DNA from: Pseudomonas sp. G.S.17
Lineage (GTDB): Bacteria > Pseudomonadota > Gammaproteobacteria > Pseudomonadales > Pseudomonadaceae
Reading direction: 5' to 3'
Assembly: GCF_038096165.1 (NCBI RefSeq)
Contig: NZ_CP151076.1
Location: 2,849,501-2,913,500 of the forward strand
Length of the DNA stretch: 64,000 bases
Part shown: positions 1-64,000 of the stretch, in pieces
Layout: every line of letters starts with the position of its first letter
Position numbering within the stretch: position 1 is the stretch's first letter
Translations under genes and position numbers: made by a program
The notes under the pieces: generated by a model
The model's database searches: none
What the model was told of the DNA's origin: nothing
The model's input: the letters and a program-made list of their open reading frames with translations, nothing else

Positions 1-373
1 CGTCGAATGTACGTCGGTGTCAACGAGTATGACACGTATGTACATTTTGCTTGCGCGAGCCAAAATCCAGGATTAATATCCAGCAAACACGGGCTGATCT
101 GGCTCTTTTGAGCCAAAAGGCGTTGCGAGGTGAGGGTGATCGATGCGATGCGGATCAACGCGCGATTGATTGGTTAACGACGTATCGCCAGATTGCGCCC
201 ATGGGCGAAGGAGGGCCGAACTACCGGAATGGACAGTGATTTCGCCTAACAATAATTCATCCAGCTCTAACCTGAATGCCCTTGTGATCGCGATGTCATT
301 TTGCGTTCATGAGATAACTTGATTCATCTGCTGCCCTGCCAATAACTATTCATACAGTACGCGGAGATGCACC
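1..373. other. Intergenic DNA at the window edge, no convincing gene
   Basis: No convincing coding region lies before the binding-protein gene at 374. A 62-codon open frame (51-239) has no ribosome binding site, no recognisable motif and an arginine/glutamine-rich composition, so I do not call it. The only structured element is the palindrome at 6-46. The upstream gene lies outside the window. Confidence 0.5.
6..46. promoter_or_regulatory. Imperfect 17-bp inverted repeat, possible operator
   Basis: The arms 6-22 and 30-46 pair at 14 of 17 positions around a 7-base centre (acgagta). The outer arms are AATGTAC/GTACATT and the inner arms GTGTCA/TGACAC. The symmetry suits a dimeric regulator. 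It lies about 330 bp before the binding-protein gene, so it may serve a gene to the left of the window instead. The regulator is unknown. Confidence 0.4.
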
Positions 374-1276
374 ATGATTACGTTATCCAGTAATACTCTT
401 ATTGGCTGGTTTGCGGCCTTGACTATGGCCTCATGCAGTCTGGTCGCTCATGCTGCCGACCCGGCACCTATCCGGATCGGCTGGGTAAACTGGTCGGACA
501 CCGAAATCGCGGTAAAGCTGGCAAATGCCGCTCTGGAAGACCACCTCAAGCAACCCGTCAAACTGGTTCTTGCGGACATCGGTATTCAGTTTCAGGCGGT
601 GGCCAACGGCAATATCGACCTGATCCCGATGGTCTGGTTACCGAGTACTCACAAGGCGTTCTACGACAAATACCGCGACAAACTTGAAGACCTCGGTGTG
701 CTGTATGAAGGCCGGATTGGCATGGCGGTGCCCACTTCTATTCCTGTCAGTGAGATTGCCAGTATTGAAGACCTCAACAAGCCAGCGGTGCGGGAGAAAC
801 TGGGCGGCAAGATCCTGACTTCCGAAGTGGGTAACGGCCAATACAAACTTACGGAAAAGGCCATTCAGGAATACAAACTCGACGGCTATAAGATGGTTGC
901 CTCTTCAGAGTCTGGAATGCTGAGCGAACTGGATCGTAATCTAAAACGTGACAAATGGTCGTTGATCAACGCGTGGAGCCCGCACTGGATGTTCTCCAAG
1001 TGGCCCCTGCGCTATCTGGATGACCCGAAGCATGTCTTCGGTGGCGCCGAGCAAATCCACGCAGTTGCCCGCAAAGGCTTTAGTGCCGAGCACCCAGACG
1101 TCGCGCGGTTCTTTGCCAACTTCAAGATTCCTCAAGCTGATCTTGAGAAGTTGATGGCCGCAGCGCGTGACAGCTCTTCAGATAAGGTCGTTGCCGAATA
1201 CTACGCGGCCAACAAGCCTCGCTTTGCGGCTATGTTTGGCGCTCAGACTGCCGCCGCGACGGCAGGCCAGCCCTGA
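374..1276 (+). CDS. Glycine betaine/choline-type ABC transporter substrate-binding protein
   Basis: A periplasmic binding protein of the OpuAC/ProX family (300 aa) that captures quaternary ammonium osmolytes such as glycine betaine or choline for an ABC importer. Residues 1-27 form a signal peptide ending AHA. The mature protein opens with the family pattern IRIGWVNWSDTEI and continues with QAVANGNIDLIPMVWLP. The tryptophans in WVNW, VWLP and WSPHW are those expected to cage the trimethylammonium group. The start is ATG 374, with GCGGAG at 361-366. No permease or ATPase gene is adjacent, so it is an orphan binding protein that probably feeds a system encoded elsewhere. The exact ligand cannot be read from sequence. 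Confidence 0.85.
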   Translation: MITLSSNTLIGWFAALTMASCSLVAHAADPAPIRIGWVNWSDTEIAVKLANAALEDHLKQPVKLVLADIGIQFQAVANGNIDLIPMVWLPSTHKAFYDKYRDKLEDLGVLYEGRIGMAVPTSIPVSEIASIEDLNKPAVREKLGGKILTSEVGNGQYKLTEKAIQEYKLDGYKMVASSESGMLSELDRNLKRDKWSLINAWSPHWMFSKWPLRYLDDPKHVFGGAEQIHAVARKGFSAEHPDVARFFANFKIPQADLEKLMAAARDSSSDKVVAEYYAANKPRFAAMFGAQTAAATAGQP

Positions 1277-1389
1277 TCGCCGCATTCATGTCGATATTTT
1301 CAGGCTGGTGTCCTTTGCGCAGAGTGAAGGGCAGCCGCTGCTTCAGGCCATGGATAGCGATGTGCACTTCTATCTGAATCCAGTCCGGC

Positions 1390-2526
1390 TCAGCGGCGCC
1401 CGGCCCGGGTGGTCACATCCACCCACACGGCCAACACCAGAATGCTGCCTTTGACGATCATTTGCCAATAGCTGTCCACGTCGAGCATGGACATGCCGTT
1501 GTCCAGGCTGGTGATGACCAGCGCGCCGAGGAGGGCGCCATAAACGGTGCCGGAGCCGCCGCGCATGGAGGTGCCGCCGATGAAACAGGCTGCGATGGCG
1601 TCGAGTTCGCCCATGTTGCCGGCCGAGGGCGAGCCTGCGGCCAGGCGGGCGGTGTTGACCACCCCCGCGAGGGCGCACATCACGCCCATGATCCCGAAGA
1701 TCCACAGCTTTACGGCCTGCACGTTGATGCCGGACAGGCGCGTGGCTTCCATGTTGCTGCCCACCGAGTAGACGCGGCGGCCGAACACCGTCTGGCTGGT
1801 CACGTAACTGAACACGCCAAGCAGAACCAGCAGAAGCAGCACTGGAACCGGGATACCGTCGTAGCTGTTGAGGGTGTAGACGAAACCCGCCAGCACCACG
1901 CCAATCAACGCCACGCGCAACACGTCCCGCACCAATGAGTGTGCCGTCAGGCCATGAAGGGCACGATTGCGGCGCTGTTTCCAGGTCAGGAACAGCGTCA
2001 AGGCGAACAGCAGCACGCCGAGCCCGGCCCCAACCGTGTGCGGCAGATAACCCTGGCCGATATAGACCAGCTCCGGCGACACAGGCGCAATGGTGGTGCC
2101 GCCGGTAACCCCCAGGAGAATGCCGCGAAAGGCCAGCATGCCCCCCAGGCCGACAATGAACGACGGGATACGCAAATAGGCCGTCATGTAGCCATTACCC
2201 AAACCAATCACCAGGCCGCACAAGGCAACCAGGCTCAGGTTCGCCAGCAGCGGGATGTCATAAACCACGTCGAGAATCGCCGCCAGCCCACCCAGCAGGC
2301 CAAGCAATGAGCCCACCGACAGATCGATTTCACCGCTGATGATCACCAGCACCATGCCGCAGGCGAGAATCCCGGTGATGGACATTTGCCGCAGCAGGTT
2401 GGAGAGGTTGCGCGGGGTCAGGAATCCGCCGTCGGTCTGCCAGCTGAAGAACAGCCAGATGACCGCCACGGCAATCACCAGCGCGAGCATTTTGTAGCGG
2501 CTGAAAAGTTGTTTGACCTGATTCAT
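1390..2526 (-). CDS. xylH: D-xylose ABC transporter permease XylH
   Basis: The membrane channel of the D-xylose importer (378 aa), of the RbsC/XylH branch of sugar permeases. About ten hydrophobic segments are visible. The family loop GEIDLSVGSLLGL is at residues 65-77 and GGTSMRGGSGTVYGALLGAL is in the last quarter. It is the last gene of the leftward xylA-xylF-xylG-xylH operon, and its ATG directly abuts the xylG stop codon, which implies translational coupling. The downstream neighbour at 374-1276 is convergent across about 110 bp without a clear terminator. Confidence 0.93.
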   Translation of the reverse strand: MNQVKQLFSRYKMLALVIAVAVIWLFFSWQTDGGFLTPRNLSNLLRQMSITGILACGMVLVIISGEIDLSVGSLLGLLGGLAAILDVVYDIPLLANLSLVALCGLVIGLGNGYMTAYLRIPSFIVGLGGMLAFRGILLGVTGGTTIAPVSPELVYIGQGYLPHTVGAGLGVLLFALTLFLTWKQRRNRALHGLTAHSLVRDVLRVALIGVVLAGFVYTLNSYDGIPVPVLLLLVLLGVFSYVTSQTVFGRRVYSVGSNMEATRLSGINVQAVKLWIFGIMGVMCALAGVVNTARLAAGSPSAGNMGELDAIAACFIGGTSMRGGSGTVYGALLGALVITSLDNGMSMLDVDSYWQMIVKGSILVLAVWVDVTTRAGRR

Positions 2527-4083
2527 CTATGCGGACTTCCGATCATTATTGCCAGGTTCATCGGGATGGCTGAGCGCGGCGGCGAGCACCTGTTCCTGGC
2601 TGAGTTCGTGGTTGAGGAAATCACCACGCAGCTGACCTTCGCCGATCACCAACACTCGGTCGGAAACCCCCAATACTTCGGCGAGCTCCGAGGACACCAT
2701 GATGATCGACACCCCTTCGGCCGCCAGCGCGCCCATCAGCTTGTAGATCTCGTACTTGGCGCCGACATCCACGCCCCGAGTGGGCTCGTCGAGAATCAGC
2801 ACGCGGGGTTTGGTCAGGAGCATCTTCGCCAGCACGGCTTTCTGCTGGTTGCCGCCGGAGAGACTGGTGATCGGCAGGAACGGACTCGCGGTCTTGAGGT
2901 GCATGCGCGAAATTTCCTTGTCAATGCTGCCCAGCTCGGCTTCGGCGTCGATGCGGGTCATTTTCGCGTAGGTGTCCAGGACGGCCAGGGTGATGTTCTG
3001 GCCGACGCCCAGGTCCGGAATGATGCCCTGGCGCTTGCGATCTTCAGGGACCATGCCCAGCCCGGCACGGATTGACTTGAGGGGCGTGCGCGTGTCGATC
3101 CGTTGGCCTTCCAGCCAGACTTCACCTTCGTAGCGCCCGGGGTAAGCGCCGAACAGCGCCGACACCAGCTCCGTGCGACCGGCACCGACCAGCCCGGCGA
3201 TACCGAGGATTTCCCCGCGCTTGAGCACGAATGAAATGTCGTCAACCCGTTTGCGTCTGGGGTTGTCGACGTCGTAGCAGGTGACGTGGCGCGCCTCGAA
3301 TATCACTTCGCCGATGTCATGGGGTTCGGTGGGGTAGAGATTGCTCATTTCCCGTCCGACCATCTGGGTGATGATCTTCGGGATGTCCATATCGGCCATG
3401 GCGGTAGTCGCGATGTGTTTGCCGTCGCGGATGACCGCAATGGTGTCGCACACGGCTGCTACTTCATCGAGTTTGTGGGAGATATAAACGCACGCCACGC
3501 CCTTGGCCTTGAGGTCGCGAATGATGTCCAGCAGCACCTCGATTTCCGAGCGGGTCAGGGCCGATGAGGGCTCATCGAGGATCAACAGGCGCGCTTGCTT
3601 GTTCAGTGCCTTGGCGATCTCCACCAGTTGCTGGTAGCCACCGCCGTACTGTGAAACCGGCAGCGACACGTTCATGTCCGGCACTTTGAGTTCACGCATC
3701 AGGGCTTCGGCCCGGTGAATCATCGACGGGTAGTTCATGCGCCCGCCGGGAAGCGTCAGTTCGTGGCCCATGAAGATGTTTTCAGCCACTGACAAATCAG
3801 GTACCAGGGTCAGCTCCTGGTGAATGATGACGATCCCGGCGGCCTCGGTTTCACTGATGGATTGCGCCTTGAGCGGTTGACCGTCCCAGAGAATTTCTCC
3901 CTCCCAGGTGCCGTAGGGGTAGACCGCCGACAGGACTTTCATCAGCGTGGATTTGCCGGCGCCATTCTCGCCGCACAGGCCGACGCATTCTCCCGGCTTG
4001 ACCTTGATGTCGATGCCATTCAGGGCTTTGACACCGCCAAAGGTTTTGACGATTCCGTTCATTTGCAGCAGGTAGTCGGACAT
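2527..4083 (-). CDS. xylG: D-xylose ABC transporter ATP-binding protein XylG
   Basis: The cytoplasmic motor of the xylose importer, a double-cassette sugar ATPase of the RbsA/XylG/MglA type (518 aa). The first half has Walker [10 protein letters not shown] and Walker [12 protein letters not shown]. The second half has the signature [14 protein letters not shown] and Walker [15 protein letters not shown]. As in most of this family, the first cassette has the variant signature [14 protein letters not shown]. The frame is open further upstream to 4158, but ATG 4083 ([10 protein letters not shown]) has AGGAGT seven bases before it. That start leaves a 71-bp gap after xylF. Confidence 0.94.
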
Positions 4084-4154
4084 CGCAAGGACTCCTGAAA
4101 AGGGCTCACACCGTTTTTTTGCCTGACTGACTGCATTAACCCCAAAGTCGCAGG

Positions 4155-5156
4155 TCACTGCCCGGCAATCTGTGCCTTGGTATAGAACCCGTCCTTTTCC
4201 AGCAGGTCGATGTTGTCCTTGGTCAACGGGGTCGGGGTGAGCAGGATGGTGTCGACTTTCTTGCTGCCATTGTCGTATTGCGAGCCGTAGGTGGGTTTCT
4301 CGTTACGTGCCAGTTGCACCGAGAGCTTGGCGGCTTCCGATGCGATCAGTTTCAGCGGTTTGTAGACGGTCATTGTCTGGGTGCCATCGATCACCCGCTT
4401 GACTGCCGCAAGGTCTGCGTCCTGGCCTGAGATCGGTACCTTTCCCGCCAGTTTCTGCGCGGCCAGAGCCTGAATGGCACCGCCTGCGGTGGCATCGTTG
4501 GAGGCGACGATGCCGTCGATCTTGTTGTTGTTCCGGGTCAGGGCATTTTCAACAATGCTCAAGGCTTCAGTGGCGCTCCATTCCTTCACCCACTGCTGGC
4601 CGACAATCTTGATATCACCCTTGTCGATGGCCGGTTGCAGCACTTTCATTTGCCCTTCGCGCAGGACCTTGGCGTTGTTGTCCGTGGGAGCGCCGCCGAG
4701 CAGGAAGTAGTTGCCTTTGGGCGCGGCTTTCAGCACCCCGGCGGCCTGCATTTCGCCAACTTTTTCGTTGTCGAAGGAAATGTAGGCGTCGATATCGGCG
4801 TTGAGGATCAGTCGGTCGTAGGACACCACCTTGATCCCGGCTTTCTTGGCTTCGGCAACCGCATTGGTGAGCACCGTGGCGTTGAACGGCACGATGACGA
4901 TCACATCGACGCCACGGGAGATGAGGTTTTCGATCTGGGAAATCTGCTTCTGCTCGTTGGCGTCAGCTGACTGGACGAAGACCTTGGCGTCCAGTTTCTC
5001 CGCCGCCGCGACAAAGTAATCACGGTCTCGTGACCAACGCTCCAGACGCAGGTCATCGATGGAAAAACCGATCTTCGGGTGAGCAGGATCGGCCATGACC
5101 GGAAGCGAAAGCAGGGCCAGGGCGCCAGCGAGTAACGTGAGTTTTACTTTTTTCAT
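4155..5156 (-). CDS. xylF: D-xylose-binding periplasmic protein XylF
   Basis: The high-affinity D-xylose receptor of the XylFGH importer (333 aa). The signal peptide is [22 protein letters not shown]. The type-1 periplasmic binding fold opens [13 protein letters not shown], and the motifs [36 protein letters not shown] and ISGQDAD follow, all typical of XylF. ATG 5156 was chosen because AAGGA precedes it and the signal peptide begins there; the open frame continues 17 codons upstream. It lies between xylA and xylG on the same strand. Confidence 0.95.
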
Positions 5157-5315
5157 TGTGGTGCGTCCTTTTATTGTTGTTTGAAGACACTTCCTGACGA
5201 TGAACACGGTGCCGGTAGAACTGTAGAGAGTCGCAGGCCGCCGCGAGCACAGATTTGTCGCGAGAATGTAACCGCCCGCGGACTCACGGCTGGCGGCTGT
5301 AAGGTTTGTCTACTG

Positions 5316-6632
5316 TCAGGGGTAGATAAACCGGTTGACCACACCTTCGAGCATTTCCTGCCGACCGCTGACGGCCTGGGGATTCAGCTCGTTGGCGAAG
5401 GCGTGTTCGGCCAGTGATCCAAGGCTGAACTCACCCGCCAGCACCGCCTGACCAAACGGCTGCTGCCAGCCGGCGTAGCGTTGATCTTTGAATTGCTGGA
5501 GCTGATCGTTCTCAACCATGGACGCTGCGCGTTTCAGCGCCAGGGCGAGGACGTCCATGGCGGCGACATGGCCATAGAACAGATCGACCTCGTCTACGCT
5601 CTGGCGCCGGACCTTGGAATCGAAGTTGAACCCGCCGTTGGTGAAGCCACCGGCTTTGAGGATTTCGTAGGTGGCGAGGGTCATCTCCTCGACGCTGTTG
5701 GGGAACTGGTCGGTGTCCCAGCCGTTCTGCGGATCGCCACGGTTGGCGTCGATGCTGCCGAAGATCCCCAGCGAGACGGCCGTGGCGATTTCGTGATGGA
5801 AGCTGTGCCCGGCCAGAGTTGCGTGGTTGGCCTCGATGTTGACCTTGATCTCGTTTTCCAGACCGAACTGCTGCAGGAAACCGAAAACCGTGGCGCTGTC
5901 GTAGTCGTATTGGTGCTTGGTCGGCTCCTGCGGCTTGGGTTCGATCAGCAGGTCGCCTTTGAAACCGATCTTGTGCTTGTGCTCGACCACCATGCGCATG
6001 AAGCGGCCCAGTTGTTCGCGTTCACGTTTCAGATCGGTATTGAGCAGGGTTTCGTAACCTTCACGACCGCCCCACAGCACGTAGTTGGCACCTTTGAGGC
6101 GCTGGGTGGCGTTCATGGCGCTGAATACCTGGGCGGCGGCGCAGGCGAACACTTCCGGGTCCGGGTTGCTGGCGGCACCGGCGGCATAGCGCGGATTGCT
6201 GAAGCAGTTGGCGGTGCCCCACAGCAGCTTGATCCCGGTTTGTTCCTGATGGCGCTCCAGCTGGTCGATCATCTGGGAGAAGTGGTTGCGGTACTCTTTC
6301 AGCGAGCTGCCTTCGGGTGCGACATCGGTGTCGTGGAAGCTGTAGTAGTCGATGCCCAGTTTGGAGAAGAACTCGAAAGCCGCGTCGGCCTTGCCGATGG
6401 CCAGCTCTATCGGTTCCCCGGCGTGTTGCCACGGGCGCTTGAAGGCGCCGACACCGAACATGTCAGCACCCGGCCAGACGAAGGAGTGCCAGTAGCAGGC
6501 AGCCATGCGCAGGTGCTCGCGCATGGGTTTGCCGAGGACAAACTTGTTGGCGTCGTAATGGCGGAAGGCCAGGGGCGAGTCGCTGGCGGGGCCTTCGTAG
6601 CGGATCTTGTCGACAGCGGGGAAGTACGGCAT
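5316..6632 (-). CDS. xylA: Xylose isomerase XylA
   Basis: Converts D-xylose to D-xylulose, the first step of the isomerase pathway (438 aa, normal for class II enzymes). Visible signatures are the catalytic-histidine segment [13 protein letters not shown], the substrate segment [14 protein letters not shown], the metal-binding helix [18 protein letters not shown] and [20 protein letters not shown]. The reading frame stays open to 7385, but that part lies antisense to xylR. The true start is ATG 6632 with AAGGAA before it. It is first in the xylAFGH operon. No xylulokinase gene is in the window, so xylB must be elsewhere. Confidence 0.96.
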
Positions 6633-6785
6633 GGGCGATTTCCTTATTGTTCTTGGCGGTGTCCCGATACTAACGCCGGCCCTCGGGCTGCTGATTATGA
6701 AAATCACCAATGCGCCGTTCGATTTTGCGTATTGAGATTCGTCGTTTGCGCGCCTAGTCTGTGTTGATCGGCCCAGGTAAAAACA
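6633..6785. promoter_or_regulatory. xylA-xylR divergent control region
   Basis: This 153-bp region serves both the xylAFGH operon and xylR. An inverted repeat AAAATC (6700-6705) / GATTTT (6721-6726) is a plausible XylR half-site pair. On the + strand TTGAGA (6732-6737) and TAGTCT (6755-6760) stand 17 bp apart as a candidate xylR promoter; the -35 is good and the -10 weak. Binding by XylR is inferred from the family and the location. Confidence 0.5.
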
Positions 6786-7985
6786 ATGAAAACCGTACCT
6801 CCCGTTCACCGCATTGCGCTGTTGTTCAACGGCAGCAAGATCTACGACCGCGGCATCATCAGCGGCATCGGCAACTACCTGAGCAGCACCCGCGCGTCCT
6901 GGGACTTGTTCCTTGAGGAGGATTTTCTCTGTCGGTTGAAAGGCATCGAGCGCTGGCAGGGCGATGGGATCATTGCCGACTTCGACGACCCGCTGATCGG
7001 CGAGGCGCTGGCCGGGATCAAGTTGCCAGTCGTGGCGGTCGGCGGGTCTTATCAGGATGAGCGCGCCTATCCGAAAGGGATTCCCTACGTCGCCACCGAC
7101 AATTATGCGCTGATGAAGTTGGCATACGAGCACCTGATCCAGGCGGGCTTGACGCGTTTTGCCTGCTTCAGCCTGCCTGAAGCACAAGCCAATCGCTGGG
7201 CGCAGGAGCGGGAAAAAGCCTTTCGCCGACTGCTGCAGCGCGATGGCTTGCACGTCGAGGTCTATCGCGGCATGGGCACCAGCGCACCGCTCTGGGACAG
7301 CGCGGTCGAACAGCAGATTGCCTGGCTGCAAAGCCTGCCCAAGCCCATCGGCATCATCGCCGTGAGTGACGCCCGCGCCCGGCAACTGCTGCAGGCCTGC
7401 CTGACTGCCGGTATCGCGGTGCCGGAGCAGGTGGCGTTGATCGGCATCGATAACGACCCACTGACCCGCAGCCTGACGAGGGTGCCGCTGAGTTCAGTGA
7501 TTCAAGGCACCGAAACCATGGGCCGGACCGCCGCGCGCCTGCTCCATCAGATGCTGCACGGCATGCCGTCCACGGGCACGCAGGTGCTGATTCCGCCTGA
7601 CGCGATCAATGTGCAGACCTCAAGTCTGCATCAACCGCTGGGTAATCCCTATGTCATGCAGGCGCTGCTCTTCATCCGCCAGTATGCCTGTCAGGGCATC
7701 AAGACCGCGCAGGTGGCGGGGTACGTCGGCGTGTCGCGCTCATCGCTGGAGTCGCACTTTCGCAAGGTGCGCGGCTGCAGCGTGCACGACGAGATCCTGC
7801 GCTTCAAACTGGCAGCGGCCGCCAGCGGACTGGAAAACACTGATTCGGCGATTGCCGATATCGCCCAGAATTGCGGCTTCAAATCGGCGCAATACCTGCA
7901 CACGGTGTTCCGTCGTGAATTCGGCTGTACCCCACGCGAGTATCAGCAGGTGAACGATGAACCCTCATTGCGGGGAGGGCGGTAG
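6786..7985 (+). CDS. xylR: Xylose operon transcription activator XylR (AraC family)
   Basis: A xylose-responsive activator (399 aa). Residues 10-270 form a LacI/GalR-like sugar-binding module with no DNA-binding head; visible segments are [31 protein letters not shown] and [15 protein letters not shown]. The last 100 residues are an AraC-type double helix-turn-helix with [17 protein letters not shown] and [25 protein letters not shown]. This architecture is that of E. coli XylR. It is divergent from xylA, which it should activate. Its 3' end overlaps the converging gene at 7965 by 21 bp. Confidence 0.93.
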
Positions 7986-8402
7986 TGCCCGGACGCTGCC
8001 GTCCACATCACGCGCCTCGATATAGCCAATGCTGTCCGGATTTTCGGCAATACGTTTCTTGACCTCTGCGCTGCTTGAAAGCGCCAGCGGAGGCTGGCCT
8101 CTGCCGGTAAAGATAATTTTCGACCAGTGCGCCTTGAGCTGGGGCGCGGACTTGCCCGTGAACTTCGAGTAGAACTCATCGCGGATCGGCGAATCTTCGC
8201 TCTGATCAATCGGTACCGCCTGCCCACCGTCGGGGAAACGACTGGTCTTGCCCAGGAAGATATCCGCCACTTGATTACGCGCCAGTACTTTCACAGGGCT
8301 GGAGGTGGCGACGACCACCACCACATCGGCCCTGACGATCGCGCAGGTCACGCACATGACGAACCCCGCTACAGCGAATCCGATGAATTTCACAAACCCC
8401 AT
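7965..8402 (-). CDS. Small PstS-like periplasmic protein
   Basis: A secreted protein of 145 aa with a signal peptide ending near AIVRADV. It resembles the short PstS-like proteins annotated as phosphate ABC transporter substrate-binding. The pattern VVVVATSSPVKVLARNQVADIFLGKTSRFPDGG and the end [20 protein letters not shown] are characteristic. At half the length of PstS it cannot be assumed to bind phosphate. ATG 8402 is preferred over 8414 because GGAG precedes it. It ends a leftward cluster with the porin-like protein and the sensor kinase, and this trio probably shares a role at the envelope. Confidence 0.7.
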   Translation of the reverse strand: MGFVKFIGFAVAGFVMCVTCAIVRADVVVVVATSSPVKVLARNQVADIFLGKTSRFPDGGQAVPIDQSEDSPIRDEFYSKFTGKSAPQLKAHWSKIIFTGRGQPPLALSSSAEVKKRIAENPDSIGYIEARDVDGSVRALPPSPQ

Positions 8403-8413
8403 GGCCTGCTCCA

Positions 8414-9649
8414 TCAGAATACGAAATCGACAGCCAGGCTGATCACGCTGAACGAGCCCCCTGACTCAAAGTCCGGTTGGGGGTTGATCAACGGACCGGT
8501 AGCGTTGCCTTTTAGCCGCGTGTAGTCGTATTGCAATTTGGCGTCCATATTTTTCGCGAAATCCCAGCGCATCCCAAGTGAAAGCGTTTGCTGACCTTCG
8601 TTGGTACCCAGGATGCCGTTGAGGGAGCTGTTGAGGCCGACGGCGGTCCCGGCTAGGTCCGGTGGCAGACCAGCCGCCGTCAAGCCCGTGGTAGAGGTCG
8701 CGGACTCCGACTTTTCTCGCGCGTAAGTGACATAGGGTGTGAACGCGTCAAGCCGGTACCCGCCGCTGACATACCAGGCGCTTCTCGCACCGATCGCCGA
8801 ATGGCTGTCGAAATGACCCCATTCGCTCATCACGAACCACTTGCCCGGATCATAGCTGGCACCTATCCCGAAAAATTCGAATACTGAGTTATTGGGATCG
8901 TAGCGAGCCGCGATGGCGTTGCCTTCTGCATCGAAGTCCCTGAAAGCATCGAAGAATGAATTGAATGACTCCACGGTCAGATCGGCTTTCAGGTAGGTGA
9001 TGCGAGTGGTGAGGGCTTCGTATTCGGTCGTATTGGTGATTTCCCACAAATCTCGCGCCAACGCCTTGCCGGCGCTGTCTGCCTCTCGGTTATCGCTCTG
9101 GCCGTAGTTACCCCGCACGGTATTGGTGAACTCGCCGACGTGAAATCTGTAACTCAGGTCCAGACCGTCGCTGTTGGTGACTGGCATCAGCGAGTAAACC
9201 TCCATCGGCGGACGCACCCAGGGCAGGGTGTAGCCCACTTTACGGGTGTCGGAGAGCAAAAAAGTCGGCAACACGGTGCGCCCGATGCGTGCGCTGAAAT
9301 CCGGCGTGAATTGATACTTGATGTTGGCCCATTCGACGAAGGGCCGATAGCTATTGTCGTAACGCTGCTCCGAGATGACCTGCACCACGGCAGAGAGCTG
9401 CGGTGTGAAATTGGCGAGCACCTGAGCACCAATCAGGCTGTCGACGTTGGCGCTCCAGCTGCGTGTGCGACCTGCACCATTGGGTTTGAAGACACTGGAG
9501 GTGAAGTCGGCTTTTTTCTCGCTGGAATGGACTACCCCCACGGTGCCAAAACTGCTCAGTGAAAACATTGAGGTTTCCTGGCTGTCGGCACTGGCCGCGC
9601 AGGCATACAGCGTCGCCACCAAGGCCACTAAATTGAGTCTGGAGTCCAT
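8414..9649 (-). CDS. Outer-membrane porin-like beta-barrel protein
   Basis: A probable outer-membrane protein (411 aa). It has a signal peptide ending near ACAASA, many alternating aromatic/polar strands and a terminal phenylalanine (SLAVDFVF), the signal for barrel assembly. It carries the segments FGTVGVVHSSEKKADF, VEWANIKYQFTPDFSARIGRTVLP and MRWDFAKNMDAKLQYDYTR, as in DcaP-like or uncharacterised pseudomonad porins. The specificity is unknown. It lies between the sensor kinase and the PstS-like gene, with an 11-bp gap to the latter. No strong ribosome binding site is seen before ATG 9649. Confidence 0.72.
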   Translation of the reverse strand: MDSRLNLVALVATLYACAASADSQETSMFSLSSFGTVGVVHSSEKKADFTSSVFKPNGAGRTRSWSANVDSLIGAQVLANFTPQLSAVVQVISEQRYDNSYRPFVEWANIKYQFTPDFSARIGRTVLPTFLLSDTRKVGYTLPWVRPPMEVYSLMPVTNSDGLDLSYRFHVGEFTNTVRGNYGQSDNREADSAGKALARDLWEITNTTEYEALTTRITYLKADLTVESFNSFFDAFRDFDAEGNAIAARYDPNNSVFEFFGIGASYDPGKWFVMSEWGHFDSHSAIGARSAWYVSGGYRLDAFTPYVTYAREKSESATSTTGLTAAGLPPDLAGTAVGLNSSLNGILGTNEGQQTLSLGMRWDFAKNMDAKLQYDYTRLKGNATGPLINPQPDFESGGSFSVISLAVDFVF

Positions 9650-9795
9650 AGGATCACTGCTACCTCATCAGAAAAAAACAACGTGTGGTTCAGGCACGGT
9701 TCCAAAAGCCGCAAGCGTCGGCGTTGACTAATGAGGTGTCATGGGGGCTGCTGCCATTCGTTTATTCCTTTTAACGTCGGCTCATAAACTGCGCA

Positions 9796-11676
9796 CTATT
9801 GTTCGGAGGCTTTAATCGCCAGTTTGAGCGTAAAGGTCGCGCCCGTTCCCGGCCCGTCGCTATGTGCTTCCAGCGAGCCGCCCATCTCCATGGCCGCCAG
9901 AACGCAGCTGTGCAAACCAAAACCATGGCCGTCCTGGCGCGTGGTGAACCCATGGGCAAAAATCCGCGTCAGATTTTCTGGCGCAATGCCTTCGCCATTG
10001 TCGATGACGCTGATAATCAAGGTATGCCCTTGCTGCAGTTCGCTATGCAGCGTGATCTGCGGGCATGGCAGCGGCCGGTGATCCATTGCGCTGCTGGCAT
10101 TTTTTATCAGGTTGACCAGGATCAGCAGCACGCGATGTTTGTCCAGCTGAAGCGAGGGTGTTTCTGCGAAATTCCGCACCACCCTTATCTGGCGCGCGGT
10201 GAGTATTTCGGCGTTCATGCGCAGGGCATCTTCTATCAGCTCATTTATCTGTACGGTCTCGGCGATACTGGATGCGCCAGCATAAGATTGCTGGGCGGCG
10301 ACGATCTCTTTGATGTGGTCAATGCTTTTGCTCAACTGTTCGAGTTCGGCGGTCATGCTTTGCTGTTCGATCGCCAACGCATCCACCAGTTGGTTCAGGT
10401 AGCCGGGCAGAAGCTTGCCTTTCGCGTCGTGGGAGATGAAGTCACCCAGGTCTTCGGCATGCTGGTTCATCAGTTGCACTGCCTTGCCGAGTCCCAGGGC
10501 CTTGCTGGTGCGCAGCTTCTGGGTGACCAGTTCAGCGGAGATATTCACGCTGTTAAGAACGTTGCCCACGTTATGCAGCACGTTGGTGGCAATTTCCGCC
10601 ATACCGGCCTGGCGTGCTGCGGCGGCGAGTTGTGCCTGGGTTTCGGCGGCGCGCAAACGGCTTTGCCCCAGTTGCCAGCTCATCCGGGCGAGCAGCCCCA
10701 GCAATAACACCAGCACCAGACTGCCGCCCGCAGCGCGCCATATATAGGTGTGCGCTTGCTGGGTCACCACCGTCAGTTGTTCCTCCTCGGACAAACCGAC
10801 AATCACCGCCAGCGGAAAGTCGTACAGCTGGCGGGCGCTGGTGTAGCGCCGCACTCCGTCCCAGCCGTTGTCAGAAAGCACAGCCTTGGTGTTTTCGGTG
10901 TCCGGCATCACCACCGTCGCGTAATCGACCGCATCGCCGGCCGCTACCTCCTCCCCGGCGCGCCTGACGCGGAAGATGCCGTCGATACCCAGCAAACCGA
11001 GCAGGCCGTGATCGCCCAGTTTCGAGGCGTCGTAGCTGCTGACGAAATACGCCGCATCGACCTCGACCATCGCAATCCCGGAGAACACGCCACCCGCTGC
11101 GTCGAGCCGACGGCTGAAGCGCAATCGCCATTCTCCGGTGACAGGACTTTTCCAGGGGCGACTGATTGACAGTGAATCGCTGTGCCGCAATGTCTGCTGT
11201 TCATCCGGGTCAGCGATATAGTCCCACTCGTGGACCCGCGTACTCGCCACGAGCCCGCCGTCCGGGTTGACCACACTGACGTCAAACACCAGGGGCGGCG
11301 GCAACAGAGCGCGCTCTTTGAGTCGAGGAAGCGGATTGGGCTCACCTTCAGCTTCAACGGTGTATTTGACCAGCTTGAGGGTTTGGTCAATCTCGTGGAT
11401 GGCGCGCAACATTTGCGCTTCATAGGTAGCGCCGATTTCCAGGCTCGCCGCAGCAATGCTCTGCTGGGCGCGAACATGTTCAACCTTGATCAGGTACAGA
11501 GTGGCTGTCCAGACGGCCAGCAACAGGAGGGCGGCTAGCAGCGGGAATAGAATGTAGGCTTCTTTGATCTGGTCGAAGCTGCGCCGAAACAGGCTGTTCG
11601 GACTACCGGAAACGGGATTTGCGGAAGTGGCTATGCTGACGGCCGACCTCAGTGTATCGGGCCGCTGGATCGGCAT
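9796..11676 (-). CDS. Membrane sensor histidine kinase with a Cache-type sensor domain
   Basis: An inner-membrane sensor kinase of 626 aa. One membrane segment is near residue 40 (LLAALLLLAVWTATLYLI), followed by a ~270-residue periplasmic dCache-like domain and a second segment (GGSLVLVLLLGLLARM). The dimerisation helix contains the H-box VLHNVGNVLNSVNI. The ATPase domain has the N-box NLIKNASSAMDH, the G1 box DNGEGIAPENL and the glycine-rich GHGFGLHSC. No response regulator is encoded nearby, so its partner is unknown. ATG 11676 with GGGAG is preferred over an upstream GTG at 11700. It is probably the first gene of the kinase/porin/PstS-like cluster. Confidence 0.85.
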   Translation of the reverse strand: MPIQRPDTLRSAVSIATSANPVSGSPNSLFRRSFDQIKEAYILFPLLAALLLLAVWTATLYLIKVEHVRAQQSIAAASLEIGATYEAQMLRAIHEIDQTLKLVKYTVEAEGEPNPLPRLKERALLPPPLVFDVSVVNPDGGLVASTRVHEWDYIADPDEQQTLRHSDSLSISRPWKSPVTGEWRLRFSRRLDAAGGVFSGIAMVEVDAAYFVSSYDASKLGDHGLLGLLGIDGIFRVRRAGEEVAAGDAVDYATVVMPDTENTKAVLSDNGWDGVRRYTSARQLYDFPLAVIVGLSEEEQLTVVTQQAHTYIWRAAGGSLVLVLLLGLLARMSWQLGQSRLRAAETQAQLAAAARQAGMAEIATNVLHNVGNVLNSVNISAELVTQKLRTSKALGLGKAVQLMNQHAEDLGDFISHDAKGKLLPGYLNQLVDALAIEQQSMTAELEQLSKSIDHIKEIVAAQQSYAGASSIAETVQINELIEDALRMNAEILTARQIRVVRNFAETPSLQLDKHRVLLILVNLIKNASSAMDHRPLPCPQITLHSELQQGHTLIISVIDNGEGIAPENLTRIFAHGFTTRQDGHGFGLHSCVLAAMEMGGSLEAHSDGPGTGATFTLKLAIKASEQ

Positions 11677-11908
11677 GGCGTGCTCCCTGCTTTGTTTCAC
11701 TACTGAAGGCTTGCGGGTATCGACGCGGTTACGGTTTGAGACGCTTGTTGATCCTGATCACCCGTAGGAAATAATTCAGACCTGACACGGACTATACACG
11801 ACAAACCGTGCCTGACAGCACGCGGTGATACGGGTTCCCGGCATCCGGACAATCAAGTGCGATGGAGCAACCGGGCGAAGCCTGATTGCCCTTGGTGGGC
11901 ATTATCGA

Positions 11909-12826
11909 CTACGCATGTTTGTCGAGTGATCGGCCCGCATTGATGAAGTCTATAAATGCGCGCAACGGGGAGGGTAGATAGCGGCGTCCAGGGTAATAGA
12001 GAAACGGTCCGGTAAAGTTTTGCCACCAGGATTCCAGCACCGGTTCCAGCGCGCCGCTGTCCAGATGGGGCGCAAGCCAGCCCTCGAACAGGTAGACAAT
12101 GCCCAGCCCGTCAATTGCCGCCTGAACGGTCAGGTCCACGGCGCCTCCCACCCTGACAATCAAAGGTCCGGTCGGGTCTACGCTGATGACTTCGCCCTGA
12201 CGTTCGTACTCCCACAGCGGCATCGCGCCACTGGGGAATTTGCCCCGCAGGCAGGCGTGATTCAGCAGATCCCGTGGGTGCTGCGGTCGACCTCTGGCGT
12301 TGAGGTACGCCGGGGATGCCGCCGTTGCGAAACGTTGAAAGCGCGGGCCGATGGGGACCGCAATCATGTCCTGCTCAAGGCGTTCATCGTAACGAATGCC
12401 CGCATCACAACCGGCCGCGAGCATGTCGACGAAGCTTTCTTCGATCGTCACTTCCAGGCGGATGTCAGGATAAGTCTGTAGGAACGGGGTAATGATCGAT
12501 GGCAGCACCAGTCTTGCGACGCTGGCAGGTACGTTCAGCTTCAGCGTGCCCGATGGGCGATCGCGAAAGTCGTTGACTACATCCAGAGCTGACTCGACCT
12601 CACCTAATGCGGGCACGATGCGCTCCATCAATCTGGCGCCAGCCTCGGTGGGTGCCACGCTGCGGGTGGTCCGGTTGAGCAAACGTACGCCCAGCCTGGC
12701 CTCCAGCCGGCGTACTGCATCGCTCAAACTCGAGGCGGATTTGCCGCTCGATCTGGCCCCTTCGCGAAACCCTTTGGCGTTGACCACGGCGACAAAAGCC
12801 AGCAGGTCTTGAATGTTGGTTTCCAT
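11909..12826 (-). CDS. LysR-family transcriptional regulator, divergent to the aldo/keto reductase
   Basis: A 305-aa LysR-type regulator. The N-terminal winged helix reads LAFVAVVNAKGFREGARSSGKSASSLSDAVRRLEARLGVRLLNRTTR, and a two-lobed effector domain follows (LKLNVPASVARLVLPSI onwards). It belongs to the branch that typically controls an adjacent, divergent oxidoreductase. Here that is the aldo/keto reductase starting 100 bp away on the other strand, which is its probable target. The inducer is unknown. Confidence 0.88.
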   Translation of the reverse strand: METNIQDLLAFVAVVNAKGFREGARSSGKSASSLSDAVRRLEARLGVRLLNRTTRSVAPTEAGARLMERIVPALGEVESALDVVNDFRDRPSGTLKLNVPASVARLVLPSIITPFLQTYPDIRLEVTIEESFVDMLAAGCDAGIRYDERLEQDMIAVPIGPRFQRFATAASPAYLNARGRPQHPRDLLNHACLRGKFPSGAMPLWEYERQGEVISVDPTGPLIVRVGGAVDLTVQAAIDGLGIVYLFEGWLAPHLDSGALEPVLESWWQNFTGPFLYYPGRRYLPSPLRAFIDFINAGRSLDKHA

Positions 12827-12926
12827 TGTTCTCTCAGCCGTACAACCCGTGCCGATTGCACCCCATTACCAATGAAGTGGTCAATGCCTATAGTGCGTCC
12901 CACAAACATTGATTGAGGTGGAAAAA

Positions 12927-13790
12927 ATGAGCGATGTTGCCAGAGCAGGTTCCTTCCAGTTGGGCGACCGGTCGGTCAATCGCATGGGCTACGGTGCGAT
13001 GCAGTTGGCCGGACCTCATGTTTTTGGTCCGCCGAAAGACCCGAAAGCAGCCATTGCCGTACTGCGTGAAGCGCTGGCGGCGGGCGTCAACCACATCGAT
13101 ACCGCCGATTTTTACGGGCCGCACGTCACCAACCAACTGATCCGCGAAGCGCTGCACCCTTACCCTCAAAACCTGGTGATCGTGACCAAGGTCGGCGCAC
13201 TGCGCGGCGCCGATGGCTCGTGGAATCCGGCACAGAGCCCCGCCCAATTGACTCAGGCGGTGCATGACAACCTGCGCAATCTCGGCGTGGACGTACTGGA
13301 TGTGGTGAATCTTCGGGCAATGGGTAACGTGCAGGCGCCTGCCGAAGGGTCCATCGAGGAGTCGTTTACCGCGCTGGCCGAATTACAACGCCAGGGGCTT
13401 ATTCGCCACCTGGGCGTCAGCAATGTCACGGCAACGCAGATCAAGCAGGCGCAGGGGATCGCCGACATCGTCTGCGTGCAGAATCACTACAACCTTTCTC
13501 ACCGGGACGACGAAACGCTCATCGCTGAGCTGGGTCAGCAGGGCATTGCTTATGTGCCGTTCTTTCCATTAGGCGGTTTCACACCACTGCAGTCGCACGT
13601 GCTCTCCAGCGTGGCAGCGCGTATGCAGGCGTCACCGCTCTGTGTAGCGCTGGCGTGGCTGCTGCAACGTGCTCCCAATATTCTGTTGATTCCCGGGACT
13701 TCCTCGGTGGCCCACCTTCGCGAAAATATCTCCGCCAGTGCATTGGTCATCGCGCCTGACCTGCTGGCTGAACTGGAAGCGCTGGGATAA
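12927..13790 (+). CDS. Aldo/keto reductase of the YdbC-like subfamily
   Basis: A probable NADPH-dependent aldo/keto reductase (287 aa, cytoplasmic TIM barrel). The family segments are GYGAMQLAGPHVFGPP, NHIDTADFYGPHVTN with the catalytic Asp and Tyr, and VIVTKVGA with the catalytic Lys. The position normally holding the active-site His (LGVDYIDLYQLH in most members) reads LGVDVLDVVNLR, so His is replaced by Arg, as I recall for E. coli YdbC. Pyridoxal reductase or general aldehyde reductase activity is possible. ATG 12927 has GAGGTG seven bases before it; an upstream TTG at 12909 is less likely. Confidence 0.85.
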   Translation: MSDVARAGSFQLGDRSVNRMGYGAMQLAGPHVFGPPKDPKAAIAVLREALAAGVNHIDTADFYGPHVTNQLIREALHPYPQNLVIVTKVGALRGADGSWNPAQSPAQLTQAVHDNLRNLGVDVLDVVNLRAMGNVQAPAEGSIEESFTALAELQRQGLIRHLGVSNVTATQIKQAQGIADIVCVQNHYNLSHRDDETLIAELGQQGIAYVPFFPLGGFTPLQSHVLSSVAARMQASPLCVALAWLLQRAPNILLIPGTSSVAHLRENISASALVIAPDLLAELEALG

Positions 13791-13829
13791 AAAGGGCGGC
13801 GAATCCAAGGGCAATCCAGGTTTTGATAC

Positions 13830-14672
13830 TCAAAGCCCCAGGATAACCGCCCCAGCAGCAACGACCAGGCACACGATCCAGCGTTTTCCGCTGACCGCTT
13901 CGCGCAGAAATACACGTCCGATCAGCGCCGCGAAGACCACGCTGGTCTCACGCAACGCCGATACCGCACCCATTGCGCCCAACTGCAACGCCCAGATGAC
14001 GATGCCGTAAGCGGCGAGTGACACCAGCCCGCCCATGAGCGACGAGCCAACGGCAGCCGGCGTCGCTCGAAGCGGATTCAATAGTGCGGCGCAGCCTCGC
14101 ATCGCGACGAACAGAACTGGCATCAGCCAATAGAACATGAACATCCACACGGTATACGCCAGCGCCTGACCGTCAGATAACCGCACGCCGATGCCGTCGA
14201 TCACTGTATACAGCGCGATCATCACGCCGGTGGTCAGCGCAGCCAGTGCATCCGCGCGCGACACGTGACGGTCCTGGAGCGCGAGTGTGAGGATGCCGCC
14301 GGATATCAGCGCAATCCCGAGGGCATGCAACGGGCTGATTGCTTCCTGGGCGAAGAGCGCCGCGCCCAGTGTGACGAGCAAGGGCGACGAGCCGCGTGCA
14401 ATGGGGTAAGCCACTGCCAGATCGCAGCGCTGATACGACCGCACCAGGCTCATGTTGTAGATGATGTGCACCAATCCCGAGGCAACGATATAAGGCCATG
14501 CCGCCTCGGCCGGCAACGGCAGGAACACTGCGGCCACAGTCGAAACCAGCGCAATGGCGATGCTCATCCAGGTCATGGAAAGGTAGCGGTCGCGGTTGCC
14601 ATGCAGCATCGCGTTCCAGCCTGCGTGGAGAATTGCCGCGAGCAGGACGAGGCCGCCGGTATAACTGAGCAT
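13830..14672 (-). CDS. EamA/DMT-family membrane exporter
   Basis: An inner-membrane protein (280 aa) of the drug/metabolite transporter superfamily with about ten hydrophobic helices in two repeats. Visible segments are ILHAGWNAMLHGNRDR at the start, YPIARGSSPLLVTLGAALFAQE at the end of the first repeat and AIGAVSALRETSVVFAALIG-like sequence in the second. The glycine-rich repeat ends are typical of EamA exporters. Start ATG 14672 is chosen over 14747 because the first helix begins there. The divergent neighbour at 14789 is a LysR gene, the probable regulator. The substrate is unknown. Confidence 0.82.
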   Translation of the reverse strand: MLSYTGGLVLLAAILHAGWNAMLHGNRDRYLSMTWMSIAIALVSTVAAVFLPLPAEAAWPYIVASGLVHIIYNMSLVRSYQRCDLAVAYPIARGSSPLLVTLGAALFAQEAISPLHALGIALISGGILTLALQDRHVSRADALAALTTGVMIALYTVIDGIGVRLSDGQALAYTVWMFMFYWLMPVLFVAMRGCAALLNPLRATPAAVGSSLMGGLVSLAAYGIVIWALQLGAMGAVSALRETSVVFAALIGRVFLREAVSGKRWIVCLVVAAGAVILGL

Positions 14673-14788
14673 GGTGTTTTTCCATATCGGGGAAGGGGAT
14701 GAGAGTGCTGTGATCAGCAAAATATCTATCTTGGAGTTGGCTGACAAACCAGATAAATTACCCGTTCACGTGAGTAGAACTATCTCGA

Positions 14789-15808
14789 ATGAATCGGAAA
14801 TTACCTCCTCTCAACGCATTGAAGGCTTTCGAAGCCGCTGGCCGCCTGGGCAGCTTCAAGGAAGCCGCGGCGGAGTTGCATGTGACCCACGGCGCGGTGA
14901 GCCAAAGCGTGCGCTTGCTAGAGGAGTGGCTCGGTGCGTCGCTGTTCGAGCGACACAATCGCCGCGTGGTGCTGACTTCTGCAGCCCGGACATACCTTGG
15001 CAAAATCGGGCCGCTGTTCGAGCAGCTGTCCCAGGCAACGCTGGAGTTTGGCTTCGCCGAGACGACCTCGCGAACGCTGTCGGTGAACGCGTCCGCGACG
15101 TTTACCTTGCGTTGGCTGGTACCGCGCCTGGAGAAATTCCGCGCCGAGCATCCCGGCGTGGACGTCAACGTCGAAACGTCGAACAAACTGGTGGAGAGCC
15201 TGAAAGACCCCTATGACGTGATTATTCGCGGCGGTCCGGACACGCTTTATGGCTACTCGACGCGACCTTTCCTGTACGAAGAACGGCTGCCGGTGTGTAG
15301 CCTGGCGCTTCTGCAGCGGCTGCCGCTTCGCGTGCCCGACGATCTACGTCAGCACACGTTGCTGCATACGTCGAGCCTGCCAAGGCTTTGGCCAGACTGG
15401 CTGGCGAGCGCGCACATCTCTACGCTCCGACCGAGTGCCGCAGTGGTATTCGATCATTTCTATCTGACCTTGCAGGCGGCTATCGACGGGCTGGGCGTCG
15501 CGATGGGGCCGACGGCGCTGATCTCCGCTGATCTCGCCGCTGGCCGGCTGGTCATGCCGTTCGCCAACCCGCGTCTGCCGTCACGCAGCTATTGCACCTA
15601 CGTTCCGCTCGGCAAAGCGGCGGATGACGCGGTTGTGCTGTTCTGCGCATGGCTTGAACGCGAGGGATTACGCGCTAGTGAGCCCCTCGAACGCATCCCG
15701 GTAAAACGCTTTCAACGTTTCGACAAACTCTTCGGCCAGCCTGGTTCTCGCCTGCGCAATGGGCCAGATGACGTAGGTGGGGAAGAGGATGTCCGGTCTG
15801 AACGGTAG
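14789..15808 (+). CDS. LysR-family regulator (GcvA-like) with a C-terminal extension
   Basis: A LysR-type regulator of the GcvA/AmpR branch. The N-terminus is LPPLNALKAFEAAGRLGSFKEAAAELHVTHGAVSQSVRLLEEWLGASLFER, and the effector domain includes QAAIDGLGVAMGPTALI. The family normally ends near the segment WLEREG (about residue 293). Here the frame continues about 46 residues, so the 3' end overlaps the convergent LysR gene by 141 bp. The tail is translated antisense to that gene and is unlikely to be conserved. The likely target is the divergent EamA exporter. Confidence 0.85.
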   Translation: MNRKLPPLNALKAFEAAGRLGSFKEAAAELHVTHGAVSQSVRLLEEWLGASLFERHNRRVVLTSAARTYLGKIGPLFEQLSQATLEFGFAETTSRTLSVNASATFTLRWLVPRLEKFRAEHPGVDVNVETSNKLVESLKDPYDVIIRGGPDTLYGYSTRPFLYEERLPVCSLALLQRLPLRVPDDLRQHTLLHTSSLPRLWPDWLASAHISTLRPSAAVVFDHFYLTLQAAIDGLGVAMGPTALISADLAAGRLVMPFANPRLPSRSYCTYVPLGKAADDAVVLFCAWLEREGLRASEPLERIPVKRFQRFDKLFGQPGSRLRNGPDDVGGEEDVRSER

Positions 15809-16573
15809 GACCACCACATCGCGGTGCAGGTAAGCCCTGGCCACCAGTGGATGGGCGAGTGTAATGCCCATGCCCAACGCCACCATTTCGCAGTTGATTG
15901 CGCTGTATTGCGCCTCCACCGCCATGATCCGCTCGACACCTGCCTGCTCGAATAACCCGTCCACCAATGACCGTGTGCCGTCGCCATGGCACAACGAGAC
16001 AAATGCCTCGCCTTCGAGATCGGTAAAGGTGATTTCAGCACGTTGCGCCAGGCGATGAGCACTGGGCAATACGCAAACCGCGGGGATTTCAGTCAGCAAC
16101 TCGATCTGGTGACTGCTGACATCGCCGGGATGGACGACGATGCCGATGTCGCAATACTGGGATTTGACCCATTGCTCCACAGTCGGTGACGAATTGACGT
16201 GCAGGGATACGGTGAGCTCGGGCCTCGAGTCAGTGAAGGTCTTGAGTACTCGGGGAATCACGCTCAAGCCGTTCGACGGCACGGCCGCGACCCGCAAGCG
16301 GCCGGTGCCGAGGTTGCGAATGTTCTTCGCCGAAAGCTTGAGGCTGTCCAGGCCGACGAACGCGCGCTCCACCTCCTGAAAGAACGCCTGGCCCTCCTGA
16401 GTCGGAATCAAACGCACGCCGGCACGCTTGAACAGCGTCAGCCCGGTGCTCAATTCCAGCTGGGAAATCAACCGGCTGACATTGGGCTGCGAGGTGTACA
16501 AGACCTCCGCTGCCGCGGTCATCGAGCCCAGCCGCATCACACTGCGGAACGCTTCTATCTGCCTGAGGTTCAT
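15668..16573 (-). CDS. LysR-family regulator divergent from the amine uptake/oxidation operon
   Basis: A 301-aa LysR-type regulator with an N-terminal HTH (IEAFRSVMRLGSMTAAAEVLYTSQPNVSRLISQLE). It resembles the NocR/OccR/OpaR-like branch that controls opine and amino-acid catabolism. The effector domain contains SLCHGDGTRSLVDGLFEQAGV and VALGMGITLAHPLVARAYL. It is transcribed away from the nine-gene operon beginning at 16796 and is its most likely regulator. The assignment of inducer to operon substrate is inference. Confidence 0.87.
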   Translation of the reverse strand: MNLRQIEAFRSVMRLGSMTAAAEVLYTSQPNVSRLISQLELSTGLTLFKRAGVRLIPTQEGQAFFQEVERAFVGLDSLKLSAKNIRNLGTGRLRVAAVPSNGLSVIPRVLKTFTDSRPELTVSLHVNSSPTVEQWVKSQYCDIGIVVHPGDVSSHQIELLTEIPAVCVLPSAHRLAQRAEITFTDLEGEAFVSLCHGDGTRSLVDGLFEQAGVERIMAVEAQYSAINCEMVALGMGITLAHPLVARAYLHRDVVVLPFRPDILFPTYVIWPIAQARTRLAEEFVETLKAFYRDAFEGLTSA

Positions 16574-16584
16574 GGCGACCTACC

Positions 16585-16632
16585 ATATCAAATATGAATA
16601 ACTAACCCGTATATCCGTATTTGACCATATGA
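16585..16632. promoter_or_regulatory. Candidate LysR binding region between the regulator and the ABC operon
   Basis: CATATCAAATA (16585-16595) and TATTTGACCATATG (16619-16632) form an interrupted inverted repeat just upstream of the LysR start at 16573. The right arm carries a 3-base insertion. LysR proteins usually bind such dyads to repress themselves and activate the divergent operon. Assignment is by position and symmetry only. Confidence 0.4.
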
Positions 16633-16795
16633 ATGGGCTGTCGCAATACTCAAAACCAGCAACCCCATAGCGCACATGAAGATGCGCCACCCGGGATGGA
16701 TCTCCGGGAGCATGCAGCCTGCATGCATGACTTCGGTCTTGGCCGAAGCAACTGACGCATTGTTCGATCTGCCCCACGCACTTCGGAGATAGTCT

Positions 16796-17869
16796 GTGAA
16801 TAGCCTTAACGCATCCCCAGCAGCACAGCCGTTTCGCTTGAACCGTCTTTCCATCGCCGTCGCTGTCAGCCTCATCGGGTTTGGCAGCAGCGCCGCTTTC
16901 GCTGATACGACGCTGTACGTCGCAGGTGTCGGCGGCTCTACGGAGCAGATGTACAAGACCAAAGTCATTCCCGCCTTTGAAAAACAGCACGACGTCAAAG
17001 TCATCTACGTCGCCGGCAACTCCACGGAAACCCTGGCCAAGCTGCAAGCGCAGAAAGGTCGGCAGCAGATCAACGTCGCGATGATGGACGACGGGCCGAT
17101 GTATCAGGCATTGCAGATGGGCCTGTGCGGGAAACTCAGCGATGCGCCGGTTTACAAAGACCTTTATCCCCTGGCGCGTCTGAGCCCGGAAGCCACCGGT
17201 ATCGGCGTGGTCGCCACCGGCATTGGTTACAACGAGGATGCGTTCAAGAAGCGCGGCTGGACCCCGCCGGATTCCTGGGAAAACCTGACCGACCCGCGCT
17301 ACAAGCAATTGCTCGGCATGCCACCGGTGACCAATACCTATGGTTTGCACACCCTGGTGGAAATGGCCCGGCTGCGTGGCGGTGGCGAGAAAAATATCGA
17401 CCCCGGCTTCAAGGCGCTCAAGGACGAGATAGGCCCCAACGTCCTGGCTTGGGTCTCAGCGCCGGGTGAAATGGACGGCATGATGCAGAACGGCGACGTG
17501 GTCATGGCCGTGTATGGCAGCGGTCGTGCCGTGGCGTTGCAGAGCACCGGTTTCCCGCTGAAGTTTATTTACCCGAAGGAAGGTGGCATCGCCTTGCAGG
17601 TCGCCGCCTGCGGCGTGACACCCAATGCGCAGCCCGAACTGTCCCAGGCGTTCATCCAGTACGTGTTGTCGCCTGAAGTGCAGACGATCCAGGCCAGGGA
17701 AAACGGTTTCGCGCCGGTCAATCAGACCGTCACGCTTGCGCCCGAAATTGCCGCCCGCATGCCGTATGGGCAAGAGAAGGTCAATGCGTTGATCAAGGTC
17801 GATTGGGACACGATCAACCCGCAGCGCAGCGAGTGGACGACGCGCTGGAATCGTACCGTCGAGCGCTAG
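16796..17869 (+). CDS. ABC transporter substrate-binding protein, PotD/opine-type
   Basis: A periplasmic binding protein of 357 aa with an N-terminal signal segment ending GSSAAFADTTLYVAG. It is a type-2 binding protein of the family that serves spermidine/putrescine, iron and opine importers: YVAGNSTETLAKLQAQ, MMDDGPMYQALQ, GYNEDAFKKRGWTPPDSWENL and GMPPVTNTYGLHTL are visible. The start is GTG 16796, supported by GGAG at 16785-16788; no better ATG is near. It is the first gene of an operon that adds an ATPase, two permeases and several oxidases, so its ligand is probably the oxidases' substrate. Confidence 0.85.
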   Translation: MNSLNASPAAQPFRLNRLSIAVAVSLIGFGSSAAFADTTLYVAGVGGSTEQMYKTKVIPAFEKQHDVKVIYVAGNSTETLAKLQAQKGRQQINVAMMDDGPMYQALQMGLCGKLSDAPVYKDLYPLARLSPEATGIGVVATGIGYNEDAFKKRGWTPPDSWENLTDPRYKQLLGMPPVTNTYGLHTLVEMARLRGGGEKNIDPGFKALKDEIGPNVLAWVSAPGEMDGMMQNGDVVMAVYGSGRAVALQSTGFPLKFIYPKEGGIALQVAACGVTPNAQPELSQAFIQYVLSPEVQTIQARENGFAPVNQTVTLAPEIAARMPYGQEKVNALIKVDWDTINPQRSEWTTRWNRTVER

Positions 17870-17906
17870 CCTTCACGGTTGCGACTTTCCCGAAACCTTT
17901 CTGGAG

Positions 17907-17926
17907 ACGCAGGCTCATGCCTGCGT
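17907..17926 (+). promoter_or_regulatory. Perfect 8-bp hairpin before the ATPase gene
   Basis: ACGCAGGC (17907-17914) and GCCTGCGT (17919-17926) pair perfectly around TCAT. The hairpin lies in the 67-bp gap between the binding-protein and ATPase genes and ends 10 bp before the ATPase ATG. There is no T-run, so it is not a classic terminator. It may protect the binding-protein mRNA and lower translation of the ATPase, a common way to make binding protein in excess. Confidence 0.45.
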
Positions 17927-17936
17927 GGCAAGCCCC

Positions 17937-19010
17937 ATGGCATTTCTCACACTCGAAGGTATCGTCAAGACCTACGGCAATTTCAGGGCCATTGATGGTT
18001 TGAACCTGGAAGTCCGGCACGGCGAATTCATCGCCTTGCTCGGCCCGTCCGGCTGCGGCAAGACCACCACGCTGCAATCCATTGCCGGCTTCGTGCAGCC
18101 CACCGAAGGGCGCATCGTTCTGGATGGCCGCGACATCACTCATGTGCGACCTGAGCAGCGCGGGCTGGGCATCGTCTTTCAAAGCTATGCGCTGTTTCCG
18201 CACATGACGGTGGCGCAAAACATCAGCTTTGGCCTGGAGATGCGTGGCGTATCCAAAAGCGAACGCAGCAAGCGGGTCAATGAGGCGCTGGATCTGGTGC
18301 GCCTTGGCGGCCTCGGCGAGCGGTACCCCAAAGCCTTATCCGGCGGACAACGGCAACGGGTGGCGATTGCCCGTGCCCTGGCGATCCGTCCCAACCTGTT
18401 GTTGCTCGACGAACCCATGTCCAACCTTGACGCCAAGCTGCGCGAAGAGATGCACATCGAACTACGGGCGATTCAGCGCGATCTGGGCATCACCACGATT
18501 CTGGTGACCCACGATCAGGTCGAAGCCATGACCATGAGCGACCGCATCGCAGTCATGCAGAAAGGCCGCATTGTGCAGATCGACACGCCGTTCGAAGCCT
18601 ATGAGCGTCCCCATTCGCCGTTCGCATCGGCGTTTCTCGGCAAGACCAACGCCTTCGCGGGTGCGGTGCAGCTGCGTAACGAGCGGTGCTGCGAGGTACA
18701 GGTCCGGGACACGCTGCTGCATGTGCCACACGAAGATCGTTCGCTGGGCAACGACGTCAATGTCTACATTCGTCCGGAGAAAATCCGCCTGACCGCAGTG
18801 GGGAACGGTCGTTTGACGGGGCGTGTTCGCCTGAGGGTGTTTTTGGGCAATCTGTGGCTGATCGCGGTGGATAGCCATCTTGGGCTGGTGCACATGACCC
18901 AGCCCAATCTCGGCATCCCGCCGCCCGATGAAGGCTACGAGGTCGGCCTGGACTGGTCCGATGACGACCTGCGTCTGCTGGATCGGGAGGTCGCCCATGG
19001 CCAGGTATGA
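17937..19010 (+). CDS. ABC transporter ATP-binding protein, PotA-type
   Basis: The cytoplasmic ATPase of the importer (357 aa). It has Walker A GPSGCGKTT, signature LSGGQRQRVAIARAL, Walker B LLLLDEPMSNLDAKLREEM and the H-loop LVTHDQVEAM. The C-terminal ~110 residues form a TOBE-like regulatory domain (VYIRPEKIRL). ATG 17937 was taken as the start because the protein family begins MAFLTLEGIVKTYG. No good ribosome binding site is visible and a hairpin lies just before it. Its end overlaps the first permease by 14 bp. Confidence 0.9.
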   Translation: MAFLTLEGIVKTYGNFRAIDGLNLEVRHGEFIALLGPSGCGKTTTLQSIAGFVQPTEGRIVLDGRDITHVRPEQRGLGIVFQSYALFPHMTVAQNISFGLEMRGVSKSERSKRVNEALDLVRLGGLGERYPKALSGGQRQRVAIARALAIRPNLLLLDEPMSNLDAKLREEMHIELRAIQRDLGITTILVTHDQVEAMTMSDRIAVMQKGRIVQIDTPFEAYERPHSPFASAFLGKTNAFAGAVQLRNERCCEVQVRDTLLHVPHEDRSLGNDVNVYIRPEKIRLTAVGNGRLTGRVRLRVFLGNLWLIAVDSHLGLVHMTQPNLGIPPPDEGYEVGLDWSDDDLRLLDREVAHGQV

Positions 19011-19869
19011 TGCCGAACACGTCGGTTTTGCCCCGTGGTTGCTCAGCGGTCCGGCATTGCTGGTGTTTATCGCACTCTTGCTGGTGCCGCTCTTGCTGAC
19101 GGCGGTGCTGTCGCTGAATCTGTTCAGCGACACCGGAAGCGTAGTTTCGGGCTACAGCCTGGGCAACTACATCGAGGTGTTCAAGGACGGCTATTTCCAC
19201 GAGATATTCCTGCGCACTGGCGGCATGGCGCTGGCGGTTACGGTGTTCTGCGTGCTGCTCGGTGTGCCGGAAACCATCATCATTGCGCGCATGGCGCCGC
19301 GCTGGCGTTCGTTGTTTCTGCTGGTGGTGCTCGGCCCGCTGTTGATTTCGGTCGTGGTGCGCACGTTGGGCTGGGCAATCCTGCTGGGCAACAACGGCCT
19401 GATCAACGACGCCTTGCAGGCGCTGGGCATTACCGATCAGCCGATAAAGATGTTGTTCACCCAGGTCGGCGTGATCATTGCCCTGACGCACGTACTGGTG
19501 CCGTTCATGGTGATCGCGGTGTGGGCGACCTTGCAGCGTCTGGACCTGCAAGTGGAGTGGGCCGGATTGTCACTGGGTGCCTCACGGTTGACCGTGTTCC
19601 GGCGGATCATCCTGCCGCAGATCATGCCGGGCATTCTGTCCGGTTCAATCATCGTCTTCGCCCTGGCCGCATCGGCCTTCGCCACCCCGGCGATCATCGG
19701 TGGTCGGCGCCTGAAAGTGGTCGCAACGGCGGCCTATGACGAGTTTCTCGGCACCCTCAACTGGCCCCTCGGCGCTGCCATCGCAATGCTTTTGCTGGTG
19801 GCGAATCTGATCATCATTCTGGGTTGCAGCAAGCTGGCCGAGCGCCGCTTCAAGCAAGTCTTCGAGTAG
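18997..19869 (+). CDS. ABC transporter permease, PotB-type
   Basis: The first inner-membrane channel subunit (290 aa) with six hydrophobic segments. The EAA loop is VEWAGLSLGASRLTVFRRIILPQIMPGILSG, the contact site for the ATPase. ATG 18997 is preceded by GGGAGG; the open frame extends upstream but lies inside the ATPase gene. It overlaps the ATPase by 14 bp and is followed after 6 bp by the second permease, as expected for coupled translation. Confidence 0.9.
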   Translation: MARYDAEHVGFAPWLLSGPALLVFIALLLVPLLLTAVLSLNLFSDTGSVVSGYSLGNYIEVFKDGYFHEIFLRTGGMALAVTVFCVLLGVPETIIIARMAPRWRSLFLLVVLGPLLISVVVRTLGWAILLGNNGLINDALQALGITDQPIKMLFTQVGVIIALTHVLVPFMVIAVWATLQRLDLQVEWAGLSLGASRLTVFRRIILPQIMPGILSGSIIVFALAASAFATPAIIGGRRLKVVATAAYDEFLGTLNWPLGAAIAMLLLVANLIIILGCSKLAERRFKQVFE

Positions 19870-19875
19870 GCCGCC

Positions 19876-20673
19876 ATGCACAAGAACGGATTTTTCTCGC
19901 AGCTTTATCACGTGTGTTTCGTCGCCTTCATCGTCGCCCCCTTGCTGGTGGTCATGGCGATGGCATTTACCAGCAAGGGCTATTTGTCGCTGCCCACTGA
20001 CGGTCTGTCGTTGCGCTGGTTTCGGGCGTTGCTGGAAAACCAGGAAATGCTCGACGCCTTCACGCTGTCGATCAAGCTGGGCCTGGCCTCGGCGACCATT
20101 GCGGCGTTGCTGGCGATTCCTGCGGCATTGGCAATCAGTCGATACGAATTTCCCGGACGCGGCGCGTTGACCGGCTTTTTGCTGTCGCCGCTGATGATTC
20201 CGTCGGTGGTGCTGGGGATCGCGTTTCTGCGCTTTTTCTCGCTGGCGCAGATTGGCGGATCGTTCTGGGCGTTGACCTTGACCCACGTGATCGTGGTCCT
20301 GCCGTATGCACTGCGCCTGACGCTGGCGTCGACCATCGGCCTTGAGCGCGATATCGAACAGGCGGCGTTGTCGCTGGGCGCCAGTCGCTGGACCGCGTTC
20401 TACCGGGTGGTGCTGCCACGTATCCGCACCGGTGTGATCGGCGGCTGGATGCTGGCGTTCATCCAGAGTTTCGACGAGTTGACCATGACTGTATTCGTCG
20501 CCACGCCGGGCACCACGACCTTGCCGGTGGCAATGTACAACCAGATTTCCCAGACCATTGATCCACTGATCACCGCCGTCTCCACGGTGCTGATCGTCGG
20601 CACCCTGCTGTTGATGCTGGTGCTCGATCGCATGGTGGGTCTGGATCGGGTGTTGATTGGAGAGGGCAAATGA
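19876..20673 (+). CDS. ABC transporter permease, PotC-type
   Basis: The second inner-membrane channel subunit (265 aa) with six hydrophobic helices. The EAA motif is IEQAALSLGASRWTAFYRVVLPRIRTGVIGG, followed by the PotC-family segment AFIQSFDELTMTVFVATPGTTTLPVAMYNQI. It overlaps the next gene, an FAD oxidoreductase, by 4 bp (ATGA). The transporter and the catabolic enzymes are therefore one transcription unit. Confidence 0.9.
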   Translation: MHKNGFFSQLYHVCFVAFIVAPLLVVMAMAFTSKGYLSLPTDGLSLRWFRALLENQEMLDAFTLSIKLGLASATIAALLAIPAALAISRYEFPGRGALTGFLLSPLMIPSVVLGIAFLRFFSLAQIGGSFWALTLTHVIVVLPYALRLTLASTIGLERDIEQAALSLGASRWTAFYRVVLPRIRTGVIGGWMLAFIQSFDELTMTVFVATPGTTTLPVAMYNQISQTIDPLITAVSTVLIVGTLLLMLVLDRMVGLDRVLIGEGK

Positions 20674-21812
20674 GTCAGGACCTCAATAGCGTCACGCAGT
20701 CCGACGTGATCGTGATCGGCGGCGGCCTGGTCGGTACGGCGGTGGCTTACGGGCTGGCACGCAGTGGTGTGGACACGGTCGTGCTGGACCAGGGCGACGA
20801 CGCGTTTCGCGCATCACGCGGCAATTTCGGTCTGGTCTGGGTGCAAGGCAAAGGCCACGACTTGCCGGACTACGCGCGCTGGACCCGCTCATCGGCGACG
20901 CGCTGGCCGGCCCTGGCGCAAGTGCTGCTGGAAGACAGCGGCGTCGATGTGCAACTGCGGCAACCGGGTGGATTTCACATGTGTTTCAGCGACGAAGAAT
21001 TGCTGGAACGGCAGTCGCGGTTGCAAACCCTGCAGGACGCGCTGGGTGATTATCCTTATCAAATGCTGGATGCCGCTGAGCTCAAGGCGCGCTTGCCGTT
21101 GATTGGTCCGGCGGTGATTGGTGCCAGCTACACGCCTCAGGACGGGCACGTCAATCCGTTGAAATTGCTGCGCGCCTTGCACACCTCGGCTCAGGCCAAA
21201 GGCGCGCGGTTGCATGGTGGCGTGCAGGTCGAGCGCATTGATTGCGCGCCTGGCGAGTTCCGCGTCACGGCAGGACAACGGCGCTTTATCGCGCCGCGCA
21301 TCGTATTGGCTGCCGGCCTCGGCAATCCGGGGTTGGCGAAGCAAGTCGGCCTGCACGCGCCGGTTGCGCCGAATCGCGGTCAGGTACTGATCAGCGAACG
21401 CGTGCGGCCATTTCTCGATTACCCGACCATCAACGTGCGCCAGACCGACGAAGGCACGGTGCAGCTAGGCGATTCGATGGAGGAGGTCGGTTTCGATGAC
21501 GGCACCTCCACTGAGGTGCTGGCTGCTATCGCCAGACGCGGGGTGTCGACGTTTCCACTGCTGCGTGACGTGCGCCTGATTCGCGCCTGGGGCGCGTTGC
21601 GGGTCATGAGCCCGGACGGTTTTCCCATCTATCAGCAATCCGCCGCGCACCCCGGCGCGTTCGTGGTCACGTGCCACAGCGGCGTGACCCTGGCCGCCGC
21701 CCACGCGTTGCGCATTGCGCCGTGGATCAAGGGCGGCGCGCAGCCCGACGAGCTGGCGGTGTTTACCGGCGAGCGTTTTCTAACCGACAAGGTGTTTTCC
21801 CATGCGCACTGA
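20670..21812 (+). CDS. FAD-dependent amino-acid/opine oxidase, DAO family (HcnC/OoxB-like)
   Basis: A flavoenzyme of 380 aa with the N-terminal dinucleotide fold DVIVIGGGLVGTAVAYGLARSG. The DAO-family fold follows (GGFHMCFSDEELLERQ, PQDGHVNPLKLLRAL) and ends with WGALRVMSPDGFPIYQQ and GVTLAAAHALRIAPWI. Together with the next two genes it matches the three-part organisation of hydrogen cyanide synthase HcnABC and of opine and proline dehydrogenases, where this subunit oxidises the C-N bond. The substrate cannot be read from sequence. The start overlaps the permease stop. Confidence 0.83.
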   Translation: MSQDLNSVTQSDVIVIGGGLVGTAVAYGLARSGVDTVVLDQGDDAFRASRGNFGLVWVQGKGHDLPDYARWTRSSATRWPALAQVLLEDSGVDVQLRQPGGFHMCFSDEELLERQSRLQTLQDALGDYPYQMLDAAELKARLPLIGPAVIGASYTPQDGHVNPLKLLRALHTSAQAKGARLHGGVQVERIDCAPGEFRVTAGQRRFIAPRIVLAAGLGNPGLAKQVGLHAPVAPNRGQVLISERVRPFLDYPTINVRQTDEGTVQLGDSMEEVGFDDGTSTEVLAAIARRGVSTFPLLRDVRLIRAWGALRVMSPDGFPIYQQSAAHPGAFVVTCHSGVTLAAAHALRIAPWIKGGAQPDELAVFTGERFLTDKVFSHAH

Positions 21813-22155
21813 TCCGCTGTTTCAACCCGTCATAAGCGAAGTCAGGGCGACGCGCACGGTGAACCTGACGTTCAACGAACAACCCTTGACCGTACCCGCT
21901 GGCACCAGTGTCGCGGCGGCGTTGCTGATGTCCGGCATCAATCGTTTCCGTGCGACGCCGGTGAGCGAAGCACCGCGTGCGCCGTATTGCATGATGGGCG
22001 TGTGTTTTGAGTGCCTGCTGGATATCGACGGCGTGCCCAATCGGCAAAGTTGCCTGATCGAGGTCGCTGAAGGCATGCGTATTCGCTCGCAGGAAGGCGC
22101 CCGCGACCTGATTTTCCAGGCGACGAATGTTGGCCTCATGGAGGTACAGTCATGA
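21802..22155 (+). CDS. [2Fe-2S]-binding small subunit (HcnA/SoxX-like)
   Basis: A ferredoxin-like subunit of 117 aa in the oxidase complex. The cysteines sit in APYCMMGVCFECLLDIDG and NRQSC, the ligand arrangement of the HcnA-type Fer2_4 domain. It should relay electrons between the two flavoprotein subunits. Its start overlaps the upstream gene by 11 bp and its end overlaps the downstream gene by 4 bp, consistent with equal production of the three subunits. Confidence 0.86.
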   Translation: MRTDPLFQPVISEVRATRTVNLTFNEQPLTVPAGTSVAAALLMSGINRFRATPVSEAPRAPYCMMGVCFECLLDIDGVPNRQSCLIEVAEGMRIRSQEGARDLIFQATNVGLMEVQS

Positions 22156-23528
22156 ACCTCGAAACCGTTGATGTGGTAGTGATTGGGGCCGGCGCGGCAG
22201 GCATGAGCGGCGCCGTGGCACTAGCAGGGTTGGGGCTGGGCGTGGTGTTGCTGGACGAGCAGGGCAGTCCGGGTGGGCAAATTTATCGCGGCATCACCCT
22301 GGCGCCGTTGTCGCGCCGGGACATGCTTGGCCCGGATTACGCCCACGGCAATCAACTGGCCCAGGCGTTGGCATCATCGACGGTGCGCTATGAGAAGGGC
22401 GCGGCGGTGTGGCAGGTTACCCGGGATCAACAGGTCAGTTACTTGCGCGACGGTCGCCTGCACACGCTGAACGCGAAGGCCGTGTTGCTCGCCACGGGCG
22501 CCATGGAACGGCCGTTTCCGATTCCGGGCTGGACGCTGCCGGGAGTGATGAGCGCTGGCGCGGCGCAGATCCTGTTGAAAAGCTCGGGTCTGGCGCCCAG
22601 CGAACCGGTGGTGCTGGCGGGCTGCGGGCCGCTGTTGTACCTGCTCGGCTGGCAATACCTGCGCGCCGGTGTGCCGATCAAGGCGCTGGTTGATACCACC
22701 CGGCCGGATGATTACTGGCGCGCACGGCGTCATCTGTTTGCCGCGTTGCGCGCCTGGCCGTATCTGCGCAAAGGGCTGGATTTGATGCGCTGCCTGCGCG
22801 TGGCGGGCATCGCTCATTACACGGGTGCTGAACAACTGGCGGTTGAGGGCGAGGAGGCCGCGACGGCGCTGACGTTCACCGCTGCCGGAAAATCCGTACG
22901 CATCGCCAGCCGTTGTGTGCTGCTGCATCAAGGCGTAGTGCCCAACATTCAATTCAGCCAGTCGCTGCGCGCCGGGCATGGATGGGACAGCGACCAATTG
23001 TGTTTCAGTCCGGTGGTCGACGCCTGGGGCGAGCTGGATGTGCCGGGCGTTTATGTCGCCGGAGACGGCGCGGGGATCGGGGGCGCTCAAGCCGCCGCTG
23101 TGCAAGGGCAACTGGCGGCGCTCGGGATTGCTGCGCAGCTGGCCACCATCAGCACGGCGCAACGTGATCAACAGGCTGCACCGCTGCGCGCCAAGCTTGA
23201 GAGCAATCTCAGAATCCGGCCATTTCTGGACGCTCTGTATCAACCGAAAGAACAAAACCGCATCCCGGCGGACGACGTTATGGTCTGTCGCTGCGAAGAG
23301 GTTACCGCTGGTGATCTGCGCGGCTTCGTTGCTTTGGGCTGCGCCGGGCCGAATCAGGCCAAATCCTTTGGACGCTGCGGCATGGGCCCGTGTCAGGGCC
23401 GGATGTGCGGTCTGACCGTTACCGAAGTCATTGCCAAGGCGCGCGGCGTGTCGGCTGCGGAAGTCGGTTACTACCGGATTCGCCCACCGATCAAGCCCAT
23501 CACTTTGGGGGAGCTGGCCGGTGAGTGA
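22152..23528 (+). CDS. FAD/NAD(P)-binding oxidoreductase subunit with BFD-like iron-sulfur domain (HcnB/OoxA-like)
   Basis: A 458-aa flavoprotein with an N-terminal GAGAAGMSGAVALAGLGLGV dinucleotide fold, the pyridine-nucleotide segment PVVLAGCGPLLYLLGWQYL and the FAD-closing segment GVYVAGDGAGIGGAQAAAVQG. The C-terminal cysteines CRCEEV, FGRCGMGPCQGRMCG mark a BFD-like [2Fe-2S] domain. It is the large subunit of the HcnABC/opine-dehydrogenase-like complex. GGAGGT precedes ATG 22152. It overlaps the next gene by 8 bp. Confidence 0.87.
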   Translation: MNLETVDVVVIGAGAAGMSGAVALAGLGLGVVLLDEQGSPGGQIYRGITLAPLSRRDMLGPDYAHGNQLAQALASSTVRYEKGAAVWQVTRDQQVSYLRDGRLHTLNAKAVLLATGAMERPFPIPGWTLPGVMSAGAAQILLKSSGLAPSEPVVLAGCGPLLYLLGWQYLRAGVPIKALVDTTRPDDYWRARRHLFAALRAWPYLRKGLDLMRCLRVAGIAHYTGAEQLAVEGEEAATALTFTAAGKSVRIASRCVLLHQGVVPNIQFSQSLRAGHGWDSDQLCFSPVVDAWGELDVPGVYVAGDGAGIGGAQAAAVQGQLAALGIAAQLATISTAQRDQQAAPLRAKLESNLRIRPFLDALYQPKEQNRIPADDVMVCRCEEVTAGDLRGFVALGCAGPNQAKSFGRCGMGPCQGRMCGLTVTEVIAKARGVSAAEVGYYRIRPPIKPITLGELAGE

Positions 23529-24702
23529 GTCAAGCCGTCGTCAGGGCGACGTATTGGTCATCGGCGGCGGCATTCACGGGCTGAGCACCGCATTTCATCT
23601 GGCTCAACGGGGCGTCAAGGTGACGGTTCTGGAGGCTGAATATTGTGGCCGTCACGCTTCCGGGGTTAACGCTGGCGGCGTGCGCACGTTAGGCCGACAT
23701 ACGCCTGAAATCCCTTTGGCGCTTTCGTCCCGGGATCTTTGGCATGAACTGAAGCATGTGCTGGGCGACGATGGCGGCTTCGTGCCCAGCGGCCAGTTGA
23801 AACTGGCGGAAAACCCGGCTGAGCTGGAGGAATGCAGGCAGCGTGTCGAGCACTTGCAGGGTTTGGGGTTCAGCCATGAAGTGCTGGTCGACCAGCAGCA
23901 GGTGTTCGACATTATTCCCACCGTGGCCCGCCACATCGTCGGCGGCATCTGGGTAAAAGACGACGGTTATGCGGTGCCTTACAAGACCGTGACGGCCTTT
24001 CGGCTGGCGGCAGAGAAACTTGGCGTTCAAGTGCATGAAAACTGTGCCGCGCTACGTATCGAGCAGACTGGCAGCCAGTGGAAAGTCACCACCGCGAAGG
24101 CTGTATTCAGCGCCGAGCATCTGGTGGTCACCGCCGGTGCCTGGGCGGGGGAGTTGGCGGCCCAGGTGGGCGAAGCGGTGCCGGTGCATCCAGAAGGCCT
24201 GATGTTGATGGTCACCCACCGGGTCGCGCCGTTCTGCGCGCCGGTCTTGGGGGCAACGGGCAGGTCGCTGTCATTCAAGCAATTCGCCAACGGCACGGTG
24301 GTCATCGGCGGCAAACTGATTGGCGGGCTGGATTTTGCGGCGCGTCACGGCGAAGTCGATATGACCCGGCTCGGCACCAGCGCGCGCACGGTCACCGATC
24401 TGTTTCCGCACCTCAAACACCTGGGCGTCAATCGTGTCTGGGCGGGTGTCGAAGCGTTCACGGCCGATGACTTGCCGGTGATTGGCGCCAGTCGCAGGGT
24501 CAGCAACCTGAGTTATTCCTTCGGCTTCTGCGGCAGTGGCTTTCAGATGGGCCCCGGCACCGGCAGGCGTCTGGCCCAGCAGATTATGGGCGAACACTCC
24601 GACATCAATCTCGATGCTTTCGCCATCGACCGTTTTGACAAAGCAGCGGCAATAACGCCGCTGATGCCTCTGCAATCCGCTTCAACCATCCCGCAACATT
24701 GA
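23521..24702 (+). CDS. Second FAD-dependent oxidoreductase, DAO family
   Basis: A separate 393-aa DAO-type oxidase related to sarcosine/glycine oxidase beta-like proteins. It has DVLVIGGGIHGLSTAFHLAQRG at the N-terminus, then CGRHASGVNAGGVRTLGRH and RVWAGVEAFTADDLPVIGA. GTG 23521 was chosen because GGGGGAG (23507-23513) precedes it and the fold begins there; the frame runs upstream inside the previous gene. It is a second oxidase in one operon, so either two steps or two related substrates are handled. Confidence 0.83.
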   Translation: MSESSRRQGDVLVIGGGIHGLSTAFHLAQRGVKVTVLEAEYCGRHASGVNAGGVRTLGRHTPEIPLALSSRDLWHELKHVLGDDGGFVPSGQLKLAENPAELEECRQRVEHLQGLGFSHEVLVDQQQVFDIIPTVARHIVGGIWVKDDGYAVPYKTVTAFRLAAEKLGVQVHENCAALRIEQTGSQWKVTTAKAVFSAEHLVVTAGAWAGELAAQVGEAVPVHPEGLMLMVTHRVAPFCAPVLGATGRSLSFKQFANGTVVIGGKLIGGLDFAARHGEVDMTRLGTSARTVTDLFPHLKHLGVNRVWAGVEAFTADDLPVIGASRRVSNLSYSFGFCGSGFQMGPGTGRRLAQQIMGEHSDINLDAFAIDRFDKAAAITPLMPLQSASTIPQH

Positions 24703-24711
24703 GGAGTTCAC

Positions 24712-25065
24712 ATGCTGGAAATTACACGTATCGAAACCAATCAGCGCATGAGCCGCGTCGTTCAATGCAACGGCTTCACCTTTCTCGGCGGCCAGACCGC
24801 CACCGACCGCACCCTGGACATCAAAGGCCAGACCGCGCAGGTGCTGGAGAAGATCGACAACTTTCTCGCCAAGGCAGGGCTGGATAAAACTCGTATTCTC
24901 AGCGCGCAGGTCTGGCTGTCGGACATCGAGGCCAACTTTGCCGGAATGAACGAAGTCTGGGACGCCTGGGCACCGCAAGGCCATGCGCCTGCTCGGGCAA
25001 CCGTTGAGTCGCGTCTGGCGGCTCCGGATTTGCTGGTGGAAATCACCGTGGTTGCAGCGGGCTGA
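24712..25065 (+). CDS. RidA-family enamine/imine deaminase
   Basis: A 117-aa RidA (YjgF/YER057c/UK114) protein that hydrolyses reactive enamine or imine intermediates. Family segments are VVQCNGFTFLGGQTA, the helix TAQVLEKIDNFLAKAG and APARATVESRLAAPDLLVEI; the arginine in this last segment is the catalytic one. AGGAG precedes ATG 24712. As last gene of an operon of amine and amino-acid oxidases it fits well, because those enzymes release imines. Confidence 0.92.
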   Translation: MLEITRIETNQRMSRVVQCNGFTFLGGQTATDRTLDIKGQTAQVLEKIDNFLAKAGLDKTRILSAQVWLSDIEANFAGMNEVWDAWAPQGHAPARATVESRLAAPDLLVEITVVAAG

Positions 25066-25159
25066 GTCGCACGCCATTCTTCTCAAAGCCTCGTTCGGTG
25101 ACTGTGCCGATTCGAGGCTTTGATCTGCTCCGTTAAGCTTTCGGCGCTGTCAGCTCATC

Positions 25160-25465
25160 CAGTTGCCCCCATCAACGTTGTAGGTTTGGGCAAATCCTTC
25201 ATCGGGCCCGCGCAGGGTTTGCAACGCCTGGTGCTGTTCTTCCAGTTGCTCAACACTTTGATGAGCGCATCCAAAAGGCGTTCGACTATCTGCAAAACGA
25301 ATTGACTGGCGACATCAGACTTTCGGTTATCGCCGATCGGTTGAGCATGAGCGAGCCTGGATTCTCACGGTTTTTTCAAACGAGTCACCGGCCACGGCTT
25401 TATCGATCTGATGGGTAAGCTGCGGGTCCAGCGCGCATGGCTTACGCCTTGCCAGAAAGCAAGTA
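25160..25465 (+). pseudogene. AraC-family regulator remnant with frameshifts
   Basis: Pieces of an AraC-type regulator can be followed in changing frames. First comes KSFIGPAQGLQRLVLFFQLL, then RIQKAFDYLQNELTGDIRL and VIADRLSMSEPGFSRFF. After a further shift near 25378 come KRVTGHGFIDLMGKLRVQRA. These are the linker and double helix-turn-helix of the family. At least two frame changes and no intact start make it non-functional. It lies downstream of the RidA operon and before tRNA-Cys. The boundaries are approximate. Confidence 0.6.
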
Positions 25466-25561
25466 ACCTGAAACCGGCAATCGATACAGCAGGTCGATTG
25501 CCGGTTATTCCTGACCAACTTGATCATTTACGGCTGACTTGTATTTTTTTCATGGCATTCC

Positions 25562-25590
25562 TTGACATGCCCGCCGAACAAGTACAAAAT
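25562..25590 (+). promoter_or_regulatory. Sigma-70-type promoter, probably of tRNA-Cys
   Basis: TTGACA at 25562-25567 is a perfect -35 box, with CAAAAT at 25585-25590 after 17 bp. It points toward the tRNA-Cys gene about 130 bp downstream and there is no coding region between them. Confidence 0.5.
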
Positions 25591-25717
25591 TGCGTCCATT
25601 CCTGATTCGGGAATACGAAAAACCCTATAGATTTCAAAGGGTTGGAAGCCAATAGCTGGTTATGGTTTCCGGACAAGTTTATATGCATTGAATGCTTGTT
25701 AAGCATTTGATGTTTGA

Positions 25718-25791
25718 GGCCGAGTAGCAAAATGGTTATGCCGCGGATTGCAAATCCGCTTACGCCGGTTCGATTCCGACCTCGGCCTCCA
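25718..25791 (+). tRNA. tRNA-Cys (anticodon GCA)
   Basis: A 74-base cloverleaf. The acceptor stem is GGCCGAG/CTCGGCC, the discriminator is T and the 3' CCA is encoded (25789-25791). The anticodon stem-loop GGATTGCAAATCC places GCA at 25750-25752, and the T-arm contains GGTTCGATTCC. The small D-arm suits tRNA-Cys. A phage-type integrase remnant lies just downstream, so this tRNA was probably an attachment site. Confidence 0.97.
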
Positions 25792-25801
25792 CTATTAAAA
25801 A

Positions 25802-25833
25802 CCCCGAAGACTCACGTCTTCGGGGTTTTTTTT
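25802..25833 (+). terminator. Rho-independent terminator after tRNA-Cys
   Basis: CCCCGAAGAC (25802-25811) and GTCTTCGGGG (25816-25825) form a perfect 10-bp stem with loop TCAC, followed by eight T (25826-25833). Confidence 0.95.
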
Positions 25834-25888
25834 GGGGTTTGGAAAAGGGAACGTACCAAAACTTTTGGGCATGCGTACCAAAACTTTC

Positions 25889-26694
25889 CTATTTCGTGGG
25901 GCTTGCGATGGCGCCAACGCGGCGATAAACCCGCTCGGTTATACCCTCCTTTGAGTGCCCCAGCAGGCGGCTTGCGTCGCCGACATCGATGATCTCCGAT
26001 GCGGCCTTTGGACGGATATCCCTGAACTGGAATTGCAGAATGCGCGTTGCCAATTCACGGGCTCCTGATACCAACGCTTCATCCGCCGCGTTCTGCCGTG
26101 TTTCCGCCCATCGGTTGCGCAACATCTCCCAGGACAACCGCAAGCCGTATCGATTGACGATGAAATAGGGAGACGGATGTTTCGCATTGCGCTGCATGAT
26201 CTGATCTGATCGAGCAATTGGCCCAGGCTGCCTCGTTCGACACCATTATTCAGATGGATCCGTAGCCGCTTGCCTGTTTTGCCCTGACTCACCAATAGGT
26301 AATCGCCAGCAATGTCGTCACGCCGCATAGCTAAAACGTCGGCAGGACGCTGTCCGGTCAGGTAAGCCAAGTCCATGGCGTCTTTCAGCTCTTGGGGCGC
26401 TTTCTGGTAGACCGCACCCCATACTTCATCGTTGGCGTAATAGTGGCGTGGCTTTTCTTTGTTTTTGCGCACTCCCAGGCACGGATTTTCCTTGTTGGTC
26501 AGCCCCCATTCGCGCGCCGTGTTGAACACATGGGAGAGCAGGGCGATCTCCCTATTAGCTCTGGTCTTAGCTGATCGGCTGTCGCGATATTGGGCAATCA
26601 TTGATGGCGCGATTGAGTCGATAGGCGCCTCATCGAACACGACCCGCAGCTGACGTAGCTCTGCATGGTTATCGCGTTGCGTGCGGTTGGCTTT
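25889..26694 (-). pseudogene. Phage tyrosine integrase, frameshifted and truncated
   Basis: A leftover of a tRNA-targeting prophage integrase. The upstream part reads HAELRQLRVVFDEAPIDSIAP, REIALLSHVFNTAREWGLT and YLTGQRPADVLAMRRDDI with the first catalytic Arg. The downstream part reads DIRPKAASEII and RLLGHSKEGITERVYRR with HxxR-like and Tyr regions. The two parts are in different frames. At 26200-26215 the + strand reads ctgatctgatctgatc; removing one 5-bp unit restores LLDQIMQRNAK and the whole frame, so a 5-bp duplication broke the gene. The N-terminus stops near 26695, where tail-gene sequence begins. Confidence 0.82.
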
Positions 26695-27027
26695 TTTGGG
26701 GATTATCTGCCGCAGGTATCGAAGGAGGGCACTTGGCTACTGCAGAAAGGTGAAAGGGTCGTCGATGGGCGCACTAACCGTGACCTCAAACAGTTCCTCA
26801 GCCAAGCCCCCGAGGCCGCCAATCAAACCGGGTCCGCGCCGCAGATCAACATCATAGTCAATGGCGATGGCAGCGGTGGCACGGTTGACTCTGCCCAAGG
26901 CTACGAAGCGATGGGGCAGGCGCTGCTGGCCACCGTCCGCGCGGAAATGCCGAAGATCGCGCGTGGGGTGATCGTCAGCGAAAAAGGGCAGAACGGGTTG
27001 CTGGATCCGAGTAATCGGCGGGTGTAG
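26695..27027 (+). pseudogene. Phage tail tape-measure protein, C-terminal remnant
   Basis: The last ~110 residues of a lambda-like tail tape-measure protein: GDYLPQVSKEGTWLLQKGERVVDGRTNRDLK followed by INIIVNGDGSGGTV and a short basic end. Full proteins have many hundreds of residues, so nearly all of the gene is missing. The sequence begins where the opposite-strand integrase fragment ends, which marks a large internal prophage deletion. Confidence 0.72.
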
Positions 27028-27044
27028 CGTGCAGCGCTGGAACT

Positions 27045-27443
27045 TCAAATAAGACGCTGCATGCCTGCTGTCTTGGCTGCTTTGATATCGAAAGTCACCG
27101 TGTGGTCGCAACCCGCAGCGTGAGCGGAGCGTTCAATCAGGCAGTCGGCGAAATCGGCATTAGAGTCAGTGAACTTTCGCAATGCTTGCCAGACTGTCTC
27201 GGCATTTTCCAGCTTTAGCTCACGTGTGCGCAGCAGCATTTCCAGCACGACGATGATCTCGGCTTTACTGGATTCATATCGGGGGCTTTGCAGTACCCAT
27301 ACCAACTCCACGACCGTCACCATTGTGATGAAGCCCGGAGAAGAAACCGTCAGCGACTCAATCGACTCGGATGCTTTGGCTGACTGCTTCGCATCATCCT
27401 GAGCGACGTAACGGACTAAAACGTTGGTATCTAAACCTATCAT
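27045..27443 (-). CDS. vapC: PIN-domain toxin VapC
   Basis: A ribonuclease toxin of 132 aa. The PIN-domain acidic residues are visible: Asp5 in GLDTNVLVRY, Glu46 in TVVELVWVL, Asp in NADFADCLI and Asp in VTFDIKAAK. VapC toxins cut tRNA or rRNA and are held inactive by the partner. It overlaps vapB by 4 bp, antitoxin first, as usual. The pair lies in opposite orientation between two tail-gene remnants, as a moron-type insertion would. Confidence 0.9.
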   Translation of the reverse strand: MIGLDTNVLVRYVAQDDAKQSAKASESIESLTVSSPGFITMVTVVELVWVLQSPRYESSKAEIIVVLEMLLRTRELKLENAETVWQALRKFTDSNADFADCLIERSAHAAGCDHTVTFDIKAAKTAGMQRLI

Positions 27444-27682
27444 TCAGCTCTTGATCCCTGCTCTGCGATTGCTTGATTCATGTCTTCGATGCTTACGGGC
27501 TTGGCCGGCTTGCGGATCAATCCCTTGAGATCTTTGACCGAATGCGTGGCCGCCATGATGGCAAATTTACCTTGTCCCAGATCGACGAACTCAATCCGGT
27601 CTCCGGTATCGAGACCGAGCGATGCCCGAACTTGTGCGGGGATAGTGATCTGGCCCTTGGAGGTTACAGTAGCTGTGGCCAT
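27440..27682 (-). CDS. vapB: AbrB/MazE-type antitoxin VapB
   Basis: An 80-aa antitoxin with an N-terminal swapped-hairpin DNA-binding domain (TVTSKGQITIPAQVRASLGLDTGDRIEF) and a C-terminal toxin-binding tail (VKDLKGLIRKPAKPVSIEDMNQAI). It should neutralise VapC and repress the operon. Inverted repeats suitable as operators lie just upstream at 27707-27781. Confidence 0.9.
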   Translation of the reverse strand: MATATVTSKGQITIPAQVRASLGLDTGDRIEFVDLGQGKFAIMAATHSVKDLKGLIRKPAKPVSIEDMNQAIAEQGSRAE

Positions 27683-27706
27683 TTTTTAACCCTCTTAATG
27701 AATTTT

Positions 27707-27781
27707 CCTTACTTTGAGGTAAGGGGTGTGCGTAATCAAGTGGGAATTTACACTTTAAGTGTAATTAACACGGAAAGTGTT
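27707..27781 (-). promoter_or_regulatory. vapBC control region with three inverted repeats
   Basis: CCTTAC/GTAAGG (27707-27712, 27719-27724), ACACTT-T-AAGTGT (27750-27762) and AACAC-GGAAA-GTGTT (27767-27781) lie directly before vapB. Repeated dyads upstream of a toxin-antitoxin operon usually bind the antitoxin or its complex with the toxin. Confidence 0.5.
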
Positions 27782-27813
27782 CAGACGAGACATTTCAAAC
27801 AGAGTAGGGGCGT

Positions 27814-28082
27814 ATGACCGAAGTGTTCCCTTGGTCGCCCCGAGTCCGCTCCAGCGGCGACACCCAACCCAACGTACTCAGCTCGCAATTCGGCAATGGC
27901 TACAGCCAGCGCTTGCCAGTGGGCATCAATAATCTGGCGGCTACCTGGTCGGTGTCGTTTACGGGACCGAGAAGTATCTTAAGCCCATTCAGGACTTCTT
28001 CATCCGGCAATCCAGAGACTCGGTTTTCGATCTTGAGGGCAGAATCGTTTTAGAGCACGCCTGGTGTATGGATCTGAAGTGA
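27814..28082 (+). pseudogene. Phage minor tail protein (lambda M-like), frameshifted
   Basis: The start is intact and typical of the phage tail-tip M/DUF2460-like group: FPWSPRVRSSGDTQPNVL, SQFGNGYSQRLPVGINNL and ATWSVSFTG. The frame then shifts near 27973. The continuation YLKPIQDFFIRQSRDSVFDLEGRIV and a stop at 28080-28082 are in another frame. It is debris of the same tail module as the tape-measure remnant. Confidence 0.65.
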
Positions 28083-28288
28083 GATCCCGCCCCATATAAA
28101 CCTAGGACTGCTGACTAACCATTCGCTGGTTGAATTACGTACCAAAGCAGACTTTAAAGTTGCCTGCGTTCTGATATCGCCTAGGGTCGTCCTTTGCGGA
28201 TCAGTGCCACGATCATGTTGGTTAATGCCGGTGCAAATGACTAGTCAGGTCGAATGCAAAACTGTAGCTCGTTGAATTCATCACCGGC

Positions 28289-28648
28289 GTGCTTCCTTGG
28301 CATGGCATCAATCTGCAGGAGGCCGACCAAGCAACGCCGACAAGCGCGGATTACGCGGTGAACGCAGCGGCCTTTTCTGGGAAGTCATACGCATCCTCAA
28401 AGAAACTCAACCTCGCTGGGTGGTCCTTGGCAGACAACACCCCCTCACGGATCACTATGGGCTGCACAACTTTCGTCGCTCACCCACACGGATGGGATCA
28501 GATGGTTGAGCGGCAGCGAGCGTCTGAAGATGATGGGCTTTGGCTCGGACTGGATGCGGCCAACCTTACAGAGGCTTTCGCTGCCGGAAACGCCGTTGTT
28601 ACGCAGGTCGCGGAGTGGATTTGTCGGAAACTGATCGGGGCAAATTGA
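28289..28648 (+). pseudogene. Possible remnant of a DNA cytosine methyltransferase C-terminus
   Basis: An open frame of 119 codons without a convincing start. The stretch ending AFAAGNAVVTQVAEWICRKL resembles motif X of C5-cytosine methyltransferases, and NTPSRITMG recalls the segment before the last conserved motif. The frame seems to shift in between, because a second frame is open over 28297-28509. It may instead be an uncharacterised phage protein. Treat it as a decayed prophage gene. Confidence 0.3.
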
Positions 28649-28793
28649 CCGGATAGTTGGCGAAAATTGGGTACGTACCGGTCGTCGGGAGGAAGCGGTT
28701 TCGGCGTAAAACCTGTTACTTCTGACAGTTGTGGGAAATCGTTAATGGTAAGAGCATTGCGGCGTCGTTCGATTAACAATCATGAGGTGTGCC

Positions 28794-29042
28794 ATGGACC
28801 GGGCAAGCGTCGCGACAAGATTTAAAGATGTTCTCGACAGAGAGTTTTTAGTTGATATAAGCCGTATTTCAGATACAACTACATTCGAGGAATTGGGCTT
28901 GGATTCGCTCGACATGCTCACGCTGGTAGAGGCCGTACAAGAAGAGTTTCAATTGAAACAATCAGTTAGCAGGTTTTCGGAGGTTGAGACGATTAGATTG
29001 ATTGGTCGGGCGATTGATATAATTGTCGACATTACCAAGTGA
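28794..29042 (+). CDS. Orphan acyl carrier protein
   Basis: An 82-aa carrier protein with the phosphopantetheine attachment motif ELGLDSLDMLTLVEAVQEEF; Ser38 is the modified residue. The helices before and after are acidic, as in ACPs. ATG 28794 is preferred over 28782 because GAGGTG (28784-28789) precedes it. No fatty-acid, polyketide or acyltransferase gene is nearby, and it sits alone between prophage debris and umuD. It may be cargo of the former prophage. Its acyl chain and partner are unknown. Confidence 0.8.
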   Translation: MDRASVATRFKDVLDREFLVDISRISDTTTFEELGLDSLDMLTLVEAVQEEFQLKQSVSRFSEVETIRLIGRAIDIIVDITK

Positions 29043-29386
29043 TGGGCAATCGAACTGGGTTGAGGGTAAATGATGTAGCCCATTTCGATTTCGCCAACCA
29101 TGCCAATAATCCACGGCAACGTTCTATTTTCACATGAGCCGGAAAAGGCTCTACTGAGTCCGCAAAATCAGTTGTGGACCTTGATTCCGCACATTACCAA
29201 CCGCCCGGTCTACCGGAAACCACTCAAAATCCAACCGGCCTGCGCATTCCATGGCGATCTCCTCAGCGCGCCTGGAATTTATCGTCGCGGCCATCCACTC
29301 CCGGGCCAGCTCAGGTGTCCACACATGCTGTCACCCGTCGAAATTTCCTACACCTGAGATTGACCGCAAGCAGTCTTCAGCGTTAA
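29043..29386. other. Gap before umuD, no convincing gene
   Basis: Open frames here (for example 29100-29357) lack a ribosome binding site and known motifs and overlap each other. Apart from the LexA box just after it, I see nothing of note. Confidence 0.5.
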
Positions 29387-29402
29387 CTGTATATACATAC
29401 AG
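29387..29402 (+). promoter_or_regulatory. LexA (SOS) box upstream of umuD
   Basis: CTGTATATACATACAG matches the CTG-N10-CAG SOS box, with the alternating TA core of strong sites. It lies 24 bp before the umuD ATG, so the umuDC pair should be induced by DNA damage. Confidence 0.92.
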
Positions 29403-29425
29403 CTAACCATTACAAGGCTCGCATC

Positions 29426-29857
29426 ATGAGTGTCACCATCCTTGGCCCTTTGTCGGCAGGGGGCGAAAAGCTCCCGTTGTTCTCGTTCCAGGTACCGGTT
29501 GGCTTCCCGTCGCCGGCGGCCGATCACATCGAAAAGCACATCTCGCTGGATGAGCTGTTCGACATCCGCGCGCCGCATGTGTACCTGGTCAAGATCGAAG
29601 GCGACAGCATGCAGGGGGCGGGGATTTACAGTGGTGATCTGGTGATTGTAGATCGCAGTCTGTATGCCGAGCATGGCGATATCGTCATTGCCGCGCTCAA
29701 CTCCGAGCCGGTCTGCAAGCGTCTGCACATGCGCGATGAGGTCATCATCCTGCAGTCGGAGAACAGCAAATATCCGCCTCGGCATGTAATGGAAGGCGAT
29801 GAGCTGGTGATCTGGGGAGTGGTGAAGTTCAGCGTGCGTGATCATGACAAAGCATGA
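29426..29857 (+). CDS. umuD: UmuD/RulA-like SOS mutagenesis protein (S24 peptidase)
   Basis: The self-cleaving accessory factor of DNA polymerase V (143 aa). The catalytic Ser61 is in IEGDSMQGAGIYSGDLVIVDR and Lys98 in EPVCKRLH. The self-cleavage site lies at Val25-Gly26, in the position of Cys24-Gly25 of E. coli UmuD. It is under a LexA box and overlaps umuC by 14 bp. The gene is intact although its partner is broken. Confidence 0.94.
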   Translation: MSVTILGPLSAGGEKLPLFSFQVPVGFPSPAADHIEKHISLDELFDIRAPHVYLVKIEGDSMQGAGIYSGDLVIVDRSLYAEHGDIVIAALNSEPVCKRLHMRDEVIILQSENSKYPPRHVMEGDELVIWGVVKFSVRDHDKA

Positions 29858-30161
29858 GCCAGTCTTCGCCCTGATCGATTGCAACAGCTTCTACGCCAGC
29901 TGTGAGCGAGTCTTCCGCCCGGACCTGACCAAGACGCCCATCGTGGTACTGAGCAATAACGATGGCTGCGTCATTGCCCGCAGCTACGACGCCAAACCGT
30001 TCGTGAAGATGGGCGCGCCGTATTTCCAGATCAAGGACCTGCTGCGGCAGAACGGCGTCGTCGCCTTCAGCAGCAACTACGCGCTGTACGGTGACATAAG
30101 CGAGCGGGTGATGACCGTCATCGAATCCATGGTGCCCGCCGTCGAGATTTACAGCATTGAT
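29844..30161 (+). pseudogene. umuC: umuC (rulB), truncated by island insertion
   Basis: Encodes the first 106 residues of the Y-family polymerase V catalytic subunit. The start PVFALIDCNSFYASCERVFRPDL contains the first catalytic Asp, and NDGCVIARSYDAKPFVKMGAPYFQ follows. Homology stops exactly after VEIYSID; the next residues expected are EAF with the second catalytic acid pair. The frame then runs into foreign sequence and ends at 30197. Full UmuC is about 420 aa. The missing part was not found elsewhere in the window, so it may lie beyond the island's far end or be lost. Confidence 0.9.
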
Positions 30162-30243
30162 AAGAATAAGTTGCATACTGTGGACGCCCAAAGCTAGATA
30201 GGGCGCCCATGGATATTTACGCTTGCTCTTACAGAGATATCCC

Positions 30244-31536
30244 TTGGCTACCGTTGAACATATTCATTTCAGTCCGCATGACCTTTCTGTCAAAGACCGC
30301 TTGGTTACCTACTCGTCGAATAGCTCCCGCGTAGTAATCGAAGGGCTACCACAAATCTTCTGGGAGGACGGCTTGCCCTGGAGAGAGGCGAACCTCTGGG
30401 CTATGGAGAGAGTCACCAATGCTGAGGCAATCCTTAAGACCGTTTCTAGCAACCTGAACGGGCTTTTGAACTACGCGAAATTTTTGGAGAGTCGCAGGCT
30501 TCAGTGGTTTGAGTTCCCGTCTCGAAAGGCTGATCGCTGTCTTGTTCAGTACCGTGGGGCGCTTATCAAGGCTCGTGATACCGGTCATATCAGCCCTGCC
30601 ACGGCTTCCGAGTACATGCGTAACTGCATCGGTTTCTACCGGTGGGTTAGGAGACGTGGCCTTCTAAACTCGCTATTGCCGCTGTGGAAAGACAAGCGCT
30701 ATTTCATCAAATACTTTGACCAGGTCGGCTTCGAGCGAACGCTAGCTGGCACCACCACCGATCTGGGTATTCCAAATCGAAAACGCATTGGGGTCACTTT
30801 GGAAGGTGGGCTACTTCCCGTGTCTGCGGTTGATCGAGACGTCATACTTGATTTCGCAAAACATAGCGCCTCCCCCGAGCTTTATCTGATGTTGGCTCTA
30901 GGTTTCTTTACGGGTATGCGACTGGGAACGATCTGTGACCTTCGTATCGATACGTTGGAGCGAGCCCTGCCTGATCCGTCTGCTAAAGGTCTGCTTCGGA
31001 TCTCGGTAGGGCCAGGTGCGTCCCCGCCCGTGCATACCAAATTTGGAGTAACTGCCCAGGTATGGATTCCCGAAGCGTTGTGCTCAGAAGTCTTGGAGTA
31101 CGCCAAGGGTCTTCGCAGATTGACTCGCGAGGCATCTGCTGCTGGCGAGCATCAAAACCTAGTGTTCTTGACACGTTTCGGAAACCCTTTCGGACGTCGC
31201 AACAGTGATCAGTCTTCGGCCGTAAACGTTGAGATGTCATCGCTTAGAAAATTAGGCATCGCGTCTGGCATCAAAGTGCTCAGGAAGTTTCGCTTCCACC
31301 AATCCCGGTGCACCTTTGGAACTGAGCTAGCTAGGCTCGCTTTAGCAAATTGCACTGATGTGGCGATAGTGATTGCGATGGTCAGCAATGCATTGCTTCA
31401 CGGTCGAAATTCGGAGGCCACCACCTTCAAATACATCAAATTTGTTCAAGCCGCACCCGCCAAGCAAGCCATTGCGAACAGCTTCATGACTGCGTTTACA
31501 GGGATTGCTTCGATGCAGGGAGCAAGCAATGAATAA
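30244..31536 (+). CDS. Tyrosine recombinase 1 at the left end of the island
   Basis: A site-specific recombinase of about 430 aa. The C-terminal catalytic domain shows Arg in FFTGMRLGTICDLRID, the HxxR segment FHQSRCTFGTELA and a Tyr in ATTFKYIKF. The N-terminal part is probably the core-binding domain. The start is uncertain: TTG 30244 has AGAGA before it, while the frame is open from 30223. It begins only ~80 bp after the umuC break and overlaps the next recombinase by 8 bp. Arrangement and target recall the GInt islands, whose gin genes sit at one end and which favour umuC/rulB. Confidence 0.78.
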   Translation: MATVEHIHFSPHDLSVKDRLVTYSSNSSRVVIEGLPQIFWEDGLPWREANLWAMERVTNAEAILKTVSSNLNGLLNYAKFLESRRLQWFEFPSRKADRCLVQYRGALIKARDTGHISPATASEYMRNCIGFYRWVRRRGLLNSLLPLWKDKRYFIKYFDQVGFERTLAGTTTDLGIPNRKRIGVTLEGGLLPVSAVDRDVILDFAKHSASPELYLMLALGFFTGMRLGTICDLRIDTLERALPDPSAKGLLRISVGPGASPPVHTKFGVTAQVWIPEALCSEVLEYAKGLRRLTREASAAGEHQNLVFLTRFGNPFGRRNSDQSSAVNVEMSSLRKLGIASGIKVLRKFRFHQSRCTFGTELARLALANCTDVAIVIAMVSNALLHGRNSEATTFKYIKFVQAAPAKQAIANSFMTAFTGIASMQGASNE

Positions 31537-33235
31537 TCTGACGTTTTCTGACCTAACGTTTCCAATGCTTGAGTACGCGAAAAATGAGACGCCCTGGGAT
31601 CTGGCACCACTTTTATACAGCGGTGGTGCTAAGGCAAAAGTGAAGACTGTACGCAGTGAAATCACATCAGGTGCTTTGGGTGATCCTTTGCTGGAGCGGG
31701 TAGAGCTTGTGAAGGGGCTCCATGACTGTTTGACCGACGACCTTGTCGGCGGGAGGAGCCGCTTTTCGGCAAATAACAAGATTGGTGCGTTGAGGAAGTT
31801 TTTTCAGTGGGTGGATCAGTGCGAGCGTCCGTTGAGCGTTGATACGGTTGCGGAGGAATACTTGGGGTGGGCTGAACATCTTCTAAAGCGTCATCGCGTG
31901 GAAGGATATCTAACTGCCGGATCGTTATACGACGCGGCAAGTTTAACTGCGACGATGCTCGACCGAGTTCTAGGCCGAAGCTCGACGCTTCTGTACAGCA
32001 CCCGAATCCGCAAGCCTAGAGGCAACGGAAAGGCCAGTAATGGGCGCGCTGATAAGCAAAGTTTAGAAGAGAGCTTTTCATTCGGGCAGTTCATTGCCGA
32101 CGTCTGTACGTCCCTTACCTATGAAGCTGTGGCGGGGCCACTTCCCATCCACGTGGAGTTGCGGTCGGGTTCGACGCTACCTATCTGGTGCGGCCTGCGC
32201 GATACAGAGAAGGAAGCGTCACGACGGATTCGACCTCAAACCAAATTCCAGATTGCGGCCATCCTTAGAAACCGCGAACTTCGGAGCGCTGACGTTTCAA
32301 TCGATACTCGATACCCGGCAGTGAATCTGCGAATCGAAGCCGAGCTGCTCATGTTCATCGCACAAACCGGCATGAATTTGTCGCAGGCGCATCAGCTTCG
32401 GATCGACCAATACCATTACACGAGTCATTTTGATGGTTACCAAGTGAGGTCTTACAAAAATCGCCGTCAGGGTGAAGTGCTGTTTGACGTTTTCTCAAGC
32501 TACAAGCAGTGGTTCGAACGCTACATTGAGTGGCGTAACACGTGGTTTCCTGACGATCTAGAGGGACTTCTTTTCCCTCTCGTCCGCCCTGGGGGACGTC
32601 TCGTTTTAGAAGCTCCTCAGTTCACAGCTATTGCGCGCGTCTGCACCGATTCCAGTGTTCGATTCGTTCGACCTCGTAAGCTCCGGGGTGCGCGTATTAA
32701 TTGGCTGTTACGTGAGTCGCAACGCCCCGAACTGGTGGCGGAAATCGCACAGCATACCGCTGAAACTTTGATTCGTGTGTACGCCGAGCCCAATCCGCAA
32801 ATTGCGATGATTGAAATCACTCGATTTCACCGGCAAGCAGATCTCGTCGTTTGCTCACCTGCTCCAGGTACTTGTGTGGCGCCGATACCAGAATCGGTCG
32901 TGGATGCTCCGACTAATGCCCCTGATCCCGATTGTATCAACGCTGCGGGTTGCCTTTTCTGCGTCAATCATCGGGATATTGAAAGCGAGGATCACGTCTG
33001 GTCTCTGAGTAGTTTGCGAGTGCTAAAGAGCTTGGAGCTAGTTAGATATCGCCCAGCTTGCACGGATAGATCTGACGAGGCTGACCATCCAGCGATGCTT
33101 GCGGTCGAGCGTCTGAGTGCGAAGTTACGGTTCTTTCAAGAGAGTAGCGAGGTGCGTCGGCTTTGGGTGGATGAGGCACTGGCACGCATAGCTGAGGAGG
33201 ACTATCACCCAGCTTGGGACGGATGGAGAGGCTGA
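31529..33235 (+). CDS. Tyrosine recombinase-like protein 2 with a Cys-rich C-terminus
   Basis: A 568-aa protein translated with the preceding recombinase (ATG 31529, GGGAG before it). The fold is recognisable from FIAQTGMNLSQAHQLRIDQY and from AQHTAETLIRVYAEPNPQ, but the usual first catalytic Arg is Asn, and the HxxR box reads KLRGARINWLL. It may therefore be a structural partner, not an active enzyme. A C-terminal cysteine cluster (CSPAPGTC, DCINAAGCLFC) suggests metal binding. Paired, unequal recombinases are typical of self-mobilising islands such as GInts. Confidence 0.72.
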   Translation: MNNLTFSDLTFPMLEYAKNETPWDLAPLLYSGGAKAKVKTVRSEITSGALGDPLLERVELVKGLHDCLTDDLVGGRSRFSANNKIGALRKFFQWVDQCERPLSVDTVAEEYLGWAEHLLKRHRVEGYLTAGSLYDAASLTATMLDRVLGRSSTLLYSTRIRKPRGNGKASNGRADKQSLEESFSFGQFIADVCTSLTYEAVAGPLPIHVELRSGSTLPIWCGLRDTEKEASRRIRPQTKFQIAAILRNRELRSADVSIDTRYPAVNLRIEAELLMFIAQTGMNLSQAHQLRIDQYHYTSHFDGYQVRSYKNRRQGEVLFDVFSSYKQWFERYIEWRNTWFPDDLEGLLFPLVRPGGRLVLEAPQFTAIARVCTDSSVRFVRPRKLRGARINWLLRESQRPELVAEIAQHTAETLIRVYAEPNPQIAMIEITRFHRQADLVVCSPAPGTCVAPIPESVVDAPTNAPDPDCINAAGCLFCVNHRDIESEDHVWSLSSLRVLKSLELVRYRPACTDRSDEADHPAMLAVERLSAKLRFFQESSEVRRLWVDEALARIAEEDYHPAWDGWRG

Positions 33236-33246
33236 CGTCTCTCACC

Positions 33247-33420
33247 ATGGGCTTCAGCATGGATGAAGTGCTGGTCTCGATCCTGGAGGTTGAGGGAGGT
33301 GAGGTTTACATCGACACGCATGAGCCAGGCATTAAAGTCGAGTCCCTGACTGGGCTGAAAGAGCTGTATCGCAGTCGTGCCTCGACTTCCACTTCAGCTG
33401 CATGGCTTGGGGGGCATTAA
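33247..33420 (+). CDS. Small ORF after the recombinases
   Basis: A 57-codon frame (MGFSMDEVLVSILEVEGGEVYI...) directly behind the second recombinase and before another small gene, all on the same strand. There is no known motif and no strong ribosome binding site. In GInt-type islands a small gene follows the integrases, but no helix-turn-helix is visible here. Low confidence. Confidence 0.35.
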   Translation: MGFSMDEVLVSILEVEGGEVYIDTHEPGIKVESLTGLKELYRSRASTSTSAAWLGGH

Positions 33421-33422
33421 CA

Positions 33423-33797
33423 ATGACAGAGAACAGCGAAGTGGAAGTCGATTTCTACATCAAACGCTCCTCCGATTTCGACCTGCTTCGGATTGCTCGA
33501 GCGGTCGGGCAGGGCTTCGAAGAAGAGGTCACGTCGATTCTTGTAAATGTCCACATCAGTAGGCACAGCGCGGTTGGCGTTGTGTTCGGGCATACCAAGA
33601 AGGGGCCGAACGGGCGATACGCGGATGGCCACTTCATCCAAACCTCCGACATCCTAGCTACGGCAAAGGAGGGGAGGTTTTGGGTGGTCACCACGATCAA
33701 CTCTCGGTACGTGATAGCCACATTCCAGCGCGATGGCGGGCGCCGCAGCTTGAACGAATTCTGGCGTCTGGTGGGTAATCGTTACCCCAACATCTAA
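33423..33797 (+). CDS. Hypothetical protein, last gene of the left recombination operon
   Basis: A 124-aa protein beginning MTENSEVEVDFYIKRSSDFD, with a central GVVFGHTKKGPNGRYADGHFIQTSDI and the end FWRLVGNRYPNI. No family is recognised. It is compact with alternating strands and no membrane segment. It follows the two recombinases closely on the same strand and may belong to their operon. Confidence 0.55.
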   Translation: MTENSEVEVDFYIKRSSDFDLLRIARAVGQGFEEEVTSILVNVHISRHSAVGVVFGHTKKGPNGRYADGHFIQTSDILATAKEGRFWVVTTINSRYVIATFQRDGGRRSLNEFWRLVGNRYPNI

Positions 33798-33910
33798 TCG
33801 CGTGAATCAACTTTAGAAATGAGCCACGGGTGTGACTGGATCATGCCCTAGGTATCCATGTGCTTGGAATATAGGCAGTTAAGCATGGAGCGGTAAGGGT
33901 GTTAACTTAT

Positions 33911-33948
33911 GTAAAGTTATTTGCTTTACCATAAAGCTGTATGCTTTA
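33911..33948 (+). promoter_or_regulatory. Two adjacent inverted repeats before the RHH fusion gene
   Basis: GTAAAG-N7-CTTTAC (33911-33929) is followed at once by TAAAGC-TGTAT-GCTTTA (33932-33948). They share the half-site TAAAG/CTTTA and are spaced about two helical turns centre to centre. They lie 60 bp before a gene whose N-terminus is a ribbon-helix-helix domain, so autorepression is likely. Confidence 0.6.
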
Positions 33949-34007
33949 CTTTTTGAGTCGGGTCACGATGGGCTCGATAGAAACCCAACGACGTAACAGG
34001 AGGCCTT

Positions 34008-34955
34008 ATGGCCCAAATTAATGCTCGTGTTGCTGACGAGGATAAAGAAAAAGCTGAAAAGGTACTCAAGGCTCACGGTTCGTCCGTGAGTGGGTACTTC
34101 GCCAGCGTGATTGAGTACATCGCAGATACCGGGGCTGTCCCGTTCGAGATCAAGCAGAAGCCGAAGCTGGTCAATTTTGATGAGGTCTACGCCGAGGCAG
34201 TCGAGAAATTTGCCGACCTATACAATGGCTTGGTTTTGATGAGCAAAGCGATGCAGCCTGGGATCACTGATCAGTGGGAGCGATCCCGCGCCCTGTGTAA
34301 TGACCACTCACTGGCTATGAGTTTTTTGCAAGAAAATGAGCGGTATGTCTACGGCGCGCCTTGCCAGATGGAGAAGGTGACGACTGGCGACGGCTCACAG
34401 CACGATTTTTCACTGGGACGTGAGCGATTTCCCGCATTAAAAACAGGGCTCGCGCATGCATTGCGCTGCATAAACTTCAACAGTCGACCTCTAGATCGTT
34501 CTGATTTGGATGAAATGTCGGAGGCTCTTTCTGGGGCCGAGGCAGCCCTGCAATCCCTGCGTGACCTCAGCCCAGGAGAGCGATCGATTGAGTCACGCAT
34601 CGCATTCTTCATAACCGCCGCATTGGATGCTCTACAAGCCGCGAAGGTCTTGACTGATGGCCCTAACGAAGTATTCATGTTCCATCACTGGTTCACTCGA
34701 CTGGATGCTGTATGCCGCGATGTGGTGGCCTGTCATAAGCGGGTGGGATCCACCAAGTGGGATGCGCAAATTCAACTGGTGGTTGAGCACGTAGCTACGG
34801 TCAAAAATCAGATTGACGAGTGGAACCGAAAGCGTCTGGATTTTGCGTCCCAGAATAGCTCCAATTGGTTGGCCTTTCAGGGTAACGCCATTGAAGTTGC
34901 CGATGAGCAGGTGAGAAAGCTGCAGCGAACTGCTCTTCGTGGAGGTTCGCGATAG
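34008..34955 (+). CDS. RelB/DinJ-like ribbon-helix-helix domain fused to a long domain of unknown function
   Basis: A 315-aa protein. Residues 1-48 (NARVADEDKEKAEKVLKAHGSSVSGYFASVIEYIADTGAVPFE) match the RelB/DinJ antitoxin pattern, including the PFE end. RelB antitoxins are normally 80-100 aa; here about 260 helical, acidic residues follow with no recognised family. An antitoxin, an island regulator or a sensor of a defence module are all possible. AGGAGG precedes ATG 34008. No separate toxin gene adjoins it on this strand. It is the first cargo gene after the recombination operon. Confidence 0.7.
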   Translation: MAQINARVADEDKEKAEKVLKAHGSSVSGYFASVIEYIADTGAVPFEIKQKPKLVNFDEVYAEAVEKFADLYNGLVLMSKAMQPGITDQWERSRALCNDHSLAMSFLQENERYVYGAPCQMEKVTTGDGSQHDFSLGRERFPALKTGLAHALRCINFNSRPLDRSDLDEMSEALSGAEAALQSLRDLSPGERSIESRIAFFITAALDALQAAKVLTDGPNEVFMFHHWFTRLDAVCRDVVACHKRVGSTKWDAQIQLVVEHVATVKNQIDEWNRKRLDFASQNSSNWLAFQGNAIEVADEQVRKLQRTALRGGSR

Positions 34956-35377
34956 TGTTGAACCTTGCGCGCTTCTTCACTGCTGGACGCGCGCAAGGCC
35001 TGCCACCTTTCCGACATCGGGCCAGACGCCTCCAGCAGGCTCCGCGCTAGCTCAAGCCACGCCTTGGCCGCAAATGAGAGCTGACCTTGCCGACGCAGGC
35101 GAGGGAGATCTCCCAAGTGAGAGAGGGTGACTGGATTTCCGCGACCGTGAAGCTACAGTGCTGGACGATGTGAGACAGCAACGCAGCCTCTCCCTACACT
35201 TCCACACCTTGATCGGTGACGACAGAGGAGTACCGAGAAGCGTGGTTTTGCCGATTCAGGATACGGTGATCGCGTCCACAAAAAATAGGGACACACTTGC
35301 CCTTAATGCTGGAGTTGGAGGGAGCGCTCGGCGGGCGCCTCCCCTCAGCCAGCTCATCGTAGCCTTACAGACCAAGA
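34956..35377. other. Gap between convergent genes, nothing convincing
   Basis: The right-facing RHH fusion gene and the left-facing GapS4b-like gene converge here. An 87-codon frame at 35158-35421 overlaps the 3' end of the latter and has no known motif. I see no clear terminator. Confidence 0.45.
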
Positions 35378-36514
35378 CTAAGACGCCACGGCAACGCCGG
35401 CAGGAATCGACAGGGTCTTGAAAGTCTCAATCTTCTCGGATTCCAACTCCTTCAGTATCGTTTCCTTGGCATCATTCTTGTCGATAGACCTGCCCGTGTT
35501 ATCGAAGCTAATCTGCTTAATCCTCAATTCAATCTCACTGTCTTTCTTCTGGCCCGCAGAAAATTCTGGGAAGCCCAGCGAGATCACGCAATCACCATCG
35601 AGACCCGAGGTGCTGAATCGGAATTTGGCATCGATCCTGTGCAGGAACAGGCTAGGGCGGTAAGACACTTCTGAGAGAAAGTCTGAGTGCTCAAGGCTAA
35701 AGCCCTTCAAGTCCAGGTTTCGAATTTTTTCCTTCATCCAGTCCAAGGCTGCCGGGAGTAGGATGTCTGGGTCGGGCGAGATCCCGATATCGACAACCTC
35801 CTTAAAGGACAGTGCGACCAATTTGCTGTGTTGCGTGAGCCCTAACAGGTAATTGAACCTGTTCTGGTTGGTGAAATCGCAGAAACGAATCGAGGTCGCC
35901 TGCTCACTCTCACTGATCTGCTTGACCGACTTGAAATGTGAAATCAGATGCTTCGACATCGCCTTGTTTGTCGTCTTTGTTTCCGGTGCAGTGTGCGTGA
36001 AGATCAGGATGAGCTCGTCCTGAGCCTTGTTTTTCTTGATCTCGATGGACCCTTTAAAATTTTTGCGCGAGTCAGCCCAGCTCTTGGAGCGGTCAGTTCG
36101 CTCTAGCAGGTAGTCCATCCGGATCGTGTCGAGGTCTCTGTTGACTGGGTAGAATTCTGGCGTTCCCAAGACCTTGAAGTTTACGAACTCAAGATCCAGC
36201 AGCTTGTTGACATCCATGACGTCAGGGATCGCGTCCAACAAGGCATCATCACCTTGCCACTTGATCGTCTGGGTGGTGATCTTGGGGTTGTCTTCCTTGG
36301 TCGTGTAGGCAAGCTGAAGCTTGGAAAACTCGCTCGGACGTACCAAAGACAGTGTAAGAGCAGGGATGGAATGCTCTTTCTCTGAGCTGTTGATGAAGAC
36401 GCCTCGGCTCTTCAGAACGTGTTTGATGTCGCCGGCACTGATGTAAGGCTGAGCAAGGTAGGTACGCAGCGCTTCACCTTGGGGAAGGATAGAGTCAATA
36501 TTTTGATTACTCAC
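35378..36514 (-). CDS. gapS4b: GapS4b-like partner protein of a two-gene anti-phage system
   Basis: A 378-aa soluble protein with features I associate with GapS4b proteins: ILPQGEALRTYLAQPYISAGDIKHVLKSRGVF near the start, KEDNPKITTQTIKW in the middle and YLLERTDRSKSWADSRKNFKGS. GapS4 was described as an abortive-infection system from gamma-mobile-trio islands of Vibrio. The start is GTG 36514 with AGGGGG before it, only 4 bp after the gapS4a stop. The role of the b subunit is not known to me. The assignment is from memory of the family and should be confirmed by search. Confidence 0.68.
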   Translation of the reverse strand: MSNQNIDSILPQGEALRTYLAQPYISAGDIKHVLKSRGVFINSSEKEHSIPALTLSLVRPSEFSKLQLAYTTKEDNPKITTQTIKWQGDDALLDAIPDVMDVNKLLDLEFVNFKVLGTPEFYPVNRDLDTIRMDYLLERTDRSKSWADSRKNFKGSIEIKKNKAQDELILIFTHTAPETKTTNKAMSKHLISHFKSVKQISESEQATSIRFCDFTNQNRFNYLLGLTQHSKLVALSFKEVVDIGISPDPDILLPAALDWMKEKIRNLDLKGFSLEHSDFLSEVSYRPSLFLHRIDAKFRFSTSGLDGDCVISLGFPEFSAGQKKDSEIELRIKQISFDNTGRSIDKNDAKETILKELESEKIETFKTLSIPAGVAVAS

Positions 36515-36518
36515 TGCA

Positions 36519-37442
36519 TCACCCCCTGAAATCTGCTTGGTAGGATTCGAATTCGACGATTGAAGCGAACTCCTTGTTCGCAATTGACAGCCTCGCAATG
36601 TCTGCAATTTCCTCATGATCTACGTAGTTGTAGTCAGGGAACGCGAGGGCCACCTTGTGAGGAAATTCCATGGCGATTTCCATCGAGAAGCCAATCATGC
36701 GTTTTACCGCTTCGAGGCTGAAAGGATCCTGACAGCAGATTAGCAGTGATTTCCTTTCATGCTCTTGGATGAAGAAGGGGATCAAGCCACTGTTGAGGTA
36801 TTCGGGAGGCAGTATCGTCCCGTTTGTGATCCTCTCGATGGGGCTTACGTTTTTCCCAGTAGAGGGGTAGAGGAAACGAACATTTTCTGCACCGAATCGA
36901 TTTCTCGCGTACGTAATGGTGTCGAACAGAAAGCTAGCTCGGTAATTATCAATGACGTAGATGGTGCCGTAGTTGAAGCTGTCGAGGTTTCGCGACCCCG
37001 CTACTTGACTGACCACATCCTCCTCTGCGTCCGATGCCGCACTGAACCAGCAAAGGATGCCAGCGAGCGACTGACCGCTCGCGCCTGTATAGCCCGAGTT
37101 GATCGACTTTTTCAACGGTGAGCGATTGAAGCACTCGACTGTCGTTGCAAGGTCGGTGAAATTGTCTTTGAATAATGGGCCAGGAGAAGTTGGGTAGGGG
37201 CCGGATGTAAATTTCGAAGAAATAACGAGGTGCTTGAGGACGCCGTCCTCCAATGGGGATAGGCAGCTGAAGACAAAATCGGCACCATGGGTTTTTCTGG
37301 GGTTGCCGGTCGTGCTGTGGAGGACAGGTTTCACACAGTCGAACTCGTGTCCCTTGAGTGCTGCCTTCCAACCAATCAGGTTGAGCAGCGACTCCGTGAT
37401 GTGTTCACCACGCTCGCCCAGCTTCTTTGACCATTCGCCCAT
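36519..37442 (-). CDS. gapS4a: GapS4a-like PD-(D/E)xK nuclease
   Basis: A 307-aa protein, probably the DNA-cutting subunit. Near the N-terminus GERGEHITESLLNLIGW is followed by THGADFVFSCLSPL and HLVISSKFTSGPYPTSPG: a Glu, an Asp and a (S)SK arranged as in PD-(D/E)xK enzymes. The segment DLATTVECFNRSPLK and the end FPDYNYVDHEEIADI fit GapS4a proteins as I recall them. ATG 37442 is preceded by AAGGA; the frame is open upstream but lacks support. It is divergent from the McrB-like gene across 190 bp, so two defence systems may share a control region. Confidence 0.68.
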   Translation of the reverse strand: MGEWSKKLGERGEHITESLLNLIGWKAALKGHEFDCVKPVLHSTTGNPRKTHGADFVFSCLSPLEDGVLKHLVISSKFTSGPYPTSPGPLFKDNFTDLATTVECFNRSPLKKSINSGYTGASGQSLAGILCWFSAASDAEEDVVSQVAGSRNLDSFNYGTIYVIDNYRASFLFDTITYARNRFGAENVRFLYPSTGKNVSPIERITNGTILPPEYLNSGLIPFFIQEHERKSLLICCQDPFSLEAVKRMIGFSMEIAMEFPHKVALAFPDYNYVDHEEIADIARLSIANKEFASIVEFESYQADFRG

Positions 37443-37631
37443 CACACGTTCCTTGAATAATGAATGTCTTGCAACCCTATGCGGCCAGAACGCTACGGAG
37501 GTTGAGGGATGATGTCTAGTGGCAATTTGTCGGCAAATCGACGGTGGATTGTCTAGCTTCAGGATAATGGCTAACCCATCAAGCCGGTGCGTCAGCCTAC
37601 GACTAGGGCATGCAGGGTGAGGGATAGTGAA

Positions 37632-39995
37632 ATGCTCTCGCTTACCTCCCGCTACGGCAAAGATGGGATCTGGCTTCCAGCCCGCAGCAGTGACATTATC
37701 TCGCCATCTAAATATCGTTGGTGGAGAATGGACTTGCTGGATCTTAAGGATGACGAACAGCTGAAGGCTGCATGTATTAGTCTTCAGGAGCAGGTAATGT
37801 CCTTGGCGGGTAATCAAAGCTGGATCACCGAATTCCAGCAGTGGTTGGTGCGTGTCAGGGATGTGTCTCATGAAGAGTTCTTAAGCAAGGACTTCCAACT
37901 GGCGCTCTGGGACACCGAGGCTGTTTCGGCAACCGGCATGGGGCGCATCAACATTTCTGCGGTCGCCGAAAATTCGGCCATCGCAGAGAGCCTCTGGCAT
38001 CTGAAGCAAAAGTTCGCGCAGACGAGCGATCCTTCTGAGAGTGAAATGCTCATCGCCGACGCTTGGGCTCAGATTGCGTCCGCAGTTGCTGGGCTGACCA
38101 AAAGAAACCCTCGACTGAAGATGTACAGAGTTTTCGCATTGCTTTGTCCGGGTGCATTTACGTCGATAGCGCATCATCGAAAACTGCGCGAGCTGGCTCA
38201 TGCCTTGGGGATTCCACTGAGCGGTCAGAGGCGTCATCTGCACCGACTCGTATTGAACCGGTTAGATGACGTGCTGGGTGAGGTGGTAGACGTCTATTCA
38301 AGGGAGGGGGTCTCACGCTTGACGCTGCCTTGGCTGCTGTTCGTCAACTATGTTCAGAACCCAGAAGGCGAAGCCACCGAAATATCCGACCTGGAGACAG
38401 GTGACGAAGTACTCAAGCCCTTGCCCCCTGAGAGAAGGAGGCGCGGTTTGCTGGCGATTGGCGGAGGCCCAGCCACCATTCAAAGCATGATCGACTTTGC
38501 AACAGATGGATGCACTCGTGAAGACTTCATCCAACACTTGCAATCGATCAACCCTCAATCAAAAACGTCGACTTGCAACACTCAGCTGAACGCTCTGATT
38601 GCCGAATGGGGCGTGCTGCGTGCCAACGCAAGCAACATGCAGTTGACACCCCGCGGGGAGGCATTCCTGGAGTCGGGTGATCCAGATGAGATCATTGACT
38701 GGATGATCACCCGCATCTTGGGGTTTGACTATTTGCTAGCGGCATTGCGTGACACACCGTTATCTAACCGTGACGCCATCCTCACACTCAGAAAGGCAAA
38801 CCCAGGATGGACGACTGATTTCGCCCCATCAGCGATTATTGGTTGGTTCAGGTACCTTGATCTGGTCACGATCTCCGAGAAAGTGCTCAGCCTTACCGAA
38901 AGGGGTAAGCAGTGGGTTAATCGCATTCACTGGGAGCCTAAGGGTCTTGCGAGCATTCCAGGTCTCAGCCCGTCCTTAGCTCAAGTAGCCCCAGTCCAGC
39001 TCGATATCGAAATTGAGCGGCCGAAGCTACGCGCCGTGATTGACCGCTTTGATCAAGAGTTTCGCTTTCCAGAGGAGTTGATCGGACAGCTTGATGCTGG
39101 ATTGTGGGGGCACCCGAGGCGTCATTTCGCGGTGCTGACAGGCTTGAGCGGCGCGGGAAAGACGCAACTTGCCCGTAACTATGCGCTGAGTCTATGGCAG
39201 GACGATCCCGAGCCAAGTGAAGGGTTGCTGATCGTGCCTGTCCAGCCAGGCTGGCACGACTACACGAGTCTGCTGGGCTACGTTAATCCGCTGGAGTCAG
39301 ACGCGTATGTGCGTACTGGCGTTCTGGATTTTCTCCTGCAGGCAAGCGCCAACCCGACGAAGCCCTACACACTGGTTCTTGATGAAATGAACCTCTCTCA
39401 TCCGGAACAATATCTGGCGCCTCTACTTTCAGCGATGGAAACCGGTGAAACGATCGTCTTTCACGGTCAAGTCGACGAGATCGATGGTGTTCCTCCAGGC
39501 ATTCCGTATCCGAGCAACCTCGTGATCATCGGCACCGTGAACATGGATGAGACCACTCATGGGTTGAGCGACAAGGTGCTTGATCGAGCGTCTGTGATCG
39601 AGTTTTGGGACATTGAGGTCAAAGCATTTCCTGGCTGGCAGAAGAGCTCGCTTGAGGATGAACAGATTTCAATAGTCAGAAATCTCATGTCCTCACTCAT
39701 GGATGTGCTTCGTCCAGCTCGACTGCATTTCGGGTGGCGCACGCTCAACGACGTGATTGGCTATCTGCAGCAAACGCAGGCGGGTGGTGTCATCGAGTTC
39801 TCACGTGCACTCGACCATGCCATTTATTCGAAGATACTCCCCAAGTTGCGCGGTGAAGACAGCCCTCGACTTCAGCAGGTGTTCACTTTGCTACATGCCA
39901 CGCTCAAAGATGCGGGGTTGGGTATGTCGCTGCGCAAGGTTAAAGAAATGGCCGACGACCTGGCTCACTCCGGCTCGACTAGATTCTGGCGGTAG
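37632..39995 (+). CDS. McrB-like AAA+ GTPase/ATPase
   Basis: The motor subunit of a McrBC-like type IV restriction or related defence complex (787 aa). The AAA domain occupies the last 300 residues: Walker A GLSGAGKTQLARNYAL (~504), PGWHDYTSLLGYVNP, Walker B LVLDEMNLSHPEQYL and the McrB signature GTVNMDETTHGLSDKVLDRA. The N-terminal 500 residues, without known family, probably recognise the target. ATG 37632 has GAGGGA seven bases before it; ATG 37728 is an alternative. The nuclease gene starts 3 bp downstream. Confidence 0.84.
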   Translation: MLSLTSRYGKDGIWLPARSSDIISPSKYRWWRMDLLDLKDDEQLKAACISLQEQVMSLAGNQSWITEFQQWLVRVRDVSHEEFLSKDFQLALWDTEAVSATGMGRINISAVAENSAIAESLWHLKQKFAQTSDPSESEMLIADAWAQIASAVAGLTKRNPRLKMYRVFALLCPGAFTSIAHHRKLRELAHALGIPLSGQRRHLHRLVLNRLDDVLGEVVDVYSREGVSRLTLPWLLFVNYVQNPEGEATEISDLETGDEVLKPLPPERRRRGLLAIGGGPATIQSMIDFATDGCTREDFIQHLQSINPQSKTSTCNTQLNALIAEWGVLRANASNMQLTPRGEAFLESGDPDEIIDWMITRILGFDYLLAALRDTPLSNRDAILTLRKANPGWTTDFAPSAIIGWFRYLDLVTISEKVLSLTERGKQWVNRIHWEPKGLASIPGLSPSLAQVAPVQLDIEIERPKLRAVIDRFDQEFRFPEELIGQLDAGLWGHPRRHFAVLTGLSGAGKTQLARNYALSLWQDDPEPSEGLLIVPVQPGWHDYTSLLGYVNPLESDAYVRTGVLDFLLQASANPTKPYTLVLDEMNLSHPEQYLAPLLSAMETGETIVFHGQVDEIDGVPPGIPYPSNLVIIGTVNMDETTHGLSDKVLDRASVIEFWDIEVKAFPGWQKSSLEDEQISIVRNLMSSLMDVLRPARLHFGWRTLNDVIGYLQQTQAGGVIEFSRALDHAIYSKILPKLRGEDSPRLQQVFTLLHATLKDAGLGMSLRKVKEMADDLAHSGSTRFWR

Positions 39996-39998
39996 ACC

Positions 39999-41603
39999 AT
40001 GTCGATCATCTTGCAGGTAGAGCAGGGCGATGCTCGATTTGACGTGCACCCAGGTCAGTTGAACCCAGGTTTCATGGAGAAGAAGGCTTATCGTTTTACC
40101 GCGCTTGAAGGGTTTTCCTTATACATTGATGACGTCTTGATCGAGACGGTCGACCAAAACGGCGTGTGTGCGTGGTTATGGTCGCCAGGCTTTTATGCAG
40201 GAGAGGTCGCGGCAGAGCTTCTGGATGACCAGGGGCGGACTGCCGCCATTTACCGGCTGGACGTTTCAGCAGCTGATAATAAGCTCGGAGGCCAGGCATT
40301 CGCTGCCATGGTTGAGGCGATTCTGGATTTCGACCCGGCTCTGGTTCTGGGCACAGAAGAGGCTCAGTTTGGAATTGGCCATGATGGAGCACTAACCAAC
40401 CCGCATCTGCAGTATGCGAGGCTGAGACGCTATGGGGATCGGCTTCACCGCGCGCTCAAACAGATATCTCAGCGGCCGTTAACAACCTTGAAGAGCGACC
40501 GCACCTCGGTGAGTGCCCACACGGTCAAGCGGTTGGACTCCGCATCCGTCCATAGGGCACTCAGAGGGCCGACGGGGCAGGCACTGTTGCATCCTGCTAG
40601 TACTCAGCGTCCGGCCCTGAACACTGTACGCTTTGAGGTCAGCAGATCTTACGAGGAAGAGGACAACCCGGCGAATCAGGCCGTTGGACTTGTTCTCTTC
40701 GATGTTCTTAGACGTTGCCGGCAGGTGGTGAGGGGACTTCAACATGCCGCTGCAACTGAGATGGTCAGCGAAACCCGATCAGCGTTAACGCCAAGGCTCG
40801 TACGTCGAATTGCGTTCACCGAGTCGCTTGCTCGCAAGCTTGAATGGCTTCAACGCGCGAGACCTTTCTGTATCGTGACTGCCAGACGTCTATCGGCTGC
40901 AGGATTGAATGCGATCTCTGCTCACCCTGCATATGCGCGAGCTTATCGGTTTGGTTGGTACGCGTTGCGTTCAGGGTGGTTGGGAAAGGATCCTGATGAG
41001 ACGCTGTGGATTAGTCCAACATGGGAGATCTACGAGCGGTGGTGCTTTGTGACGGTAGTCTCACAGCTGCAACGTCAGCTTCCTGAACTCGTCTGGAGTC
41101 GTGAATATCGATCGTTGGGCTTTAGAGAAATCGTATGGCGGGGAAAAGCGGCTGATGTGACAGTTGAGGTGTGTTACCAAGTCCGATGCCCAGCGATTGA
41201 TCAGCCTGCGCATCGCGGTTTCCAAAGTTTATCGCGAGAGAGATATCCGGATATCGTCGTGACGTTGGACTCGCATTCGGCGAAGCGCTTCGTAGTTTTC
41301 GACGCAAAGTATCGCAGCGCCCGCGCCAGCGTCCTGGATGCGATGGAGTCAGCGCACATTTATCACGACAGTCTCCGGTGGAAGGGCATCAAGCCTGACG
41401 TTTCATTGCTGCTGATACCTCGGGCAGACAAAGTAATGTCGCTTGTCAGCCCGACCTATCATGCGGACTATGGGGTCGGAGCTTGGCAAATCGGGACTGA
41501 GTCAGAAGGGGAGGCACTGGGTATCGAGCTCAAACGTATTCTGAGTGCAGTACCAATCGCGGCCGCTCCGGCGCGTACAATTGCTACTGGAACGGCGAAG
41601 TAA
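39999..41603 (+). CDS. DUF2357/PD-(D/E)xK nuclease, McrC-like partner
   Basis: A 534-aa McrC-type effector. The N-terminal ~200 residues are a beta-rich DUF2357-like part. The middle has WISPTWEIYERWCFVTVV, the YExW motif typical of McrC. The nuclease core is YPDIVVTLDSHSAKRFVVFDAKYR, with the D...DxK triad (about residues 418-440). It is coupled to the AAA gene (3-bp gap). Together they should cut foreign DNA once the AAA ring is activated. Which modification or structure is sensed is unknown. Confidence 0.84.
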   Translation: MSIILQVEQGDARFDVHPGQLNPGFMEKKAYRFTALEGFSLYIDDVLIETVDQNGVCAWLWSPGFYAGEVAAELLDDQGRTAAIYRLDVSAADNKLGGQAFAAMVEAILDFDPALVLGTEEAQFGIGHDGALTNPHLQYARLRRYGDRLHRALKQISQRPLTTLKSDRTSVSAHTVKRLDSASVHRALRGPTGQALLHPASTQRPALNTVRFEVSRSYEEEDNPANQAVGLVLFDVLRRCRQVVRGLQHAAATEMVSETRSALTPRLVRRIAFTESLARKLEWLQRARPFCIVTARRLSAAGLNAISAHPAYARAYRFGWYALRSGWLGKDPDETLWISPTWEIYERWCFVTVVSQLQRQLPELVWSREYRSLGFREIVWRGKAADVTVEVCYQVRCPAIDQPAHRGFQSLSRERYPDIVVTLDSHSAKRFVVFDAKYRSARASVLDAMESAHIYHDSLRWKGIKPDVSLLLIPRADKVMSLVSPTYHADYGVGAWQIGTESEGEALGIELKRILSAVPIAAAPARTIATGTAK

Positions 41604-41793
41604 TCGAATGCGTCCCCAGCCTGAGTGAAAATCCTTCCGGCGCTCGCGAGAGCTCAGAGCTGGAAAGGGAGTATCTATTGAGTTTTCCGCCGATAAGTAC
41701 CGTTACTGGCGGGAAATTGCGCGTCTGCTGGAGCTGTTGTACGGGCCGGTGGCTAAACGCCAATTGGATCAACAGCCTCGCGGCTATGTGATG

Positions 41794-42396
41794 TCAAGCT
41801 GTCGTTCTGGCTCCGTGATCGGGCACCCGAAGCGTTGCGCAGCGGCGAAAATTTCGCGCAGAACGTTTCCGCGCTTTCGCATGTTGGGGCGTCGTCAGGA
41901 AATTCGCGATTGCCTCGCGAGACTCCTTAGGCGTCCTTCCCAGCAGCCTTGCTGCCAAAATCCACAGTTTTGGGCTGAACTCCAAGCCCAGGCCCAGGCC
42001 CAGCGCTCGCAATATCTCGTCCGCCCTATCTAGATTCGGAACGCCTGGGCCGTTCAGCCACCCATCGGGAAGGTTTCTGCAATTGTCGAGATCCATGTCG
42101 TTCGTGGCTGCACGGTACTCGCAGATCTTTGCGTAGTCCTTTGCACCCCAAGTACACAACGCTTTCACGAGGCAACCGAACGGGGCTGCGCCCATCAAGA
42201 TTTTTTCCAGTGCAACGATCGGTAGAGCACAATGGATCATTCTCAAGGTAACACTCGCACCGAACGCAAAAATGGTCGGCCAAAGCAGGCTCATCATGTC
42301 ACGCCGGTCAAGAAGGCCTGCTTCATGTTTCGGAATTAGTGCAGCGTAGTATTCAAGCCAACGGCGAAAGCTCAAAAAAATGATTCTTGAATTCAT
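41794..42396 (-). CDS. Hypothetical protein
   Basis: A 200-codon frame on the minus strand: RRWLEYYAALIPKHEAGLLD, hydrophobic segments around SLLWPTIFAFGASVTLRMIH, then WLNGPGVPNLDRADEILRALGLGLGLEFSPKLWILAARLLG. No family recognised and no clear ribosome binding site. It overlaps the acidic + strand ORF by 17 bp at the 5' ends. It is long enough to be real, but the evidence is weak. Confidence 0.4.
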   Translation of the reverse strand: MNSRIIFLSFRRWLEYYAALIPKHEAGLLDRRDMMSLLWPTIFAFGASVTLRMIHCALPIVALEKILMGAAPFGCLVKALCTWGAKDYAKICEYRAATNDMDLDNCRNLPDGWLNGPGVPNLDRADEILRALGLGLGLEFSPKLWILAARLLGRTPKESREAIANFLTTPQHAKARKRSARNFRRCATLRVPDHGARTTA

Positions 42397-42682
42397 CCAG
42401 GGTGAAGAATGCTTCGCAAAGATGCTGGAGGCTGGCCTGGGCTTTTATAGCGAAAAGGCTGAGCTTCCGCCCATCTTCCAGCTTAAGCAATCCGCCCCCA
42501 ACGACATCGATTTCGACTCCGACGATGCCATCGAAGACGACTTTGACTTCGATGACATGGATGAAGAGTACTTTGATTCCACCGACCAGGGCGATGAGGA
42601 TGAGCCAGAGACGGGCGCGCGGCCAGCTGGCTCCCAAGACCTGTTTGCAGACGACGACTCCGATCTGGACGAAGTCTGGTAG
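42380..42682 (+). CDS. Strongly acidic small protein
   Basis: A 100-aa frame with about 34 Asp/Glu and only 4 Lys/Arg. The acidic run covers residues ~41-76 (NDIDFDSDDAIEDDFDFD and DMDEEYFDSTDQGDEDEP). Such charge is found in DNA-mimic or histone-like binding proteins, and in antitoxin-like tails. The neighbouring McrBC-like and GapS4-like nucleases make a DNA-mimic or self-protection role possible, but this is speculation. No ribosome binding site is visible before ATG 42380. Confidence 0.45.
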   Translation: MILEFIQGEECFAKMLEAGLGFYSEKAELPPIFQLKQSAPNDIDFDSDDAIEDDFDFDDMDEEYFDSTDQGDEDEPETGARPAGSQDLFADDDSDLDEVW

Positions 42683-43021
42683 GCAGGCTCGTCCCGTCGC
42701 CCCCCCACCCGGGCCGCCTCCGGGCGATTTTGAAAGTACATCGTAGGTACCGCTGGCGCCTTGACCTCAACATCCCACTGCTGGATCTAATAGCGTTCCC
42801 AAGCGTGGGCTGGCCTAGCAGATAGCAGCCCCGACCTAGCAACCGTCGTGTGCTTTGGGGGCTGCGCAGGAGTCGCAGGCTACCTGTCGTATTTGGAAGG
42901 CAATGGACAGTCGTAATTGACGTCAATCATGTCCAAGTTCTTCAGCTCGAAATTGGTCTAGCTTGTCCCATTCGATGTACTTACTGTGGGCTGTCCGTAC
43001 AGGAACACGAATGCGGTCGGT
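42683..43021. other. Intergenic DNA, nothing recognised
   Basis: No supported frame. It contains short C-rich stretches near 42700 and no obvious repeats or terminators. Confidence 0.4.
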
Positions 43022-43471
43022 TTAGGCTCCTGAGAGGCCTTTGAAAGCCTGGTTGCCATGAGGTTCTTGACCTGTAGCGGTCGACGAGCGCATCCGAGAC
43101 GAGCTTGAGGTTGTTAGGCTTTCGGTTCCGCGCACCAAGCATTTCTTGAACTTGATCCGGTACGCATCGTCTTTTCTGGTGCGGTCAATGTACGCCCAGC
43201 CATAGTAGATGACGGGGTGGTCGGGGAGGTCGTTCAGATCCTGCTCCCAAACGCATTTGAAAATGCTGTCGTACGCTACGTCCTGGCCAGCGATGTTGAG
43301 GCGGCGAAACTCCAGGATGTTGTCAGATCGATAGCGAATGTACCGACTTACCACCGAACGGACGGAGTAGATGGGGCCAACGATCCCAGATTCACCGAGT
43401 TTGGTCGTGTAAGGCCTCGTGCTTTTAGCGCGCTTTTTCGCTACATGCACATCAGCGATGGCGCGTCGCAA
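43022..43471 (-). CDS. Hypothetical protein, possibly frameshifted near its C-terminus
   Basis: A 149-codon frame with a protein-like core (ESGIVGPIYSVRSVVSRYI, FKCVWEQDLNDLPDHPVIYY, DDAYRIKFKKCLVRG). Its last 30 residues are serine/arginine rich and look out of frame. In a neighbouring frame NLKLVSDALVDRYRSRTSW reads more naturally, so a frameshift near 43120 is possible. No family recognised. Confidence 0.4.
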   Translation of the reverse strand: MRRAIADVHVAKKRAKSTRPYTTKLGESGIVGPIYSVRSVVSRYIRYRSDNILEFRRLNIAGQDVAYDSIFKCVWEQDLNDLPDHPVIYYGWAYIDRTRKDDAYRIKFKKCLVRGTESLTTSSSSRMRSSTATGQEPHGNQAFKGLSGA

Positions 43472-43568
43472 ATGTCAGCAGACGCTCGCCCAGCAATCGA
43501 CCATAATCACGGCTCGACGCAGCCACATGCCCGGCGTGAGGCATAGCCAAAGCGGAGCCTGCTTTCAC

Positions 43569-43787
43569 ATGAGCACTTTGTCCCCTGATCAACACGAACG
43601 TTACCTAGAAGTGCTCGAAGCAGCTAAGAGCTTGTACAGCGGCGATCTTGATGCGGCGATGCGCTTGATGTCTCACCCACACAAAGCGTTTGATGGCAAA
43701 GCTCCTGCCAGCATGGTCGCAACCAGGCTGGAGACTGATACGGTGATTGAGCTCATCATGCGCTTAGAGCATGGGTTTGTCGCCTGA
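43569..43787 (+). CDS. DUF2384 (MbcA/ParS/Xre antitoxin C-terminal) protein
   Basis: A 72-aa protein matching the toxin-binding domain of MbcA/ParS-type antitoxins: EVLEAAKSLYSGDLDAAMRLMS, HKAFDGKAPASMVATRLETD and VIELIMRLEHGFVA. Such antitoxins usually pair with a RES-domain NAD-degrading toxin, but no RES gene is seen beside it and the Xre DNA-binding half is missing. It may be a solitary antitoxin. ATG 43569 is chosen because the domain starts there. Confidence 0.68.
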   Translation: MSTLSPDQHERYLEVLEAAKSLYSGDLDAAMRLMSHPHKAFDGKAPASMVATRLETDTVIELIMRLEHGFVA

Positions 43788-44311
43788 GTAACCTTGAGCA
43801 GGCCCCTTTTACCCGCAATGCTTTCGTGGCCCAGGGCTTGGCGCTCATCAAGGGTATAGACCAACGGTTAGACTGGATCCGCCACGCGATCGATAGGCCG
43901 GCCGTTCTCGATTACGGAGGAGGGTAACCGCTAGGTTTCCGTAAATGTCGCTCGATGGTTTTTTAACTGGCAACGCTGGATTTTGATGTATTTGGACGCA
44001 CGCGCACGCTGTTTGTTTAAGGCTCGCCGCTGTTCGAGCTCTCCAGTATGCTTCTGGTACCTTGATTTCTTGACTGGCGTCCTGGGCTAATGGAGTAGTG
44101 ATAGACAATGAGTTTTTCAATCGCACATGGATTGCCCAGACGCCAGCCCCCCAGCGTTACCTCGCGGCCTCAATGCCAGCCAGGCAGCCACGCGCCTGTC
44201 AAACCCACCATGTCCAGTCGTCGCGGCGCTTAAGCTTCCCCAATGATTTTTTGCGTCTTGCATCATGCAAAGCGGACTCACCACTTTTGACTTATCGAGA
44301 AGGAAACATTC
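43788..44311. other. Gap before the three-gene cassette
   Basis: No frame here is supported. The promoter of the following cassette should lie in its right part, but no strong -35/-10 pair was found by eye. AAGGAA at 44299-44305 is the ribosome binding site of the first cassette gene. Confidence 0.4.
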
Positions 44312-44749
44312 ATGAGTAAGCCTTTCAAAGACCGCATTCATGCCATGAATCAGATGTATAAGCTGCCGATAAACAGCGTTCCCACGCTTCTGGCCGATCC
44401 TGCGGACAAGCTCAGGAAGTTCAAGGTCACACTAATGGCTGAACTTCATGAGATCGATGAAATCGTCGAGAAGATCGAGAAAGGTGAAGCCGAGATCGAT
44501 ATCAAGGTTGCCATTGCCGACCTGCTGGGCGATGTGATGGTTTACTGCCGGTCTGAGGCCCTGAAATACGGGTTGCCATTGGAGGACGTCCTGAACGTCA
44601 TCATGGACAGCAACGAAAGCAAACTGGGAGCAGATGGAAAGCCTATCTACGACGAGAACGGGAAGTTCCTCAAAGGCCCGAATTACTGGAAGCCAGAGCC
44701 TAAGATTAAAACCTTGCTTCTTAGAGCTGAGGATAAAGCGGACGTTTGA
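44312..44749 (+). CDS. MazG/PRA-PH-like nucleotide pyrophosphohydrolase
   Basis: A 145-aa protein with the all-alpha NTP pyrophosphohydrolase signature: ELHEIDEIVEKIE supplies the ExxE pair and IKVAIADLLGDVMVYC the DxxxD-type metal site. It is followed by the PRA-PH-like stretch VIMDSNESKLGADGKPIYDE, then GKFLKGPNYWKPEP. Enzymes of this group split nucleotides between alpha and beta phosphates. It is first of a tight three-gene unit with a GHKL ATPase and a phosphoribosyltransferase-like protein, suggesting nucleotide-based signalling or depletion. AAGGAA lies before ATG 44312. Confidence 0.78.
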   Translation: MSKPFKDRIHAMNQMYKLPINSVPTLLADPADKLRKFKVTLMAELHEIDEIVEKIEKGEAEIDIKVAIADLLGDVMVYCRSEALKYGLPLEDVLNVIMDSNESKLGADGKPIYDENGKFLKGPNYWKPEPKIKTLLLRAEDKADV

Positions 44750-44763
44750 TTGGAGACACAGGC

Positions 44764-45909
44764 TTGAAACCTATCAACCTTGGCAAGACGCGTACGCTCA
44801 AAGACATCGAAGCAGCCATTCGCAAGATCAGCGACAGCCAGGGTGAGAGGTTTCTCATTCAGGCAGACATGCTCAGTGCGCGGCATGGCGCCATGCATGA
44901 TGCCGCACGCCTGCAACTGATCGTTACTCTGGCCCGGCAGCAGTTGCAGAGCGATTACCTGGATTTTAATCCGCAGGCCGATGCTAAAACGTTGCTGCGC
45001 AACCTCGCTAACTGTTCGCCAGGTATTGCGGCCTTGCGCCTTTCCAAGGGTGTCCGGCTGGGCGAGCAGACATTCAATCGCCGAGAGGTCTTTCAGGAGT
45101 CGGTCGAACGAATGCAGGCCATGGACGCCGGCAGGTACGAGGACGTCGTCAACGGCCGAGTCGTCGATCTGATCTGTGTTGCAGGATCTAAGGTTCAGCA
45201 CCTGCGACCGCTTTTTAGCGCGGAAGACAAGGTGAAGCCTGCGTCCGAAATGACCACTGAGATGCGCAGACTCATTGACTTCGTCAACAAGCAGAGCGGG
45301 CGCACCAGTGTCCCGGATTCTCTCCTCGAAAGCTTAGGCCTGCTCTGCTCTGAGCTTGTATCCAACACCCAGGAACACGCGACTTCAGACCACTTGGGCC
45401 ATGCGTATGTCGCCCATGTTGAAGGCGTCATGGTCGGATGGAAGCGACTGGAGGACGAGATTTTTGCTGAAGATTTTGACGGTAGTGAGGACTTGCGCCG
45501 TTACTGGCAGCGAGAGTCGTCCACCACCGAAAACAACAAGACCAGCCTGCGCGCATTGCACATCAGCTTCTTCGACTCAGGCCCCGGATTTGCCTCCAGG
45601 TTTAGCGGCAGAGCGGTGCATGAGATGTCGCTCCAGGAAGAGCGAGACTACCTGCTCAAATGCCTGCAGCCACGCCAGTCCAGCAAGACTCTGGACGCTG
45701 CGGGCATCGGCCTACCGGCCATCCTGAACGAGCTTCGCAAGGTGGGCGGGTTGATCCGGATCCGCTCCGGTCGGCTGTGCATCTACAACCAGTTCGAAGA
45801 GAACGATCAGCACCGTCACCCTGACGATTTCAGAGATTGGGACACCACCGACTTGGCGCCCGTTGCAGGGGCTGTTGTCACCATCATGATTCCATTGAGG
45901 GGCATGTAA
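44764..45909 (+). CDS. GHKL-type ATPase
   Basis: A cytoplasmic protein of 381 aa with a C-terminal histidine-kinase/HSP90-type ATP-binding fold. The N-box is LCSELVSNTQEHA, G1 is ISFFDSGPGFASRF and G2 is DAAGIGLPAILNELRKVGG. No dimerisation histidine, receiver or membrane segment is visible, so it is not a classical sensor kinase; the first ~180 residues have no known family. Start TTG 44764 has GGAG eight bases before it; TTG 44746 overlapping the previous stop is an alternative. Its stop overlaps the next ATG by one base (TAATG). Confidence 0.8.
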   Translation: MKPINLGKTRTLKDIEAAIRKISDSQGERFLIQADMLSARHGAMHDAARLQLIVTLARQQLQSDYLDFNPQADAKTLLRNLANCSPGIAALRLSKGVRLGEQTFNRREVFQESVERMQAMDAGRYEDVVNGRVVDLICVAGSKVQHLRPLFSAEDKVKPASEMTTEMRRLIDFVNKQSGRTSVPDSLLESLGLLCSELVSNTQEHATSDHLGHAYVAHVEGVMVGWKRLEDEIFAEDFDGSEDLRRYWQRESSTTENNKTSLRALHISFFDSGPGFASRFSGRAVHEMSLQEERDYLLKCLQPRQSSKTLDAAGIGLPAILNELRKVGGLIRIRSGRLCIYNQFEENDQHRHPDDFRDWDTTDLAPVAGAVVTIMIPLRGM

Positions 45910-48110
45910 TGGAGCGTTTCTATCAATGGATGTCTGCTGTAAGCGACTCCTATGGCAGTCATGAAGCGTTGGTCGTCTGCTACAACAATTCCGAGCTATC
46001 GGTTCAGCATGTCTTCACTGATATCGAGGCAGCGCTGAAGGCCCAACGGCATCTACCTGACTGCGTCTACATCCTGGGGACGTCTGATCAGTTATCTGTG
46101 TTCAAGAGCGGTTGGGCTGACGACCAAGACCGCCTGGCCAACCTCCTGAAGCGTGGCGAGAAAAACTCGCGTGTCTGTGTCCATGAATACGTGTTCCTGG
46201 AGTGGAATGGTGCGAGCTTCATCCCTCATGTGCTGGGCGGCAATGAGCTTGTCTACCGTCATGATCCGAGCGCTCTCTTGAGGGATGGCTTGAGCACGCT
46301 GATCGAGAAGAACAACGTCATTCATTCAGCGCCGTCCGCGCATTCCTTCAAGCACCCCTCCGGCACGCTCAACAATGTGTTCATCCAAACCAGGGAACTG
46401 GCGAGCGATGAGGCCGAGGTGTGTGTGGTGGGGTATGCGATTGCACTCGAGTACGTTGCCAGGCTGCGCCAGGCTGACAAGGTGTACATTGACACCATGG
46501 GCATCTACGCATTCGTGAAAAATGCGCTCGCTCGCTTGGACAGCAAGGCCGAAGTCATGAGCTTCCACTCCTACGAGCGGCTCAAGACCATCTACCCGCC
46601 GGCTGGTGAGTATTTCTGCGTGGTATCAGCCTCCACATCTGGCGGTATGGCCAAGCAGATGGGTGAGCAGGGCTTCGCAGAGGAGTGCGTTGCCACACTG
46701 ATCGATCGCACGGCGGATGACCGATACGGGGGTGTGCTGGTCGCCCTGGATGACATTGACTACCCACTGCCGGTCAAGGCGGAGGAAGGCTACACGCTGA
46801 TTGAGATCATAGGGGAGAACTTCTCGGCGAAATCCAAGCCACCCAAGTCGATCACGATATCCTTGAAGCATGACCCGAAGCGGCTGGCCAAATTCCACAA
46901 GTACTTCGGTATGGGAGGAATTGATGGATTCAACAAGTCTAGCAAGCCTCGCAAGCTGTTGACGCTCAATCCTGATCTGTTACTGGCGGACGCTGCCTTC
47001 AGAAAATGGCTTGCCGCTGAAATCGACTGGTCGGTCTCCATGGCGACAAACCTGATCGTCTACGCCGACGATGACGGGTCGAAGAAACTCGGCGAGGTGG
47101 CCCATGAGATGCTCAGCGAGAAATGGGGCGCGACCAAGTCAATCCGATGCGTGCCTTACAGCGAGCTTGATCAAGTCGATTTCAAAACCGTCTCCGGGGT
47201 GCTGGTCGCGACAGTGGTTGCGCGCGATGGCGGCATCCTGAGAGAGATTAGTCGTGATCTTCGGGCCTACATGGAAGCGACCGTGCCGCGCAGGTTCCTT
47301 GCACCGATCGGGATTCCACAGAGCGCGAGAGCCTGGACACTTCTCAAAACTTTCTTGATGAAGAACCCCACGCCCCGGGAGTATGGCCTCTCTAACTGGC
47401 TGTGCCTGCCTATCGGAGATGACGGGAAAGAGAACGCCTGGAGTCGGTTGACCAAGGTTGCCTCTGCCGGGCAGGTCGATGACGTCGGCTTCATGCCCGC
47501 AGTCGCGGACAAGGTTCGTCATCAGGCTCTTGATGAGGCCGCTGAGCTGGTTATGGCGCACAAGCACAGCTTCCTGCCAAAACATGACGGCAGCGCGCTC
47601 GCCTTATCCGATGGCTTTCTGTTCTTCGACGCCTCAAGCAATGTGGGCCAGGACTGTCCGAACGTACCGCAAAGTACGGTGTTCTTTACGATTGCTGCAG
47701 TCCTGCAGTTCGCTCGGGAACACGAAGATCATGATCTGCGGCTGCAGCCGACGGGGTATGAGTCCGTGGTGTTATCACCGGAGTGCTTCCTTCGGTTTAA
47801 CGACAACGTCCTACAGGCGTCATTCCTCCGGGCGTGTCTCCCTTCAGAGCTTGACTACTCAGCAAGCCCGGAGCTGAGCAAGCTGATGAAGGAGTTCATC
47901 GCCAAGGTATTTGCCCGCTGGGAGCGGACTTACGGCGATGCCGCCCTGGAGTTTGCCGCTGCACTGGCTACCGGTACGCTAAAGCTCACGCAGGAAGACG
48001 CCCGGGCACTGCTCGAGGAGGCTATCGAAAACCGTAAGGACAAGGCCTCCAGCCTATTGGGGTTGCTGCTGCTCACCCAACGCGCGCTGTTCCCTGCCTC
48101 TGAAGGATAG
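45909..48110 (+). CDS. Large protein with a phosphoribosyltransferase-like N-terminal region
   Basis: A 733-aa soluble protein, start ATG 45909 coupled to the preceding gene. The segment SFKHPSGTLNNVFIQTREL resembles the SGK-S-FI loop of orotate phosphoribosyltransferases, and EYFCVVSASTSGGMAKQM lies where a PRPP-binding loop would be. The N-terminal 110 residues and the part after ~300, with a helical C-terminus, match nothing I recognise. With the MazG-like and GHKL partners it forms a candidate nucleotide-acting defence cassette. The enzymatic role is inference. Confidence 0.65.
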   Translation: MERFYQWMSAVSDSYGSHEALVVCYNNSELSVQHVFTDIEAALKAQRHLPDCVYILGTSDQLSVFKSGWADDQDRLANLLKRGEKNSRVCVHEYVFLEWNGASFIPHVLGGNELVYRHDPSALLRDGLSTLIEKNNVIHSAPSAHSFKHPSGTLNNVFIQTRELASDEAEVCVVGYAIALEYVARLRQADKVYIDTMGIYAFVKNALARLDSKAEVMSFHSYERLKTIYPPAGEYFCVVSASTSGGMAKQMGEQGFAEECVATLIDRTADDRYGGVLVALDDIDYPLPVKAEEGYTLIEIIGENFSAKSKPPKSITISLKHDPKRLAKFHKYFGMGGIDGFNKSSKPRKLLTLNPDLLLADAAFRKWLAAEIDWSVSMATNLIVYADDDGSKKLGEVAHEMLSEKWGATKSIRCVPYSELDQVDFKTVSGVLVATVVARDGGILREISRDLRAYMEATVPRRFLAPIGIPQSARAWTLLKTFLMKNPTPREYGLSNWLCLPIGDDGKENAWSRLTKVASAGQVDDVGFMPAVADKVRHQALDEAAELVMAHKHSFLPKHDGSALALSDGFLFFDASSNVGQDCPNVPQSTVFFTIAAVLQFAREHEDHDLRLQPTGYESVVLSPECFLRFNDNVLQASFLRACLPSELDYSASPELSKLMKEFIAKVFARWERTYGDAALEFAAALATGTLKLTQEDARALLEEAIENRKDKASSLLGLLLLTQRALFPASEG

Positions 48111-48120
48111 AAAAGAGGTT

Positions 48121-48179
48121 GTAAACCAATTTTCGATGCTGTTAACCGCAGTGGTTTACTGTGCAAAAAGTTGGTTTAC
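48121..48179. repeat. Three copies of TGGTTTAC (one inverted, two direct)
   Basis: GTAAACCA at 48121-48128 and TGGTTTAC at 48152-48159 and 48172-48179, all within 60 bp just after the cassette. The arrangement suggests binding sites of a protein, possibly a recombinase or a regulator of a neighbouring gene. No partner copies were seen elsewhere in the island by eye. Confidence 0.5.
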
Positions 48180-48218
48180 AGGTATCTGTGTGGGGCGCCA
48201 GTGACCGGAGTCATCCCT

Positions 48219-48244
48219 GAAAACTAACGGTTACCTTAGTTTTC
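48219..48244. terminator. Perfect 9-bp inverted repeat, possible bidirectional terminator
   Basis: GAAAACTAA (48219-48227) and TTAGTTTTC (48236-48244) pair perfectly around CGGTTACC. The stem is AT-rich with T-runs on both strands, which weakly fits a terminator after the three-gene cassette; a recombinase or regulator site is an alternative. Confidence 0.4.
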
Positions 48245-48811
48245 GCGGACTATAGCTATTTCGGATCCGAATCCGGACTGAGGTAACCCAAGCGGTGGCG
48301 TTTTCCGTTGCGAGACCTGAAAGAGCAAGGCTAGCGGACGGAGAGCGAGAGGCCACGTTCGTCCAAGAAGGGGTGAACGGATGAAGAATCCCTCAGCAAG
48401 GCTCTGTATACGCCAGCTAACCTTGCCTTCGGACGGCAATCGTTGTTCGGCCCATACCGCCGCCGGGCGCACACCATAGGTCGGAGGCGTGCTTTATGTA
48501 GTCTTGCAACCGCCAATGGCAACCGCAAAATTTATGCGAAACCTATGCTGAGATCACGGTGCCCAGAAACGGCGTGGCCCTTGATGATGGGGTTTCGACG
48601 GTGGCTTATCCGGATGCTAAGTATCCTTTTGAGAAAGGGCCCCATCAGCCAGAAGGGCAGCGATTATTATCGGATATCTGCTCTGGGACGCGTCGTGCTG
48701 TCAGGGCAGAGGAAGCCCAATTGGTGCCTTCCTCAAGAAGGTGGGCTCGGAAATGGGAGGCATGATCATAGTAAGCCAATGTCGTAACAATCCTGAATCA
48801 CCCGGGGTTTG
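48245..48811. other. Non-coding or decayed stretch between cassette and recombinases
   Basis: The + frames 48443-48787 and 48559-48765 overlap and show no family. The composition resembles decayed coding DNA. It separates the cassette from the convergent recombinase array. Confidence 0.4.
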
Positions 48812-49999
48812 CTACGCCGATCTGCTAGAGATTTGGAGCGGCGTATGATTTGTGCCCACATTGATTGACGTCTGTCGCACCCATTTTATGGATCCGAATT
48901 TAATCTTTTGAATATCTTCTTCAGAGCACCCGTCGTCTGCCATAGCAACAGCTGCTTCTGCGAGAACCATCTGGAACAGGAGATTTACATGTCTGCGACT
49001 CAAGCCTGGCCGACCAGCGTTAGTAGAAAAAAGAGGGGTCGAATCGCGAGCTAGAGGAATCAAATGAGTGCCAACATGACGGCGATAGCGCGCCAGATGA
49101 ATTGTTCGGTAATCCTCCGGAACCTGAACTGTAATTAAACCTTTACCGCCGACGCCCAAGTTGAGATACATGCGATCATCATCATCATAGAAAAAATCTG
49201 ACATCCTTAATGTCCCACTGTACTTGTCAAAGTCTCCAGGTTTGAGAAGCAGGTGAAAGGCAGACATCACGACGAAGCGCGTGCGCTCATGCGAGCTGTC
49301 CTTGGCGATCAAATCGTCCATGGCTTTTGTGATGTAGAGCCACTCACTTGGAGAAAATACACCTAGGGGGCCATCAGCTGCCGGAGTCTGGACATACTGC
49401 CCACTTCGGTCAATTTCTTGCATAGGGTTGATGGACATCAAGTCTTCGCCACCAAGGAACAAAAAAAATGAACGGCAAACCGAGGCCAGTTGTGGGAGTG
49501 ACGTTTTATTGTGGACGCGCAGATCAGCTAGGGGGGCGGTATCTCCCGATGATGAGCAATCATCTGCAGAGGCCGCGACGAACGGACGCCAATCAGAATT
49601 GATGATATAGGCAGTTATAGAGCCACGCTTGCGGCCATTGGTGCGAGTGAACCGTTGATGAGAGTAGGCGCTAACCCAATGTGTGGGTGGATCATTACAG
49701 AACTCAAAGAACTCATAGACATCATTGGCGTCAAGCAGGTTAATGGGCTTCGCTGCGATGTAGATTGACCAACTGAGCAACTTCTCAATCTGGGTACGAT
49801 AAACGTTATAAGAACCGTTGTTACGAAAGTTGGACAAAAAGAGCCGCACCACTTTGTAGGACTTGCGAGCATCTGTTGCAGCATCCTGAGCCAACAAAAA
49901 AGCACGTACCTGTGATTGTTCGTTCTCAAGGGTGTCCAGATTCAGTTTGTTGAACCTGGACTGCGTTTCAAAAAAAGGGATTGGCGAGACGTTCATCAT
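48812..49999 (-). CDS. Tyrosine recombinase-like protein 3 of the right array, catalytically degenerate and short
   Basis: A 395-aa protein paralogous to the two upstream recombinases (FETQSRFNKLNLDTLENEQSQVRAFL aligns with their starts). The first catalytic Arg is lost (AFHLLLKPGDFDKYS instead of LHLRASDF), the HxxR box reads KWVRQTSIN instead of HWLRHTSAT, and the C-terminus ends before the Tyr region. It is therefore either a pseudo-enzyme acting in a complex or a gene in decay. Its start overlaps the preceding stop by 4 bp, so co-translation is kept. Confidence 0.75.
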   Translation of the reverse strand: MMNVSPIPFFETQSRFNKLNLDTLENEQSQVRAFLLAQDAATDARKSYKVVRLFLSNFRNNGSYNVYRTQIEKLLSWSIYIAAKPINLLDANDVYEFFEFCNDPPTHWVSAYSHQRFTRTNGRKRGSITAYIINSDWRPFVAASADDCSSSGDTAPLADLRVHNKTSLPQLASVCRSFFLFLGGEDLMSINPMQEIDRSGQYVQTPAADGPLGVFSPSEWLYITKAMDDLIAKDSSHERTRFVVMSAFHLLLKPGDFDKYSGTLRMSDFFYDDDDRMYLNLGVGGKGLITVQVPEDYRTIHLARYRRHVGTHLIPLARDSTPLFSTNAGRPGLSRRHVNLLFQMVLAEAAVAMADDGCSEEDIQKIKFGSIKWVRQTSINVGTNHTPLQISSRSA

Positions 50000-51378
50000 A
50001 TGCCTTGATTCCTGTTGACGAGTTTGTCATACACGACTCTCATACCTATTTGTTTTGTTGATTCGATCGCTTGTCGATCTTGTTGCTTGGTGTAAGGGGA
50101 AGCGGTGTGATCAGATGCGCTTGCTGGATGCAGATAGCTGATTATCCGGCCTTTGTAGTATCTTTCTTCGGTCGCTCCGACATCCGCAATACGCAGATCC
50201 CTGTTGAGATGCAGGGCAGTCATTGAGGCGGCTTTCAGGGTGGCAGAGGTATGGCGGAGCCACTTTATGGATCCGGCTACAAGCCTACTTACCTGGTCTT
50301 CGGGCCGCCCGTCCTCCACCATGATGCTTGCTGCCACATCAAGAACCTCCTGAAACAGCACATTTACATACCTGGCGGCAAGACCTGCGCGCCCGCGATG
50401 ACTAGCGAACAATGGTGTAGGGTCACGGGAGAGTGGCTGTGAGTCCTCCCCCAGATAACGCCGGTAGCGCGGTAAGTGAATGCTTAGATACTCATCGTCC
50501 ACGCTGATTATTTGCCGTTCATCGCGTGACGCGCCTAGAGGGAGCCAAGCTGCACCATCGACGTCAGAGAAGAAGTCGCTCATTTTAAGTGTGCGGCTGC
50601 AGCTGGCGAAATCACTGGCCCGCAGGTGCAAGTGATAGATGGACATGACGATGAACCGCGTGCGCTCATGGCTGCGATCCTGAGTGACCAATCGATCGAG
50701 TGCTCGGTTGAGATAACCCCACTCAGAAGCAGAGAACACGGTCTGGCGCTTGTAATCATCACGCGGCCTAACATACCGCTCGCTCCGGTTGATTTCGCGC
50801 ATCGGGTTCTCGCGGATCAAATCCTCTGTCGCTAAAAACAAAAAGAATGACCGGCATGTCATGGCCAGCAAGCTAACTGAGACCGCAGCGTATTGGTGTC
50901 CTTTGGATTCGCACTCGGGTAAGCCATCAGTCGACAGATTTTGCACCGCGAGGTTGGAGACGAAAGGGCGCCAGTGGCTGTTGATGACATAGGTCGTCTG
51001 AGAATGACGTTTTCGGTCATTTGCCTTCATAAAACGTTTTTCTGGCCTCAAGCTGATCCACGCTTGGGGCGGACTGCTGCAGAACTCGAAAAACTCCTCA
51101 AGGTCGTCTGGGCATAGCGCGGTGAGCGGTTTGCGAGCGATACAAATCGACCAGCTCAAAAGCTTCTCAATGTTGTTTCGCTGGGCCTGATACGACGCTA
51201 ATTTGACGTATCTCGACAAAAACAGGCGCACTGCTAGATAGCTTTGGATCGCGCCCGTCCCATCGTTATGAGTCGCCAAAAAAGCACGGATATCGGACAG
51301 CTCGACGTCCAGCGCTTGTAGATTTAGTTTCTTGAAGCGCTCATGCGCCTCAAAAAGAGGAATCGGCAGAACAGTCAT
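49996..51378 (-). CDS. Tyrosine recombinase 2 of the right array
   Basis: A 460-aa recombinase. The catalytic domain has IYHLHLRASDFASCS with Arg, IKWLRHTSATLKAASM with Arg and the following His, and EERYYKGRII for the Tyr region. The N-terminus (FEAHERFKKLNLQALDVELSDIRAFL) shows common descent with its two neighbours. It sits in a leftward three-gene operon and overlaps the next gene by 4 bp. The order of three recombinases recalls RIT-type trios, though these are close paralogues. Confidence 0.82.
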   Translation of the reverse strand: MTVLPIPLFEAHERFKKLNLQALDVELSDIRAFLATHNDGTGAIQSYLAVRLFLSRYVKLASYQAQRNNIEKLLSWSICIARKPLTALCPDDLEEFFEFCSSPPQAWISLRPEKRFMKANDRKRHSQTTYVINSHWRPFVSNLAVQNLSTDGLPECESKGHQYAAVSVSLLAMTCRSFFLFLATEDLIRENPMREINRSERYVRPRDDYKRQTVFSASEWGYLNRALDRLVTQDRSHERTRFIVMSIYHLHLRASDFASCSRTLKMSDFFSDVDGAAWLPLGASRDERQIISVDDEYLSIHLPRYRRYLGEDSQPLSRDPTPLFASHRGRAGLAARYVNVLFQEVLDVAASIMVEDGRPEDQVSRLVAGSIKWLRHTSATLKAASMTALHLNRDLRIADVGATEERYYKGRIISYLHPASASDHTASPYTKQQDRQAIESTKQIGMRVVYDKLVNRNQGI

Positions 51379-51420
51379 GCTTCACCTGCGAATTTCCGAA
51401 AGGGTTTGCCAGGCTGTACC

Positions 51421-52716
51421 TCAGCCACGGTCTTTCATGCCCAGCCGCTTTAATGAATAGGCGCGCTTCTCATCGTGGGTGTTGTAGTAGACGTCCTGTG
51501 TTGTGGCGAGGCTGCTGTGACGCATGTCTGTTTGCAGATCCTTTGCCTCCCGCAGTGGTGCATCGAAAGTGGCCGAGGTATGGCGCAGCCAGTGCGCAGA
51601 GGCCAATCGCAGGTTGTCTACGTCGATATCATCCCACTGCTCGTCAATCATCCTTGCCAGCGCGCGGTCGAATACCTGCTGCATCAGGGCTCGGACATAG
51701 CGATCGGACAGGCCCGGCCGGCCTTGAAAGGAGGCAAGGAGCGGGGTGGTTTCGCCAGGTGAGGGGAGTGGGGGCAGATTCAGGTACCCGCGGTATCGAA
51801 CAAGGTAGCTGAGGTAATCATCCCGAACGCCTATTTTGGCTGATTTGTTGCCCTTGCCCACAACGTGAAGCCACCAATTTCCATGACCATCCTGGCGAAA
51901 ATCCCCCATGCAGGGCTTCCAGTTTGAACGTCCGACCAAATCGGATATCCGCAAATACATAGAGAACAGGGTAGCTGTGATGAATAGCGTGCGCTCATGA
52001 CGCTCTGGCTCCTCGACGGCCATCGCCTCAGCCGTCTCTAGGACATAATCCCATTGCAGTGGTGTCAGGGCTCGGTTGGTAGAGTCTGTCGCCAGGCGTT
52101 GGCGATAGGATGATTTTTGCCTGATAGCCCGAAACGGATTGAGCGCATTCATTCCCTCGACAATCGCGAATTCAAAGAAGCTGCTGCACACAGAAAACGT
52201 GGAGGCCACGGTAGCTTGCGACATGGCGAATTTTGGCTCGGGTGGTTCAACCCCGGTTTCATCGGCGATCTTGCGTTGGCGCTTAGGTGTTGAGGTACAG
52301 AACGGTCGCCAGTTCGGATTGACTTTTTGGCTGGAGATCGACTCGGCAGTCTGGGCCGATGCCATGAATCGTCCTCGAACAACCGGGCCGATCCATCCCG
52401 AAGGTGGATTGAGGCAAAATTCCATGTAGGCTTCGGCGTCAACACGCTGTAGCTCCAAAAGTGGCCGCCGACGGACGATCAGGCTCCACAGCAGCAGCCG
52501 CTCGATATTTGTCCGGTAGGAATTGAAGGTCGTTTCGTTGCCGGCATACGACTTAAGAAAGCTTCGCACCGCCTGGTAACCTTCGAGTGCATTTAGACCA
52601 GGATGAAAACCCGCCAGGTACTCGACGACCAAAGGATTCTCGGCGCTGAGCCCGTTGAAATTGAGCGCGAGAAAATTAGGGTAGGTATCGAACAACGGTT
52701 GCGGTTGGATTGCCAT
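51421..52716 (-). CDS. Tyrosine recombinase 1 of the right array
   Basis: A 431-aa recombinase, first of the leftward trio and the most complete: LFSMYLRISDLVGRS with Arg, SAHWLRHTSATFDAPL with His and Arg, and the C-terminal DMRHSSLATTQDVYYNTHDEKRAY with the second His and nucleophile Tyr region. The N-terminus FDTYPNFLALNFNGL parallels its neighbours. Upstream, two 17-bp direct repeats (52829-52863) may be its regulatory or binding sites. It is the best candidate for an active recombinase at the right end. Confidence 0.86.
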   Translation of the reverse strand: MAIQPQPLFDTYPNFLALNFNGLSAENPLVVEYLAGFHPGLNALEGYQAVRSFLKSYAGNETTFNSYRTNIERLLLWSLIVRRRPLLELQRVDAEAYMEFCLNPPSGWIGPVVRGRFMASAQTAESISSQKVNPNWRPFCTSTPKRQRKIADETGVEPPEPKFAMSQATVASTFSVCSSFFEFAIVEGMNALNPFRAIRQKSSYRQRLATDSTNRALTPLQWDYVLETAEAMAVEEPERHERTLFITATLFSMYLRISDLVGRSNWKPCMGDFRQDGHGNWWLHVVGKGNKSAKIGVRDDYLSYLVRYRGYLNLPPLPSPGETTPLLASFQGRPGLSDRYVRALMQQVFDRALARMIDEQWDDIDVDNLRLASAHWLRHTSATFDAPLREAKDLQTDMRHSSLATTQDVYYNTHDEKRAYSLKRLGMKDRG

Positions 52717-53912
52717 GAAAGATCTACCCGGAGATGAATTCGATCAGCCCAAATTTGATGATTTTAAGACTTCCGAGAATGGGAATTATCGGAAGTGCTG
52801 GGGCTGTAGGCCTATACGCCTGGGCCGTTCTGACGTTCTCTTTATGTCTGACGTTCTCTTTATTGAGGCTCGCCGCATTGGTTTTTCTCCTGGCGTTAGG
52901 CTCTTCGCGTTTGGTATTTTGGGTTTTGGGTTTTGCTCTTTCCATTTGTCATCGGCTGTCATCGGTGCTGGAGTCATTTCGAAGCTTCCCTTCTATAAAG
53001 AGTAATGGGTACTTCGTCAGGTCAAAGTCTTTCATTTTTTTAAGAGAGGGTCTGACATAGCTAAAGCTTCGAAGAAGCTTTATTGAAAGCGGTCGACCTG
53101 TCAAGCACTTCCCAGATGTTTCTCTGACTCTTTTTTAGACTGGGCTGTAGCAAGTAACGATTAATCAATATATTGACAGCGAGTTCCTAGTCGGAGGATA
53201 TATCATTTTTTTGTGAACCCCTCAGGTAGCATGGGTAGAATCGCTGGAGGCACCATGCTACGGGGCTTAGCTTGATTTTTATCGTATGTAGAAAACCATA
53301 ATATCTGCACGAAACTCTCATTTATAATCGATGTTGCTATGAGGAACTCTCGTTTTATTCGGAATAAACAGCCGCAACGCCAGCGATTACAAGCAGCGCG
53401 TCAATGGTTCTCTCGTTAATTACTGATATTGAAGAAAGCGGGAGCTCTCACAATTTAAGGACAGTGCATTTAGCATGTTATTGCTGAGTTCGAATCGCCC
53501 TTGATTTTTGGGCTTGTCGGGCTATATGAGGTAGGCGCCTCGTAGAGTTAGAGTTCGAGAATGTGTCATTGATCGTTGAAGGTTTGTATGGAAAGTCGCA
53601 TCGATGGTTGAACAAAAAGGCGGGAGGGCTTGGTTCTCTTGGGCTGACAACCAGAAATGAGCGTACGGTGGCGTTTGATGCTGGCCGGGGATTCTCTCAT
53701 CCACGAATGAACAGCGATTTTGCACCGCAACGCTACGTTCCTTAGATCACCTGAACGGGCTCAGGCTCTCGTCTTGGGCTGACGTTCCACCACGATCAAG
53801 CACCAAACCAGTGCGGCTCACAGTGGAAATTACGTAAAAGTAGCGCAAAGCCCTGACTTTGCTGCTCTCATTGATTCCTGCATTTCGCTCTCACAATTTG
53901 AGGGCGGTCACA
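52717..53912. other. Gene-free, AT-richer stretch at the right edge of the island
   Basis: About 1.2 kb with only short overlapping frames on both strands (for example 53563-53745 and 53522-53725), no ribosome binding sites and no families. It contains the 17-bp direct repeats near the recombinase start. The rest of umuC is not found in it. It probably holds one island end and decayed DNA. Confidence 0.5.
52829..52863. repeat. Two 17-bp direct repeats upstream of the recombinase trio
   Basis: TCTGACGTTCTCTTTAT occurs at 52829-52845 and again at 52847-52863, 18 bp apart. They lie ~110 bp before the first recombinase start. Arm-type recombinase sites or an operator are the likely roles. Confidence 0.6.
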
Positions 53913-53989
53913 GCTGACGGCTTCGACAGGCAACTGACCCATATAACTAAACTAAATAACCGTTTAGTCGAGTTAGGTAATTTGGTTAT
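53913..53989. repeat. Relic of a phage end left of the prophage array
   Basis: Seventy-seven bp that match the end of phage copy 1 (61465-61541) at 73 positions. They include the last codons and stop of zot and the ACTAAA/TTTAGT dyad. Sequence further left does not match zot. The block differs from the copy-1 end although the two phage copies look identical, so it probably comes from an older related insertion. Confidence 0.75.
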
Positions 53990-54027
53990 GAAAAGGAGCG
54001 TATCACCACCCCCGAGGTAAATCCAAG

Positions 54028-54145
54028 GGTACGCATAATTTCTGTGACGTTATGGTATTCACCGCCCGAATGGGCAGAGTCGGGCATCGGGAAAATCGCC
54101 CCGCGCCCGGTGCCCGATTTACCCATAACGTCCATTATGCGTGCC
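54028..54145 (+). other. CTXphi-type single-stranded attP hairpin with dif-like site (copy 1)
   Basis: On the + strand GGTACGCATAAT (54028-54039) pairs with ATTATGCGTGCC (54134-54145) with one G-T wobble, and ACGTTATGG (54047-54055) pairs with CCATAACGT (54123-54131). An inner 11-bp stem joins 54081-54091 with 54106-54116. Read on the minus strand, 54145-54118 has the order of dif: XerC-like arm GGCACGCATAA, 6-bp centre TGGACG, XerD-like arm TTATGGGTAAA. This is the layout of CTXphi attP(+), which folds and is joined to chromosomal dif by XerC. Confidence 0.72.
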
Positions 54146-54218
54146 GGTACCATTTCATACGACCTGGTGCGATTTCCGGCGACGATTATGGTACTAAAAG
54201 CTTGCTCTATCTATCAGC

Positions 54219-54274
54219 TTTGGTACCATTGTCTCGCCCAGGTACTTCACCTGGTTAACGGGAGTGGTACCAAA
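54219..54274 (+). other. Second long hairpin upstream of the first phage gene (copy 1)
   Basis: TTTGGTACCA (54219-54228) and TGGTACCAAA (54265-54274) form a 10-bp outer stem, and CCAGGT (54238-54243) / ACCTGG (54249-54254) an inner one. The last base of the hairpin is the first of the ATG at 54274. A replication origin (nick or minus-strand priming) or a packaging signal is plausible for a single-stranded phage. Confidence 0.55.
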
Positions 54275-54531
54275 TGCTCGTAAAAATCCTCGATGCCGAT
54301 GATGATTTCGTTGAAACGCTGAAACGCCAGACCAGCACGAATACAGCTTCAAAGGCCTATGCTCACGCGGCTTTCCAGTTTCAGTTGTTGCGAGGTCGTA
54401 TTGTCGATCTTGAGTATCACGTTGAGTCTCTGCAGAACGAACTGGATGACGCCAATTCTGTACTTGAAGGTGCTCGTGCTGCCGCGTTGCTGGTCGTCGA
54501 GAAGACTTCGCAAGCTCGCCTCAAGATCTAA
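54274..54531 (+). CDS. Small phage protein with a coiled-coil segment
   Basis: An 85-aa protein, MLVKILDADDDFVETLKRQTS at the start, then a heptad-like helix (GRIVDLEYHVESLQNELDDANSVLEGARAAALLVV). No family recognised. It is the first rightward frame of the phage and lies directly behind a hairpin that overlaps its start, so its translation may be controlled by folding. No ribosome binding site is obvious. It is identical in copy 2. Confidence 0.6.
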   Translation: MLVKILDADDDFVETLKRQTSTNTASKAYAHAAFQFQLLRGRIVDLEYHVESLQNELDDANSVLEGARAAALLVVEKTSQARLKI

Positions 54532-54701
54532 CCGGTACCTTTTCTTCCTGCAGCAATGTTGCCCAGGGCGAAGTTCTGGTACCAGTTGCTGCCATACCTC
54601 GACCTGCCCGCAGGGCATTAGGCGCTTCGCAGATCCGCAGTCAGGCTAATCAACCTCCGCGCCGATACCCGGCAACGCCGGCCGTTCTCCCGCCCAACAA
54701 A

Positions 54702-54735
54702 AAACCCCCAGCGATCAACTGATCACTGAGGGTTT
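54702..54735 (-). terminator. Terminator of the leftward repressor module (copy 1)
   Basis: Read on the minus strand, AAACCC...GGGTTT arms enclose CAG/CTG and GATCA/TGATC pairs and are followed by a run of six T (complement of 54699-54704). This is a rho-independent terminator for the leftward genes ending at 54847. The + strand side has only a short T-run. The rest of the 54532-54846 gap shows nothing else I can assign. Confidence 0.8.
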
Positions 54736-54846
54736 CTGTCGCGTTCAAATCATCTTCAAGCGCCGTGATGGCACTTCGCGCCCTGATCCTCTGCTTTTCC
54801 AATCCCGGGCCGTCATTGGCCTTATGCGGTCCCGTGACGTCCAGCT

Positions 54847-55095
54847 CTATCGCCCGTCAGGTCCCGGCAGGTCCAATTTTCTAGCACCTTGGATTGGTAC
54901 GCCGATCAACCGTCTTTCGGTGTCGTCAATGGCCGTTGCCCTTACGTAGCAAGCCCCTGATGCCTTTACACCGTGTAGCCGCTGCACCATCAAAAGCTTT
55001 GTCATGGTGCTGCTGCACTTTGCTTCTGTGGCCGCTGGGAAGGCCATTTCAGGCTTTCCCTCGATCATCATCAAAAACACCCATGTTTCCAGCAT
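54847..55095 (-). CDS. Small phage protein of the leftward module
   Basis: An 82-aa frame with a strong ribosome binding site AGGAGG four bases before ATG 55095. Sequence features are MVQRLHGVKASGACYVRATAIDD and a C-terminal RRLIGVPIQGARKLDLPG. No family recognised. It lies 79 bp downstream of the repressor on the same strand and before a terminator, so both form one transcript. It may be an antirepressor, immunity or accessory replication protein. Confidence 0.65.
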   Translation of the reverse strand: MLETWVFLMMIEGKPEMAFPAATEAKCSSTMTKLLMVQRLHGVKASGACYVRATAIDDTERRLIGVPIQGARKLDLPGPDGR

Positions 55096-55173
55096 TCCGC
55101 CTCCTGCGATTTTGAGTCGAGCGGGTGGGGGTGCTGTAACACCCCCACTTTGGTATGGAATCCCATACTTTTC

Positions 55174-55506
55174 CTACTTCAGAGTCTCTTGTTCGAAGCT
55201 CTGTAAAACCCCTCTTAAAACTATCCTTGCCATGGATTTCATCTCATCCGGCAGCATGTCGAATCGCTGAAATAGAGCCCTCAGTTCTTCCGATACATGC
55301 CTTTCCGATTCGTCCATGACCAGCTGATCTGCTGAAATCCCTAAGGCTCTCGCAAGGGCTCCGATCCGGTCCCCAGGTGGCGGTTGTGATCCGCTCTCAT
55401 ATTTTTTATATGTTGATATCGGAATCCCTGCACTTACAGCCACTTGCGCCTGAGTCAAGCCCTTGTCCTCTCTGGCTTTGCTGAGATTTTCGCCAATATT
55501 CATCAT
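55174..55506 (-). CDS. Cro/CI-type phage repressor (Xre family)
   Basis: A helix-turn-helix repressor of 110 aa from ATG 55506 (the frame is open to an ATG at 55593). The HTH reads ENLSKAREDKGLTQAQVAVSAGIPISTYKKYESG, followed by RIGALARALGISADQLV and a helical dimerisation tail. It is divergent from the replication initiator and probably represses it, like RstR of CTXphi or Pf repressors. Neither start has a strong ribosome binding site. Confidence 0.85.
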   Translation of the reverse strand: MMNIGENLSKAREDKGLTQAQVAVSAGIPISTYKKYESGSQPPPGDRIGALARALGISADQLVMDESERHVSEELRALFQRFDMLPDEMKSMARIVLRGVLQSFEQETLK

Positions 55507-55600
55507 TTCGCTGCTCTGAGGTGCGTTATCGTCCACAGATGCTATTTCCTGTATAAAAAACCATAGATCGGATTTGGAACCTAAACAGACCATATTAGGG

Positions 55601-55628
55601 TTGACTGGTTCGACCCATATCCTATACC
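55601..55628 (+). promoter_or_regulatory. Promoter of the phage replication operon (copy 1)
   Basis: TTGACT (55601-55606) and TATACC (55623-55628) with 16 bp between. GGGT (55598-55601) and ACCC (55613-55616) frame it symmetrically, which could be part of the repressor operator. The initiator ATG follows 37 bp later. Confidence 0.6.
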
Positions 55629-55664
55629 TTTGCGTCTCGGATGTGGGTCTTGACAGGAATTCTG

Positions 55665-56789
55665 ATGTTTTACGATTGGGTTAAGGCGTTTCAGGATTAC
55701 CCGTACGATCTGCCCAAGGTCGCGGACATTATCATTCGCCGTCACGACGCTGAGACCGAACAGCTTTTAAGCCAGACTGCACCTCCTTTTTTGGCTGAGG
55801 GTAGCTACTGCACAAGCTTTCGAATTCAGGTTTCAGGTCGTCGGATCACTGTCGACGGCAACCCCTCCAGAATTAACCGGCTGGACAACGTTTTTGGCTT
55901 GCAATCGCTCGATGATTGCATGCGTGTTGTCAACTCTGTTCTCGCTGAGTATGACCTACCGCCGATGACTCGCTGTCGCGATATTCAGCGCTTGCAGGAC
56001 GGTGGTGTTGTCGCTGATGGAGCTGTCTTTCTTCGTCTCGATCTGACTTCGAATTTTTACGTAGGGCAGGGCAACGAACGCGCATTTCTGCGTGGTATTT
56101 CCAGCCAGCGTTATCGGAACTCCATTGCTTACCTGTATCCGGACGGCAACACCTGCGTTTGGACTCCGAAAGGTGGAGAGAAGGCCGGTCGGTTGGTTTA
56201 TCCGGGCAACTACAACAAAGCTGCTGAACTTAATGCTCACCTTCTTCCGCAGATGAAGCGGACCTACGGTGAGGACTCAGATGAATACAAATATGTTCGC
56301 CAGCTTCGCGACTGGTGCGTTTCTGTTGGCATGGTTCGATCAGAGATGAAATGCAGAAGTGAATTTTTAAAACGTGAAGGTCTTAATTTCTGGGGCCTAT
56401 TTCAAGAAGACGAATTGGTAAAACTCCACAGGGGGTTTCTCATGACTGGCGAACGTTTACAGGTCAATAGTTTTGACACATTCAGCGTTGCTGAACAGCT
56501 TATAGCTGAAGGTATTTGTGACAATACTAAAGCAGCCATGACAACAGCGGGTTATGTTCATCTGTGGATGCATAATCATTCATTCAATTTTGACAAGTCG
56601 TCTGTAAAAACCCATCGGGCTCGACTTCGCGCTATTGGTATTGATATCAAGCTTCCTTATGACGGTACTCGTCATGGTGCAGTATTTATTCGTAACGTAC
56701 GTGAAATCGTCCGTACATTTGAAACTCAGTTGCCAACGTTTTACCGTTCCGCTGTTGTTCCTCGTCACTTGCAATTGGTGGCCGCATGA
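55665..56789 (+). CDS. Phage replication initiation protein (gene II/X family)
   Basis: A 374-aa rolling-circle initiator that nicks the double-stranded phage DNA to start + strand synthesis. The family pattern is clear: MFYDWVKAFQDYPYDLPKVAD, GSYCTSFRIQVSGRRI, DGNPSRINRLDNVFGLQSLDDC, LPPMT and FLRLDLTSNFYVGQGNERAF. ATG 55665 is preceded by AGGA; an upstream TTG/ATG at 55641 lacks this. The 3' end overlaps the next gene by 4 bp. Transcription should be controlled by the divergent repressor. Confidence 0.88.
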   Translation: MFYDWVKAFQDYPYDLPKVADIIIRRHDAETEQLLSQTAPPFLAEGSYCTSFRIQVSGRRITVDGNPSRINRLDNVFGLQSLDDCMRVVNSVLAEYDLPPMTRCRDIQRLQDGGVVADGAVFLRLDLTSNFYVGQGNERAFLRGISSQRYRNSIAYLYPDGNTCVWTPKGGEKAGRLVYPGNYNKAAELNAHLLPQMKRTYGEDSDEYKYVRQLRDWCVSVGMVRSEMKCRSEFLKREGLNFWGLFQEDELVKLHRGFLMTGERLQVNSFDTFSVAEQLIAEGICDNTKAAMTTAGYVHLWMHNHSFNFDKSSVKTHRARLRAIGIDIKLPYDGTRHGAVFIRNVREIVRTFETQLPTFYRSAVVPRHLQLVAA

Positions 56790-57016
56790 AAACAGTTAGC
56801 TTTCAAGGCCTCAGCCTTTCTGCTGCTCAGCGTCGTCAAGTCGAACTGCGTTCACGTATGCGTCCTGTAGATACGTCTGTTCTTCGCGCTCAGGTAGAAG
56901 AAACCTTAGCTGCTGTAAAGCTCAGGAAAGAGCAGGGCGTTAAACCAGACCAGCAGTATTTTCATGTATCCAATGATGCTGGTACGCCTTCAGTCGCTGA
57001 ATGGATGGGTTACTGA
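56786..57016 (+). CDS. Small phage protein after the initiator
   Basis: A 76-aa basic protein (SLSAAQRRQVELRSRMRPVD...) ending NDAGTPSVAEWMGY. No family recognised. It starts inside the initiator's stop (ATGA) and its own stop overlaps the next small gene (TGATG). It is thus part of a tightly packed replication block. Confidence 0.65.
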   Translation: MKTVSFQGLSLSAAQRRQVELRSRMRPVDTSVLRAQVEETLAAVKLRKEQGVKPDQQYFHVSNDAGTPSVAEWMGY

Positions 57017-57120
57017 TGGCTGGCTTTATGCGGTTCGCATCCACGTTAATTGATTTGTTTGTTATTTTCATTATTTGTCTTTCGGCTTCGTCTTTGGTTT
57101 TTTATGTCTGGGGTGTTTGA
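57016..57120 (+). CDS. Very small single-span membrane protein
   Basis: A 34-codon frame starting at ATG 57016 in the TGATG overlap and ending TGA 57118-57120, itself overlapping the next ATG. It encodes a basic start MAGFMRFAS and one membrane span (LFVIFIICLSASSLVFYVW). Its size suits inovirus minor proteins such as pVII/pIX or pI-associated peptides. The double overlap of starts and stops supports it. Confidence 0.6.
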   Translation: MAGFMRFASTLIDLFVIFIICLSASSLVFYVWGV

Positions 57121-57359
57121 TGGATCGTATTCAATATCAAATGCTTCGTTACTCAGTGGAGAATGAGATTGCTGATTATGACTCTGGGCGTTCTGACCCT
57201 AACGCTCTCGCTAATTCGCTTATGCGTTTGTTTCTACAGGCTCAGTCATCTGAGCAAGTCAGGAACCAACATGCAAAACGTAAACTACTAACTTTCAGGC
57301 GTCGTCCTGATGTAATTGTGCCCGGCTGGGCATTTCACCCAACTGGAAGGAACTCATAA
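57120..57359 (+). CDS. Small phage protein of unknown function
   Basis: A 79-aa hydrophilic protein beginning MDRIQYQMLRYSVENEIADYD and ending in a basic segment (KRKLLTFRRRPDVIVPGW). No family recognised. ATG 57120 overlaps the preceding stop, and its stop overlaps the next start. It lies before the single-strand-binding protein. Confidence 0.65.
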   Translation: MDRIQYQMLRYSVENEIADYDSGRSDPNALANSLMRLFLQAQSSEQVRNQHAKRKLLTFRRRPDVIVPGWAFHPTGRNS

Positions 57360-57688
57360 TGCTTATTCTTAAAGGTCACGTCATTGGTGTTGCTGCAAAG
57401 GGCACACCTGAAAAGCCTTGGCATCTTGTGGCTATTCAGGCCCAATCTATCAACCGTAACGGCTTCATCGAAACGACCCTTTTTGAACTCGGCGTTTTCG
57501 GTGAGGCTGCTAAAAATGGTCTTCAGAATTCGTATCGCGAACTTCAAGGTTCTGAGGTTTATGCGCCTGTTACTGTAAATTACAACGAAAAATATAAAGA
57601 GTTGAGCTACCAGCTTGCTGGTATTCCTCTTCGCGTTGCTGAGCAGCGCCCAGTTCAGTCCGCTCCTACAAAAGCTGTAGGAGGCTGA
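57359..57688 (+). CDS. Phage single-stranded DNA-binding protein (gene V-like)
   Basis: A 109-aa beta-rich protein (MLILKGHVIGVAAKGTPEKPWHLV, FIETTLFELGVFGEAA, ELQGSEVYAPVTVNYNEKYKELSYQLAG). Position after the initiator and before the coat genes, and size, fit the ssDNA-binding protein that coats phage DNA before assembly. The family match is moderate, by pattern and position. Confidence 0.72.
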   Translation: MLILKGHVIGVAAKGTPEKPWHLVAIQAQSINRNGFIETTLFELGVFGEAAKNGLQNSYRELQGSEVYAPVTVNYNEKYKELSYQLAGIPLRVAEQRPVQSAPTKAVGG

Positions 57689-57692
57689 ATAA

Positions 57693-57950
57693 GTGCCGTC
57701 TCAGTCTGTTTTAACTTGCACTCAATTTTCAACCTCAGCCGAGGGTGTTATTTCGTGTTCGTCTCAGGCTTGGACGGAAACTTATGTTGTTACGCCTGAC
57801 CAGCAAGCTCAATTGGAACTTGTTATCACAGGTGGTTTTGATGGCGATACATTTATGCAGTTCTTTATGGGAACGATAATGTTATTCGTCGTTGGTTTTA
57901 CGGTCGGTATTATTATTTCTCAGTTGCGCAAAATGCGCAGAGGTGTTTGA
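57693..57950 (+). CDS. Minor coat/membrane protein upstream of the major coat protein
   Basis: An 85-aa protein from GTG 57693 with two cysteines in the N-terminal part, one membrane span (FFMGTIMLFVVGFTVGIII) and a basic tail KMRRGV. Proteins in this place are minor coat or membrane-anchored virion components. It ends one base before the major coat ATG. Confidence 0.65.
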   Translation: MPSQSVLTCTQFSTSAEGVISCSSQAWTETYVVTPDQQAQLELVITGGFDGDTFMQFFMGTIMLFVVGFTVGIIISQLRKMRRGV

Positions 57951-57951
57951 C

Positions 57952-58194
57952 ATGAAACAAGTACTCGCTAAGTTCCAGTCCCTTCCTACTTTTCGTCCGT
58001 TTGCCGCTGGCATTGCTGGTATTGGTTCTTTTGTTGCTGCCGGCACCAGTTTTGCTGCAGGAATTGCGGACGGTGCCACCGCTTCCATTGCTGAAGCTCA
58101 GTCCAGCGGTGAAACAGTCGGTGCTGCTGTTGTCGCCTGTGTGGCTGCGCTCTGCGTCGTCGGTGTGATCATCGCACTCGTTCGTAAAGTCTGA
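57952..58194 (+). CDS. Major coat protein (pVIII-like)
   Basis: An 80-aa precursor. A long basic/hydrophobic leader (MKQVLAKF...FRPFAAGIAGIGSF) ends at a signal-peptidase site near TSFA-AGIAD. The mature ~45-residue protein has an acidic/amphipathic front (ADGATASIAEAQSSGET), a membrane span (AAVVACVAALCVVGVIIAL) and the terminal RKV that contacts DNA. These are the features of inovirus major coat proteins. A terminator follows. Confidence 0.88.
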   Translation: MKQVLAKFQSLPTFRPFAAGIAGIGSFVAAGTSFAAGIADGATASIAEAQSSGETVGAAVVACVAALCVVGVIIALVRKV

Positions 58195-58284
58195 TTCCAG
58201 GTGATCTGGTCCGCGCTGGCTGGCATCATCATGGCCAGCGCACTGGTTTCAGGTATCCGGTGCGCTGAATATCTCTAACTTCAG

Positions 58285-58309
58285 CCCCCGGTTTCTGCGG
58301 GGGTTTTTT
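58285..58309 (+). terminator. Central terminator after the major coat gene
   Basis: CCCCCG (58285-58290) and CGGGGG (58298-58303) form a stem with loop GTTTCTG, followed by six T (58304-58309). The next ATG begins immediately at 58310. Inoviruses place a terminator here so that the major coat protein is expressed much more than the downstream genes. Confidence 0.92.
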
Positions 58310-59794
58310 ATGCGCGCTTTTTTACTTTCTGTCCTTATTTTATTGCCAGCGTTTTTCTCTTTTGCGTTCGCTGTCGATTTTTATTACACGTCTAGTGGGG
58401 CAACCAAGTATGCCGACGCTACAGCTGCTTGCCTTGGTTATATCCCCGATGGTTACCCGGGCTCTTCTGATTACTCAATTACTAGTATTGCTGCGTTTGT
58501 AGGTACTTCCCAGCCTACTAGGGCAAGTTGTAGCTTTTCGTTTCTTCAGAAGAACGGTTCTAAATCTAATTCTAGCGCTACGATCTTTCGCTATGGCACC
58601 AGCTGTCCTGCTGGTAGCGCTTTAAGTCCTACAACCGGACAGTGTTTGAGTACGGCTAAGGACGGTGAGAAATGTGCCGATCAAACCGGCTCTAAAGGTC
58701 CGGGCGACCCGATGATTTTCGATGGAAAGCAGGGAAAATGCGTTCTCTTCAGCGAATCCAGCGAAGAGCCAACTTGCAAATATATGGCTAGCCAAGGCGG
58801 TTCTGGCACGGCCTATCAAATTGCAGGCACTTGGGACGGTGGTGTTCCTTCGGCCCCACCTAGCTTTGCTCAGAGCGGTACGAGTTGTGAGGTTTCTGTT
58901 GTCTCAAGTAGCGACTGTGTTTCCGATGTCAAAGGCAACGTTTTATGCAATGTGATTGGAAAGCTTACTGGTAACGTCAACAATCAAACGAACGTAATCG
59001 ATGCTAAAGACGCGGCTTGTGACGGCGGTGTTTGTACGCCGGTGAAAGAAGAAACTTCTGTTACTGATAAGCCGTGTGTTTACTCTGGCTCTGGTGATTC
59101 TGTTTCCTGTACTTCTGAAACTGAGACTCAGAAAGATGGAAAACAAAGTTGCGGTACGGTCAATGGCGTTCGGACTTGTGTATTTTCTCAGCCTTCAAGT
59201 AATGGCATTAAGATAGATACCAATGTTAAAACCACTACTAACACTGACGGTAGTAAAACCAGTGTCAAGACGGACAATGCTACCAAAACCACCTGTACTG
59301 GTATTAACAAGTGTTCAACTACGTCTTCTTCAACCACAACTACTACTAAAACCAATGGCGCTGGTCAAACCACGTCTACTGATACCAAATGTACGGGTAC
59401 CTGTGGAAGTTCGGGCACTGGTATTCAGCCCGGCAGCGGTTCCGGTTCTGGTAATGGCTCGGGTGACGGTGAAGAAGACGGCTCTGGCGACGGTGCTGGT
59501 TTAACCGATCCTGAAAATGGTTCCTTCGATGGCCAGGGTGATGAATGGGATCAAAAAATTGCTGACTCCAAAACTGAACTTAAGGACTCACTCGCAAAAT
59601 TGAAAGAAGCCTTCAGTCCTGTAGGAGACATAACATTAGGAGGAGGAGGGCAGTTGTATTGTCCGCCTGCTGTTACTGTGCTGGGTCACTCTATTGACTT
59701 CTGCCTTGATAAGTATGCCGGTTCCTTGTCTTGGATTGCGTCGGCCATCTTTGCACTCTGTGCGATGGTCTCCTTAATGATCGTGTTCGCCTGA
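58310..59794 (+). CDS. Adsorption (pIII-like) minor coat protein
   Basis: A 494-aa secreted virion-tip protein: signal peptide to AFA (residue 21), a Cys-rich N-terminal part, a Thr/Ser/Lys-rich linker (TTCTGINKCSTTSSSTTTTT), a Gly/Ser/Asp linker (GSGSGSGNGSGDG) and a C-terminal membrane anchor (WIASAIFALCAMVSLMIVF). These are features of pIII, which binds the host pilus and TolA. There is no separate ribosome binding site; the G-run of the terminator arm, six T before ATG, may serve. Confidence 0.85.
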   Translation: MRAFLLSVLILLPAFFSFAFAVDFYYTSSGATKYADATAACLGYIPDGYPGSSDYSITSIAAFVGTSQPTRASCSFSFLQKNGSKSNSSATIFRYGTSCPAGSALSPTTGQCLSTAKDGEKCADQTGSKGPGDPMIFDGKQGKCVLFSESSEEPTCKYMASQGGSGTAYQIAGTWDGGVPSAPPSFAQSGTSCEVSVVSSSDCVSDVKGNVLCNVIGKLTGNVNNQTNVIDAKDAACDGGVCTPVKEETSVTDKPCVYSGSGDSVSCTSETETQKDGKQSCGTVNGVRTCVFSQPSSNGIKIDTNVKTTTNTDGSKTSVKTDNATKTTCTGINKCSTTSSSTTTTTKTNGAGQTTSTDTKCTGTCGSSGTGIQPGSGSGSGNGSGDGEEDGSGDGAGLTDPENGSFDGQGDEWDQKIADSKTELKDSLAKLKEAFSPVGDITLGGGGQLYCPPAVTVLGHSIDFCLDKYAGSLSWIASAIFALCAMVSLMIVFA

Positions 59795-59801
59795 GGTTGA
59801 T

Positions 59802-60155
59802 ATGGACTTTGTTATTTCGTGGATGGGTAGTGTTACTGATTTCTTCCAAGCGGCTTGGGACTTCATGGACAGCGGTATTTATACCTTTGTTAAAGATCTT
59901 CTTGTCATTCTTACAAAGGCGCTGATTTACTCCTTTTTGCAATTTAAGATACTTATGCTGGATGTGGGTTACGAGGTTGTTCAGGAAATATTGCAGGAGA
60001 GCGGTGTTACTGAATTGGTTAAATCTGCATGGGCATCGATTCCCGGCAACATTCAATCCATGTTGGCTTTCTTTAAAATCCCTCAGGGTTTAACTCTTAT
60101 ATTTTCTGCCATCCCCACACGTTGGGCTATGAAATTTATTCCCGGAGTCAGTTGA
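59802..60155 (+). CDS. pVI-like minor coat protein (DUF2523-type)
   Basis: A 117-aa hydrophobic protein with two or three membrane segments (YTFVKDLLVILTKALIYSFLQFKILML and LTLIFSAIPTRWAMKFI). Its position between the pIII-like and Zot-like genes is that of pVI in inoviruses, which caps the virion end with pIII. The stop lies 2 bp before the Zot start. Confidence 0.75.
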   Translation: MDFVISWMGSVTDFFQAAWDFMDSGIYTFVKDLLVILTKALIYSFLQFKILMLDVGYEVVQEILQESGVTELVKSAWASIPGNIQSMLAFFKIPQGLTLIFSAIPTRWAMKFIPGVS

Positions 60156-60157
60156 TT

Positions 60158-61489
60158 ATGGCGATTAAAATTCATCATGGCCCTAATGGGTCTTATAAGA
60201 CTTCCGGTGCTGTTTGGGACGATGCTGTCCCTGCTGCAAAAGAAGGTCGACTGATTATTACCAATGTTCGAGGGATGTCCCGTGAGCGTTTCGAAGCTTT
60301 GTTTGATGATCTTCCTGACTCTTTTGATGTTGAGTTTATTAGCCACGAATCCACAGAGGGAATGGAGCGCATTAGAACTTGGTTTCAATGGGCTCCGCGA
60401 AACGCCTTTCTGATATTCGATGAAGCGCAGGTTATTTTTCCCAGCAAATGGTCGGATAAATACGTCGAGCGCTTCGATTTCCCCGGTGGTCCTGACAAGG
60501 CGAAGGCCTTGGACAAGCCTACCGATTGGCTTTCTGCGTGGACCATGCACCGGCATTTCAACTGGGACATCATTTTGACGATGCCCAATATCAAGTACTT
60601 ACATACTGATATTCGTCATACTTCCGAAGCGGCTTATCAGCATTCAAATCTGGCTCTGCTAGGCAAGTACATGAAGAAGCTTGTTGGCAAGGACTATAAA
60701 GAGTCCATGCACAGCGCTCAGGAGAACAGAGCGCCTACTGATGGCACAAATATCGTTCAACTGCGCAAAATTAATGAACAGGTGTTTAAACTTTATGACT
60801 CAACAGCTACCGGAGCCCACCGAGACACTATGGCTGGCAAAAACGCCCTCACGTCTCCGCGCGTTTTTATGCTCCTCGGAGTACTGGTTCTTATTGTTGG
60901 GTTTGTGTTCTGGCGCAATGGTGGTAATCCGTTTCACAATCCGCTCTCTATACAAGGCGCTAAAACCAGTACTCCGGTTGCTCAAGATACTTTGCCTCAA
61001 AGTCCTGTCAAAGTTGTTCACGTGGCTCCTGATAGCGTACCTGATCAGCAGAATTTGCCGCCTCCTAGCGTGACTTCTGATCCGTTTGCAGCTTTCAACA
61101 TCGCTATTAAAGGCAGTATCAGTACTGAATCCCAGGGCACATTATTTGCGTTCCAGCTGAGCAAAGATGATCGATCGTTTATGCATACGTCCCGTGAAAT
61201 GATTGCCTCCGGCTATGGCATCATTTCCCGCGGCCCGTGTGTGGCCGAGCTGACGTTTCCTGGCGGTAGTCGCGTCGTTCTTTGTTCTGGTTCTTCAACT
61301 GCCAACGGCGGCGGTGAGCGGCTCGGTGCAGAGCGAGCCGCCGTCGTTGGCCAGCCTCGTTTTGTTGCTTCCCAAGCTCCGCAGCCATCAGATACGGCGA
61401 ACAGAGCCACGCATCAGGGCGCATCATTTACCGTGGTTGCTGATTCGAGCCGGACACCTCGAACGCTGACGGCTTCGACAGGCAACTGA
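60158..61489 (+). CDS. zot: Zonular occludens toxin-like assembly ATPase (pI/Zot)
   Basis: The inner-membrane ATPase of phage secretion (443 aa). Walker A is GPNGSYKTSGA, a variant usual in Zot proteins, and Walker B FLIFDEAQVIFP. The ATPase domain is cytoplasmic; one membrane span (FMLLGVLVLIVGFVFW) follows at ~235-250 and the C-terminal ~190 residues are periplasmic. The name comes from CTXphi; toxin activity is not implied. ATG 60158 was chosen over 60122 because the family begins MAIKIHHGPNGSYK. The gene closes the phage unit. Confidence 0.9.
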   Translation: MAIKIHHGPNGSYKTSGAVWDDAVPAAKEGRLIITNVRGMSRERFEALFDDLPDSFDVEFISHESTEGMERIRTWFQWAPRNAFLIFDEAQVIFPSKWSDKYVERFDFPGGPDKAKALDKPTDWLSAWTMHRHFNWDIILTMPNIKYLHTDIRHTSEAAYQHSNLALLGKYMKKLVGKDYKESMHSAQENRAPTDGTNIVQLRKINEQVFKLYDSTATGAHRDTMAGKNALTSPRVFMLLGVLVLIVGFVFWRNGGNPFHNPLSIQGAKTSTPVAQDTLPQSPVKVVHVAPDSVPDQQNLPPPSVTSDPFAAFNIAIKGSISTESQGTLFAFQLSKDDRSFMHTSREMIASGYGIISRGPCVAELTFPGGSRVVLCSGSSTANGGGERLGAERAAVVGQPRFVASQAPQPSDTANRATHQGASFTVVADSSRTPRTLTASTGN

Positions 61490-61541
61490 CCCATATAACT
61501 GAACTAAATAACCGTTTAGTCGAGCTAGATCATTTGGTTAT
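61465..61541. repeat. Phage end block repeated at 53913-53989
   Basis: The last codons of zot plus ~50 bp beyond, matching the relic left of copy 1 at 73 of 77 positions. ACTAAA (61503-61508) / TTTAGT (61515-61520) forms a short dyad after the zot stop, possibly a weak terminator. Confidence 0.7.
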
Positions 61542-61573
61542 TATAGAAAACGTAAGTCATTGATATTCCTAAG

Positions 61574-61691
61574 GGTACGCATAATTTCTGTGACGTTATG
61601 GTATTCACCGCCCGAATGGGCAGAGTCGGGCATCGGGAAAATCGCCCCGCGCCCGGTGCCCGATTTACCCATAACGTCCATTATGCGTGCC
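61574..61691 (+). other. attP hairpin with dif-like site (copy 2)
   Basis: Same as 54028-54145, shifted by 7546 bp. Here it marks the junction between the two phage copies. Confidence 0.72.
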
Positions 61692-61764
61692 GGTACCATT
61701 TCATACGACCTGGTGCGATTTCCGGCGACGATTATGGTACTAAAAGCTTGCTCTATCTATCAGC

Positions 61765-61820
61765 TTTGGTACCATTGTCTCGCCCAGGTACTTCACCTGG
61801 TTAACGGGAGTGGTACCAAA
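61765..61820 (+). other. Second long hairpin (copy 2)
   Basis: Same as 54219-54274 in copy 1, with GGTACC-centred outer arms and an inner CCAGGT/ACCTGG stem. Confidence 0.55.
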
Positions 61821-62077
61821 TGCTCGTAAAAATCCTCGATGCCGATGATGATTTCGTTGAAACGCTGAAACGCCAGACCAGCACGAATACAGCTTCAAAG
61901 GCCTATGCTCACGCGGCTTTCCAGTTTCAGTTGTTGCGAGGTCGTATTGTCGATCTTGAGTATCACGTTGAGTCTCTGCAGAACGAACTGGATGACGCCA
62001 ATTCTGTACTTGAAGGTGCTCGTGCTGCCGCGTTGCTGGTCGTCGAGAAGACTTCGCAAGCTCGCCTCAAGATCTAA
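61820..62077 (+). CDS. Small coiled-coil phage protein (copy 2)
   Basis: Identical 85-aa product to 54274-54531; function unknown, with a central heptad-like helix. Its ATG overlaps the preceding hairpin by one base. Confidence 0.6.
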   Translation: MLVKILDADDDFVETLKRQTSTNTASKAYAHAAFQFQLLRGRIVDLEYHVESLQNELDDANSVLEGARAAALLVVEKTSQARLKI

Positions 62078-62247
62078 CCGGTACCTTTTCTTCCTGCAGC
62101 AATGTTGCCCAGGGCGAAGTTCTGGTACCAGTTGCTGCCATACCTCGACCTGCCCGCAGGGCATTAGGCGCTTCGCAGATCCGCAGTCAGGCTAATCAAC
62201 CTCCGCGCCGATACCCGGCAACGCCGGCCGTTCTCCCGCCCAACAAA

Positions 62248-62281
62248 AAACCCCCAGCGATCAACTGATCACTGAGGGTTT
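62248..62281 (-). terminator. Terminator of the leftward module (copy 2)
   Basis: Same stem-loop and minus-strand T-run as 54702-54735. Confidence 0.8.
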
Positions 62282-62392
62282 CTGTCGCGTTCAAATCATC
62301 TTCAAGCGCCGTGATGGCACTTCGCGCCCTGATCCTCTGCTTTTCCAATCCCGGGCCGTCATTGGCCTTATGCGGTCCCGTGACGTCCAGCT

Positions 62393-62641
62393 CTATCGCC
62401 CGTCAGGTCCCGGCAGGTCCAATTTTCTAGCACCTTGGATTGGTACGCCGATCAACCGTCTTTCGGTGTCGTCAATGGCCGTTGCCCTTACGTAGCAAGC
62501 CCCTGATGCCTTTACACCGTGTAGCCGCTGCACCATCAAAAGCTTTGTCATGGTGCTGCTGCACTTTGCTTCTGTGGCCGCTGGGAAGGCCATTTCAGGC
62601 TTTCCCTCGATCATCATCAAAAACACCCATGTTTCCAGCAT
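62393..62641 (-). CDS. Small leftward phage protein (copy 2)
   Basis: Identical 82-aa product to 54847-55095, with the same AGGAGG before its ATG. Unknown function, co-transcribed with the repressor. Confidence 0.65.
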   Translation of the reverse strand: MLETWVFLMMIEGKPEMAFPAATEAKCSSTMTKLLMVQRLHGVKASGACYVRATAIDDTERRLIGVPIQGARKLDLPGPDGR

Positions 62642-62719
62642 TCCGCCTCCTGCGATTTTGAGTCGAGCGGGTGGGGGTGCTGTAACACCCCCACTTTGGT
62701 ATGGAATCCCATACTTTTC

Positions 62720-63052
62720 CTACTTCAGAGTCTCTTGTTCGAAGCTCTGTAAAACCCCTCTTAAAACTATCCTTGCCATGGATTTCATCTCATCCGGCAG
62801 CATGTCGAATCGCTGAAATAGAGCCCTCAGTTCTTCCGATACATGCCTTTCCGATTCGTCCATGACCAGCTGATCTGCTGAAATCCCTAAGGCTCTCGCA
62901 AGGGCTCCGATCCGGTCCCCAGGTGGCGGTTGTGATCCGCTCTCATATTTTTTATATGTTGATATCGGAATCCCTGCACTTACAGCCACTTGCGCCTGAG
63001 TCAAGCCCTTGTCCTCTCTGGCTTTGCTGAGATTTTCGCCAATATTCATCAT
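62720..63052 (-). CDS. Cro/CI-type phage repressor (copy 2)
   Basis: Identical to the copy-1 repressor (HTH near its N-terminus; start ATG 63052, frame open to 63139). Two identical repressor genes in one array would raise immunity to the same phage. Confidence 0.85.
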   Translation of the reverse strand: MMNIGENLSKAREDKGLTQAQVAVSAGIPISTYKKYESGSQPPPGDRIGALARALGISADQLVMDESERHVSEELRALFQRFDMLPDEMKSMARIVLRGVLQSFEQETLK

Positions 63053-63146
63053 TTCGCTGCTCTGAGGTGCGTTATCGTCCACAGATGCTATTTCCTGTAT
63101 AAAAAACCATAGATCGGATTTGGAACCTAAACAGACCATATTAGGG

Positions 63147-63174
63147 TTGACTGGTTCGACCCATATCCTATACC
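63147..63174 (+). promoter_or_regulatory. Promoter of the phage replication operon (copy 2)
   Basis: TTGACT and TATACC with 16 bp between, as in copy 1 at 55601-55628. Confidence 0.6.
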
Positions 63175-63210
63175 TTTGCGTCTCGGATGTGGGTCTTGAC
63201 AGGAATTCTG

Positions 63211-64000
63211 ATGTTTTACGATTGGGTTAAGGCGTTTCAGGATTACCCGTACGATCTGCCCAAGGTCGCGGACATTATCATTCGCCGTCACGACGCTGAG
63301 ACCGAACAGCTTTTAAGCCAGACTGCACCTCCTTTTTTGGCTGAGGGTAGCTACTGCACAAGCTTTCGAATTCAGGTTTCAGGTCGTCGGATCACTGTCG
63401 ACGGCAACCCCTCCAGAATTAACCGGCTGGACAACGTTTTTGGCTTGCAATCGCTCGATGATTGCATGCGTGTTGTCAACTCTGTTCTCGCTGAGTATGA
63501 CCTACCGCCGATGACTCGCTGTCGCGATATTCAGCGCTTGCAGGACGGTGGTGTTGTCGCTGATGGAGCTGTCTTTCTTCGTCTCGATCTGACTTCGAAT
63601 TTTTACGTAGGGCAGGGCAACGAACGCGCATTTCTGCGTGGTATTTCCAGCCAGCGTTATCGGAACTCCATTGCTTACCTGTATCCGGACGGCAACACCT
63701 GCGTTTGGACTCCGAAAGGTGGAGAGAAGGCCGGTCGGTTGGTTTATCCGGGCAACTACAACAAAGCTGCTGAACTTAATGCTCACCTTCTTCCGCAGAT
63801 GAAGCGGACCTACGGTGAGGACTCAGATGAATACAAATATGTTCGCCAGCTTCGCGACTGGTGCGTTTCTGTTGGCATGGTTCGATCAGAGATGAAATGC
63901 AGAAGTGAATTTTTAAAACGTGAAGGTCTTAATTTCTGGGGCCTATTTCAAGAAGACGAATTGGTAAAACTCCACAGGGGGTTTCTCATGACTGGCGAAC
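63211..64000 (+). CDS. Phage replication initiation protein, partial (copy 2)
   Basis: The first 263 codons of the gene II/X-type initiator, identical to 55665 onwards, with AGGA before ATG 63211. The reading frame is open to the last base, so the truncation is that of the window and not of the gene. Confidence 0.88.
   Translation, partial: MFYDWVKAFQDYPYDLPKVADIIIRRHDAETEQLLSQTAPPFLAEGSYCTSFRIQVSGRRITVDGNPSRINRLDNVFGLQSLDDCMRVVNSVLAEYDLPPMTRCRDIQRLQDGGVVADGAVFLRLDLTSNFYVGQGNERAFLRGISSQRYRNSIAYLYPDGNTCVWTPKGGEKAGRLVYPGNYNKAAELNAHLLPQMKRTYGEDSDEYKYVRQLRDWCVSVGMVRSEMKCRSEFLKREGLNFWGLFQEDELVKLHRGFLMTGE

Follow-up and report, generated by a model that had tools for sequence, protein, structure and literature searches.

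The three genes A, B, and C in the window (the whole stretch of 64,000 nucleotides analysed here) are best read as a three-gene subtype of PDC-M65, a candidate anti-phage system of two genes. PDC-M65 is a candidate pair in the PADLOC 2023 database and seems to have two models, since the next PADLOC accession is PDC-M66A. Gene B matches PDC-M65A (97.3 bits, E 2.2e-28), and gene C matches PDC-M65B in two stretches (184.4 bits, E 7.6e-55). As in PDC-M65, the two genes are adjacent on one strand, coupled, and near defence genes; unlike PDC-M65, the window locus adds A. Judging from these matches, the B–C cassette almost certainly belongs to PDC-M65. The match of B spans just residues 158-385, and other C homologues reach 392-474 bits on PDC-M65B versus 184 for the window C, indicating that the window locus is a diverged member. 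The eight distant C homologues and two distant B homologues tested match the PDC-M65 models too. The first-pass annotation had called the system a candidate new one; the matches of B and C to a 2023 candidate reject a wholly new trio. A literature search found no paper naming PDC-M65.

All three genes lie on the + strand. Gene A (44312..44749) starts with ATG and encodes a MazG-like NTP pyrophosphohydrolase of 145 aa, the accessory of one clade. Gene B (44764..45909) starts with TTG and encodes a GHKL ATPase/kinase-fold protein of 381 aa; an alternative TTG start (44746..45909) gives 387 aa and overlaps the stop of A. The A–B spacing is thus 14 bp with the start at 44764 and an overlap with the start at 44746. 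Gene C (45909..48110; 733 aa) starts with an ATG that shares one base with the stop of B. The tight coupling described in the first-pass annotation is therefore confirmed. The start at 44764 is favoured because a GGAG lies 8 nt upstream and because B is 380-385 aa long in 16/16 A-carrying loci under a profile-guided choice of starts, a method that leans to the profile; against it, the nearest database homologues of B (P0218-P0220, P0222) are annotated at 386-387 aa. Each gene has full-length homologues. In a comparison with the genome's second copy, dN/dS is 0.046 for A, 0.089 for B, and 0.056 for C, indicating that the frames are not chance. A, B, and C are real, intact, coupled ORFs under purifying selection.

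The survey of loci starts from 48 rows with C. In seven of them B is missing: L023 and L026 are fragments or cut, and L084-L088 are fragments or weak matches. The other 41 have B beside C, 20 including A. Removal of five duplicate rows (L061, L062, L066, L079, and L080) gives 36 distinct loci, 17 with A. Dropping L009, L024 (both with A), and L082 for a broken C and adding the viral loci L129 (with A) and L130 (without A) gives 35 intact loci. B abuts C in all 35, with a gap of -23 to +2 bp. A is present in 16, with a gap of 10-36 bp, and absent from 19, so A as an obligatory part is rejected and the trio, contrary to what had been supposed, is not fixed. Over 15 loci the Mantel correlations are 0.966 (A–B), 0.973 (A–C), and 0.995 (B–C), and 0/5000 permutations are as high. 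On the C tree, a quick tree with long branches that leaves out L025 (cut by a contig end), the presence of A takes two changes versus a shuffled mean of 11.5. In locus L013, B and C both belong to the A clade, and A is missing. In an all-against-all comparison of the ORFs within 2.6 kb at 34 loci, no family besides A occurs in more than four loci, and no replacement for A was found. As these comparisons show, B and C form a constant, translationally coupled core in the intact loci, and A is restricted to a single clade, in which it is co-inherited with B and C. The first-pass annotation would have been refuted by the three genes being rarely together; the outcome is mixed, as the B–C pair always holds together in intact loci, and the trio does so only in one clade.

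The core is spread patchily, with C in 22/398 genomes of the genus and 7/398 of the phylum. Four of 144 relatives are B-positive, each also with C. C occurs in 0/50,697 phage records, on two viral contigs in a pattern-based scan, and in 10/72,556 plasmid records, three of which cover at least 80% of the protein. A blastn search of E. coli with the Enterobacter copy, which diverged copies would escape, found no C. The alignments used below include the window sequence and hold 76 C, 74 B, and 30 A sequences, chosen from 97, 120, and 120 listed, respectively.

The assignment of A as MazG-like stands. Although the window protein scores 21.6 bits with Pfam MazG, just under the curated cut-off of 22, the model is matched by 25/30 A homologues at E<=0.1. 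A also matches the PHROG family 'nucleotide pyrophosphohydrolase' (E 2.9e-19), and its profile finds the 'putative NTP pyrophosphohydrolase' 3nl9 in the PDB (E 3e-6). Residues E44, E47, D70, and D74, the ExxE/DxxxD signature noted earlier, are invariant in 30/30 aligned homologues; we take them to be the E-x2-E ... D-x3-D metal site of MazG-type pyrophosphohydrolases. No PADLOC model matches A.

A could be a passenger, a generic (d)NTP pyrophosphohydrolase with no effect on protection, B and C alone being the working unit. Relatives of A are widespread (2957 proteins at E<=1e-3), and 19 of the 35 intact loci do without it. The Alteromonadaceae genome G760 has an A homologue away from its B–C pair, 99 phage records hold homologues, all <60% identical, and neither B nor C was found on the contig for 18/19 viral loci with an A homologue; A may therefore be a generic pyrophosphohydrolase. 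However, A is co-inherited with B and C, is under strong purifying selection, and shows few changes on the tree. In the genus, moreover, A at >=250 bits (6/398 genomes) always adjoins B and C; a seventh genome has a 25-bit match. No A-type match was found in 150 genomes around G742, a set that contained no known positive. The passenger explanation is rather improbable, if the strongest of the four rivals considered here. MazG is named among predicted defence domains in the Fig. 6F text of the DefensePredictor paper (PMC13092281).

C is composed of an alpha/beta N-terminal part (residues 1-118), two PRTase-like parts (residues 120-296 and 324-505), and a conserved C-terminal region (residues 505-733). 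In the predicted model, the central parts are two tandem type I PRTase folds. The first domain (46263..46796, + strand; residues about 119-296) carries the loop SASTSGG (46626-46646, + strand; residues 240-246), and the second (46878..47423, + strand; residues about 324-505) carries the loop V-A-R-D-G-G-x-L-R-E-I-S-R-D-L-R (residues 437-452). The earlier likeness to a PRTase thus holds at the level of the fold, with two domains in place of one, and the '~430 residues matching nothing' shrink to about 1-118 and 505-733. In VIA, only 2 of the 50 rows listed fall on the first domain. A PDB sequence search with C found no match. The hhalign probability between the two domains is 8.7% (E 0.0039). 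Against eight PRTases of the same genome, which align with each other at 87-97%, the domains reach 0.8% and 1.3%, not significant. With a four-member profile the values are 0.2% and 0.4%. As a control, the C-terminal region of C reaches 1.7%. The relation of C to PRTases is one of predicted fold, not of sequence.

The acidic pair that we take to be part of the PRPP motif of type I PRTases maps to S240-A241 in the first domain (76/76 sequences) and to T435-V436 in the second (position 435 non-acidic in 76/76, position 436 in >=73/76), a mapping drawn from two profile comparisons, neither significant alone. The pair thus appears to be replaced in both domains, indicating that the PRPP consumption suggested in the first-pass annotation is unlikely; in its canonical form we reject it.

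PRTase-type proteins are known from anti-phage operons. In the account given in PMC9122126, a PRTase with DprA protects against T7 and lambda and is compared with shosTA. Type III retrons carry PRTase effectors according to the section of PMC12548924 that treats them, and a PRTase stands in the Fig. 4 legend of validated systems in PMC13092281. The cassette resembles the DprA-PRTase and type III retron systems, as outlined in those sources, in pairing a PRTase-type protein with a putative sensor, and differs in that C has 733 aa, two tandem PRTase folds, and apparently no acidic pair, and in that the partner is a GHKL protein, not DprA or a reverse transcriptase. Going by text descriptions, the DefensePredictor systems of PMC13092281 share MazG-type and PRTase domains in defence contexts, whether predicted or validated. 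Given its predicted folds, and given that PRTases are probable effectors in the DprA-PRTase and type III retron systems (PMC9122126 and PMC12548924, in the parts cited), C could be an active PRTase-type toxin, the role proposed for the PRTases of both those systems, and could transfer or destroy phosphoribosyl groups by non-canonical chemistry once B releases it, A being secondary. However, S240-A241 and T435-V436 stand where the acidic pair would be, and we consider this explanation unlikely.

The first-pass assignment of B to the GHKL proteins is borne out. E203/N207, D277-G279-G281, and G320-G322 are invariant in 74/74 aligned sequences; presumably, these positions are the N, G1, and G2 boxes of GHKL proteins. 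B has the features of the Bergerat fold. Pfam has no match for the window protein, and its HATPase_c model is matched by 3/74 family members (best E 0.049). The best Foldseek match has an E of 6.7e-3, and the PDB sequence search gives a single match (E 0.19). We infer that B has a SpoIIAB-type GHKL ATPase/kinase fold without a recognisable histidine-kinase phosphoacceptor domain.

SpoIIAB-like GHKL kinases, CapK and VapK, are described in PMC13373217. As portrayed there, the CapK-CapS and VapKSC operons are alike in placing a SpoIIAB-type GHKL protein in an immunity-linked operon; their partner is a wHTH repressor or a PIN nuclease, whereas the partner here is the PRTase-like C. By analogy, B might be a STAS-GHKL protein whose GHKL domain is a serine kinase, not a dimerising ATPase; on sensing ssDNA or some other sign of damage by binding it, B would activate C by phosphorylating a serine. 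However, in contrast to these systems, no STAS domain is detected in B and no STAS partner gene is seen in the loci. Between the N-terminal region of B and STAS domains encoded elsewhere in the genome, hhalign gives a non-significant probability of 1.3%, with 19 columns over the expected helix; other regions give 0.1-0.7%. STAS in Pfam has no match in any of the 74 members at E<=1, and none of the 50 Foldseek matches listed is a STAS domain. In addition, only A was found conserved beside B and C. A CapK-like B is, accordingly, improbable.

We propose, at a probability of roughly one half, that the GHKL switch B controls a PRTase-derived nucleotide-binding effector, C, and that in one lineage nucleotides are the target of A. 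Driven by ATP, the switch B would respond to infection and act on C. C would bind a phosphoribosyl- or nucleotide-type ligand, as does the PRTase-fold repressor PurR; it keeps phosphate-type loops, apparently without the catalytic acidic pair. Bacillus subtilis PurR (PDB 1p4a with cPRPP and 7rmw with ppGpp) likewise uses a PRTase fold for ligand binding; unlike C, it is a DNA-binding repressor, and C has two PRTase folds and further end regions. The effector output would come from C, probably via the C-terminal region, which is highly conserved. In the A clade, A may hydrolyse (d)NTPs or a related nucleotide, and its activity would deplete a pool needed by phages, or else produce or remove the ligand of C. 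The infected cell would be expected to be arrested or dead. Within this proposal, C is a tentative candidate for a nucleotide-binding effector controlled by B, somewhat short of an even chance, and a nucleotide-depleting role for A is more doubtful still. A bolder reading, and for now a long shot, makes the cassette an immune module whose nucleotide or alarmone receptor is a fused pair of catalytically dead PRTase folds. The GHKL switch would gate them, and the dedicated MazG enzyme of one lineage would make, clear, or deplete the nucleotide that is read. If so, the anti-phage circuit would sense the nucleotide pool, not a phage protein or DNA.

An anti-phage role of the cassette is likely. 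The PADLOC candidates are a queue of putative systems, some of which prove real. PMC12548924 refers to PDC-M66 (HipA + DUF3037) as a predicted functional system, and the validated systems of PMC13092281 include DS-6, a pair of HipA-like and DUF3037 proteins. To PDC-M65, the present analysis adds an anatomy (a putative GHKL switch, predicted tandem PRTase folds, and a conserved C-terminal region) and a distinction between core and accessory genes, with a tree for the accessory. The defence-rich setting noted at first pass is upheld. At E<=1e-15, one set of 123 flanking proteins gives 221 PADLOC matches and another of 108 gives 192, versus 61 for 111 control proteins, counts that include redundant models and in which control proteins match too. 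The scan of the larger flank set covered 123/140 flanking ORFs, and the control scan 111/186 ORFs from 12/20 control regions in six genomes. The flank matches listed include Gabija, Septu, QatD, a DRT reverse transcriptase, and type I RM. The McrBC-like neighbour is supported in part: 37587-39995 matches PDC-M26A (128.8 bits), and its partner has no PADLOC match. The candidate GapS4-like neighbour genes (35378-37871) have no PADLOC match and are still compatible with GapS4. A mobile nucleotide-stress or housekeeping module would fit the nucleotide-related look of all three proteins, but the patchy spread (22/398), the defence-rich flanks, the PADLOC candidate status, and the presence of two diverged copies at a distance of about 44 kb make this the least probable explanation.

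The second A-B-C copy is 81-88% identical to the first. A Gabija pair stands on either side of it, at about 12 and 7 kb, and a Shedu-like protein is encoded about 21 kb away. Two diverged copies in one cell, together with loci with and without A, offer natural comparisons for the role of the MazG enzyme.

The MazG-like gene A (44312–44749), the GHKL ATPase/kinase-fold gene B (44764–45909, alternative start 44746) and gene C (45909–48110), which encodes two predicted tandem PRTase folds, are intact ORFs on the plus strand. The three genes are coupled: in the window, A and B are 14 bp apart, or overlap if the alternative start of B is used, and B and C have one base in common. The 6.27 Mb genome that holds the window (contig C1, 2849501–2913500) contains a second complete A–B–C cassette about 44 kb downstream, inverted on the minus strand (C1, 2941257–2945052; window coordinates about 91757–95552, past the window end), with identities of 88% (A), 82% (B) and 81% (C). 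The dN/dS values are low, both against this second copy (A, 0.046; B, 0.089; C, 0.056) and against the cassette of another genome, G323 (locus L063; 0.118, 0.077 and 0.122, respectively). The three-gene arrangement reported in the first-pass annotation is confirmed. The two copies differ by a dS of 1.3–2.1, which makes independent acquisition of each likelier than a recent duplication.

B adjoins C in all 35 intact loci (gap −23 to +2 bp), and A lies upstream of B in 16 of them, at a spacing of 10–36 bp. Within the genus, taken to be Pseudomonas from the names of close homologues of C, C is found in 22 of 398 genomes (four matches are weak or partial and one copy is broken) and A in seven of 398, six at no less than 250 bits, each with C adjacent, and one at 25 bits. 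Across the phylum, C is found in seven of 398 genomes (one weak), and A matches four of 398, strongly only in the genome under study and in the Alteromonadaceae genome G760. B occurs in four of 144 relatives, and C is present in all four. Across 15 loci, the distances of A, B and C correlate strongly with one another. In a quick tree built from 34 C proteins, with certain forks unresolved and some long branches, the presence of A requires two changes (mean with shuffled labels, 11.5). The simplest reading of this tree is that A was gained once and lost once, the loss falling in L013, a locus of a Gallionellales MAG.

In L013 (4728–12214), the B–C pair without A is preceded, at about 1 kb and with one ORF between, by two ORFs that we take to resemble type I modification and specificity genes. 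Relatives of A occur without adjacent B–C in phages and in G760, which has its own B–C elsewhere; the neighbour of the G760 relative is presumably a GFA-like gene. C is broken in L009/L066 (one locus, where B is broken too), L024 and L082, in otherwise similar loci, indicating that the cassette also decays.

A matches Pfam MazG at 21.6 bits, slightly below the cut-off of 22, as well as a PHROG of nucleotide pyrophosphohydrolases and PDB 3nl9. Neither B nor C has a Pfam or NCBIfam match at limits of E 5 and 1. In PADLOC, B matches PDC-M65A and C matches PDC-M65B, and ten distant homologues (eight of C, two of B) match these models only. The accession that follows is PDC-M66A, so PDC-M65 appears to consist of two models. 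In a passage of PMC11514479, 'PDC' denotes 'phage defence candidate'. The name 'PDC-M65' is absent from the one literature collection searched, and no test of the candidate was found there. Of the earlier proposal of a new three-gene defence cassette with possible PRPP or nucleotide consumption, the novelty holds for the three-gene variant and not for B–C, an already catalogued candidate. What the present work adds is the arrangement of C as tandem PRTase folds and the recruitment, confined to one clade, of a MazG enzyme.

In the simplest scheme, B would control C, because no component other than B is an evident ATP-using switch and C is the constant partner of B. The essential output would come from B–C, because A is missing from much of the family; in one lineage, nucleotides may be the target of A. 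The catalytic pair seems to be missing from both PRTase folds of C, making ligand binding likelier than phosphoribosyl transfer. The alternative that C is a PRTase-type toxin is kept alive by PRTase-type effectors of other defence systems (PMC12548924, PMC9122126). In addition, a review of Ter systems contains the proposal that PRTases produce nucleotide signals (PMC7824862).

Proteins flanking PDC-M65 loci match 221 (123 proteins) and 192 (108 proteins) PADLOC models, compared with 61 for 111 control proteins, which were taken at fixed positions in other parts of six of the genomes that carry these loci. This contrast is rough, given the redundancy of the models and the presence of helicases and other general ATPases among the controls. 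Upstream of the cassette lies a McrBC-like pair (37587–41603, plus strand), whose first protein matches PDC-M26A at 128.8 bits and whose second has no PADLOC match. Two minus-strand genes at 35378–37871, first annotated as GapS4-like, have no PADLOC match at E ≤ 0.001. The second cassette is flanked on either side by a Gabija pair (about 12 and 7 kb away), with a Shedu-like protein farther out.

Immediately downstream of the cassette, three consecutive similar-looking ORFs (48812–52716, minus strand), without a match in the PADLOC profile search, presumably encode tyrosine recombinase-like proteins. The region 25718–33235, in which a tRNA-Cys is followed by what we take to be one integrase-like and two recombinase-like ORFs, is a probable island boundary. 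At the other end of the window, 54025–64000 contains a tandemly repeated element with identical 139-aa ORFs (55174–55593 and 62720–63139) and a 300-nt identical repeat, the copies of which are 7546 bp apart. An ORF at 60122–61489, which we take to be Zot-like, suggests that this region is a filamentous prophage.
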